DNA of 43,006 nt from a virus, in IMG/VR virus record IMGVR_UViG_3300027747_004207, positions 1-43,006 of that record. One strand, written 5' to 3'. Positions within the stretch are counted from its first letter, which is position 1. Every line of letters starts with the position of its first letter. The translations under genes and the position numbers were made by a program. The notes beneath the pieces were generated by a model. It saw only the letters and a program-made list of their open reading frames with translations, searched no databases and was not told where the DNA came from. Positions 1 through 43,006 of this stretch are shown piece after piece.

Positions 1-302
1 GCAAACCAGTCTTCGATTTGATAGTCCTCAAGTCCCAGACGCTGCCACTCACCGGACCGGTTGAACAGATTGATCTGCCACACAGCTTGATTCAACTGAA
101 TGCACAAATACTCCAAGGTTCTAGCAGTGCCAGCAAAGCCCATGAAGCAGTAATTTTTTTCCAGCATGCAGTCAGACTGCAGCAATTGTTTGAGAGCAGT
201 GATCCAGTCTCCCGCCAACTGGGTATCGTTGGGCACAATCCAGCAATCCAGTGTGCTGGCTCGATCAATAGGATTCCTTAGGGTAATTTTTATTTCACTC
301 AT
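1..302 (-). CDS. Partial hypothetical protein, 3' end outside window
   Basis: The minus strand is open from an ATG at 302-300 to the window edge, giving about 100 residues that start MSEIKITLRNPIDRA and contain LEKNYCFMGFAGTARTLEYL. The start codon overlaps the end of the upstream radical SAM gene by 8 bases, so it is the next gene of the accessory operon. I recognise no domain. Its aromatic- and Cys-containing core and its tight coupling to a radical SAM gene make it a possible partner or substrate-handling protein, but that is inference. The C-terminus is not visible. Confidence 0.7.
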   Translation of the reverse strand, partial: MSEIKITLRNPIDRASTLDCWIVPNDTQLAGDWITALKQLLQSDCMLEKNYCFMGFAGTARTLEYLCIQLNQAVWQINLFNRSGEWQRLGLEDYQIEDWF

Positions 303-1596
303 CAATTGCTTTCCACCAAGCATGCACGTCAGGTCGTTGACTCAATATCTCATCCATGGTTGTGGGGTTGGTTCTAATAGATTCCAGTCTCAATATTCTT
401 TGCTTGCCTTGACGCCAACCTTGTAAATATTGGTCCGGCCATTGTTCTTCAAAGGTGGGTCGATTCTTTAACTGTGTCAACACATCCTGCATGGCACCAG
501 AGGGCACTTGTGCCAACAGCTCATCTACCCAAGGATCCAACAAACTTCTGGGCAAGCACAGGGGACTCATCAAGATATCAGGTGTGAATGCAAATGTAAC
601 CTTGGACAACACATCTACACCCAATTCCCGAGCGATGTTCATGATGTTGACCACTTCAAACATGCCCGGCAAGGTCAAGGTAAAATCAAATCGCATCTGT
701 CTGGGATGGCGAGCAATTGCCAAACCTTGCTGAAAATTATTTAAAAAGATGGCAGATTCTAACCCGGTGCGGATGTATTCTCCGATGGGCCCGAATCCAT
801 CGATGCTGGCACAAATTTGCCAGTCTCGAACATGAGCCAGTATATCCCGATAAAGATTGGCACCTCGATAATCAACCCTACTGAGATTGGTGTTGTATCT
901 AGCATAGACTCTTGGTCCGTCACCCAGATCAACAATGCGACGCATGTAGCGCCAGTGTTGTTCATACATGAGTGGTTCACCACCTACCCAGTATATTTCT
1001 TCTACTCGGTGTTCCTCCACAGCTGAAGCAAATTCAGCTTCGATTTGACTGTCTTGAAAACGAGCAATCTCTTGGCGAACTTCGGGATGCATCCAGGTGT
1101 TCTTGGGATCAGCCCAGTTGATCATGCCATGCTGGCGCTGTTCACTTTCCCAGCTACTGCTGAGCATGTCTCCACACATGCGACATTTGAAATTGCAGAG
1201 ATTGCTAAATCTGTAGTCCCAACTCACAGGTTTGACTGTAGTAAATCCCGATTCGTCTGTGGCAGCCATAGCCGCTTCGTACTTATGGCCAAACAGATTG
1301 TTGAAATAACTGCGATACACATCGGTGTTGAGCAACCGACTGTTGCATACATCGCACTCGGGCAGGGTTTCTCCAGCCATCATTCTCTGGCGCACTGACC
1401 GCATGTGATCACTATTCCAGTGCTGTTCCAAAGTCATGGGTCGATAGACACCGGTACCAGCTGCAGTGTCTATGTACTGCGCAAAATTTTGTGCAGGTTC
1501 TCGACTGGCACAACACATGCGCCGTTCGGTTTGTGGACTCAAGTAGGTGTGAGTCCACGGTGCCATGCAAAGAGTGTCAGGGCGTGTTGTAGTCAT
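295..1596 (-). CDS. Radical SAM protein with N-terminal twitch-like Cys region (copy A)
   Basis: The radical SAM core is shown by CNFKCRMCG (the CX3CX2C motif that binds the SAM-cleaving 4Fe-4S cluster), then WVGGEPLM (the GGE SAM-binding strand) and SIDGFGPIGEYIRTG. Before the core are LCMAPW, RMCCASRE and PECDVC, a Cys set like the auxiliary-cluster (twitch) region of NCBI's twitch-domain radical SAM family. Such enzymes usually modify peptides or other small substrates, but the substrate here is unknown. I chose the ATG at 1596 over an in-frame TTG at 1602. The gene overlaps the end of the upstream radical SAM gene by 20 bases. It groups with copies B and D by its PW and CRxCG motifs. Confidence 0.9.
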   Translation of the reverse strand: MTTTRPDTLCMAPWTHTYLSPQTERRMCCASREPAQNFAQYIDTAAGTGVYRPMTLEQHWNSDHMRSVRQRMMAGETLPECDVCNSRLLNTDVYRSYFNNLFGHKYEAAMAATDESGFTTVKPVSWDYRFSNLCNFKCRMCGDMLSSSWESEQRQHGMINWADPKNTWMHPEVRQEIARFQDSQIEAEFASAVEEHRVEEIYWVGGEPLMYEQHWRYMRRIVDLGDGPRVYARYNTNLSRVDYRGANLYRDILAHVRDWQICASIDGFGPIGEYIRTGLESAIFLNNFQQGLAIARHPRQMRFDFTLTLPGMFEVVNIMNIARELGVDVLSKVTFAFTPDILMSPLCLPRSLLDPWVDELLAQVPSGAMQDVLTQLKNRPTFEEQWPDQYLQGWRQGKQRILRLESIRTNPTTMDEILSQRPDVHAWWKAIDE

Positions 1597-2797
1597 ATTC
1601 AATTAACTGGGCCATTTCCGGAGCCACGGTTCGAAAGTTTTGATTTCGTTTGCGATCCAGATCACGTATTTTTAGTCGCAACATAAAACCGTCGGTACTG
1701 GCTCCACGATTCATGAAATCCACGATGCAATCAAACTCTTTGCGGAAGCTGGCCGGCAAGGTCAAGCCCTGCAGGTATTGTGTAATCTCTGCTTTGGCAG
1801 CGTCAGGCAAGGTGGCAATGCTAAAATACCAAGCATCGTGCATCATGTTCCAGTACACAAAGTCAAATCCTTGTTGGGCAATCCACTCGGCCACATGCTC
1901 AAGGTAACGTACATTGAATATGTTGATGGTGCAACATACCTGCAGTCGAATATTGCTGTGTTGCTTTTTTAGTTGTTTGAATTTCTGGATATTTTCACCC
2001 ACTTCAATCCATGACGCATTTGTGCGTTGATATTCAAATCTCTCGCCCACGTCATCTATGCTGAATGCAATTTCCACAGTTTTAAAATGGCGCCAAATTT
2101 CAATGGCATTTTCAGGATACTGTGTGCCATTTGTGTTGTAGTGTATTTCTACTTGGTGAGCAATGCCGCGATCCACAATGCCTTGCAGCATGGCAAAATG
2201 CTCTTGAATCATGAACGGCTCACCGCCAGTGAATTCAATATAGCGAATTTGATCCAGGGCTTGATCTATTTCTGACCAAAAGCGTTCGTTCTCCCTGGGC
2301 CAGGCACCAGCTCGCAACATCTGATAAGGATATGATTTTTTCTTTTCTTCATCCGTGCGCAGTTGATTCATTTCTTCCACAGCAAATTGACTGCTGGACC
2401 AAGAACCACAGATGCGACATTTCAAGTTGCAGATGTTGCCCAGTTTGAGATCCAAAAACATCAAGGGCTTGGCATCCGCAGTCCAGTCCGAATCGGGCAG
2501 CACATGCTTGAGACGATCCAGGGTGTGCATGCGTTTGCTGGTACGGCCGCCACGTTCCTCGTTCCAGCACTTGCGACAGGTTTGTGGCTTCTCTCCGGCT
2601 AAAAATTGCTCGCGTAACTTCTTCATGTGCTGACTTTGTTGTACTTCACCAAAGGTTGCTGTAGTTAATTCGAACTTGTTGCCAGCATTGTCAACAATTT
2701 CATCATCGGCCAGGCAGCAAGGCCTTACTGTGCCAATGGGGCTGGCTTCTAGGCTAACCCAAGGCAGAACGCAGAATTTTTCATGTGGAATGTTCAA
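1577..2797 (-). CDS. Radical SAM protein with N-terminal twitch-like Cys region (copy B)
   Basis: This 406-aa protein begins MNIPHEKFCVLPW, then has VRPCCLADD and CRKCWNEE as putative auxiliary-cluster ligands. The radical SAM CX3CX2C motif is ICNLKCRICG, followed by FTGGEPFM and SIDDVGERFEYQRT. The start is TTG at 2797, whose bases form a TTGA overlap with the stop of copy C. The N-terminal motif begins only a few residues in, which supports this start. It is translationally coupled on both sides. The overall plan matches copies A and D, so the three are probably paralogues with different substrates. The reaction is not predictable from sequence alone. Confidence 0.9.
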   Translation of the reverse strand: MNIPHEKFCVLPWVSLEASPIGTVRPCCLADDEIVDNAGNKFELTTATFGEVQQSQHMKKLREQFLAGEKPQTCRKCWNEERGGRTSKRMHTLDRLKHVLPDSDWTADAKPLMFLDLKLGNICNLKCRICGSWSSSQFAVEEMNQLRTDEEKKKSYPYQMLRAGAWPRENERFWSEIDQALDQIRYIEFTGGEPFMIQEHFAMLQGIVDRGIAHQVEIHYNTNGTQYPENAIEIWRHFKTVEIAFSIDDVGERFEYQRTNASWIEVGENIQKFKQLKKQHSNIRLQVCCTINIFNVRYLEHVAEWIAQQGFDFVYWNMMHDAWYFSIATLPDAAKAEITQYLQGLTLPASFRKEFDCIVDFMNRGASTDGFMLRLKIRDLDRKRNQNFRTVAPEMAQLIEYDYNTP

Positions 2798-4056
2798 AGT
2801 ATTATCTCTCTATTGATTTGTTTGAAAATGTCTTGTAACTCAGCAAAATCCGAGTGTTGCGGATTGAACACATTTTTACGGTCAAAAACGTCTTGTGGCC
2901 AAGTGCCCCAATTCCACATTTTCTGAAAATTAATGTGTTCAATGCCCAATTGATCACAGAGTTCAACAACTAGTGGTATTTCTTTAAAATTATCTAATTG
3001 TACAACAAAGTCTGCACTAAGTCGAGTCGAAAAATTATTTTTATTTATAAACTGTTTTACCCAACGCACATTGTCTAACAATAAATCCCATTGACCATTG
3101 ACTCTAATTTGTTTATACGTAGACTCAGTGGCAGCATCAAAACTTATACGTAACTCTTGTGTGACCGGCAACAATTTTTCCAGTAGATATTGTTTGGATT
3201 TTAAATAGCTACCATTTGTTTGTATAATATGTTGTATATTTGTTTTTCCAGTGGTTGCAATATAATCTAATAGAGTCAAATATGGTTCACTGATAAACGG
3301 TTCGCCGCCGCACCATCTTATTGAAATGGGTTGATTTTCAATTTGATCAATTACCAGTGTTTTGATTTTGTCAACAATGTTGTTGTTTATGTTGCGTATC
3401 ACATGGTGTTTGTTGTTGTTGATTAACTCTGTTCGGCAACTAGGACATTTAAAATTGCATGTGTAGTCAAAATCAAAAATGAGATTGGTGGGTATTGCAT
3501 TGACCTGTAGTTGATCAGCAGTGCTGATTGGCAATGCTACCAATGATTGATCACTATCGGGCTGTGTGCTATACGATTCAAAAGGTATATCTCTAAAAAA
3601 ACCACAAATTTTGTTGTTGCAATAAAAATATCTATTGTTAGAAATTTCATTTCTAATTTTCAAGGCCAGGTCGGAATTCAATGCATCGTAAATATCGTTG
3701 ATCTGTAGTATGTTACCAACAAATTTGGGAATCCAACTGGGGCTGCTGCATATAAAGATCTCTCCATTGGCATTGATTCCCATGGTATTCCAAGGAACAG
3801 TACAATGGCTTTTGCCAATTAATTTTTTATCGAAAAAAATCTGTTGTTGACGTTGTTGATTATTTTCGGCCAATTCTTCTCCGGGCAAGGTTAATTCTTG
3901 ATATGTTTGTGTCATCATACGCACAAATTCATCAACTTCTTGTTGAATACCTTCATCGGACACAGACCGTTGGTCAACAACATCTTGATAGCTGGGCCAG
4001 TCAGGCCCAGCAAACACCAGATAATCTTTAACACCAATGATCTTGGATAGTTCCAT
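2794..4056 (-). CDS. Radical SAM protein, AT-rich divergent copy (C)
   Basis: This 420-aa radical SAM protein has the core motif CNFKCPSCR, then RWCGGEPFISEPYL and SFDAATESTYKQIR. Upstream of the core are HCTVPWNTMGINANGEIFIC and YFYCNNKICGFF, a SPASM/twitch-like Cys arrangement placed N-terminally. It has a longer N-terminal extension (about 80 residues with a Gln-rich stretch NNQQRQQQ) than copies A, B and D. The DNA is clearly poorer in G+C than its neighbours: hand counts in 60-base lines gave 27, 32 and 42 percent, against 47-48 percent in copies D and E. It starts at ATG 4056, one base after the stop of copy D, and ends in a four-base overlap with copy B. A separate acquisition is likely. 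Confidence 0.88.
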   Translation of the reverse strand: MELSKIIGVKDYLVFAGPDWPSYQDVVDQRSVSDEGIQQEVDEFVRMMTQTYQELTLPGEELAENNQQRQQQIFFDKKLIGKSHCTVPWNTMGINANGEIFICSSPSWIPKFVGNILQINDIYDALNSDLALKIRNEISNNRYFYCNNKICGFFRDIPFESYSTQPDSDQSLVALPISTADQLQVNAIPTNLIFDFDYTCNFKCPSCRTELINNNKHHVIRNINNNIVDKIKTLVIDQIENQPISIRWCGGEPFISEPYLTLLDYIATTGKTNIQHIIQTNGSYLKSKQYLLEKLLPVTQELRISFDAATESTYKQIRVNGQWDLLLDNVRWVKQFINKNNFSTRLSADFVVQLDNFKEIPLVVELCDQLGIEHINFQKMWNWGTWPQDVFDRKNVFNPQHSDFAELQDIFKQINREIIL

Positions 4057-4057
4057 T

Positions 4058-5356
4058 TTACTTCAAGTCAGAAATTTCTGGTATCACATCTAAAATGTTT
4101 TCTCGTCGTATGGCATCGAGCTCGTGTGTTTTGTGCCAGAATTTTGTTATTAGCCCAGTGTTGTCAGTTGCGTTCATGAATGTGATAGCACTTTCAAAGC
4201 CCACCGTGGCACGATTCAGCTGGTCCAATGGACGCAACCATGTCAAGTGTTGTTCTAGTCGATCCTGTATTCTCTGTTTGTACTCCGGTGGTGCAATGTC
4301 AATTCTGAAATAGGCCGGGTCCTGCAGGATGTTGACATTGAGATCCTGAGGACGCAGTAGTCCTTTTTCCACCCAGTCACGGTGAAAGTCTGGCAGATGC
4401 ATGGCGTTCAATATGCTGAGCGTGGGAGAGATGTAGAAATCCACACCCGGACATTCTTCCAGCATCTGTCGACGATTGGCTTCAACTTGTGCCCAGTCTG
4501 TGCCTTTACGTATGTATTCGCCACGTGCACCGGCAGCATCCAAGCTGGCACCCACTGCCACAGACTTGAACTTGCGCCAGTAATCAAAAACTGTGCGATG
4601 CTTCAGCTTCACTTGGGTAAAGTTGGTGTTGTAGATCAAGCGTACATCAAAGCGTCCACGGCGTTCCAGTTCCTCAAGGATCAAGTAGTGTTCTTCCATC
4701 ATGAGTGGTTCGCCACCGGCAAAATAGATCTGTTCCACGTAGTCCAAGTGCGGTTGCAACTGTTCCCACATGTCGGTTTCACTGCGACCAGCGATGTTTA
4801 GCACAGTGTGATTCTTTGCCCAGTCTCCGCCGGCCAGTCGGGCTTGATCTTGATACCACTGGCTGCTGAAAATATGACCACAACTGCGGCAGCGCAGGTT
4901 GCAGAGATTGGAGAAACGTATATCCCAATAGGTCATTTCAAACTGATCAACGTGACCATCTGCCTGTGTGTCATGCACGCGGACAATGTTGTGTCCATGA
5001 TGCTTGTTGGCACTTTGACGTCCCGAAAAGAATCCCGACTTTTCTTGTTCATAACATCGGCCGCATGCAGGATTTTCAGTCTCGTTCAACATGTCAGATC
5101 TCAATTGACGCTGAGCATCACTGTTCCAGATTTCAGACAGACTGTTGTTTCGGCAGTTGCCAATCTGGCCCACACCCATCTCGGCGTGGCAGCAAGGGTA
5201 CGCTTCACCAGTGGGGTAAGCATGCAGATGTATCCAAGGATACATACAAAATGTGTTGGACTCGGTCAACAAAAATCGTTCACGATCAGTCAACTGATCC
5301 ATGCTCATTTTGATGAGGTCACTGCTGTTGTATTTGTATTGACTCATACCATTCAT
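4058..5356 (-). CDS. Radical SAM protein with N-terminal twitch-like Cys region (copy D)
   Basis: This 432-aa protein carries FCMYPWIHLHAYPTGEAYPC, then C-H, and ACGRCYEQE in its N-terminal third, with a SPASM-like LSEIWNSDAQRQLRSDML between them. The radical SAM core is LCNLRCRSCG, then FAGGEPLMMEEHY and SLDAAGARGEYIRKG. The iron-sulfur ligands for the SAM cluster and a probable auxiliary cluster are all visible. The ATG at 5356 is used here; another in-frame ATG lies at 5347. The 5' end overlaps copy E by 38 bases. It is closest in layout to copies A and B. Confidence 0.9.
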   Translation of the reverse strand: MNGMSQYKYNSSDLIKMSMDQLTDRERFLLTESNTFCMYPWIHLHAYPTGEAYPCCHAEMGVGQIGNCRNNSLSEIWNSDAQRQLRSDMLNETENPACGRCYEQEKSGFFSGRQSANKHHGHNIVRVHDTQADGHVDQFEMTYWDIRFSNLCNLRCRSCGHIFSSQWYQDQARLAGGDWAKNHTVLNIAGRSETDMWEQLQPHLDYVEQIYFAGGEPLMMEEHYLILEELERRGRFDVRLIYNTNFTQVKLKHRTVFDYWRKFKSVAVGASLDAAGARGEYIRKGTDWAQVEANRRQMLEECPGVDFYISPTLSILNAMHLPDFHRDWVEKGLLRPQDLNVNILQDPAYFRIDIAPPEYKQRIQDRLEQHLTWLRPLDQLNRATVGFESAITFMNATDNTGLITKFWHKTHELDAIRRENILDVIPEISDLK

Positions 5357-6671
5357 TCAAATTGGGAAATGCTCGAGCAAAGTCTTTGCCCCGGCGCTGA
5401 TCATACTGCTGATAAAATTTAACAAAGTCATTCAACAGTGCAGGACGTTCAAAGGTGTCCGAGTGTGGTGTTCGGACCACGTCAAGATAATCAATTAGTC
5501 GTTGTGTGTGATTGATCTCATGCTCGTGCAAAAAAGGATTGTGTTGGTTCGTAAACAACCACTGTTCCAGCTCCACACGATAGCGTGTGCGCAAATGATC
5601 AGGCAGTACCAAGGCGGACTGAAAGCTAGGAAAACGCAATATATTTAGCGTGAAGTTCACAGCATCACGCCCGTACAGTTGCTTGAGTTCCAGCATGGTG
5701 TCCAGGTGGGCAACCAAGCTGTCCAAGCACAAGGCATTGATAGTGCACATCACATGCACTGCTTTTACTGCACCGGATTCTACCAAGGCCTGCACATTGT
5801 CCAGCCACTGATGATAATCTAGGCCGTCACGTATGTATTCGGCTTGAATCCCTGTGGCTTCCATGCTGGTGTACAATTCCACATGCGGCAACGGTTTTAC
5901 CGCCTCTATGAACTCCGACAACTTTTCTTCGTTGAATCCCAGGTTGGAGTTGATGGCTAATCGTGTGGTGCTCTTACCTTGGTTTTGTTTGAACCAATCA
6001 ATCAAGCGCCAGGTGTAACCCGACATTAAGGGTTCGCCGCCGGTGATTCTTAGTTCTTGCAGTGTACGGTGTAGGTCTGTTTCCCACCAAGCAAAGAAAG
6101 CATCTACATAGGGATTGACTTCGTTAAATGTATATCGCTGAGCCGACTCGTGAGTGTGAGTAAAGTGATTGCGCCCATCTGATATCAAGCCTGTGTAAGC
6201 ACCGTGCTTTTTGATATCATTGACCCAGGTGCTGGAAAAAGCAGGGTTGCAATAGCTGCAGGCAAATTGACAGGTACGGTCAAATGCAATTTCCAAGGTG
6301 CGCAAGTTTACATCTTGATCGGCAGGGGTGGCAAATGCTTCATCAAGTGCTGCAATGGGATATATCTTGCTCTTGTACACACGATCGCTCACAGCATCAC
6401 GACCCATGTCTTCAATCTTCCAGCAGTACTCACACCCAGGAGGTCGTTCACCTGCCAGCATCTGTGCACGATCCTGTTTTTTCTGCGCTGAGTTGTGTAG
6501 AGCACGTGGATTTTTCAGAGCCTCTTCCACAGGGACCATGTGTGCCGGAGGGTGATGGCAACTGGTGGTCATGCCTGATCCCAACCATATGGTGGCATTG
6601 TACCACTTGGCTGCACAAAAGCTGGAGCTCTTGGTGTCCAAGAATTGGCGTTTAAATTCTAGATCATTCAT
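5319..6671 (-). CDS. Radical SAM protein, CHHPP type (copy E)
   Basis: The radical SAM core is TCQFACSYCNPAFSSTW with RITGGEPLMSGYTW and SMEATGIQAEYIRDG. The N-terminal region is distinctive: FCAAKW, then SCHHPPAHMVPVEEALKNP, ALHNSAQKKQDR and GERPPGCEYCW. The same order recurs in copy F (SCYHPP, ALHNTSHKKAQR, GQRPPECQYCW), so these two form their own subfamily. I start it at ATG 6671 (MNDLEFKRQFL), which overlaps the upstream stop by 8 bases; the longer frame to 6725 needs a GTG. It follows a GT10-like gene, as copy F does. The C-terminus DQRRGKDFARAFPNLNEWY also matches the end of copy F. Confidence 0.9.
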   Translation of the reverse strand: MNDLEFKRQFLDTKSSSFCAAKWYNATIWLGSGMTTSCHHPPAHMVPVEEALKNPRALHNSAQKKQDRAQMLAGERPPGCEYCWKIEDMGRDAVSDRVYKSKIYPIAALDEAFATPADQDVNLRTLEIAFDRTCQFACSYCNPAFSSTWVNDIKKHGAYTGLISDGRNHFTHTHESAQRYTFNEVNPYVDAFFAWWETDLHRTLQELRITGGEPLMSGYTWRLIDWFKQNQGKSTTRLAINSNLGFNEEKLSEFIEAVKPLPHVELYTSMEATGIQAEYIRDGLDYHQWLDNVQALVESGAVKAVHVMCTINALCLDSLVAHLDTMLELKQLYGRDAVNFTLNILRFPSFQSALVLPDHLRTRYRVELEQWLFTNQHNPFLHEHEINHTQRLIDYLDVVRTPHSDTFERPALLNDFVKFYQQYDQRRGKDFARAFPNLNEWYESIQIQQQ

Positions 6672-7734
6672 GAAGATGTTGTTGGATAAATTGGTGAAAC
6701 CGGTCTGGGAATTCTTTGCGCACACGCACTCGCATGTCGGAAAGGTGCTGTTGATTGTATTTACACGTATTGTAACACTCTTTCAAGAAACTCTCAAGAT
6801 CTTGGCTGCACAAGTCGTCAATGACTTGAGCTATGCGTTCCAGTCGATCTTGATTGTTTTCAATGCTATCAAAACTTTCATCAATTGCCGAATCGAATGT
6901 GCGGAATCCCAGGTTACGCAGGTCACGATAGTAACCTGCATTGGCCACAGCAATCCAAGGATGGCCCATGGCAACGGGCTTCCAGATTTTTTCTGTTCTA
7001 AAGCTGTAAGGATAATCAAACACAGTTTCGGTTACCACGCTGAAGTAGGTGTCAATGTAGGGTGCAGCTTTGAGATAGATTTCACCCCAGTCGTTGTTGA
7101 ACAGCTGATGCTTGACAAATCCCAGTGTACCTGCAGATGCTACGCGAGATTGATAAAAGTCAAATTCATATTTTTCGGGCAAGGTTTGTATTGTGCCAGC
7201 ATGACTGTCCAAATTGGTCCACAAAGCATCAGGCAACAGATGTTGCAACCTTTTTAATAAAAAAACACGATGAGGCCGGCTGCGCCCGTTGAGAAACAGA
7301 AATTTATAAGGTCGAGTTGTGGTATAGCATTGCTGATATTGGTTTGCAGCAAATACGTTTTCTTCATAATCCAATATCTTGGGCAAAAAACTGTCAAATT
7401 GCAAATAGTGTAAACCAGCTTCCATGTCACCACCGCTGATCAGCAACAGCTTGCCTTGCTCTACTAGATCAAGCACTCCCATACGATCGCAATGATTCCT
7501 TAAAGTTTCGGAACCTTCATGTGGATTGCTCAACACCATCACACAGTCGTTGCGTTCGGCAATTTTTCTTATGCGATCAACATGTTGATTGAATTGCTCA
7601 CGCCCTATCAAGTACACTGCCCCTGGCTGCGGATCCACAGTGGTAAAGTTCCAGAAATTGCCTGTGGACCAGGGCTTTAATAAATCATAAACCTCACAAA
7701 ATGTATCAAGGTAAATTTCAGCAGTTGCGAGCAT
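6664..7734 (-). CDS. Putative glycosyltransferase, GT10-like C-terminal motif (copy G)
   Basis: This is about 356 aa from ATG 7734; an in-frame GTG at 7743 would add three residues. The C-terminal half has VVTETVFDYPYSF, then RTEKIWKPVAMGHPWI and GYYRDLRNLGFRTFD. This recalls the sugar-nucleotide-binding TEK motif of GT10 (alpha-1,3-fucosyltransferase-like) enzymes, though similarity to characterised members is too weak to give a donor or acceptor. KFLFLNGRSRPHR near the middle fits a GT-B inter-domain start. It lies between radical SAM copies F (upstream) and E (downstream), overlapping both. Gene H at 9133-10122 shares the EKIW and GFRTFD blocks and is its paralogue. Confidence 0.65.
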   Translation of the reverse strand: MLATAEIYLDTFCEVYDLLKPWSTGNFWNFTTVDPQPGAVYLIGREQFNQHVDRIRKIAERNDCVMVLSNPHEGSETLRNHCDRMGVLDLVEQGKLLLISGGDMEAGLHYLQFDSFLPKILDYEENVFAANQYQQCYTTTRPYKFLFLNGRSRPHRVFLLKRLQHLLPDALWTNLDSHAGTIQTLPEKYEFDFYQSRVASAGTLGFVKHQLFNNDWGEIYLKAAPYIDTYFSVVTETVFDYPYSFRTEKIWKPVAMGHPWIAVANAGYYRDLRNLGFRTFDSAIDESFDSIENNQDRLERIAQVIDDLCSQDLESFLKECYNTCKYNQQHLSDMRVRVRKEFPDRFHQFIQQHLHE

Positions 7735-9136
7735 GGTATTCACATTCGGACCACCAGGCCGTCATTTCGGGAAATGTTTTCAAGAAGTCGGTGCCGCGTC
7801 GTTGATCATGTTCATGGAAAAAACGATAGAAGTCTGCTTTGTTTCGAGAGAGATAAGCAGTGTCCAGTTGTTGACCACAACGCATCCAAGCAATGTCTCG
7901 GTCCAGTCTAGCAACCTCATAATCCTTGAATCCATGGAAAGGATCATCCGGAGTTTCTTGCTGACGAATCATCCAGGCCCAGAGGTGTTCCAGTCGGGCT
8001 GCATAACTCTCAGGCAGCAGTTGCAGACTCTGCCAGTGCGGCTGACGCAGTACCGGTGTATCAAACCATATTCTCTGATAGGTCTTGCTGTAGGTTTTTC
8101 TCAAGCCCAGAATACCAGCAAACAGCGTTTCCAAACTGGTGACAGACAGATTGTTCATTGTGACAATAAACGTGATGCTGTTGCGATAAGGAATTTCAGT
8201 CAAGAATTGATTTACTCGATCCCATAGCAGTTCAAAGTCCAGGCCATGACGCATGTATTCGGCTTGCGCACCCCATCCGTCTAGGCTGATGTATTGCATA
8301 AAATGTTCCAGCACACCCTCTTGACACAACTGTTTAACATAACCTTTGTAGCGTTGCCATGACTTTTCGTCCACTGAAAAGTTGGAAGTCACATTGAGAT
8401 GCAGTCGAGGGCTAGGATTGGCCAGCACATAATCAAACACACGATAGGTGTTCTTGTCCAACATGGGCTCGCCACCGGTCATGCGAAAATGTTCCAGCTG
8501 TGGATACAGAGTGGGCCACCACTGCCAAAACGCATCCACATAGGGATTGTGTTCTCTCACAGGGATGGGACGATTGCGACCCCGAAAGTGACTGGGATCA
8601 TTATGTGTGGTACTAGTGGGATAGCCGCCGTGACGTTCAATTTCTTCTGCCCAGCTGGAACTAAATTGTGGACTACAATAGCTGCACTTGAGATTGCACA
8701 CATGATTGAAGTTGACTTCTACATAACTGGGTACTACATCATCTTCATCGCCGGTAGAGTTTTTGATTTTTTCAAAATCCAAGGCTGCCCAGGGCTCACC
8801 AGATCTGTAGTGCCGATCACTCAGCTTGCCCGCATCCTCCATGTTCCAGCAGTACTGACATTCTGGCGGACGCTGGCCTGCCAACATCAGCTTTCTCTGA
8901 GCTTTTTTGTGGCTGGTATTGTGCAATGCCCCGGGATTGACAGCAATTTCTGCAGCAGAGATCTCATGCAACGGAGGATGGTAACAACTGTTGTTGAGTC
9001 CGGTAGGCAAGTGAAAACTCACCTGCTTCCATTTGGCCAAGCACAGTGAGTGACCCAGCTGATCCTTCATTTGTTCAGCAGAGCTCAAGAACTTGCTCTT
9101 GTTCCCTATAGTCTCGTCACCTTTGTTTTGAGTCAT
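7718..9136 (-). CDS. Radical SAM protein, CHHPP type (copy F)
   Basis: This 472-aa paralogue of copy E has the radical SAM motif VCNLKCSYCSPQFSSSW, then RMTGGEPMLDKNTY and SLDGWGAQAEYMRHG. The N-terminal Cys/His set is SLCLAKW, SCYHPPLHE and PPECQYCWNMED. The C-terminal DQRRGTDFLKTFPEMTAWW parallels the end of copy E. The ATG at 9136 overlaps the stop of gene H (ATGA), and its own end overlaps gene G. With the neighbouring GT10-like gene it forms one of two GT-plus-radical-SAM units. The CHHPP-type motif may hold an extra metal cluster; this is inferred from the conserved residues. Confidence 0.9.
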   Translation of the reverse strand: MTQNKGDETIGNKSKFLSSAEQMKDQLGHSLCLAKWKQVSFHLPTGLNNSCYHPPLHEISAAEIAVNPGALHNTSHKKAQRKLMLAGQRPPECQYCWNMEDAGKLSDRHYRSGEPWAALDFEKIKNSTGDEDDVVPSYVEVNFNHVCNLKCSYCSPQFSSSWAEEIERHGGYPTSTTHNDPSHFRGRNRPIPVREHNPYVDAFWQWWPTLYPQLEHFRMTGGEPMLDKNTYRVFDYVLANPSPRLHLNVTSNFSVDEKSWQRYKGYVKQLCQEGVLEHFMQYISLDGWGAQAEYMRHGLDFELLWDRVNQFLTEIPYRNSITFIVTMNNLSVTSLETLFAGILGLRKTYSKTYQRIWFDTPVLRQPHWQSLQLLPESYAARLEHLWAWMIRQQETPDDPFHGFKDYEVARLDRDIAWMRCGQQLDTAYLSRNKADFYRFFHEHDQRRGTDFLKTFPEMTAWWSECEYHARNC

Positions 9137-10122
9137 TGTCCGAATACCTTTGTAAAATCAGTTTCTTTTAATTCTAACAGTCTATGCAAATTATGATCTA
9201 GCACCACGGACATGTCTGAGTACATGGATTTCAGTTCCAATGTACTCAACCGAGATAATCGTTTGATATTATCAATCATGGCAGCTACTTGGCAGTCTGC
9301 AGGATCTTCGCTGTACCCTTCGTCCCACCATCGATCAAAAGTTCGAAAACCCATTTTTTGTAGATTTAAAATCAATCCTGCAGGTCCTTGCACCATGAAT
9401 GGTGTTCGCATCAAAACCGGACGCCATATTTTTTCATCTATATAAAATGTGCAACCGCTAGTGAATGTGAGACTCACTAATTCTAGAAAAAACTTTGAAT
9501 AATAACCGGTGATGTTGAATGTTTGGTCAGGGCCAATGGGATAACACACAGTGGATTCCAGTTTCAAGGGTGCATGACTCAGTAGATCAAATGCCCATTT
9601 GATCTGTTCCTGAGATATCGATGCATCAAACATGAGATCCTCTAATCCAACAAACTCTCTGTGATAGGGTTCATGTACATCACAGTGATACGACTGCAAG
9701 GTCTGGGTTGAGTGATTGGACCAGAGGTAACTTGCTAAATGCAATCTTGATTTGTTACCATGCCCGATAAAATGTCCAAAGTGCAAGAAGTTGTTGTCAA
9801 ATATCTTTTTGGTGTTGATTCCTTGTCTCGAGGCCTGCATCGCTGCTGCCAATTCATAGTTTTGATGTTGTTTTATAATACAATATTCGGAATGAGACTC
9901 AAGGAAGTTGGCAGTGTGAATTTCAATCTGTTTTTTTGGAAAATTAAATGTGCAGCAGATTTCATCTAGTAGTGCATAAATGCCGTTGCTTTCACAACAA
10001 GGGCCTTCGCCATTGAGATCAATCTGCACAGGGTCGACTCCGTTGATCAAGGCTTGAATGATTTGGATCAGAGCCTGATCTTTTCCAAAAATTTTACCTT
10101 CGCTGATCTGTAACTTTATCAT
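9133..10122 (-). CDS. Putative glycosyltransferase, GT10-like C-terminal motif (copy H)
   Basis: This 329-aa protein has a C-terminal block IDEKIWRPVLMRTPFMV followed by LQKMGFRTFDRWWDEGY, matching gene G (TEKIWKPVAMGHPWI, LGFRTFDSAIDES). The N-terminal half (HFGHFIGHGNKSRLHLASYL) does not match gene G well. It is most likely a sugar transferase with a GT-B-like C-domain; donor and acceptor are unknown. It is the first minus-strand gene after the plus-strand aminotransferase. A weak late-promoter-like GTTAAATA (minus strand, 10132-10139) lies 9 bases before the start. Its composition is somewhat poorer in G+C than copies D to F. Confidence 0.55.
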   Translation of the reverse strand: MIKLQISEGKIFGKDQALIQIIQALINGVDPVQIDLNGEGPCCESNGIYALLDEICCTFNFPKKQIEIHTANFLESHSEYCIIKQHQNYELAAAMQASRQGINTKKIFDNNFLHFGHFIGHGNKSRLHLASYLWSNHSTQTLQSYHCDVHEPYHREFVGLEDLMFDASISQEQIKWAFDLLSHAPLKLESTVCYPIGPDQTFNITGYYSKFFLELVSLTFTSGCTFYIDEKIWRPVLMRTPFMVQGPAGLILNLQKMGFRTFDRWWDEGYSEDPADCQVAAMIDNIKRLSRLSTLELKSMYSDMSVVLDHNLHRLLELKETDFTKVFGQ

Positions 10123-10146
10123 AAGCAGGAATATTTAACAGTAAAT

Positions 10147-10743
10147 ATGTGTATGTTTGAAATAATCACTCAGTTCGAAGATCGTATTGCACAATTTTAT
10201 GGCAGTTCGTATGCTGTGTCAACTGATTGTTGCATACACGCAATTGAGTTATGCCTAAGGCACCGAGAGTACAACAATGTCGATTGTCCCACACATACCT
10301 ATATTGGCATTCCAATGACTTTTGAAAAACTTGGGTTACAGTGGTCCTGGAACAATCAACCTTGGCAAGATTATTATCGTATTGGCAACACAGACATCAT
10401 CGACGCTGCAGTATACTGGAAGCAAGATAGTTACATGCCCGGCACTTTGATGTGTCTTAGCTTCCAATTCCAAAAACATCTCAATCTCACACGCGGCGGT
10501 GCTATTCTAACTAACGATTACAACGAATATGTGGCGTTGAAAAAATTGAGCTTTGATGGACGATATGGCAGCGCACCCTGGAAAGATCAAGACATAACCA
10601 GTATAGGGTATCATTACTACATGCCTATCGAAACAGCAAAGCTGGGTTTGGAAAAAATTGATGCTGCTATCGCTGCCAATCCAAAGCAATGGAGCTGGCA
10701 AAATTATCCTTATCTGCCCGATTTCACTGTGTTCCAGAAATGA
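10147..10743 (+). CDS. Minimal DegT/DnrJ/EryC1/StrS-family PLP aminotransferase
   Basis: This is the only plus-strand gene in the window, 198 aa against about 370 for the family. The N-terminus FEDRIAQFYGSSYAVSTDCC and HTYIGIPMTFEKLGL match the cofactor-phosphate and fold elements of DegT enzymes. IIDAAVYW holds the Asp that contacts the pyridine nitrogen. FQFQKHLNLTRGGAILTND carries the expected PLP-lysine followed by the GG-TND strand. It ends just after YHYYMPIETAKLGLEKI, where family members begin their C-terminal small domain, so that whole domain is missing. The family aminates keto-sugars for deoxy-aminosugar synthesis. ATG at 10147 or 10153 could be used. Its 3' end overlaps the SGNH gene on the other strand by 20 bases. 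Confidence 0.8.
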   Translation: MCMFEIITQFEDRIAQFYGSSYAVSTDCCIHAIELCLRHREYNNVDCPTHTYIGIPMTFEKLGLQWSWNNQPWQDYYRIGNTDIIDAAVYWKQDSYMPGTLMCLSFQFQKHLNLTRGGAILTNDYNEYVALKKLSFDGRYGSAPWKDQDITSIGYHYYMPIETAKLGLEKIDAAIAANPKQWSWQNYPYLPDFTVFQK

Positions 10744-11431
10744 TGCGCTGGTACAACAATTCTGCGTAGTATTTGTGAGCATGTGCGTTAGGGTGCACAC
10801 CATCCGATGCTAGCCACGAGTTATCATGTGCAATTGTTTCAAGACACTCGTCCTGGTAAACTCGAGTCCAATCAACAAGATTTCGCAAATGGTCAAATCT
10901 TGACAATGTTTTTATAGGTCGCCAGTGCATGAACAAGTAAGGTATACCTTGTTGCTTTAATACACCTTGAAGACTAATCATTCGAATATATTCCGATTCA
11001 AGTATTTGTTTGTGTGTTGTAATCCCATGACATGGTCGAAACACTTGACTCACGCTGTCAGTTCTTTCGCCCTGCATGTATCCCAGACTAAAAATCCAAT
11101 TCTTTTCCACATAGTCTTGATCGTTTATAGGAACCACTATTTTTTCAGGCCAGTCATTTTGTGCACTTTGATATTGTGAAGTATTTTTGCTGTCCGAAAA
11201 TTTAGAAATATCATCAACCCTGAAGTCCATGCGACCGCACTCGGCCCACATAATCAACACAAGATCATATTTTCTGCGAGCTATTTCGCCAACTGTGGTT
11301 TCATGTATATAGGTATTTCCGCATCCGGCCAAGGCCAAATTTACCAAATTGCAGTCCAGCATTTGTTGCAGATAATAAGGCCATGAATCAGGGCCTCTAC
11401 TGATACTGGCACCGTTAACTAGCAGATTCAT
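10724..11431 (-). CDS. SGNH/GDSL-type hydrolase-like protein
   Basis: I start this 235-aa protein at ATG 11431, where ATGA overlaps the stop of the adenylating-enzyme gene; the longer frame runs back into that gene and is not coding. MNLLVNGASISRGPDSWP gives the block I nucleophile serine, LALAGCGNTYI resembles block II, and SDGVHPNAHAHKYYAELL near the end gives the Asp-His pair of block V. The GxND block III is replaced by IMWAECGR, so activity is less certain. SGNH enzymes remove or transfer acyl groups on sugars and lipids. That fits an operon with an acyl-adenylating enzyme and glycosyltransferases. Confidence 0.75.
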   Translation of the reverse strand: MNLLVNGASISRGPDSWPYYLQQMLDCNLVNLALAGCGNTYIHETTVGEIARRKYDLVLIMWAECGRMDFRVDDISKFSDSKNTSQYQSAQNDWPEKIVVPINDQDYVEKNWIFSLGYMQGERTDSVSQVFRPCHGITTHKQILESEYIRMISLQGVLKQQGIPYLFMHWRPIKTLSRFDHLRNLVDWTRVYQDECLETIAHDNSWLASDGVHPNAHAHKYYAELLYQRIISGTQ

Positions 11432-12510
11432 TGATATTGATCCTCCAATAGAGATCGAGATATCTTGCCGCCAGCGCCTACAGGTATGGCATCCACTTGT
11501 TGTATTATTTCTGCACGACAATGACGATTTATCCGCAGCAATTCTTGCTGTATCTGATCTGGGGTACAATTTCCAGTGTATAAACATTTTACTCTATCGC
11601 GGCCAAATATCACACAGGATTCTATACACGGTAGTGATTGTGTGAGTTGATTTTCTATACTGACGGGATTGAGCTTGAATCCGTTGACGTTGATTTGATC
11701 TCGATGTCGCCCAATAATGCGATAGTAACCCAGATCATCTTGCTCAGCAAGATCTCCTGTGTTGTACCATTCCGATGAACTCACACAAGGTCCCTGAATC
11801 CATAGCTGCTGATTTTGTATGTCTGCTTGTATTCCCGATGGCAGACCCACTGTGCCCATGCGCTGTTCACCATTTAATGGATTGGTAAAACAATGACTCA
11901 ATGCTTCGGTCATACCAAATGCTTCAATCACAGGAACGCAGAACTTCTCTGTCAGATGTTGATACAATGAGTCAGGCAATGCTGCACTGGCACTGCGTAT
12001 AAATCTCAACGAATCCAGACTTAGATTGCCAATGAGTTTGAGCATGCCCGGAATTGCTGTTACAAAGGTTGGCGATAGCTTTGGCAATTCACGTATGCGG
12101 TCCAGAGTCAAAAATTGCACTTCACACCCGGTCATTTTTGTAGCCCAGTAAAATCCTTGTCCGTGAGAATGACTCAGACTCATCACGCTAACATATCGAT
12201 CGTTGGCTGTGATATTGTATGCTGTGCATATGGTGCTGGACAATGTGTCTATCTGATCCTGTGTGAAACTACAAAACTTGCTGTCCCCAGTAGTACCAGA
12301 TGTGTACCACAATAATTTTTCATTAGGGTAATTTCCACCATCTCTATACTGCTCACCTTGATCGGTAATCAGCAAGCTCCAGTCAGCTTGTGCTAATAGA
12401 TATTGCTGACGTTGTGCAGTGGCTTGTGGATCCACTATCATGATACTGTAGTGATCCAATTGATGTATATAATCTTGTGGTCGAGAAACGCAAATTACTG
12501 CTCGTTTCAT
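11428..12510 (-). CDS. Minimal ANL-superfamily acyl/aminoacyl-adenylating enzyme
   Basis: This is a 360-aa AMP-binding enzyme of the acyl-CoA synthetase and NRPS adenylation-domain superfamily. Motifs appear in canonical order: YTSGTTGDSK (A3, ATP phosphate loop, about residues 69-78), SLSHSHGQG (A4 region, about 110), EAFGMTEA (A5, about 195), YNTGDL (A7, about 248), GRHRDQINVNGFKLNPVSIE (A8 hinge, about 266) and GGKISR (A10 catalytic Lys, about 346). Typical members run 500-550 aa. Most of the N-terminal subdomain before A3 is reduced to about 65 residues. It should activate a carboxylic acid as the adenylate; the acid and the acceptor (CoA, carrier protein or amine) are unknown. I see no carrier-protein gene in the window. 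One base separates it from the GT2-like gene. Confidence 0.88.
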   Translation of the reverse strand: MKRAVICVSRPQDYIHQLDHYSIMIVDPQATAQRQQYLLAQADWSLLITDQGEQYRDGGNYPNEKLLWYTSGTTGDSKFCSFTQDQIDTLSSTICTAYNITANDRYVSVMSLSHSHGQGFYWATKMTGCEVQFLTLDRIRELPKLSPTFVTAIPGMLKLIGNLSLDSLRFIRSASAALPDSLYQHLTEKFCVPVIEAFGMTEALSHCFTNPLNGEQRMGTVGLPSGIQADIQNQQLWIQGPCVSSSEWYNTGDLAEQDDLGYYRIIGRHRDQINVNGFKLNPVSIENQLTQSLPCIESCVIFGRDRVKCLYTGNCTPDQIQQELLRINRHCRAEIIQQVDAIPVGAGGKISRSLLEDQYQ

Positions 12511-12511
12511 T

Positions 12512-13438
12512 TCACCAACCTTCTTGGCGACGAATCACGTCAATTTCTCTAGTCATGGCACCTTGATTGTGCCAGTTGCTTCTATAGTGATGCTTGAAGA
12601 ATTGGCTGGCATCAGCAGACATGTCTGTAATGGGCAGATCCAGTTGCGTGACCAAATCTGGCGACACCCGAGCACTCACTGTCTCTGGATCCGAATCTTT
12701 CACAGTGTCCCAGATTTCAGCCAAGGAGTCAAACCACTGTACTTGGGTATAGTCCCACCCAGTTAGCATGGTCATATGGGTACCCTGACGTGCACCGGCA
12801 ATGGCCCAGGCACCGTGATCCACGTCACGACCCACGTTGTGCCACACAGTTAGATGATCAAGGTTGCGTTGATGTACTCGATCCTGGAATTCAGTCACTG
12901 TGGGCCTGGCGCCTCGATTGAGGCACATTTTGACCCCTTCGCGGAATCCAGCACGCCAGGCGTGGAATGCCGAACCATTGGGATAGGTCACAGAGTAGCA
13001 GTCATGCATGGCCCAGTACAAGGGATCAAAACAAAACTCAACCACAGTTTCGGCACGACCATCTGTGGACTCGTGTGTTCTCATGTTTTGCACAAATTCA
13101 CGTGTCCATGAACTCAAACCACCGTTGCCGTACATGAGTCCATTGATGTGATTTCTAGCACGCCATCTAAACACTGCACGCTCGTAATCTTTAGTGGGGT
13201 ATTCCAGTGTGAGATTGAAAAATTCTGGGTCTGGCAAGTTATCACCGTCAATGAGAATGAATCGCTCGGTGGCACTGGCTTCAGCAGCAGCTTTGTGTGC
13301 TGCGTCCGAACCCTTGACTCCGTCCACACGTTGAGCCCAGGGAATCATGTTGCGAATTTTCACCCAAAATTCTTCACGCTGCGGCTCATCGTATGATAGA
13401 TAAATGCAATCAAGATCGGCTACATCAACTCGTTTCAT
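12512..13438 (-). CDS. GT2-like (GT-A fold) putative glycosyltransferase
   Basis: This 308-aa protein opens with [18 protein letters not shown], a GT-A beginning, and reaches [13 protein letters not shown] (residues about 59-71). DGDN is a plausible DxD-type metal/nucleotide-sugar motif. Later Trp/His-rich segments ([25 protein letters not shown]) may form the acceptor side. No membrane segment is evident, so it probably acts in the cytoplasm. ATG 13438 overlaps the stop of the upstream small gene by 14 bases. Sugar and acceptor cannot be assigned. Confidence 0.65.
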
Positions 13439-13778
13439 AAGTTTTCAAACTCCATTTTGTACAAGGCATCTGTGTGGCATCAACAACCACAGCAACATTT
13501 CTGGGATCGCAGGTGACACCTGTGTCTCCGGGTACCAATTTGCTGATTTGTCGACGACACAATTCTGTCAGTTTTCCATTGATCACACGCACATTTGTGC
13601 TTGCTCGGGCAAACATTGCCGCATCAATTTCTATGTAATTACCAGGCAGGTCTTCCATGCTATAGAATAAGGGCATGCCAGATTCATCGTGATACAACCT
13701 GAAAAACACAGGTTTGGGAGGTTCTGGTTCCCAGGCATTGAATGCTGCCCAAAAATTGTCTGTAGTCTCTTGACTCAT
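13425..13778 (-). CDS. Conserved-looking hypothetical protein, 117 aa
   Basis: I start this at ATG 13778 ([13 protein letters not shown]), which forms an ATGA overlap with the stop of the upstream GT8-like gene; the frame extends to a TTG at 13790. Visible segments are [19 protein letters not shown] and [21 protein letters not shown] recognise no family. It is not Cys-rich and has no leader-like layout, so I do not read it as a radical SAM peptide substrate. Tight coupling on both sides makes it a real operon gene. Confidence 0.7.
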
Positions 13779-14593
13779 GACATGCGCCAATCTTTCACTT
13801 GATAGTGAACAAATCCATGTTGAGCCACTGTTTGTATCCTCAAGCCCGGATCAGTTGATTCCCATACCAGTTCTTGTGTCCAGTTGTCAGTGTGAGTACC
13901 TTGTATGTGTCGCTTCATGTGCACAATGGTTGGGCCCATGTCCAGTGGCAAGGTAACTGTTTCCACACCTAACACCACAGCAGCCATGGCATATACCACA
14001 TCTGTAGTGGCTTCCTCATCAGGGAATTTCAACAGGGTGCGCCACTCGGCCCAATTTTCAAATATGCTTCTCACAGTTGCAAAAAACTTTTGAGCAGTTT
14101 GACTAAGTCGCCAGTAGGTGATGGCATTGTACACATCAGGCAAATGGTTGTGATCAAAAATCTTGCGATAAAATCTTGACGCAGCAGGCTCGTCACGGAA
14201 GGTTCTGGCACCTTGACTGATCACCATGTCACGATGTTCAAACAGGCTCCACCAGTGATCAACTGGACCGGCTGCAATCATGTCAGCTTCCAGCTTGATG
14301 GTTTGTCTAAACGGTGATGCCCAAAACATTTGCCAGTCGTTGATTTGTTTGTTGCTGCTGGTGCTGACATCTCCCCAGGGCAGAGGTATCACATGATCAA
14401 ACACAGTATTGCGGCAGTCAGCATTGGTAACCAGGGCAATTTTTGCTGCTGGATGATGCTGTCGTAGGCTGTGAGCCAGCTGCTCAGCACAGGCCAAGTA
14501 GTTGGTATCTTGGGTGTCAACAGCAGGTATAAGGTACCCGCGTTCAGCTAGAACTGGCAACAATGGCCTCCAATTGTTGTTTGCCCATGGCAT
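13775..14593 (-). CDS. GT8-like putative glycosyltransferase, ExD variant
   Basis: This is about 272 aa from ATG 14593; the frame is open to 14647, and a TTG near 14563 is also possible. The N-terminal pattern [19 protein letters not shown], then ALVTN and [11 protein letters not shown], parallels its upstream neighbour (DYVSMAAWSARNIRRHL, AVVTD, LFDHVI), so the two are paralogues. At the DxD position the sequence is KLEADM, so the first Asp is Glu. [13 protein letters not shown] near the end supplies a His typical of the C-terminal metal ligand in GT8-like enzymes. It probably transfers a sugar; the substrate is unknown. The 5' end overlaps the neighbour by about 50 bases. Confidence 0.6.
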
Positions 14594-15344
14594 GAAAATC
14601 TTGATTGCGTATAGATATCCATTGTGGTTTTTGTTCCAAATTGACAAAGTTCACACGGTAACTGTCTGGAGAAATTTGACATAACTGGTGATCCGGGGTC
14701 AGGCTGGCCAACCCCCAAGGTATGCTGTTGTGATGTGTTGTGTGCCCGTTCACAATGCCCAATGCAATACTTAGTGCATGGTCATTGCGATAGGTGCTTT
14801 TTGTATTGGCATACAAATTACAGTAGTGAGACCAATTGTCTTGAATCATGTTCATGGCATCAAATATCAACTCAGTGTGTTGACTGCGTCTGAACATCAT
14901 CACAGTGGCCCATGACATGGGCATGCGATAGTTACCAAAATAGTTTAAACCTGAAAAATCATTCAAGCCCGTGATGTCGTATGCCCAGCTGTGGGCCAAG
15001 AAATCCTGTTGGGAATTCAACACCTTGGTTAAATCTGAACTGGCCACCACATAGTCAGCATCCAACACCAGGGTTTGATCCCAAGGTGTGAGTTCATAGG
15101 CCGAGGCTCGATTGGTGTTGTGCCAGGTCACGTGAGTGCCATAATCCGAAAAATATCGAGTGTTGGCAGATTTGGAACCTTGCACAATCACATGATCAAA
15201 CAGTCCGTCAGCTGGCACTGAATCAGTTACCACAGCAACTGGAATGTCAAGGTGGCGGCGTATGTTGCGTGCCGACCAAGCAGCCATGCTCACATAGTCT
15301 GTTTGGTCATTGTTGTAGGCAAATATTAAAGCGCCCGTGGTCAT
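14544..15344 (-). CDS. GT8-like putative glycosyltransferase
   Basis: This 266-aa protein begins MTTGALIFAYNNDQTDYVSM. It has TLVLDADYVV (DxD metal motif, residues about 91-100) and YRMPMSWATVMMFRRSQHT, with [10 protein letters not shown] near the C-terminus as the likely third metal ligand. The order fits GT-A enzymes of the GT8 type acting in the cytoplasm on nucleotide sugars. ATG 15344 overlaps the stop of the preceding small gene (ATGA). It is followed by its own divergent copy at 13775-14593. Confidence 0.68.
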   Translation of the reverse strand: MTTGALIFAYNNDQTDYVSMAAWSARNIRRHLDIPVAVVTDSVPADGLFDHVIVQGSKSANTRYFSDYGTHVTWHNTNRASAYELTPWDQTLVLDADYVVASSDLTKVLNSQQDFLAHSWAYDITGLNDFSGLNYFGNYRMPMSWATVMMFRRSQHTELIFDAMNMIQDNWSHYCNLYANTKSTYRNDHALSIALGIVNGHTTHHNSIPWGLASLTPDHQLCQISPDSYRVNFVNLEQKPQWISIRNQDFHAMGKQQLEAIVASSS

Positions 15345-15646
15345 CGATTGTGATTCAATTCTTCATATTCTGCCAGCCAGGCGTTCATTTGTTCTTGCCA
15401 ATGCTGCATGGCCCGGCCTCGAAGTTCTTCGGGATTCACACGAACCGGTGTTTCGTATAGATCCAGGATCACAGCATCACCAGGGGGCACAGTGGCCAAT
15501 AGCACCAGCAATTCGGGTGCAGCACGCCACATGCCTCCGGCATGAGCAAACAGCAGGCGAGCTTGGTATTTTTCTCGCAGCGTGCGACGAGCAGCAGCAT
15601 GTTCAAAACGTGCGCGGCCATGGGCAATTAAGTTGTCAGTGTTCAT
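15341..15646 (-). CDS. Hypothetical protein, 101 aa, first gene of the accessory operon
   Basis: The frame opens at a GTG at 15652, but the ATG at 15646 (MNTDNLIAHGRARFEHAA) is preferred because the predicted sigma70-like start of transcription falls at about 15647. No Shine-Dalgarno sequence is present upstream, so the message may be leaderless. The protein is rich in Ala, Arg, Leu and Glu (RRTLREKYQARLLFAHAGG, LRGRAMQHWQEQMNAWLAE) and probably helical. I do not recognise the family. It is translationally coupled to the GT8-like gene that follows. Confidence 0.7.
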   Translation of the reverse strand: MNTDNLIAHGRARFEHAAARRTLREKYQARLLFAHAGGMWRAAPELLVLLATVPPGDAVILDLYETPVRVNPEELRGRAMQHWQEQMNAWLAEYEELNHNR

Positions 15647-15653
15647 GAACACA

Positions 15654-15682
15654 ATTGTACAGGAGATTTGGATAAAAGTAAA
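15654..15682 (-). promoter_or_regulatory. Sigma70-like promoter of the accessory operon
   Basis: On the minus strand a TTTACT (-35-like, 15677-15682, four of six to TTGACA) is followed after exactly 17 bases by TACAAT (-10-like, 15654-15659, five of six to TATAAT). A start about seven bases downstream would fall at about 15647, next to the ATG at 15646. It lies directly behind the terminator of the virion module. No other promoter is visible to serve the operon's first gene. Confidence 0.5.
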
Positions 15683-15699
15683 GGGCCCGCAGGCCCTTT
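15680..15699. terminator. Bidirectional hairpin terminator ending the virion module
   Basis: A perfect 8-base-pair stem AAAGGGCC / GGCCCTTT encloses a 4-base loop. On the minus strand it is followed by TTTACTTTT. On the plus strand the stem ends in TTTT. It lies 19 bases beyond the stop of the fibre-like gene at 15719-16717 and separates the late structural genes from the accessory operon. The -35 element of the next promoter uses part of the same stem. Confidence 0.8.
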
Positions 15700-15718
15700 T
15701 GGTTGACCAGTTGCTTGA

Positions 15719-16717
15719 TTAAGCGACTGATGCAGACACTGTGGGAGTGCCCCAGCTTGCGCTCAAATAAGTGGTACTAGGAGGAGTAAAACGGCATCTT
15801 ACTGCAGGAGCTGTGCCAAAGCCGCCACCGCTGGCAGTGTCAGTACCACCAGAAATGTTGTTGCTCTTGCCAGCGCCCGAGTAACCGGCATCATACCAAG
15901 TTGTGACAAATGTAACTGCTGTGGAACCTGCGTTCTTGGCAGCAGTGACGTTGATGTAGTCACCAGTGTAAGGAGCTGTGGCATCATACAACTGGAACAT
16001 CTGTGTTGCAGCAGCACCTGCTGTGAGGTTATACCAGCCCACATTGGAAGCCAGAGCATTTTGTGTGCCGCCAGTGCCGCCTATTCTGGAGAAGCCACTG
16101 TAGCTGGTTCCGCCCAGAGTCTGGGCAGAGTTGTTTACACGACCAACTAACATCAAAGCACCTACTTGGCCTGCAAATGCGTTCCAGTCCGGATCTTTGT
16201 CAGTGCCAGTTGATGTTTTGCTCATGTCCAAAGTGATTGATCCGCCAGCATTCCAAAAATAACGTGCCTGATCAGCTGAGCCAAATGTCACTGTTTGTGT
16301 GAATGTGATGGTCCAACCACCTGCAGCAGCACCAGTGGCGCTTGTTTTGGCAGTGGAACCACTCCAGGTGCTGGAAGTAGTGCCTGTAGCAGGAGCAAAG
16401 CCACGGTTGGTGGTGATGTTGGTCAAGTCTGTGTTGATTGCACTCAACACACTGATGGTTTGACCAGCTGTGGGAGCTGATCTTGCGGTGATAGAGGTAC
16501 CAGTCTGGCTACCCATGGTAGAAATACGATTCACCAAGTCAGCCCACTGAGTGGCTGTTACGGTACCACCTGTGCTTACTGTGCCCAGAGCTGTTTGCCC
16601 CCAACCCTTGTCACCAGAGCCTGTGCCCCAGACGTCGTTTACGTTTGCGCTGCCAGTAGTGCTGGCAAAACCGTTGTAGTCTACAGCTTGAATCAAGCCA
16701 CCCGAAGAATAAGTCAT
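15719..16717 (-). CDS. Fibre-like virion protein, Gly/Ser/Thr-rich
   Basis: This 332-aa protein has very high Gly, Ser, Thr and Ala content and begins MTYSSGGLIQAVDYNGFAST. Segments such as NDVWGTGSGDKGWGQTALGT and QWADLVNRISTM resemble receptor-contacting or fibre-tip proteins of T4-like phages from water. No enzyme motif is seen. An AAAGGGAAAC ribosome site lies just before ATG 16717. It is the last gene of the virion module and follows the tail fibre, so an adhesin or fibre-accessory role is the best inference. Confidence 0.6.
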   Translation of the reverse strand: MTYSSGGLIQAVDYNGFASTTGSANVNDVWGTGSGDKGWGQTALGTVSTGGTVTATQWADLVNRISTMGSQTGTSITARSAPTAGQTISVLSAINTDLTNITTNRGFAPATGTTSSTWSGSTAKTSATGAAAGGWTITFTQTVTFGSADQARYFWNAGGSITLDMSKTSTGTDKDPDWNAFAGQVGALMLVGRVNNSAQTLGGTSYSGFSRIGGTGGTQNALASNVGWYNLTAGAAATQMFQLYDATAPYTGDYINVTAAKNAGSTAVTFVTTWYDAGYSGAGKSNNISGGTDTASGGGFGTAPAVRCRFTPPSTTYLSASWGTPTVSASVA

Positions 16718-16753
16718 TTGTGTTTCCCTTTGTATTAGTTGATCAATTTCAAC

Positions 16754-16778
16754 GCAGTATTGAACAGTTCAATACTGC
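16754..16778. other. Long perfect hairpin between the two fibre genes
   Basis: An 11-base-pair perfect inverted repeat (GCAGTATTGAA / TTCAATACTGC) with a 3-base loop sits in the 85-base gap between the fibre gene and the fibre-like gene. No T-run follows it on either strand, so it is not a canonical intrinsic terminator. It could be an mRNA-processing or stabilising stem, or a protein-binding site. Confidence 0.7.
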
Positions 16779-16802
16779 TGGGTGATTTCAATCTTGTTAT
16801 TG

Positions 16803-18290
16803 TTATTTAATAGTTACTATAGCCTCAACAGTACCTAAACCAGAATCCAGTTTGTCTGCCAATGCACGACCAATTGTGTTGAATGCACTAGCTTCACCTG
16901 GTTTTGCTGCTCTAGCAATACCGTCACCTGCCGATACCAATCTATCACCCTTATTTACCATTCCCACAACTTTGACTGGTACCCTACCAGTCATGGCCAC
17001 AGGAGGATGGGTGTTATCAGTTCCAGCTCCAGCATTCATCAAGTATGCTGCTCTAGTACTTATCACACCAAACACTTTATCGCTTAGATCAGTGCCAACT
17101 TTGGTGATTTCGGCCGAGCCGCCCAGCTCCACCACAGTGCCTGCTTCATAGTCAGCGTCAGCTGCAAAGCGTTCGGCCACGTCAGCATATTGAGCTGATG
17201 TAGCTGTGGCATACACAATGCCAAAATATGCCCCGGGACCGCCAATGTTGCCTACACCGTTACCACCTGCATTGACAATTGATCCATTGGTAACAAGATT
17301 ACCACCTGTGATGTTGCCACCTGCACTCACAAAACCACTTGTGAGCAAGTTGCCACTGATAGCGGTGCCTGTGGCACTCACAATACCGTTTGTGAGAATA
17401 TTGCCACCTGTGATATTACCTGTGGCGCTGACTGTTGTGGTAGGAGCTCCTGGTACCACAATACCAGTCAGCTGACTACCGTCACCCCGATAAGATGCTG
17501 CATGCACAGTACCAAAGTATGCACCAGTACCACCAATATTGCTGTTGGCATTACCGGCTGCATTGATGATACCAGAACCAGCTATTATGCTTCCAGATAT
17601 TGTGATATTTCCCGAAGTGTTGGTATTGGTATCACTGCGCATGAATTGCGAACTGGTCAAGCCACTCAGTTTCTGAGCTTCAGTAGCAGTTCCTTGGAAC
17701 AAATATCCACCAACGGCGCCGCCGTTGGTGCTGAGCTGAAAACCGGGACGAATTGTAGCAAAACCTGTAATCGAAGGACTTGGAGTAAATGCTGAATCAG
17801 AGCTCACAATACCCACAATGGTATTGCCTACCGACAATTCAATCACATTGTGACTGGTGGCAAGAGTATCCGAAACTGTAACCGGAGTAGCACCTGTGCC
17901 ATTTACTGTGCTCGGGCCCACAGTGAGCCAACTAGCACCGGTATAAACTTTAAGCAGGCTGTTGGTGCTGTCATACCATAAATCACCAGCAACTACCGAA
18001 GTAGGAGCAGTTGTGCTGGATGTAGCACCTGAAATTACTTTGAAGACAGTTCCGTTGTAAATCTTGAGCAAACTATTGGTGCTGTCCCACCATAATTGAC
18101 CTTTCAACGGTGCTGTGGGTGCGGTGCTGTTTGATGAATTTTCCAGCAAGTGGATAAAGTTTTCATCAAGAAATTCACCGTAACCAGCGTAGTTTTTACC
18201 TACTAGCACCATGGAGCTAGCGGCATTGATGGTACCGTCGGGTATGGTAGCAAAAATTGTACCATTTGTTAAGTTAATTGTATAGCTCAT
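16803..18290 (-). CDS. Tail fibre protein with T4-like-phage type C-terminal domain
   Basis: This is 495 aa. The N-terminal part has two copies of a G-LW-DSTNSLLK-Y-G unit (QLWWDSTNSLLKIYNG and DLWYDSTNSLLKVYTG). The middle is made of short repeats around SATGNITGGN and two GGxGAYFG blocks. The C-terminus begins QYADVAERFAADADYEAGTV and contains VFGVISTRAAYLMN, a domain common at the end of T4-like phage fibres and often described as peptidase-G2 or intramolecular-chaperone-like. It probably trimerises and binds the host surface. Two late-promoter octamers and a GGAGAAAG ribosome site precede ATG 18290, so it should be a strongly expressed late gene. Confidence 0.85.
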   Translation of the reverse strand: MSYTINLTNGTIFATIPDGTINAASSMVLVGKNYAGYGEFLDENFIHLLENSSNSTAPTAPLKGQLWWDSTNSLLKIYNGTVFKVISGATSSTTAPTSVVAGDLWYDSTNSLLKVYTGASWLTVGPSTVNGTGATPVTVSDTLATSHNVIELSVGNTIVGIVSSDSAFTPSPSITGFATIRPGFQLSTNGGAVGGYLFQGTATEAQKLSGLTSSQFMRSDTNTNTSGNITISGSIIAGSGIINAAGNANSNIGGTGAYFGTVHAASYRGDGSQLTGIVVPGAPTTTVSATGNITGGNILTNGIVSATGTAISGNLLTSGFVSAGGNITGGNLVTNGSIVNAGGNGVGNIGGPGAYFGIVYATATSAQYADVAERFAADADYEAGTVVELGGSAEITKVGTDLSDKVFGVISTRAAYLMNAGAGTDNTHPPVAMTGRVPVKVVGMVNKGDRLVSAGDGIARAAKPGEASAFNTIGRALADKLDSGLGTVEAIVTIK

Positions 18291-18311
18291 GCTTTCTCCG
18301 TCCTAGTAGCG

Positions 18312-18319
18312 TATTTATT
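18312..18319 (-). promoter_or_regulatory. T4-type late promoter octamer, tail fibre
   Basis: The minus strand reads AATAAATA, seven of eight to the T4 late consensus TATAAATA, 21 bases before the fibre ATG at 18290, with a GGAG ribosome site in between. Spacing is typical for a late gene. Confidence 0.65.
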
Positions 18320-18336
18320 GCAAAATAATATGTACA

Positions 18337-18344
18337 TATTTATG
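18337..18344 (-). promoter_or_regulatory. Second late promoter octamer, tandem upstream copy
   Basis: The minus strand reads CATAAATA, seven of eight to TATAAATA. It overlaps the stop codon of the 202-aa virion gene and lies 25 bases upstream of the other octamer, so the fibre gene may have two late start points. Confidence 0.5.
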
Positions 18345-18948
18345 CGGCACTGAGATTTGTCAGTGTTTGAATCCTCAAGGTATAGTCAATTTGAATCTGA
18401 CGATTCAAACTCTTTTGCACCGGGTGAAATATCACATGGGTGATCAAGCGCAGATTATCTGCACTGCCATTCCAGGATTTTAGTCCCAGCTCGTCAAACA
18501 CATATTCCCCGTTGAAATTGGTGGAATTGTCAAAGGCCTGTTGTCCCCCGGGTTCACCGTAGTCCAACAAACAGCTGACCAAAATGTCAGTGTATACCTT
18601 GCCAGACGTGTGTAGCACTGTCATGTTGTTGTTGGCAGTGTCTGTGTTGGCAGCAGAATTGTCATCCACAACCTTGGCATAGGTTTGGTTGTACAAGTCA
18701 GCATTTTGGCCCGTGGTGTTGGGGGGCAAATATGTGATAACGCCAGTGGGATCCACTGAGCTACCGCCGTTGCCAAAGGCCATTTGATAGACGTAGCCCA
18801 CATCTCGGTTGCTCAAGGTCTGTGCCATGGCAATGGAGATGTTTTCGTAGTGTATGGCATTCTTTTTGTCTACTAGAATTTCGCCCGAAACAGGGTCAAA
18901 TATCTTGACAAACCCTTGAATTTGCGCCAAGCCCGGGGTGATGATCAT
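18340..18948 (-). CDS. Virion structural protein, 202 aa
   Basis: It begins MIITPGLAQIQGFVKIFDPV and continues SGEILVDKKNAIHYENIS, then YVYQMAFGNGGSSVDPTG and VFDELGLKSWNG. This style is seen in small structural proteins next to baseplate genes in T4-like phages, though I cannot equate it with a named T4 protein. Position after the wedge genes suggests a baseplate or fibre-attachment role (inference). ATG 18948 overlaps the stop of the 47-aa gene (ATGA). Confidence 0.7.
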   Translation of the reverse strand: MIITPGLAQIQGFVKIFDPVSGEILVDKKNAIHYENISIAMAQTLSNRDVGYVYQMAFGNGGSSVDPTGVITYLPPNTTGQNADLYNQTYAKVVDDNSAANTDTANNNMTVLHTSGKVYTDILVSCLLDYGEPGGQQAFDNSTNFNGEYVFDELGLKSWNGSADNLRLITHVIFHPVQKSLNRQIQIDYTLRIQTLTNLSAA

Positions 18949-19088
18949 GCTCGTTTCTCCACAAAAATTTCCCCGGTTTTGGGATCTCGGATGCGAACAT
19001 GCGCTTCCACAGAAATGGATCCAGTGTCGTTGGGACGAGCAGCAGGGGCGGGTGCAGCAGGTGGTGTTGGCGTTGTGTGTTGAGTCAT
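18945..19088 (-). CDS. 47-aa mini-gene resembling the N-terminus of its neighbour
   Basis: A short minus-strand frame runs from ATG 19088 to a TGA that overlaps the next start. It begins MTQHTTPTPPAAPAPAARPN and ends VRIRDPKTGEIFVEKRA. That end lines up with residues 14-31 of the next protein (VKIFDPVSGEILVDKKNA). It fills the space between the giant gene (stop at 19105) and the 202-aa gene, with coupling to the latter. The Pro/Ala-rich start may be a flexible tether. The function is unknown; the gene is supported by tight packing and the residue match. Confidence 0.65.
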   Translation of the reverse strand: MTQHTTPTPPAAPAPAARPNDTGSISVEAHVRIRDPKTGEIFVEKRA

Positions 19089-19104
19089 ATGCTATTTACC
19101 ATGT

Positions 19105-22100
19105 TTAGTTGCCACACAAAAACCTTGCGGCCGGGGTGTTGGTATCCTGCAATGCTACACCATTGCTGGCAGTGCCTGGTCCAGGCGCATACCATGTGAC
19201 TCCTTGGCGTACCAGGATAGCAACTTCTACCCCCAGGGGCGGGGCAGTATCAAATTCCACTGTGACTGGATCTTCGCCAACCACTTCAAATCCAGTCAGC
19301 AAGCGTGTGCCACCCACGTACACTTCCACTGCGTCTGCCAAGGATGTGCTGTCGTGTTGACTCAAATCAATTGTTTCGGCCACAAATGTTCGGGTAACAC
19401 CGTCGCCTAAATTTACTCCAGATTCTAGAGGATTAGTGATGTTGCTGAGCACACGGTCTTGATACTGAGCCGATAATCGATTGCCACGGCTCATGTCATA
19501 CACAGCAGAACCTGCTGCATGGTCTGCTGCTCCAGTACCCGCTGTGCCACGTAGTAAACTGCTCACAGTATTGGCTTCTACATCTTGTTCACGATACATG
19601 ATACGTTCGCCATTGATGGTGATCACACCCCAGGTATTGCTGATATCGGATAAATTGGGGCGGTGTAATGCACCAACATCTTGCACATGTATCACATCGT
19701 CTGTGGCTGCCAGCGCCTGAGTCAAGTTGGTTGTGGTATCGGCTGTGATACGATAGGTTTCTTGAACACCGCGCATGTCCTGGAAGATACGGAATGCGGC
19801 CGCAGCAGGAACCACACTGTTGGTAAATTCAGAAATCACAATCACATCAGTGGCTTTTAATAATTTTCCACTGGTTAATACAATTTCTTGTCCAATCAGC
19901 CTAAAATCCTGACCCGGATAAAGTCTCAATCCATTAAGAGTGACCCACAATCGATCAGGATTGGTCATGGGTTTATCTAAACGCAAATGATTGGCTATTA
20001 TAATTTCACTTTCGGCGTAATCAAAAGAACCTGGATCATTGTCAACTGTCCCTGTGTCAAATTTTGTAGTGTCATAGGCCTCCTGATTAACTTCATTTAG
20101 CACTGCTGGGCCCACATATACCTGTGTCAGTAATCCTTGCTGACGTGTGTCATTCCATGTGGTAACTGCAACAACATCGCCTATGATAGGCATCAATCCC
20201 CCAGCAGGATTAAAGTTCAGTTGTCTACCAGTGATGTAGGCTTGTGCTCCTGTGATCACATATATTTTCACACGCTCTCCTGCTGCAGGAGGATTTACAA
20301 ATATCACTTCTTTGGGCGTTTCACCATCCCAGGGTTCAATACCATAGTCTAAATTCAGAACTTGTGGTATATCGTTGACATAAACTCGCACATCAACATC
20401 TGGAATCGCACCTTGACTGACACCAATTCGAGTGGGCAATTGATAGCCCACGCTGCCATCAGCAAGATACGCAACACCAGCTGAAGATCTAGCGCGACAA
20501 CCATTTACCGTGATCACTGCTTCATCTGGATTGCTGTAGATCAAACTGTTGGTCAACACATAAGACAATTCCCCAGCACTCACAAATTGTTGAGTTTGCG
20601 GAGTGCTCCAATTATAGTCCACAGAGGTTCCGTTGATTGTGGTGGGCCCATTGGCCACGATCAACACAAAATCATCAGACGCTAGCCCAGGACTGTTAAA
20701 AATAACTTTGGTAGTATTGGCTTGACCCTGTGCATATTCATATTCTGTAAATATTTCCCCGTTGACAAAAATCACCAAATTTTGAATCAAACTGTATTGA
20801 ACCGGAATAGTCACAGTGTCGCCAATTTCGCTACCCATATACGTTTGTCTAAATCGCTGATTTCCACCTCCCAGTTCATAAACTTGAATTGCAACGGTGT
20901 CTCCTGGAACGGCGCCATTTAACAAAGTAATTTGTTGAGCGGCCCAATCAACCAAGTAGTCATGATTCAGATTCAACCCAAGCCCCGCAGTTACATTGAA
21001 CACCAGGACCTGAGCTGGATAAGACAACAAGTCAGCAAAACTCAACACATTATCACCAGTCTCAATCACAAACTGATCACTTGCTATTTGGAATCCATGC
21101 CCACGCCCTGACCAATCTGCGCCCGGTGTGGTGTACACACGCATGTCCAAGGTGTCAAATTCGCTGCCAGGTATCAATTCCTCTGGTGCATGACTAGAAT
21201 AGGTATCAATATAAGCGCCACCCTCAACATTGACGTCTGTGGGTCTGGTACCTAAATAGAGATCCAGATATGAACTTTGATATCTAGCATCCAGCAAGCC
21301 CTGATAGAATGTAGGAGTTCCGTCGGGGTCATAAGATAGATTTACAAATGGTACTGAGTCAAAACCTATTCCATCAATCCAGCGATCATTCACCCAATGT
21401 TGAGGTTCAATGGGCTCTTTATAGGTTGCTGATTGTGCATGATTATTTCGATTTATTTTTACATATTCTTGAGTTTGCCAATTTGGAAACTCACGATTTA
21501 AAAAATTGTCAAACGCTATGTCAGGATTAATAGTATTGTTTGACAACCAATTGCTTGAATTGATATTTTCACGTGCCCATTGTTTAAAAATACTACTACT
21601 AATAGATAACAGGCTCCATGGCACTGTCGTTGGTTGATCTGCTTTGACCAAGTTTCGGTACACAGTATCCTTGCTGGTTGAAACATCAAACAACATATTC
21701 TCTGTGGATCCAGCATCAAAACCGGGGCGAATACCAAAATTCACACCCTGCACTTGCACACCAGGGTATTCCACACCATCAATCAACAGCGGCAGGCTCA
21801 AGCCAGGTTGATTTACCGTAGGCACATACAAGCCCATGGTTCGATCCACACCACTCAGTGTGACAGGATCCACTATCAGCCAGTATGTGGGATCAAATGA
21901 ATCAGATTCAACTGTACCTATAGCAGCCCACACACGATTTGCATAACGAACCTGTGTACCAGCATTATATGTGACTCCGGATTCCCAGTCAACTATGGTG
22001 GTTTGATATTGATATCGGTCATAACGAATTGTAGTGCGGAACGATCTCACAAGATCATTGCCCATCACTGCCGAAGCACTAGCACCGCGGCCGTTGCCAC

Positions 22101-25100
22101 CCGAGAATGCGATCACTGCCGTGGTTCTGTAACCTGCGCCTGGATTTGTTACAACAATACCAATCACATGTCCAGCTGAATCAAGTGTGGCAGTCATTTC
22201 GGCCGGTGTCACACAATCGCCTGTTACTGTGATCACCGGAGGTTCGGTGTATCCAGATCCGCCATTGGTGATAGCCACTGATTGAATACTCAGCAAGTAG
22301 TTGTTGTACCACTGGTCCCATGGTGTTTGAGACCATAATGTGGCAGAGGATGAGGTATCAGATATGTCACTAGGTGTACCTGTGCCTGTGGCTGTACTTG
22401 CAGTGTAAGGCAACAAGATGGGGCTCACATACTGAGGTATGGTCAAATTGTTGTTGTAATACGCCGGCACATCAAAGTCTGAAATATTACCAGCGTATGC
22501 ATCTTGGCCGTTGTAGGCAAGGCTGAATTCTCTTACCTGTACATGATAAGGCTTGACTTCTTGGAGATAATCCAGCACAAAAGTTTGATTGTCTTGACGA
22601 TATATTTGATATGGTTCAAGTGTTCTGATGCGATGGTTAACATCAATCAAACTGGTCTTGACCAGCCACTCGGGCGCAGAGAATTCACTCAACACAAAAT
22701 CAAACACCAACATCAAGGCACGATTGCGTTCAATCAACAAGTCATCCACAAACAGTTCTTGGTTGATGGCTTGTATGATTCTGCGAGTTTCAATCACAGG
22801 CTCTTGGTCAAAGTACTGGGCATCAAACACTTCGGCATCAAAGCCAAAACGACCTACACCGTAATCCCAGAGTTCTTGACTGAATTCAATGGTTCCGTCT
22901 TGCAAGCCCACTCGGTCCCATCCAGTGTCCGTGCGCTGATAAATTTCAAACTTGCCCTGTGAGTTGGCAGTGACACGCACACTGGCACCCACTGGTACAC
23001 TCACGGTGGCCAAGGCTGCATAGTTGGCCACTTCGGCCACGGGATTCACGGTGCTGTTGTATCCAGGTCGATACCAGTTGATGTAATTCCAGTACAATGT
23101 GGTATCATAATTCTGCACTCGTGTCAGCACCAATCTATTCTCAGTTGGTCCAGCGGTCACTTGGTAAATGGTCCACAAGCCGTTGTTGTCAGCATCGGTG
23201 GCCACAAGATATCGATAACCCACAGGCACCAGTGCAAGATTTTGATAGGAAAGTTCAGTCAAGTCAGCCACACGCTGATTCCATGCACCTGATGAAGAGC
23301 TGGGTTCAGGTTCACGACTATTGAGCAAATCAAACTTGCGAATTTCTGTTATGGGATAATTTTTCAACACTGAGTTGGCACGACCCAGATAATTTTTCAG
23401 TGCTGCAAAACGATCCACAAACATGCTCTGTCGTGGACGGAATTCAACTCCATACCGTTCAGCTGGACTGAGCGTGGTGTCTGGCACCGGGGCACCTGAA
23501 GAGTTTACACCGCAGAAACTGTCCTGCAGCTTGAGATAGAGATTGGTGCTGATGAAGCTGTCCTCACGGCCCTGTGCAATCAATTCGTATTCCACGTGCA
23601 CGTTGGCATCGTTGGCTTCACGGTCGTATTCGATGTGCAAGATGGTTTCGGTTGCCGATATCAAATCCAACACATTGTAGATGGCCACGGTGCTAGCATT
23701 CAAAGGTGCCATGTAAGCAATGCCACTGCCGCGTGGATTTTCAATATAGCTGGCAATGGCCGAGGTACTGAGACGCTTGCCAGCCACTGTGTTCACCGTG
23801 GAGATGTCTCTCACCCAGAAATAGTAGAAGGTGGCAATCACACCATTGCTGCCAATTTCGGCTCGCGTGGTATATGAAACCAAGCTGAACGGAGTTCCGG
23901 GACCAGTATAATTGGCAGGTGGCTGTGTGCTTTCGATCCACTGATAGATGTCCACTCGGCTGCCCGGGAACAGCTGGCCCCAACGACGGCTTGCATACAC
24001 AATGTCATCTTGATTGGGATCAATGAATCTCACATTGTTGGTATCCCACCAGATTTCGCCCACGTGATCCATGGACCAAGCTGCCCCAATATTGTGCACT
24101 GATCCTTGGTTGTATCTAGCCGGATCCACAGCACCAGTGTAGTCAATGTTTTGTTGAGCCACACCCAAGATCTTGCCTTGCAATGGATTGAAGAAATCCA
24201 AATAGCTGGTAACTGTGCTAGCCAGCTTGTTGTACATGAACACTGAATTTAACAAGGCAACATCTACCACAGGCTGTTGTTGATGCTTCACTGTCCAGGC
24301 CGGGGTACTAGTGGTGTTGTTGAACACACTCACTGTGCCATAATTAACAGGTTCTTGTCCAGGATCATTGCCAGGTGTGCCCACCAACAGTCGACCAGTC
24401 ACATAGTTGACTGCAGTACCGAATTTGTCTTGATCGGCCAAGTCTGATGTGTATATTTGTTGACCAAAAACAAACATGCCCGGATCAGCTGCCGAATCTG
24501 CTGCACTAGGCAGATAATCATAGGTGTAAACAACACCACTACCCTCAATTGGTGTGAAGTACGTGGTGCTGTGTTCGTCAAAATAGGTGTCACCTGAATC
24601 AAAATCCACGGGTTCGTAAACATTACCACGCGGCGCGCCCACCACCAAGGTCAGTGCCGTAGTATTGACTGCGACTGCGGAACCAAATTCAGCATAGGCC
24701 ACTGGTAACGGACTTGTTATGGTTTGTGTATACACAAATGTCACAAAACCCAAGTCTTCAAACGCAGTTCCCGACACCCCGGGCAATACTGTGATCTTGT
24801 TGAAGGATTCAGCAGCAGCAGAATTTTTAACTGACAAGGTCATGCGACCTGATACCACTGTGATTCTTTGATTGGCTGATGGCGGCGCAGAAAACACAAT
24901 CTGTTGAGTGGTGTTGTTGTATACATAATCTGTGTTGTTGATTTGCAGGGACTGACCTACATAAACCACAGGTGTATACGAAGCAGCAGCAGAATAGATA
25001 TTGCCAACATCAAATGTTTGGGTGATGCCGTCAGCTGTGAATTCCACATTTCTAGTGGGAGTGGCCACTACATTGGGTATGCCTGACTTGTTGATGGCGT

Positions 25101-28100
25101 TAATCAATCCAGCAATGTTGGTGTTGGGTGCAACGGGCACTGCCACAGGGTAGTTGTTGATCCTAACAACATCTCCAGCAACCAGTGTTGGATTGGCCAC
25201 CTGGGAAACTGTAACTCCGTATACTCTAGACTGATTTACTCTGCGTTCCACGCTGCCAGCTTGCACCAAAACCGAACCATCTGTGGGTGCGCCAACATAG
25301 ATGCTGCAGTTGTAAGGACACATGTCCACGGCTGCACCATAACTGGCTTCGTCAAATTGAGTGTGAGCTGCAAAGGTTTCAACCAGAGAGAACTGATTGC
25401 TTTCAATATCTATGGTATCCCCCACTGTGACGCTCACTGCATTGCTCAACACAATGTTGTTGCCCACCACAGAAAACTCTCCGTTGATGTAACTGGCCGA
25501 ATTGGTTAGATAACGATTGTTTAACAACACTGCTACTGGAGCACGCCATGTTACAGGAATAGCATAGGTAGTCTGGTCTACATCGGTCACTTGATATCTT
25601 GTGACATATCGATCAAACACATGGGTAGAGCCTGACTTGATGAGACCCACAGTGGATCCGGGAGCACCTATCACAACTTGTCGCCCATCTGTTGTGACCG
25701 AAAGAGACTGACCAAACTCAGCGTCGGCATTCAGTCCAGGAACGGTAATTGAATTCATGTACTGGAAATAGGAGCCAACAGTGGCTGTGATACTGGCATT
25801 GGTAGCAGGTGCTGAGAAAAATACCACATTCAGCTCGCTGTCAACAGTGTAGTCCATGCCGGGTCGTTGCAACACACCATTTACAGACAGCAAAAATGAT
25901 TCAATATCGGTTATGGTGTACAGATAAGGTCGGAAGGAGAATGTTGTGGTTGATCCGTTGCCTATGGAACTCTTTTCAGTTCTTCTGACAATTTTTAGCA
26001 ACTGCAACGGCGGGGGTGTAATTAAAAACTCCACTTCTCCAGTGCTGATATTTACAACATAGTCTGTGATATTATCATAAATTTTATCATTGATACTGAC
26101 TATCAATTGTTCTGGCTGATCAATTACAATGGCGGCAGCATAGTTGTAACTTTCAGCACCGGTGGTGGTATATGTTATTGATTGATCTTCAACATCAACT
26201 CTGCCATAGGCATACACTCGATTGGCACCGGGTGCTGACACATACAACCAACGCTCGTCTGAGCTGATGGCAACTGCTGTGCCAAATCCACGGATAGAAA
26301 AATCACCATCCGGGGGAGTCAACAGTTGTGTAATGGTGTAGGAATCGGATATACGGGAAAACTTGATAACTGTAGCATATCCCATGCCTGATGCACTGGC
26401 AGGAGCGCCAGCCACAGCCCAGGTCTGATGACCAAAATCCACTGCAGCACCATAGTTTACAGTCGCCGGTGCTGTGAGTTCCAGGATGGCTGTTTGTATA
26501 TAAGCAGTTTCTCGATTACCGCCATATCCATACACTGCACCACAACTGTTGTTAAAACCTGGTGCACCAATTAGCGCACCGCCATTGTTGTAGGCTTGTG
26601 CCACTGACATGCCAAAATTGGTATTTTCACTCACCGTGCCGGTTATGAGATTGGTACCAGTTGAAAATGGTTGTTGTTTTTCCAACACCTGCCAGTGACC
26701 ATTGCCATCATTGTCTACCCATGCCCTGGCGCCTGATGTCAATTCTGTGGCATAAGGTAATGCAGCAATATCACTAGCCTGTTTCACTCGCATGGTCTGC
26801 AGGAAAAATCCAATACCTTGGCCCTCTATCATGTGTTGTTTAGAACGTCCAAAATTGTATGCAATGGTCAACACATTGGGCGCACTAGCATCTACATTCA
26901 GCACTCGATACACACCGTTTATTGCTGGATCAAAATACTTGATCACCAACAAGTCGCCGCGTTCAAGTCCATGTGCTTGAGTGAATGCCACTTGACTGGT
27001 ACCATTCAGGTTGTCAGAAAGTGCACTGATAAAGCCGGGTGTTTTGTTGGCTCGATAAATGTCCCAGTCATAGCTGTTGACCTTGGCCACCCAAATTCGT
27101 GTGCCGATGCCAATTCTGCCAATATTTTGTGAGAGATTGGTGGGATCGTCCAAGGAGAACATGGTTATGTCAGCGTCATTGATGTTGACATAACCAGCTG
27201 AAGGTAGCGCAGTATCTGTGACTTGAGTGTAAGTGGTGGGCAATATGTTGGTATTGGCGAGTTTGAAACTTTGTCGCCATACATCACTCAAGAACACAGT
27301 TTGGTTGGCCAGGCTTGATTCACCTGGCTCAATCACTTGAACAGTTGCAGGATCAGATTGCAAGTCAGCTGCATTTAATCTCAGTTCAAAGAAGCTGCGG
27401 TTGGCGTTGGCACCATAGGTACCACGCTTGACCGCCCAGTTTTCATAGATGTCATACTGGGCTGTTTCTTTGCCCAGGTCAGCACCTGTGAATATATCAG
27501 CTGCACGCATGGTACCTTTGTCTGCAATAAATTCTTGATAGAGATTGACCTGACTCACATCATCAAGATTCAAGGCGGTCATGTACTGTCTTGGTCTAAA
27601 ACCAATCAAGCCATAGCTGAGCAAATCGTTATCGCTTTCAAGATTGGCTCGTTGTGTGTCGTAGCTGTTGGCCAGTTGATCAGCCTTGTTGGCAATGTTG
27701 GGCAAGAGTCCACGTTGGATTCTGGCATAGTCACTCTTGAACCAGTCATTGTAGTCAAATTCCAACTTGGGTTGCACAATGGCCTGCGCAGACCAGTAGT
27801 TGTTTTTGTACAGCACAATCTCACCACGAGGATAACGACGATTTGGCTGCCAAGGCTTGACATTGTCCTGATTGAGAACAAACCCCTGTGCATCCAAGGT
27901 ACCGTTCCAGTCAGTTGTGGTAGAAGCCACTAGATTGATTCGACTCTGTCTAGCACCAGTTGTGGGATTGTAGATCAAGTCATTAAAAATACTCACATTG
28001 TCCAGTACCACCAGGTGTTCATAGTTGGTGAATCTCAACTGAATATAAGCAATGCTGGATGAAGTGGTGCTGGTGATGCTGAAGAAATTGCCCAGGCGTT

Positions 28101-31100
28101 CGATCACAAGATCTCTAGCATTAACTGGCAATCGGTTTTGATCAATTATCAGGTTCTCGGGATTCTGGAACTGTATGCTGTCAATCACTGCACCTGCACG
28201 AGTGGCTTCCAGGCGTGTGGCCACAGGATTGAGATTGATCACACTGCCGGTGGCCCAGCCTTGGTTGGCCCAGTACAAAAATTCCCGGGCCATTTGCTGC
28301 CAGTCTAGGGTATAACCATTTTCTCTAGTGGTGAATGCCAGGCCTTGTGAGGTCAAATACTCGCCATAGCACAACAAGAAATCCACCACAGCAGTTTGAT
28401 TTGCAAAATTGAATCCATAGGGAACCTGAACTATGTTGTCATAGTATTGCCGTGGCACACGAACTGTGCTGCCACCGGCACTGATGGTTTGTAACTGCCC
28501 ATTACTGCGGCTGGCAAAGATATTGAAATAAGGATCAGCGGTGCTGTAACCCAAAACAGCATAGCCAGTGTCGGTGCTCTGCACAATCACGGCACTGTAG
28601 TTGACATAAGCAAACGGTACATTTTTGTACAAGCTGAGATTGTAGCTTTCGTCGGGCAACAACAAACTGCTGTTTTGACTGTCGGGGCTGGACCTTTCAG
28701 CATACACCTTCATGTACTGTTTGTCCGAGAAGGCAGCCATTCTGTAACACAGTCTCACATCCAGGCTGGCCAACTGAGCTTGCAGTGCCGTGGTGCTGTT
28801 GATGCCCAACTGTTGATTGTAGTCCACAATCCAGTTGATGTAGCTGGCCTTGCTGACGCCGTTGCCATACACTTCAACGCCATTGGCATCCAGTCGGTAT
28901 CTGCCATTGTACAAATACTGACCAAGGTCTGTGTCGTAACGATACAGGTCACGATCAGCAAACAGCGAGAAGAATTCAGCCGGGCGAGTGAGTGCCAGCA
29001 AACGCATGACAGCAAATGGATAGCTGGAACTGGTCCACCATGAGGCCTCCACAGGGCCGCCATCGCCCACAACCCAACTCTTGCGCCACACATTGGGATC
29101 ATACTGTCCCACCACTGAGTCCAGGGGCGGCAACAGCTCTCCTTCCGACCCCACGGGAATATAATACTGCAGGTTGGGTCGAACATATTCGGGACGAATA
29201 TAAAAACCCTTGGGATCGGCCACAACGCCCTGGGCCAGGTCGTCCCACAACACCAAGTTGTCCGAGGTGTAAGGTGACGGACCATAACGATCTTGCCACC
29301 AATCAGGACGTTCACTGAATCCCAGCATTTCCCAAGGAGTGAGATTGGGACTCAAGGTGTCATAAAAATATCTATAGATGCCACGCCATGCGCCCAGCAA
29401 AGGCTGGTTGGTGAGTCGGTCACCTGCGGCACTGTAGTTGTAGGTGAAAGCATTTGTGGACACGTAGTCCTGACTCTTGTAGTCCAGCTTGTTCCAACCC
29501 ACCCAGGTCAAGAAACTTTCAGACAGTATGCCAGTTATTTCAGCTGAGGTATAGTCAGTGGCACGAAAGTATCCAGGCAGAACTTCACTGACAGTGAGAG
29601 GTACCGGGTTGTTGTGAGTTTTCAAATTGTTGTAAATTCTCAACTCAAATTCCAGCAACACTTGATCTCGTATATCACCAAATGCCACAGTGATGGATCC
29701 GTCATGACCTTGAATCACTGGTGTGGGATTCACATAGTTGGGATCCACAAAAATTCTTGGACGCCAAGCTGGATACAAGCCCAGCTTGGTGGGAGTGTTG
29801 GGCACATAGTTGCCAGCTGTGTTAGCATATTCTCTGATGCTGACCACATCGCCCACATTCAACGGAGTCAAGATAGTGAGTCGAGGACCATCTTGGGCTA
29901 CCACATACTCGGTGTTGATGGCCAACATGCGATCATTTACCCACACCAACAAGGCACGATAATTGGCTGTGTCAAAGTCATAAGTTTGAACCGTATCAAA
30001 GGTGGCAGTTGATATAGCGGTAACAGTATATTTGTTTGTGGTTGACCTCACACCAGCAGGCAACATGTCACTCCAGTAAAAAGAGTTTGTGTCATTTTTG
30101 CCTGTGCCAAGATCAATAATTACAGCATCTAATATGTCACTGGGGGTGTCATTGATCCATTCACCTGATACCACAGCCTGCAGCATGCGAGATTTGAATT
30201 TGGTATACTCGCGATCGTTGAATGCCACGGACTTGAATATGTCATAGGCCTGGTCGCGCATGAAGAAACCGGCCAAGGTTGCAGGCGAACTCTGCTGCAG
30301 AATTTGCAGGCCATACGGAACAATATTGCCCAGGTCACGAGAGTTGTTGGCACCATTGATGGGCCCAGTTAGTCCCAACAAATTCTCACCAATGGTTTCA
30401 TAGTGGCTGCGAGCTGTGCCCAGAGTAAACACCGAACTGTTGGCGTTGAACGGATTGTTTTCGATGTTGATTGGAACTTGATAGAATCCCTGAGCACTGA
30501 CTTGATCACTGAGTACATCAACTTCAATCACAGCGCCCAGTGCGTACACTTGATTCAACACAATTGTGGTTGTGTTGGCTGTGGTGGTCACAGTATAACG
30601 ATCAGGAGACTGAAATTGAGAACCCACGTACAACAACACCGCAGGTATGACAGAATTTTCAGCTATCTTGACATCCAGTCTAAGTGGTGTGCCATCGTAA
30701 GCAAATTGAAATTGTTGACGAACCTGGCTCTTGGTCACAGCCAGTTGCCACCCTGTCAGTCGTTTGAACTCCACACGATTGGAGTATTGTCTTGCAAATC
30801 CTGTGCTGATGTTTTGGGTGACGCCGGCGCTGTTGCTCACATACACAAAGGTGTCAGTATAGAGATTGTTGTCAAACACAATGTCGCCAATGTTGCTGAG
30901 GCTGAGGTATCTCAAAGGAAATCCCAGCACAGTGTCGGCTGCACCTGATCCCACTGCATAACTGAACAGTTTGGTTCCTGTGAATGTATTACTGAAATAT
31001 TTCTCCCGATTGGACAGGCTCACACCTGTGCTGTCGTACACATCAAACAAGGGCGCTTGATTCACAGAGATTTTTTGTTGTGCCTGAATCCAATCAACTC

Positions 31101-33540
31101 CGTCGAAGTAAAATGTCTTTCCTTGTAGTGTAACCCCGGTCAAACACACCACTGTTTGATTTATCAGCACATCAGCATCGTCAGCAGGAACCAGACTAAT
31201 GACGGGTTGTGTAATAACAGGATCTTCAGTGTCAGGTGAAATAAAAGTAACTTGATAAATTTTGCGGCGTACCTGTGGATCAAGGTCTGCAGCAAAAACT
31301 ACTCGTGTACCAGATCGAAATTCATATCCGTCAACCCCGTACCCAGTGGTACCATTGATTTTGCTGAATGCATCTTTTGATGTAAAATCAATAACATCAA
31401 TAGGCTGCTTGGCTTGAGTGCCAGAATTAAAAAGTTTCAACCCGCCACGAAATTCCAAAACGGGTCGACGAGCACGATAAGTGTTGTCCAGTGACGCTAC
31501 CTGGTTATTGTACTCAGCGGTGGCCGAAATCACATCGGTATGAAACCATCGATTGCTGCGACTCCAGGCATTGAGATCCGGGCTAGCACGATTGATTGTA
31601 ATATAATCAGTGACCAGGGGTTGATTGAGATTGGCATCAAAATTTCCATCATCAAAGCCTATGGTGTCAAAAGGTATCGTGAGATCGTTAGTGTACGTTT
31701 CCGGAGTAACATAGTTAGGCACTGGCAATAGTTGAATAGCAGTACCTACACCTTCCACATAGTACTGTTGATTTTGATAACTAGCCGGAACAACATTTCC
31801 ACGAAATTGGACTTTAAGCCCATTGGTAAATTTTACTCCATTGGGACTGGTATATTGAGACTTGCCAACAATTTCTTCAATGTATAATGTGGTTGACCCA
31901 GTGGAATCAACCAATCGCAATTGTCCCACGATCCCGGGATCAGTTCCATCTTGGTAGTACAGGATGTTTTGAATTGCTGTGAGCAACGGAATCTGTTCAA
32001 TAGATCCAGATGCATTGCGATACCATTCAGTCTTGGAATATTCAGCACCATATGCCACAGGGAATTTTTGCAACGTATCAATGAATTGTACGCTGTTTAA
32101 CTGTAGGTAGATGTCGCCGCCCGCCGAAGTAACATAGCGAATCTGCCACACACTTGTTCTTAAATTTTGATTTACAATAGGTGTAACTTGTGAATACAAC
32201 GTGGTATCAAATGAACCTGCCTGACCAGACATTGCATTGCCGGACAAAGGATCAAATTGAGTGGTAATTTCCCATCCACCAGAATCAGAAGAATCCAAAA
32301 ACACAATAGTACGACCATCAAAGCTAGTGACACCATCGAGGCCGCCATGCTCGGCCAAGAATGGTACCAAGAATTCGTTGTTGATTTGATTGAATTTCAA
32401 ATTGGTCACAAAGTCAACTGGCACTGGCGTGGGCGAATTGCCGATGTAGGACAAACTATAGTAGAAATTCTGTGCAGTGCTGTATGGTACTGAAAAATTT
32501 ACCACGCCTAAATCTTCGCCGTTGTTGGCAACGCCAAAAACATTTCGACTGGAAATGTTGGGTGCCCAGGGCAAAGTACCCGACACCCCAGGTGCTGCTT
32601 GAATCCAGAATCCTGGACCTGTGCCAGGCGTGCCGTTCACAATGTTGATCTGGCCCTGCATGTTGAATTGATTCTGACAGGCATAATACAGGGTGTCAGG
32701 TGCATCTTGTGGCACCACAAAAGTTATAGAACCTGTAACAGACCCATTTCTATCAACCCCAAAATCGTACGCATCTTCAGTGCCTTGACTGGGCTGTGTT
32801 TTGATCCAGAATGGAAACACACCAGTCATGACCAGATCAAACACATAAGTGTTTCCCCGGGCTAGAGTCAAGGTAGGATTGGGTTCATAGTCAATGAGAT
32901 AGGCACTGGTACCGTTATTGCCCACACGAAAATTCACAATCTCTTTGGCATTTTGTGCCACTTGGAATGTGTAGTTGCCGCCTCTCAAGAGTGGGATAAC
33001 AGGGTTATCGCCTGGATAATTACCAATCTCGCTTTCCACAGTATATACACCATTAGCGCGAGTGATCACAAAGCTGTTGGTAATGGGAACTTGTCCGGCA
33101 TACACATCCACAGCATCAGGACCTCCAGGCAACCAGTAGTACTGACTGAAGTTTACCAGCTTGTCAAAATCCACAAAAGGATCCCAGGTGTAGTAATCAC
33201 TGGTGTATAGACGATTGCTATTGTTTGTGTCGGCACCTTGCAATGCCAAAGCATTGCCAATACCGGGGTAGGTAATGGTGTCTTGAATTCTATTGGTATC
33301 AGGTTCCAGTATGACCACACCAGGTTCCAGCTGATAGTCAGTGCGCTCTGCTGTGGGTTCTATCACATAGCGATCAGTGGCATCAACACCAGGACCCACA
33401 CGACGCCCCACATAACCCTGTGTTTTTTTGAACTTGGGCTCTTGTACCAACTGGTCTAGAGTAGCCGACAACACCTGCCGATTGGTAGGTGTTTGAAATA
33501 TCTCCGGGAGGAAATCTACGGTTCTCACACGATCAACCAT
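19105..33540 (-). CDS. Giant virion (probable baseplate wedge/tail) protein, 4811 aa
   Basis: This one frame covers a third of the window. It follows gp25 and gp6 genes, in the place where T4 has gene 7, but is over four times longer than T4 gp7 (1032 aa). I see the following: an N-terminal FLPEIFQTPTNRQVLSATLD; a cupredoxin-like fold near residues 228-300 (TLYYACQNQFNMQGQINIV); a long middle segment with YYWLPGG- and WWQDRYGPSPY-type stretches; seven FG-GAP-like repeats at about 2309, 2363, 2419, 2609, 2734, 2952 and 3040; two CBM5/12-like W-Y-G-W motifs near 1893 and 3847; a GSGYTEPPVITVTG stretch near 3765; and many short beta modules, five of them near the C-terminus. The start ATG 33540 overlaps the gp6 stop as TAATG. 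No protease or lysozyme motif was noticed. Confidence 0.85.
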   Translation of the reverse strand: MVDRVRTVDFLPEIFQTPTNRQVLSATLDQLVQEPKFKKTQGYVGRRVGPGVDATDRYVIEPTAERTDYQLEPGVVILEPDTNRIQDTITYPGIGNALALQGADTNNSNRLYTSDYYTWDPFVDFDKLVNFSQYYWLPGGPDAVDVYAGQVPITNSFVITRANGVYTVESEIGNYPGDNPVIPLLRGGNYTFQVAQNAKEIVNFRVGNNGTSAYLIDYEPNPTLTLARGNTYVFDLVMTGVFPFWIKTQPSQGTEDAYDFGVDRNGSVTGSITFVVPQDAPDTLYYACQNQFNMQGQINIVNGTPGTGPGFWIQAAPGVSGTLPWAPNISSRNVFGVANNGEDLGVVNFSVPYSTAQNFYYSLSYIGNSPTPVPVDFVTNLKFNQINNEFLVPFLAEHGGLDGVTSFDGRTIVFLDSSDSGGWEITTQFDPLSGNAMSGQAGSFDTTLYSQVTPIVNQNLRTSVWQIRYVTSAGGDIYLQLNSVQFIDTLQKFPVAYGAEYSKTEWYRNASGSIEQIPLLTAIQNILYYQDGTDPGIVGQLRLVDSTGSTTLYIEEIVGKSQYTSPNGVKFTNGLKVQFRGNVVPASYQNQQYYVEGVGTAIQLLPVPNYVTPETYTNDLTIPFDTIGFDDGNFDANLNQPLVTDYITINRASPDLNAWSRSNRWFHTDVISATAEYNNQVASLDNTYRARRPVLEFRGGLKLFNSGTQAKQPIDVIDFTSKDAFSKINGTTGYGVDGYEFRSGTRVVFAADLDPQVRRKIYQVTFISPDTEDPVITQPVISLVPADDADVLINQTVVCLTGVTLQGKTFYFDGVDWIQAQQKISVNQAPLFDVYDSTGVSLSNREKYFSNTFTGTKLFSYAVGSGAADTVLGFPLRYLSLSNIGDIVFDNNLYTDTFVYVSNSAGVTQNISTGFARQYSNRVEFKRLTGWQLAVTKSQVRQQFQFAYDGTPLRLDVKIAENSVIPAVLLYVGSQFQSPDRYTVTTTANTTTIVLNQVYALGAVIEVDVLSDQVSAQGFYQVPINIENNPFNANSSVFTLGTARSHYETIGENLLGLTGPINGANNSRDLGNIVPYGLQILQQSSPATLAGFFMRDQAYDIFKSVAFNDREYTKFKSRMLQAVVSGEWINDTPSDILDAVIIDLGTGKNDTNSFYWSDMLPAGVRSTTNKYTVTAISTATFDTVQTYDFDTANYRALLVWVNDRMLAINTEYVVAQDGPRLTILTPLNVGDVVSIREYANTAGNYVPNTPTKLGLYPAWRPRIFVDPNYVNPTPVIQGHDGSITVAFGDIRDQVLLEFELRIYNNLKTHNNPVPLTVSEVLPGYFRATDYTSAEITGILSESFLTWVGWNKLDYKSQDYVSTNAFTYNYSAAGDRLTNQPLLGAWRGIYRYFYDTLSPNLTPWEMLGFSERPDWWQDRYGPSPYTSDNLVLWDDLAQGVVADPKGFYIRPEYVRPNLQYYIPVGSEGELLPPLDSVVGQYDPNVWRKSWVVGDGGPVEASWWTSSSYPFAVMRLLALTRPAEFFSLFADRDLYRYDTDLGQYLYNGRYRLDANGVEVYGNGVSKASYINWIVDYNQQLGINSTTALQAQLASLDVRLCYRMAAFSDKQYMKVYAERSSPDSQNSSLLLPDESYNLSLYKNVPFAYVNYSAVIVQSTDTGYAVLGYSTADPYFNIFASRSNGQLQTISAGGSTVRVPRQYYDNIVQVPYGFNFANQTAVVDFLLCYGEYLTSQGLAFTTRENGYTLDWQQMAREFLYWANQGWATGSVINLNPVATRLEATRAGAVIDSIQFQNPENLIIDQNRLPVNARDLVIERLGNFFSITSTTSSSIAYIQLRFTNYEHLVVLDNVSIFNDLIYNPTTGARQSRINLVASTTTDWNGTLDAQGFVLNQDNVKPWQPNRRYPRGEIVLYKNNYWSAQAIVQPKLEFDYNDWFKSDYARIQRGLLPNIANKADQLANSYDTQRANLESDNDLLSYGLIGFRPRQYMTALNLDDVSQVNLYQEFIADKGTMRAADIFTGADLGKETAQYDIYENWAVKRGTYGANANRSFFELRLNAADLQSDPATVQVIEPGESSLANQTVFLSDVWRQSFKLANTNILPTTYTQVTDTALPSAGYVNINDADITMFSLDDPTNLSQNIGRIGIGTRIWVAKVNSYDWDIYRANKTPGFISALSDNLNGTSQVAFTQAHGLERGDLLVIKYFDPAINGVYRVLNVDASAPNVLTIAYNFGRSKQHMIEGQGIGFFLQTMRVKQASDIAALPYATELTSGARAWVDNDGNGHWQVLEKQQPFSTGTNLITGTVSENTNFGMSVAQAYNNGGALIGAPGFNNSCGAVYGYGGNRETAYIQTAILELTAPATVNYGAAVDFGHQTWAVAGAPASASGMGYATVIKFSRISDSYTITQLLTPPDGDFSIRGFGTAVAISSDERWLYVSAPGANRVYAYGRVDVEDQSITYTTTGAESYNYAAAIVIDQPEQLIVSINDKIYDNITDYVVNISTGEVEFLITPPPLQLLKIVRRTEKSSIGNGSTTTFSFRPYLYTITDIESFLLSVNGVLQRPGMDYTVDSELNVVFFSAPATNASITATVGSYFQYMNSITVPGLNADAEFGQSLSVTTDGRQVVIGAPGSTVGLIKSGSTHVFDRYVTRYQVTDVDQTTYAIPVTWRAPVAVLLNNRYLTNSASYINGEFSVVGNNIVLSNAVSVTVGDTIDIESNQFSLVETFAAHTQFDEASYGAAVDMCPYNCSIYVGAPTDGSVLVQAGSVERRVNQSRVYGVTVSQVANPTLVAGDVVRINNYPVAVPVAPNTNIAGLINAINKSGIPNVVATPTRNVEFTADGITQTFDVGNIYSAAASYTPVVYVGQSLQINNTDYVYNNTTQQIVFSAPPSANQRITVVSGRMTLSVKNSAAAESFNKITVLPGVSGTAFEDLGFVTFVYTQTITSPLPVAYAEFGSAVAVNTTALTLVVGAPRGNVYEPVDFDSGDTYFDEHSTTYFTPIEGSGVVYTYDYLPSAADSAADPGMFVFGQQIYTSDLADQDKFGTAVNYVTGRLLVGTPGNDPGQEPVNYGTVSVFNNTTSTPAWTVKHQQQPVVDVALLNSVFMYNKLASTVTSYLDFFNPLQGKILGVAQQNIDYTGAVDPARYNQGSVHNIGAAWSMDHVGEIWWDTNNVRFIDPNQDDIVYASRRWGQLFPGSRVDIYQWIESTQPPANYTGPGTPFSLVSYTTRAEIGSNGVIATFYYFWVRDISTVNTVAGKRLSTSAIASYIENPRGSGIAYMAPLNASTVAIYNVLDLISATETILHIEYDREANDANVHVEYELIAQGREDSFISTNLYLKLQDSFCGVNSSGAPVPDTTLSPAERYGVEFRPRQSMFVDRFAALKNYLGRANSVLKNYPITEIRKFDLLNSREPEPSSSSGAWNQRVADLTELSYQNLALVPVGYRYLVATDADNNGLWTIYQVTAGPTENRLVLTRVQNYDTTLYWNYINWYRPGYNSTVNPVAEVANYAALATVSVPVGASVRVTANSQGKFEIYQRTDTGWDRVGLQDGTIEFSQELWDYGVGRFGFDAEVFDAQYFDQEPVIETRRIIQAINQELFVDDLLIERNRALMLVFDFVLSEFSAPEWLVKTSLIDVNHRIRTLEPYQIYRQDNQTFVLDYLQEVKPYHVQVREFSLAYNGQDAYAGNISDFDVPAYYNNNLTIPQYVSPILLPYTASTATGTGTPSDISDTSSSATLWSQTPWDQWYNNYLLSIQSVAITNGGSGYTEPPVITVTGDCVTPAEMTATLDSAGHVIGIVVTNPGAGYRTTAVIAFSGGNGRGASASAVMGNDLVRSFRTTIRYDRYQYQTTIVDWESGVTYNAGTQVRYANRVWAAIGTVESDSFDPTYWLIVDPVTLSGVDRTMGLYVPTVNQPGLSLPLLIDGVEYPGVQVQGVNFGIRPGFDAGSTENMLFDVSTSKDTVYRNLVKADQPTTVPWSLLSISSSIFKQWARENINSSNWLSNNTINPDIAFDNFLNREFPNWQTQEYVKINRNNHAQSATYKEPIEPQHWVNDRWIDGIGFDSVPFVNLSYDPDGTPTFYQGLLDARYQSSYLDLYLGTRPTDVNVEGGAYIDTYSSHAPEELIPGSEFDTLDMRVYTTPGADWSGRGHGFQIASDQFVIETGDNVLSFADLLSYPAQVLVFNVTAGLGLNLNHDYLVDWAAQQITLLNGAVPGDTVAIQVYELGGGNQRFRQTYMGSEIGDTVTIPVQYSLIQNLVIFVNGEIFTEYEYAQGQANTTKVIFNSPGLASDDFVLIVANGPTTINGTSVDYNWSTPQTQQFVSAGELSYVLTNSLIYSNPDEAVITVNGCRARSSAGVAYLADGSVGYQLPTRIGVSQGAIPDVDVRVYVNDIPQVLNLDYGIEPWDGETPKEVIFVNPPAAGERVKIYVITGAQAYITGRQLNFNPAGGLMPIIGDVVAVTTWNDTRQQGLLTQVYVGPAVLNEVNQEAYDTTKFDTGTVDNDPGSFDYAESEIIIANHLRLDKPMTNPDRLWVTLNGLRLYPGQDFRLIGQEIVLTSGKLLKATDVIVISEFTNSVVPAAAAFRIFQDMRGVQETYRITADTTTNLTQALAATDDVIHVQDVGALHRPNLSDISNTWGVITINGERIMYREQDVEANTVSSLLRGTAGTGAADHAAGSAVYDMSRGNRLSAQYQDRVLSNITNPLESGVNLGDGVTRTFVAETIDLSQHDSTSLADAVEVYVGGTRLLTGFEVVGEDPVTVEFDTAPPLGVEVAILVRQGVTWYAPGPGTASNGVALQDTNTPAARFLCGN
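24310..26625 (-). other. Domain: seven FG-GAP-like repeats inside the giant protein
   Basis: Seven units with an FG-x-(A/S)-(V/L) start and a GAP-type turn are visible: FGMSV...IGAPG, YGAAV...AGAPA, FGTAV...VSAPG, FGQSL...IGAPG, YGAAV...VGAPT, FGSAV...VGAPR and FGTAV...VGTPG. They correspond to residues about 2308-3080. Seven is the number in integrin-alpha-like beta-propellers. The first three blades are about 55 residues apart; later ones are separated by inserted beta modules. I see no DxDxDG calcium loop in the blades. Confidence 0.65.
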
Positions 33541-36500
33541 TATATCACCCCACTACCCGGTGCTGTACGAATGTTGGTGGCAGTCAAGGCATCAATCACT
33601 TGTATGTTGTTCACAGTAGCAGCATTCACAAATATTTCATTGGGTGCAGAACGAATTTCATAAAGATCACCAAAACTCTTGCCCGAGTCCAGGGGGACCA
33701 ACACCACTGAACTCACCAATGTACCAATTTGACTGTGCAGGTATGCGGCCAGCTCTGAAAAATAAAATGTGTTGCCAAAGTCCCAATTTTCAATAGAAAA
33801 GTAAGCATCAATGTTGGCCACCACTGCAGTTCTCACTTCACTGTCGCTGGCAGTGGAGTTGGCGGCCTTGATCACTTTGATTGTGGCTCTCAGGGCTGGT
33901 GCTGCCTTGGCACCAAACAAGGGTTTGAATACCACAGAGTTCATGATCATGTTGTCAGAAATCATTTTGTAATCTTGTAATCCGCTGTAGGCGGTGGTCA
34001 GCTGATCAATGGTGGGACGCTCGGGCTCGGGTATGGTTCCAGTACTGTCTATGATGTAGTTACGATAGGCAGTGTAGTATTCGGCTGTAACCAAGTACAA
34101 ATCAATGATGTTGGAGGATCCAGGATCAATACGATTGGTGAGAGGACTGTTGTGACGATACTGGAAATAGAGATCCTGTCGACCGGTTTTTACCGCATAA
34201 GTTTTGTCTTCCACTAGCACTCGATCTCCTGTACCGGTAATTGCCAACACATAAAACACTTGATCTTGATAGGCATAAAACACCTGATCTGGCAAGTACT
34301 CGCCTTTAGCCAATTCAATGTCATACAAAGTGGCATACTTGGCATTGACACGACCCGATTCCACCAACAGGTAGCGTTCCAAGTTATCAAAGTCCACAGT
34401 GCGTTGAAAGAACACCAGCTTGGTATTGGATTCGACCCCAGGCGCAACAATTTCATCAAAAAAGTCAGGATTGTCAGGAACACCATCAAGATCAGAATCT
34501 TGATAGGACACAACCACTTGATAGTCATCCACAAAGCCATCAGGTTGTATGGGTTGATCAATGATTCTCAAGGTCACATCACTGCTCAAGGGTCTGTTGC
34601 TGTCGGGCTGACTGTTGACCTTGAGCACTCGCACAAAATCTCGAATGGTAGTGCCAGTGCGACTGTCAAAAATCTGCTGATCACCATAGAAGAAAAATCT
34701 TGTTTGCAACACACTGCCAAAATAGTAATAAAGTCCACGACTGGTCACTGTGTAGTTGACACCATCTGTGATGAATTGAAGGAACCAGCTGGCGTCTTGG
34801 CCAGTACCTGTGGTGCTTTCGGCCTGGGAGAGATCAAACGGTGCATTTACTGCCAAGTTTGTGGCTGTGATCAAATACCAAGTGGCTGTGAGATTGTTGT
34901 AGCCCAGGCCAAAGTTTCTGTAAAGATTGATCTGAGCTGCTATGCTTTGTCTCAAGTCTGTGGGGAATTCAGTCACAAACACCGGTATCACTTGAGTACA
35001 CACAGCACCCATGGGAACATAATTGTTGAGAGTAACAGGACCGGTGCCGTTGTCAAAGTTGCCAAGTCCTTGATTGGTTCCATCAACATAGATGGCCTGG
35101 GGGCTGGCCCAGATCACCAGCTTTTCGTCGGCTCGGGCAGGCACACCGGCTTGCAAGCGATTGTTAGCATCAAAGAAATAACCAGCAGGAGGTTCAAACT
35201 TGATCAAGGATCCCACTGTGATGTATTGGGAATTGGTAGATGAAAACGCACCAATTGCAACCGGATATCCTGTACTGCCTTGGAAATAGCCTGTGGTTTC
35301 ATTGGCCAAAGTGGTGCTGAGATGCCAGGTCATATTCTGCGCAGTCAACGGCGGACGAGGGTAGTTTGCATAGTAAAATTGCTGAGACGATGGCTGCGAC
35401 AACACCGGTTGCGCTTGATTCACAATCACATTACCGATGTCATTGATGGTCAACCACGAAAACAAAAATGTAGGTAGCACATTCTGTTCATAGAGAGCAC
35501 CGTCGCTGCTGAATGTGTTGGTACTGGAATATTTGCCAGTGTTGTCCACAAGATCAAGATAGCGACTGGTGCCAATTGACGCACGATTCAAGGCCTTGCT
35601 CTTGATGATGGAATTGTAGGCTGTGAACGGAAAGTTGTTGTAGTCCTCACCGTTGACCATGCGATTTTGTGTGTAGTATCTAGCAGGAGCTCGTTGCTTG
35701 ATGGCATCTAGTGTTTCTCTGGGCAAAGCATTGCTGACAGGTTCAGTGATACCGCAAGTAAATGTCAGCGTTTCTAGCTGTCCATTGCGACTGATATAGC
35801 TGATGGGCAGCACCACGCTCTGCATTTCTTCAGGATTGATGATGTACTGCAGGCCGTTGCTGGCGCGAACATAGGCACGGAAGAATCCCACAGGAATTTC
35901 CGAAAACACACCGTCGCCAAAGTCCAGAGTGATTTGATCATTCACGCGACTGGTAACTGAAAAAATCTTTCTCAAATTGGGAGCCAGTTGTTCCGCAGCA
36001 GCAGCATACACACTTTCCACAAACTGCCACTCACTTGCAATGTTGCCCACATTGTCCAATTGGTATAACCAACGATCTTGATTGTTGACGCCTTCGATGT
36101 TGATGTTGACTGAACGATTTGAAATTCTTTCGGCCAAGTTGAAGTCTTGATTTTGCAACACGCCTTGTTTGAACAAAAAGAAGTAGCCGGTATTGGCGCT
36201 GGCAAAGCCCAGCTGATCATTTCGGAACAATACGTTAAATTCGCCATTGGGACGTGGCGAAGGTTCGTACACATAGTCGCGACCCGAAATAGTAGAATTC
36301 ACTGCTTCAAACGGCATGTTAACACCGTCCACTGTGGCACTGTAGGGTATGACCGGTAGATATCCTGGCACTAGGTTAACAGTGTACTCGTCCGTTCTTA
36401 TACCTTGAATTGTGGTTCTATTGCCAGGTCGACCAATGCGTTGCGTATTGACCAAGGCAGAATTGAGAATCACCGAAAACTGTTCTTGCCAGTCAAAGTT

Positions 36501-36944
36501 GGTGGGATCGGCCCAGTTCACTGTGATATTGGCCAAGTTGATACCGTTGTAGTCAAACACATTTTCTGTGGTCTGCACAGAAAACACCTTGAGATATCCC
36601 GAAGCTGCAGTGTTGCGCTTGGGTGTGTAGCTGACCAAGTTGGCCAACTTGATCACTGAATCTCTACGTTCGGCTGTGTCTAGATAGTTTTCTCTTGTGT
36701 TGAGGTCCGTGCGAAAGGCCAAGGCTTGACCCATGAACGCCATCACATCCAATAGCGCAATAAATTCCGACGACTCAATGTAGTCGTTGAAGGTTTCGGG
36801 ATAGTACAGGCGCAAGTAATCTACAAAACTCTTGCGCAGAGTTTCAAAATCATAGCTTTGAAAATCAGCCTCTCTGTAGGTTTGATAGATTCTTTTCCAA
36901 TCCTCTACCCCAAAGATTGCAGTTTGTCTAGTGGTTTTTGCCAT
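33540..36944 (-). CDS. 6: Baseplate wedge protein gp6-like (baseplate J family)
   Basis: This 1134-aa protein (T4 gp6 is 660 aa) begins MAKTTRQTAIFGVEDWKRIY. It has the gp6-type N-terminal region YPETFNDYIESSEFIALLDV and RTDLNTRENYLDTAERRDSV, which also identify Baseplate_J relatives. The C-terminal part KPLFGAKAAPALRATIKVI and ENWDFGNTFYFSELAAYLHS is characteristic of wedge proteins. It should dimerise and form the inner baseplate ring with gp25 and the gp7-like partner. A CATAAATA late promoter lies 18 bases upstream of ATG 36944. The middle of the protein holds the extra length. Confidence 0.9.
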   Translation of the reverse strand: MAKTTRQTAIFGVEDWKRIYQTYREADFQSYDFETLRKSFVDYLRLYYPETFNDYIESSEFIALLDVMAFMGQALAFRTDLNTRENYLDTAERRDSVIKLANLVSYTPKRNTAASGYLKVFSVQTTENVFDYNGINLANITVNWADPTNFDWQEQFSVILNSALVNTQRIGRPGNRTTIQGIRTDEYTVNLVPGYLPVIPYSATVDGVNMPFEAVNSTISGRDYVYEPSPRPNGEFNVLFRNDQLGFASANTGYFFLFKQGVLQNQDFNLAERISNRSVNINIEGVNNQDRWLYQLDNVGNIASEWQFVESVYAAAAEQLAPNLRKIFSVTSRVNDQITLDFGDGVFSEIPVGFFRAYVRASNGLQYIINPEEMQSVVLPISYISRNGQLETLTFTCGITEPVSNALPRETLDAIKQRAPARYYTQNRMVNGEDYNNFPFTAYNSIIKSKALNRASIGTSRYLDLVDNTGKYSSTNTFSSDGALYEQNVLPTFLFSWLTINDIGNVIVNQAQPVLSQPSSQQFYYANYPRPPLTAQNMTWHLSTTLANETTGYFQGSTGYPVAIGAFSSTNSQYITVGSLIKFEPPAGYFFDANNRLQAGVPARADEKLVIWASPQAIYVDGTNQGLGNFDNGTGPVTLNNYVPMGAVCTQVIPVFVTEFPTDLRQSIAAQINLYRNFGLGYNNLTATWYLITATNLAVNAPFDLSQAESTTGTGQDASWFLQFITDGVNYTVTSRGLYYYFGSVLQTRFFFYGDQQIFDSRTGTTIRDFVRVLKVNSQPDSNRPLSSDVTLRIIDQPIQPDGFVDDYQVVVSYQDSDLDGVPDNPDFFDEIVAPGVESNTKLVFFQRTVDFDNLERYLLVESGRVNAKYATLYDIELAKGEYLPDQVFYAYQDQVFYVLAITGTGDRVLVEDKTYAVKTGRQDLYFQYRHNSPLTNRIDPGSSNIIDLYLVTAEYYTAYRNYIIDSTGTIPEPERPTIDQLTTAYSGLQDYKMISDNMIMNSVVFKPLFGAKAAPALRATIKVIKAANSTASDSEVRTAVVANIDAYFSIENWDFGNTFYFSELAAYLHSQIGTLVSSVVLVPLDSGKSFGDLYEIRSAPNEIFVNAATVNNIQVIDALTATNIRTAPGSGVI

Positions 36945-36962
36945 GTGTATTCCGTGTTGAAT

Positions 36963-36970
36963 TATTTATG
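36963..36970 (-). promoter_or_regulatory. T4-type late promoter octamer, gp6
   Basis: The minus strand reads CATAAATA, seven of eight to TATAAATA, in the 45-base gap between gp25 and gp6 and 18 bases before the gp6 ATG. Confidence 0.65.
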
Positions 36971-36989
36971 GCGGAAATAAACGGCGTAG

Positions 36990-37364
36990 TTATACGTATG
37001 AGGCTCGGCGTGTTTCTTGGTTGAAAAATATGTTGAGTCGCTCGGCATTAGTACTGGGCACCACGCTTAAGGCCAGCTGAATAAGAATTCCATTTTCCTG
37101 GGGGAACAGTTGCACATCGCTGAGATACAAGCGCGGATCACCGCCTATCACTCGTTGTATTTCGGCTAACATGGCTTGTTCTGTGGGTTGTATTTGGCTC
37201 TCAAACAAAAAACTCCACAAAGCACAGCCGTAGCTGGGTCTGCCCACCAGTTGTCCTGGTATGATGTTGAAGGCATTCAAGAGATCACGCTTGATCAACT
37301 CAAAGTCTGTGAGTGTGAACTTCTTGGGCTGGTCTATGGTGTTGAATCCAATGAATGTGGTCAT
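36990..37364 (-). CDS. 25: Baseplate wedge protein gp25-like
   Basis: This 124-aa protein is close in size to T4 gp25 (132 aa). The family core KRDLLNAFNIIPGQLVGRP followed by SYGCALWSFLFE is clear, as is the acidic IQRVIGGDPRLYLSDVQLF region. In contractile tails and type VI secretion (TssE) this protein joins the wedge to the first sheath ring. It starts at ATG 37364. Together with the gp6-like gene just downstream it forms the conserved wedge core. Confidence 0.93.
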   Translation of the reverse strand: MTTFIGFNTIDQPKKFTLTDFELIKRDLLNAFNIIPGQLVGRPSYGCALWSFLFESQIQPTEQAMLAEIQRVIGGDPRLYLSDVQLFPQENGILIQLALSVVPSTNAERLNIFFNQETRRASYV

Positions 37365-37370
37365 AATGTG

Positions 37371-37378
37371 TATTTAAG
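37371..37378 (-). promoter_or_regulatory. Weak late promoter octamer, gp25
   Basis: The minus strand reads CTTAAATA (six of eight to TATAAATA), six bases before the gp25 ATG and overlapping the stop of the 392-aa gene. The short spacing leaves little room for a ribosome site, so this is tentative. Confidence 0.35.
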
Positions 37379-38552
37379 CCGAATTGCTGGAGTTGTTGTT
37401 GCCAAAGTCGGGCAGTCCAATTTTGCTGCTGCCCACAATCTTGCTCACAGCTGAATCCAGGGTTTTTCTATCAACAGTGCCAACAAACGCACCCAAGGAC
37501 GAGGTTCCGGCTACAGAGGAAGGCAACTTCATTTCGGAAAAATTCACAGCAAACTCACCCTGCTTGGCCAAACTGTTCATGCTGGCTGCTAGATCTCCTG
37601 ATGGCAAGGCACCCTTGGCCCAATCTGCTGCAGTGCCAGCGCCAAATTTGCTGGCATTTTCCAAGAGTCCACCCAGCTTGGCTGTGCCGCTGGAAGACAG
37701 TGATCCTGCAACTTTACTCAGACTTGACACAGCACCGGATATGCCCCCAGAGGCAAATGCAGCGTTGACAGCAGGAATTGATCCAGTTTTGATATCAACT
37801 CCGGCAGCACTTAGTGCAGACCCAATTTGACCCATTGCCGATGACCCAGCTGCCTTGAGACTGTCAAGTTTGCCAGCGACCAGGCTCTTGACATTGTCAA
37901 GAGTGGCATCGGCTCCCAGTTGCGGCGACAACTGAGCATCCATGAGTTTGGCTAGTTTGAACTGATTTATTTTTTTAGGCCCGCTGCTGTCGCTTGAAAA
38001 TTCAGCAGAGATAGCATCTATCTTGCTAGTAAGCGAAGCTGGTATTCCGGCCTTGATCCCTGCCATGTTGGCCAGTGCGCCCAGGCCGCCTGCTGCGCCT
38101 CCCGATGCAAATGCACCATCCAACGCAGGAATAGATACAGTATTACCCAAGGTGCTGCCAAGCGATCCGGCGATTCCAGAAATTTTGTTTTCTATGTTTA
38201 ACCCACCACCGCCAATGATGCCATCTATTTTAGATGTGACAGTACTTGAAATTTTTGACAATGATGACCCAATATCGCCTAAGCCACCGACACCAAGTGA
38301 GCCCAGTGGGTTGTTACTGGCTTGGCCAAATCCGGTGTCAGACATGACTTTGCCCAGTAAACTTTTCACAGAGTCGGCGCCTTGCTGAATGGCACCCGAA
38401 TCCACTAACTTGGCGTAATTGGTTTTGATCAGGTTGGTTTGTATTTTGTCCTGTAGTTGGCTGTTGCTTAGTATGTCTTGCACACCCTTGACGCCGTCTT
38501 TGCCAGTCCACACATTGGAACTTTTCATCACACTTTCAAACAAGCTGGCCAT
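37374..38552 (-). CDS. Low-complexity virion protein with internal duplication
   Basis: This 392-aa protein is rich in Ala, Gly, Ser, Leu and Lys, with no recognised domain. It begins MASLFESVMKSSNVWTGKDG. An internal duplication is visible: SIPALDGAFASGGAAGG near residue 140 and SIPAVNAAFASGGISGA near residue 258, each followed by a LxxxAG stretch. A good ribosome site (AAAGGAAAC) precedes ATG 38552. It lies between hub/spike genes and gp25, so a baseplate or tail role is likely but not shown by the sequence. Confidence 0.65.
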   Translation of the reverse strand: MASLFESVMKSSNVWTGKDGVKGVQDILSNSQLQDKIQTNLIKTNYAKLVDSGAIQQGADSVKSLLGKVMSDTGFGQASNNPLGSLGVGGLGDIGSSLSKISSTVTSKIDGIIGGGGLNIENKISGIAGSLGSTLGNTVSIPALDGAFASGGAAGGLGALANMAGIKAGIPASLTSKIDAISAEFSSDSSGPKKINQFKLAKLMDAQLSPQLGADATLDNVKSLVAGKLDSLKAAGSSAMGQIGSALSAAGVDIKTGSIPAVNAAFASGGISGAVSSLSKVAGSLSSSGTAKLGGLLENASKFGAGTAADWAKGALPSGDLAASMNSLAKQGEFAVNFSEMKLPSSVAGTSSLGAFVGTVDRKTLDSAVSKIVGSSKIGLPDFGNNNSSNSA

Positions 38553-38554
38553 GG

Positions 38555-39115
38555 TCAGTTTCCTTTTGTGGGCGGTTGATATGAGTCATCATTGCAGAGA
38601 TCAAGATATCTGCAGGATGTACCGGGTTTGAGGTATCCCATTTCTTCCAGTTGTGGTGCAGTGAGCTTGTATTTGCCAATACCTTGTTCGGTCATGACAT
38701 CTGCTGCTTGATCAGCTGCACGAGCTGCTGCAGCCAACAAGCCTTGAACTTGAGCCGGAGAGAGAGGGCCCACAGATTCTGTCACAGGTGTTTGTGCCAC
38801 ATAGTCGCTGGCGGTGATGGGATTTTGAACAGGCACATTGTTCAATCGGGGCAGCGCGGTGATGGTGGTACCACTGTTGAGTGCTACCAAGGGCACATCG
38901 TCTTGACCAGCTGTGCCGCGATCCAGACGACTCAGGGCAAATTTCACTAGATCGTATCCAGGTGCCGATATCGAGTCCCCGGGTCTGAGCCCTGCGAGAG
39001 CACCGGCTTCAAACTGCTGATCAGCAATGTACTGCGCCTGTGCCAGTGTGGTTCCATCCGGTGCATCCACATAGAACAACTGCCCGGTCACTGAAAGAAA
39101 TGTAAACTTGGCCAT
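38555..39115 (-). CDS. Putative baseplate-associated protein, 186 aa
   Basis: It begins MAKFTFLSVTGQLFYVDAPD, has a central VQNPITASDYVAQTPVTESV and an Ala-rich helix (GLLAAAARAADQAADVM). It ends with KYKLTAPQLEEMGYLKPGTS, a pattern like the small helical repeats found in phage peptidoglycan- or hub-associated proteins. I cannot name the family. It starts one base after the spike gene stop and ends two bases before the next gene, so it belongs to the hub gene block. Confidence 0.6.
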   Translation of the reverse strand: MAKFTFLSVTGQLFYVDAPDGTTLAQAQYIADQQFEAGALAGLRPGDSISAPGYDLVKFALSRLDRGTAGQDDVPLVALNSGTTITALPRLNNVPVQNPITASDYVAQTPVTESVGPLSPAQVQGLLAAAARAADQAADVMTEQGIGKYKLTAPQLEEMGYLKPGTSCRYLDLCNDDSYQPPTKGN

Positions 39116-39116
39116 G

Positions 39117-40664
39117 TCATGCTACCTCAGATCCAGCTGTGATTGTGACACCAGCTGGTAGTTCAGGAGCGTCTAGAGGTATAGAGGGTTGACCTGGTTC
39201 CAGGGCCACAGACACAGCCACACCACCATTGTGATAGGGCCAGGGTTCGTGAGTGGGTGCACGAGTCACTGTGCTTTCTAATCCTGTGGGTTCCACCGAC
39301 CAACCCATGGCCGAATCATACACAGTTTCGGGCATGAGATTCATCTGCAAAGCATCGGGCGCTGCAACCGATTCTGTGGCAGCGCCATTGAGATCGATGC
39401 CCCCAGCTGCCAGGCTCAAAGACGATCCGGCATTCCAGGATCCTGACGCACTGACCAGGGCCAAGCTGCCATCGGCACGAATGCCCAGTTTGGCCTTAGA
39501 CGCCAAGGTCATGCCAGCAGCACTGGAAATGTTCACACTCTCCTTGGACTCCATGGTGATGTTGCTGCCAGCATGCACTGAAAATTTACCGCCGGCAAAG
39601 ATGTTGACATCTTCATCAGCATGCAGGTTTATGGTTCCTTGGGTACGCACATTGACCGAGTTGGTGGCATACACATCCACTGTGCCTTCTTGTCCAAACT
39701 CCAGCCAGGTCTGACCATTGGCATGAATGATGTACAAAAAGTTTCCGTCATCGCTCATGGTGATTTGATGACCAGTGGCTGTTCTCAAGCGTACCAAAGA
39801 GTCATTGCCCTCAATGTCGCCGTCGTCCATGACCAAGCTGTGACCACCCATTCGGCCAATCACCTGCAGATCTTGTGATCGCACTTTGCCACTCTTGAGG
39901 TCAGCTTTCAAAGTCTTTTGTGTTTGCCCCCCAAGGTATATGGGCTTGCCTGGGGTACTGAGTCCATAACAAGCACTGGGGCTTTCCCGCTGACTGGTAC
40001 TGCCGATGGGACCGCGTTGCGTGTCGCTCAAGGTACCTTGTTGAAACATAGCTGCTGCTACCACACTGTGTACTGGCCTAACCTGATCAAAAAACTTGGG
40101 ATTGTTGAATATTTTTTTGTTGTCGGGATTGATTTCGGTCACAGGCAAACTGTCAGCACCGTCAAACAAACTGGCCTGGGTGGCGTTGTTGGTTTTATAT
40201 TTGGTGCTGGCACCCACAGCAGGAATCATGTGTGCCATGCCTGGTTCAGGTATGCAGCCCAGATAGTAACCTTGGCTAGGGTCACCAGCAGCAAAAAAGC
40301 ACAGCACCTGTACCCCGAGATCTGGGGGAGTAAACCACATGCCATAGCTGTGCGGATTGCTCTGCAAAAACTTTCCAGGACTGTCAACTGCACCCTTGGT
40401 GCCAGTGACTGGAGGAGTAGATCCATAAAACGGCGACAGATATCTCACGGTGCGCCAGAGACTCTTGTTGGTGTCAAGCACTGACTTACCCTTGGGCACA
40501 GGACCGCTGAATGTCTCAATGTACACCTGCAAACGACCAGCACGGGTAGGGTCAACATTGTTGACCACTGTGCCCACAAAAGGACCCGATTCGGCCGAAA
40601 CACCTCCACGGTTGAGTTTGAAGTCTTTGGGTTGCCCTCGACTGCGCTGATCATTTTCTGACAT
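39117..40664 (-). CDS. 5: Baseplate hub/spike protein, gp5-like (no lysozyme domain)
   Basis: This is 515 aa. The N-terminal OB-fold is shown by GTVVNNVDPTRAGRLQVYIE (residues about 31-50) and YGMWFTPPDLGVQVLCFFAA then GYYLGCIPEPG (about 107-142), as in gp5 and VgrG. A C-terminal triple-strand beta-helix is indicated by short repeats such as TINLHADEDVNIFAGGKFSV (about 340-430). T4 gp5 has a lysozyme inserted between these parts; here that interval holds no lysozyme motif I can see. It should form the membrane-piercing spike at the tail tip. Confidence 0.85.
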   Translation of the reverse strand: MSENDQRSRGQPKDFKLNRGGVSAESGPFVGTVVNNVDPTRAGRLQVYIETFSGPVPKGKSVLDTNKSLWRTVRYLSPFYGSTPPVTGTKGAVDSPGKFLQSNPHSYGMWFTPPDLGVQVLCFFAAGDPSQGYYLGCIPEPGMAHMIPAVGASTKYKTNNATQASLFDGADSLPVTEINPDNKKIFNNPKFFDQVRPVHSVVAAAMFQQGTLSDTQRGPIGSTSQRESPSACYGLSTPGKPIYLGGQTQKTLKADLKSGKVRSQDLQVIGRMGGHSLVMDDGDIEGNDSLVRLRTATGHQITMSDDGNFLYIIHANGQTWLEFGQEGTVDVYATNSVNVRTQGTINLHADEDVNIFAGGKFSVHAGSNITMESKESVNISSAAGMTLASKAKLGIRADGSLALVSASGSWNAGSSLSLAAGGIDLNGAATESVAAPDALQMNLMPETVYDSAMGWSVEPTGLESTVTRAPTHEPWPYHNGGVAVSVALEPGQPSIPLDAPELPAGVTITAGSEVA

Positions 40665-40670
40665 GAGTGA

Positions 40671-42326
40671 TTATCCTGGTGTTGAGTCTTTGCGCATCAA
40701 CTGCGCAGGCAGTATTCTGCCTGCCTGGGTATTGAATTTATCTGTCAAAGGAGACCGTATCTGACCTATTGACGGCAACACCGGTGGTGGCACAAAATTG
40801 TCTGGATTTATCGGTGCAGCACTGTTGTTGACCGATCCTGTGGGTGGCACAAAATCCACATCGTTGTAGTTTATCTCACCGTTGTTGAATGCCGGAGCTG
40901 ATTCGGCCTCGGCTCTGGTAATGGCCTCGCTTTCGGTCAACTGTGCTTCATAAGAATCAAGCAGTGCTTGATCGTCCACACCTTCGCCGACGAAATTGTC
41001 TGGAACTTCGGGTGCTCGTTGCATGACTGTGGCTGCTGGTGTGTTGCTCAATGCATTATCGCCACTGCGCACATCGGTTTGCTGTGCCGATTTTGCACCT
41101 GTCCGTGCTTGATCTGAAGCCATTTGATCCTTGGCCGACGCTGGCAACAACAACAATTTGCCCTCCAGCGCCTGTTCAAATTTGCCCGCACGAAATGTGC
41201 TGATCACTTCCTTGGCAATGTAGGTGGCACTTTCTCTAGGCGGGCCACTTTTTAAAATAGTGGAGTTATTGACCAACCCAGTGCCGAGATCATAGTCGCT
41301 GGCGCGATTCCAGTTGATTCTAAACAAGATTTGATAGGAATCAAAGTTGATGGTGCCGTCTCGATTGAACGGGGAAAATTCTGTAAATGTTTCTGAAGTA
41401 ACACCAAATGCAGCTTCGCCCTGTTGCATCCAGGCCGGATCACCCATGATGCGCATTTTCACAGTGCCTTGATCCTTGGGGCTGTACAGATAGCTGGCTG
41501 CACTGGCACCAATTTCAAAAGCTCGACCAGCAGCACCTTGACTGCTTTCTTCGTTGGTACCGGTGTAGACCTGTGGTGTGACTTCGCGTGTGTCTACCAG
41601 TCGTTTGAGTTCGGGTGCCAGTTCGGGTTGGCTGAGATTTATGTGATAGGCATAGTTGAACTCTTGTTCAAAGTCCAAGACTTGAGTGTTAAGGCCAGTG
41701 AACCAGTAGTCGTAGTTTTTGTGCACACCTCGAAAGTTTCCCGCCGGAAAGTATTCACTCTGCATGCTGTTGATACCATACGGCGTGACCACAAATTTCA
41801 TACGGTATGCATAGTCATTTCTTTTGGGGTCCACTTTTCTTGTGAGTGGTGTAGCAAACACTGAAATTTTGTACCAGGCCATATTGCCCAGTGGTTTTTG
41901 TGGCACAGGATCCTGGCTTTCTTCATCAATGAATACCCGAGCTTGATCACTGATATAGCTGCTGTTGCGCATGATCATGTCAATCACTTGCACAATCTGA
42001 GTTCCTGCGTTGATGTTCCAGGTACGAGTTTTGGCATTGGCCGTTTGTGTGTCAGGATCTGCCTGTGCTGCAGCCGAGTCACCATCCTGCATGGCTGTGG
42101 TGCTCCAGTCTTTTCGCATGTCAAAACTTTGTACTATGGTGGACTGTGCTAGAGTAGCTGGAACAAAAGCAATTTCGTAGATGTCAGCCACTTCTACCAC
42201 ACCAGTGCTTACCAACTGTTGTTGATAGGCATTGAGCTCTGACATCAGGCCCTTGATGGCCGTGAGAGTGCTGGTTTGTTTGGCTGTGTTGACCTTGGGC
42301 GGTGCTGAAGGTGGAATGTTGGCCAT
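40671..42326 (-). CDS. Putative baseplate hub/tail protein, 551 aa
   Basis: It begins MANIPPSAPPKVNTAKQTST. Around residue 100 it has TWNINAGTQIVQVIDMIMRN and later AWYKISVFATPLTRK and YDYWFTGLNTQVLDFEQEFN, features of proteins encoded just before gp5 in T4-like phages from water. It may take the role of the gp27-like hub, but I cannot prove homology. The C-terminal 150 residues are Ala/Ser/Pro/Asn-rich and probably flexible. It is separated from the gp5-like gene by 6 bases. Confidence 0.6.
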   Translation of the reverse strand: MANIPPSAPPKVNTAKQTSTLTAIKGLMSELNAYQQQLVSTGVVEVADIYEIAFVPATLAQSTIVQSFDMRKDWSTTAMQDGDSAAAQADPDTQTANAKTRTWNINAGTQIVQVIDMIMRNSSYISDQARVFIDEESQDPVPQKPLGNMAWYKISVFATPLTRKVDPKRNDYAYRMKFVVTPYGINSMQSEYFPAGNFRGVHKNYDYWFTGLNTQVLDFEQEFNYAYHINLSQPELAPELKRLVDTREVTPQVYTGTNEESSQGAAGRAFEIGASAASYLYSPKDQGTVKMRIMGDPAWMQQGEAAFGVTSETFTEFSPFNRDGTINFDSYQILFRINWNRASDYDLGTGLVNNSTILKSGPPRESATYIAKEVISTFRAGKFEQALEGKLLLLPASAKDQMASDQARTGAKSAQQTDVRSGDNALSNTPAATVMQRAPEVPDNFVGEGVDDQALLDSYEAQLTESEAITRAEAESAPAFNNGEINYNDVDFVPPTGSVNNSAAPINPDNFVPPPVLPSIGQIRSPLTDKFNTQAGRILPAQLMRKDSTPG

Positions 42327-42336
42327 GATTATAATC

Positions 42337-43006
42337 TTATATTGGCAGAGCTGCTCCGTCGTCGTTGATCAGGTTAACATCAGTTCCTGCTGCAATAGCT
42401 GCCTGTTCTTTCATGGGCAAGTCTCGTACCAGAACCGGTGGAGGTGGTGGCGATGTAGTCGGAGTAGCAGTGGTTGTTCTACCAGTGTCCTCGGGTGCTG
42501 GTTCAGCTGTGGATACCCCGGTGCCTTCCAGCAAATCCAACACAGTTAGACCGGCCAGTTCCATGGACGAATTGATGGTTCCGCGATTGGTACTCATGCC
42601 CACATCGTAGGGTATGCACACAGCTTCAACTGAGTATTCCACTAGTCGATTGGCAATGCGAAACTTGATGTTTTTTATTCTGAAAGGAAAAAACTTTTCC
42701 ACCACAGCAGATCGATCAGTGACCGAAGTGTTGGGGGCATGTGCTGCCACCAAGTTGCCTTGAGCATCATACCCGTAAAATCTAATCACCAAGCAAAACT
42801 GCGCCTGGCTATAGGGCAAGTTGACTTCGTTGTAGACTTCTTTTACTGCCTGGTAGAGATTTTCATACAAGGTGATGCCATTGGGTTCAGTCACTACAAA
42901 TTTTATTTCAGTGCTGTTGTGTGCTGCCCGCGACCCTGACCCCAGCATTACACTTTTGATTTCCAGGTTGTCGAGATAATAGTCGTTGGGGAAGTAGGCA
43001 TTTCTG
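42337..43006 (-). CDS. Partial hub/tail protein, 5' end outside window
   Basis: The frame stays open through the right window edge. Upstream of the first internal ATG (42948) it reads RNAYFPNDYYLDNLEIKSVM, so the true start lies outside. The visible part has TEIKFVVTEPNGITLYENLY, AQFCLVIRFYGYDAQGNLV and PFRIKNIKFRIANRLVEYSV, a beta-rich domain, then a Thr/Pro-rich linker (TTSPPPPPVLVRD). The following 551-aa gene starts 10 bases after its stop. It is likely a baseplate hub component; the exact counterpart is unknown. Confidence 0.6.
   Translation of the reverse strand, partial: RNAYFPNDYYLDNLEIKSVMLGSGSRAAHNSTEIKFVVTEPNGITLYENLYQAVKEVYNEVNLPYSQAQFCLVIRFYGYDAQGNLVAAHAPNTSVTDRSAVVEKFFPFRIKNIKFRIANRLVEYSVEAVCIPYDVGMSTNRGTINSSMELAGLTVLDLLEGTGVSTAEPAPEDTGRTTTATPTTSPPPPPVLVRDLPMKEQAAIAAGTDVNLINDDGAALPI

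Follow-up and report, generated by a model that had tools for sequence, protein, structure and literature searches.

Described systems

Radical SAM proteins with a twitch domain N-terminal to the catalytic core have a family name, NF033640 (NCBIfam N_Twi_rSAM, 'twitch domain-containing radical SAM protein', curated cut-off 170 bits), and the name comes without a reaction and without an array of five paralogs such as that considered here. In the classic radical SAM enzymes of sugar chemistry the auxiliary domain is C-terminal, and the auxiliary cluster of a SPASM or twitch domain may relay electrons or bind substrate. NeoN, HygY and BtrN, which act on sugars, have the radical SAM core in common with the proteins described below, and HygY and BtrN also have a twitch auxiliary domain, but they are single enzymes and not a set of five, and the likeness seen is one of domains. 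Cys249 of the sugar epimerase NeoN is reported to be a hydrogen donor, and the same paper cites HygY, a sugar epimerase with a twitch domain (PMC10991966).

Among phages, Nishimura et al. 2017 (PMC5332604) reported an A-type Fe-S carrier and 12 radical SAM genes in the T4-like marine genome TARA_ERS488813_N000010. It resembles the cassette-bearing records below in being that of an aquatic phage of T4 type rich in radical SAM and Fe-S assembly genes, but the section of the account covered here describes neither a cassette nor a gene order, and mentions no carbamoyltransferase, ortholog groups or substrate. Host-recognition regions of pelagimyophages differ by radical SAM cassettes which, as in the present locus, share the tail-fibre region of a T4-like phage with glycosyltransferases, although that account mentions radical SAM twice only and without family, order or pathway (PMC7029224). 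Vibrio phages K566/K567 (255 kb) likewise have a close group of four N-twitch-like radical SAM genes, but at ~21% identity, in a separate clade and with no such cassette annotated; in K566, an isolated phage, these highly diverged genes lie at 12007-18749 (our locus L007), and a PagP-annotated gene and a nicotinamide phosphoribosyltransferase are found a few kb from them. Related facts are already in print, then, in the 12-radical-SAM T4-like genome and the pelagimyophage cassettes, and a search largely confined to literature outside the subscription journals found no published account of the ordered cassette described below, its carbamoyltransferase or its chromosomal counterpart.

Six radical SAM genes in the window

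The window, meaning the whole 43,006 nucleotides analysed, is a linear 43 kb IMG/VR record (IMGVR_UViG_3300027747_004207). An initial annotation had placed six complete radical SAM genes within ~9 kb of it, each with CX3CX2C, a GGE motif and extra cysteines N-terminal to the core, and six minus-strand open reading frames are indeed present there:

295-1602, minus strand, radical SAM A (ortholog group A), 435 aa, NF033640 279 bits
1577-2797, minus strand, radical SAM B, 406 aa, NF033640 340 bits
2794-4056, minus strand, radical SAM C, a divergent, AT-rich, optional insert, 420 aa, NF033640 91 bits
4058-5356, minus strand, radical SAM D, 432 aa, NF033640 412 bits, AF2 pLDDT 94.6
5319-6725, minus strand, radical SAM E, 468 aa, NF033640 308 bits
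7718-9136, minus strand, radical SAM F, 472 aa, NF033640 310 bits

CX3CX2C and GGEP are found in all six, as are four cysteines N-terminal to the core (in D, for example, C37, C55/56, C98 and C101). All six match NF033640, and since A, B, D, E and F exceed its cut-off and share its domain order of N-terminal twitch and then radical SAM core, the N-terminal twitch-like cysteines are a known family trait; the domain order that had been called unusual is uncommon, but it already defines a named family. C, a divergent relative, scores under the cut-off and has a GC content of 0.356 against 0.46-0.48. The gathering score of PF13186 is passed by B, C and D and just missed by A, and E and F have no match.

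IMG/VR yielded 142 relatives of D, and the loci of 80 of these were read; because all phage loci were retrieved with D as query and near-copies are included, the locus counts given here and below are not independent samples. In trees each of A, B, D, E and F makes up a single clade, with support of 96-100 by FastTree and 98-100 by IQ-TREE (A 99, B 99, D 100, E 96-98, F 98-99). The proposed types A/B/D, E/F and C survive in outline, E and F being sister clades, A, B and D separate and C a long-branched group of its own, although the CHHPP motif said to mark E and F is CYHPP in F. Recent redundant duplication of the copies is ruled out by the FastTree and IQ-TREE clades, which make five old and separate ortholog groups. 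Six is thus the number for the window, whereas across loci five are conserved and C is optional, being present in only 4/81 and falling outside the conserved set.

The core CX3CX2C and the four N-terminal cysteines are 100% conserved within each of the six groups (alignments of A n=71, B n=78, D n=81, E n=76, F n=77 and C n=4, near-copies included), so that, judged by conservation, the Fe-S ligands have been retained throughout. Further cysteines are conserved group by group, namely A264, B288, D302, E333 and F271/F465, and would suit differing hydrogen-donor geometries by analogy with NeoN, although other causes are possible. The solved structures nearest to the D model are CteB and anSME, ahead of BlsE, but all have TM scores of ~0.35 and match at the level of the core only, which makes the fold of D uninformative on the class of substrate.

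Order of the cassette across phage loci

When the same array was sought in phage genomes a fixed five-gene order was recovered in IMG/VR loci. The order c3-F-E-D-B-A is kept in 40/43 loci whose flanks are long at both ends, and 38/43 of such loci run on through cl8 and then a NodU/TobZ-type carbamoyltransferase. Loci with 9 kb downstream contain B in 48/48, A in 47/48, cl8 in 48/48 and the carbamoyltransferase in 46/48, and both E and F are present in 72/73 of the loci with 9.5 kb upstream. At the edge of the window only the beginning of cl8 is seen:

3-302, minus strand, start of cl8, a conserved cassette gene of ~353 aa, cut by the window end (tblastn)

Here residues 7-95 of a homolog from another locus (L016) align to positions 302-3 with 41% identity (tblastn E=1.6e-18). 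Because the window stops inside cl8, the carbamoyltransferase was invisible to the initial annotation. It has both Carbam_trans domains, N (PF02543, E=2e-35) and C (PF16861, E=2e-48), and its closest relatives are small-molecule O-carbamoyltransferases (novobiocin-type, GdmN, TobZ); PF02543 is present in 17/17 large phage records. Among isolate phages the cassette was not found, D and E reaching only distant Vibrio phage proteins, and queries with cl3, cl10 and the GT-B protein described below gave no phage match there.

MetK makes SAM, and MTA/SAH nucleosidase removes 5'-deoxyadenosine. MetK (S-adenosylmethionine synthetase, full-length where checked) is found in 11/12 loci that have an MTA/SAH-nucleosidase-like gene, and genes for Fe-S supply occur among the large records as IscU in 6/17 and an A-type carrier in 9/17. 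In a subset of genomes, then, the cassette enzymes appear to be supplied with SAM and Fe-S by phage genes. In a subset of loci the nucleosidase-like gene and a full-length MetK lie inside the cassette, as in L041 (12492-13058 and 15535-16635), and IscU and the A-type carrier are adjacent in three cassette-bearing records (G001:C1:291412-292087, G008:C1:180530-181208 and G013:C1:189670-190342).

Sugar-type neighbours and tail genes

Between F and E, and upstream of F, the window holds a further series of genes, some conserved across loci and some in variable parts:

6664-7743, minus strand, probable glycosyltransferase of predicted GT-B fold (cl11), between F and E (AF2 and Foldseek)
9133-10122, minus strand, second protein with a TEK..KP-type motif (cl16), inferred to be a probable glycosyltransferase
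10147-10743, plus strand, short DegT/DnrJ/EryC1-type sugar aminotransferase, variable part (PF01041 E=6.5e-10)
10724-11587, minus strand, SGNH/GDSL-like protein (cl24), variable part (PF13472 and DUF6071, below cut-off)
11428-12510, minus strand, AMP-forming acyl ligase, short form, variable part (PF00501 E=5e-26)
12512-13438, minus strand, cl3, conserved, glycosyltransferase-like by DGDN motif only (70/73 loci with upstream sequence)
13425-13790, minus strand, cl7, conserved small protein, 121 aa (65/73 loci)
13775-14647, minus strand, cl5, conserved, GT8-like by motif only (67/73 loci; phrog_1903)
14544-15344, minus strand, cl6, conserved, GT8-like by motif only (66/73 loci)
15719-16717, minus strand, cl10, Ser/Thr/Gly-rich presumed virion protein directly upstream of the cassette (28% S+T; 48/73 loci)
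16803-18290, minus strand, cl13, tail-fibre/baseplate-type virion protein upstream of the cassette (PHROG, tblastn)

The protein encoded between F and E has no Pfam match, and its AF2 model (pLDDT 92) finds, as the lowest-E Foldseek PDB matches, nearly all GT-B glycosyltransferases, with exostosin best (E=2e-3) and then trehalose-6-P synthase and WaaG, so it is probably a glycosyltransferase of that fold. It aligns with cl16 across the motif region, at 18% overall. From their motifs cl3, cl5 and cl6 look like glycosyltransferases as well; cl3 has neither a Pfam match nor a useful PDB sequence match, cl7 has no family match, and PDB sequence searches with cl3, cl5/cl6, cl11 and cl8 returned nothing useful. 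The SGNH/GDSL-like protein is found in 12 loci, and the variable slots of other loci include an NDP-sugar epimerase. The aminotransferase, at 198 aa, is the sole plus-strand gene of the cassette region, and the AMP-forming ligase, at just 360 aa, apparently misses its usual N-terminal part.

On the tail side, cl13 has PHROG virion structural and tail-fibre matches and tblastn matches to jumbo phage virion and tail-pin proteins, and cl10, from its composition and place, is a possible acceptor of decoration. The window also carries T4-type baseplate genes, with a gp6-like protein ~34% identical to that of Atu_ph07, RaK2 and related jumbo phages. The cassette would be a biosynthetic one, belonging to a large phage of T4/RaK2 type. 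A single open reading frame of 4811 aa lies amid the tail genes (19105-33540, minus strand).

Bacterial counterparts

A contig from a Bacteriovoracaceae MAG has co-orthologs of A, B, D, E and F in one array, the placements of A, E and F being strongly supported and those of B and D less so. Since this array adjoins genes read as obgE, rpmA and rplU it is taken to be chromosomal, and no recognisable glycosyltransferase or carbamoyltransferase lies beside it. Across 129 genomes of the class to which Bacteriovoracaceae belongs, A has 6 strong cases and strict E has 9, and 5 genomes hold both, even without adjacency (Fisher p=2.7e-6, or 3.2e-5 when one pair alike in its surroundings is merged), a result that is only suggestive because the genomes share ancestry and the thresholds for A and E were set after the score gap had been seen. 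Of the other bacterial relatives, those at 7 loci have NodU-type carbamoyltransferases nearby, and one adjoins what read as ABC-type polysaccharide-export genes. Among 140 neighbours of bacterial N-twitch genes, the recurring types include phytanoyl-CoA dioxygenase (4) and WelO5-halogenase (2). The Elusimicrobia MAG bin-0981 (L129, L131, L134) encodes many proteins of ~500-1078 aa, each with an N-twitch radical SAM domain, and several of these are consecutive on one contig.

Possible function of the cassette

That such a density of genes reflects a multi-step pathway rather than one auxiliary enzyme, as first proposed, is well supported, if indirectly, by the five groups, their kept order and ligands, the bacterial array and the A/E co-occurrence, with the amendment that C is not part of the set. 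Neither of the two findings named beforehand as refuting it turned up, the ligands being kept, as judged by conservation, and the copies not being recent duplicates. What the pathway most likely does, at roughly an even chance in our estimate, is to tailor a glycan carried by the virion or by the host surface. The substrate had been described as not obvious; with glycosyltransferases as conserved context and a carbamoyltransferase just outside the window it has become less opaque. Counting against a sugar role are the peptide-modifying enzymes that head the matches of D, uninformative as these are at TM ~0.35, the Bacteriovoracaceae array with neither type of gene recognisable beside it, the motif-only assignment of cl3, cl5 and cl6, and a best GT-B match of E=2e-3.

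For such glycan tailoring each enzyme would cleave SAM to the 5'-deoxyadenosyl radical at a [4Fe-4S] cluster bound by its core, and the N-terminal domain would, from the pattern of its ligands, hold one auxiliary cluster, serving in A, B, D, E and F perhaps for electron relay or substrate binding. The five enzymes would then probably carry out successive radical steps (epimerisation, dehydrogenation or rearrangement), their substrates being sugar units assembled by the glycosyltransferases next to them and capped by the carbamoyltransferase. The finished glycan would most likely decorate a virion protein, for which the upstream tail-fibre-type genes are candidates, or the host surface. A more specific proposal, in which large aquatic phages and some relatives of predatory bacteria share a five-step pathway to a novel carbamoylated glycan or protein decoration, with a different radical reaction and an N-terminal auxiliary cluster for each enzyme, is tentative and possible rather than probable. 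If the pathway reading is true, the cassette would rank among the densest concentrations of radical chemistry known from viruses, with SAM and Fe-S supply of the phage's own in some of the genomes, would give NF033640, a family named without a reaction, a testable function and would link phage tail and surface glycans to radical enzymology; in the Bacteriovoracaceae, with their chromosomal counterpart, genetics may be possible.

The enzymes might instead act on a protein of the virion or tail, or on an unlinked peptide, and alter its residues in the manner of SPASM maturases, with the glycosyltransferases acting on the same protein. The best solved-fold matches of D are the peptide modifiers CteB and anSME, the named SPASM relatives in NCBIfam are mostly peptide maturases and tail-fibre-type genes directly precede the cassette, but the TM scores are too low for an assignment of function, and the carbamoyltransferase and the sugar aminotransferase favour small-molecule or sugar chemistry. 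Further, A to F overlap or abut and leave no space for a precursor gene, and cysteines are few or absent in cl7 and cl12, which are small and conserved, so that we hold modification of a protein or peptide to be unlikely. The remark that no classic Cys-rich precursor is nearby stands, none being recognised, and a RiPP cluster is ruled out, as there is no room for its precursor gene between A and F.

That the pathway alters the host O-antigen, capsule or a cofactor during infection (as superinfection exclusion or auxiliary metabolism) and not the virion seems improbable. Host-recognition glycosyltransferases of pelagimyophages, in whose host-recognition regions radical SAM cassettes also occur, are proposed to modify host O-chains (PMC7029224), and the bacterial relative beside polysaccharide-export genes points the same way; no such export genes were seen in the cassette, however, and it lies directly downstream of the tail genes and in their orientation, which points to late expression.

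Very improbable is hypermodification of phage DNA, in which carbamoyltransferase and glycosyltransferases would act on modified bases and the radical SAM steps on the base. A phage carbamoyltransferase does make 5-carbamoyloxymethylcytosine, but that system pairs it with a thymidylate synthase homolog making 5hmC (PMC8670742), and such a homolog (PF00303) is found in 0/17 cassette records, none of them proven complete; with five radical steps and the tail-side position also fitting poorly, we set DNA modification aside for lack of this homolog. An expansion of N-twitch genes whose array is a chance cluster without a joint pathway, as the spread of up to 21 copies per record, many of them single and between replication genes, might suggest, is already disfavoured and hardly credible given five ortholog groups near-universally co-present in conserved order, strict conservation of Fe-S ligands, recurrence of the array on a bacterial chromosome and the suggestive A/E co-occurrence (Fisher p 3e-6, or 3e-5 with one related pair merged).

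Copies outside the cassette

The NF033640 members that lie outside the cassette in these phage records often sit singly among genes read as T4-type replication genes. In three records one such copy has a gp46-like gene on one side and a gp47-like gene on the other, and in a further two it adjoins gp47. Dispersed copies were read in two records, G001 (L105-L122) and G006 (L088-L104), and at loci L218-L237. The copy at G001:C1:318146-319294 has an in-frame TAG within its profile match and may be a pseudogene or be recoded.
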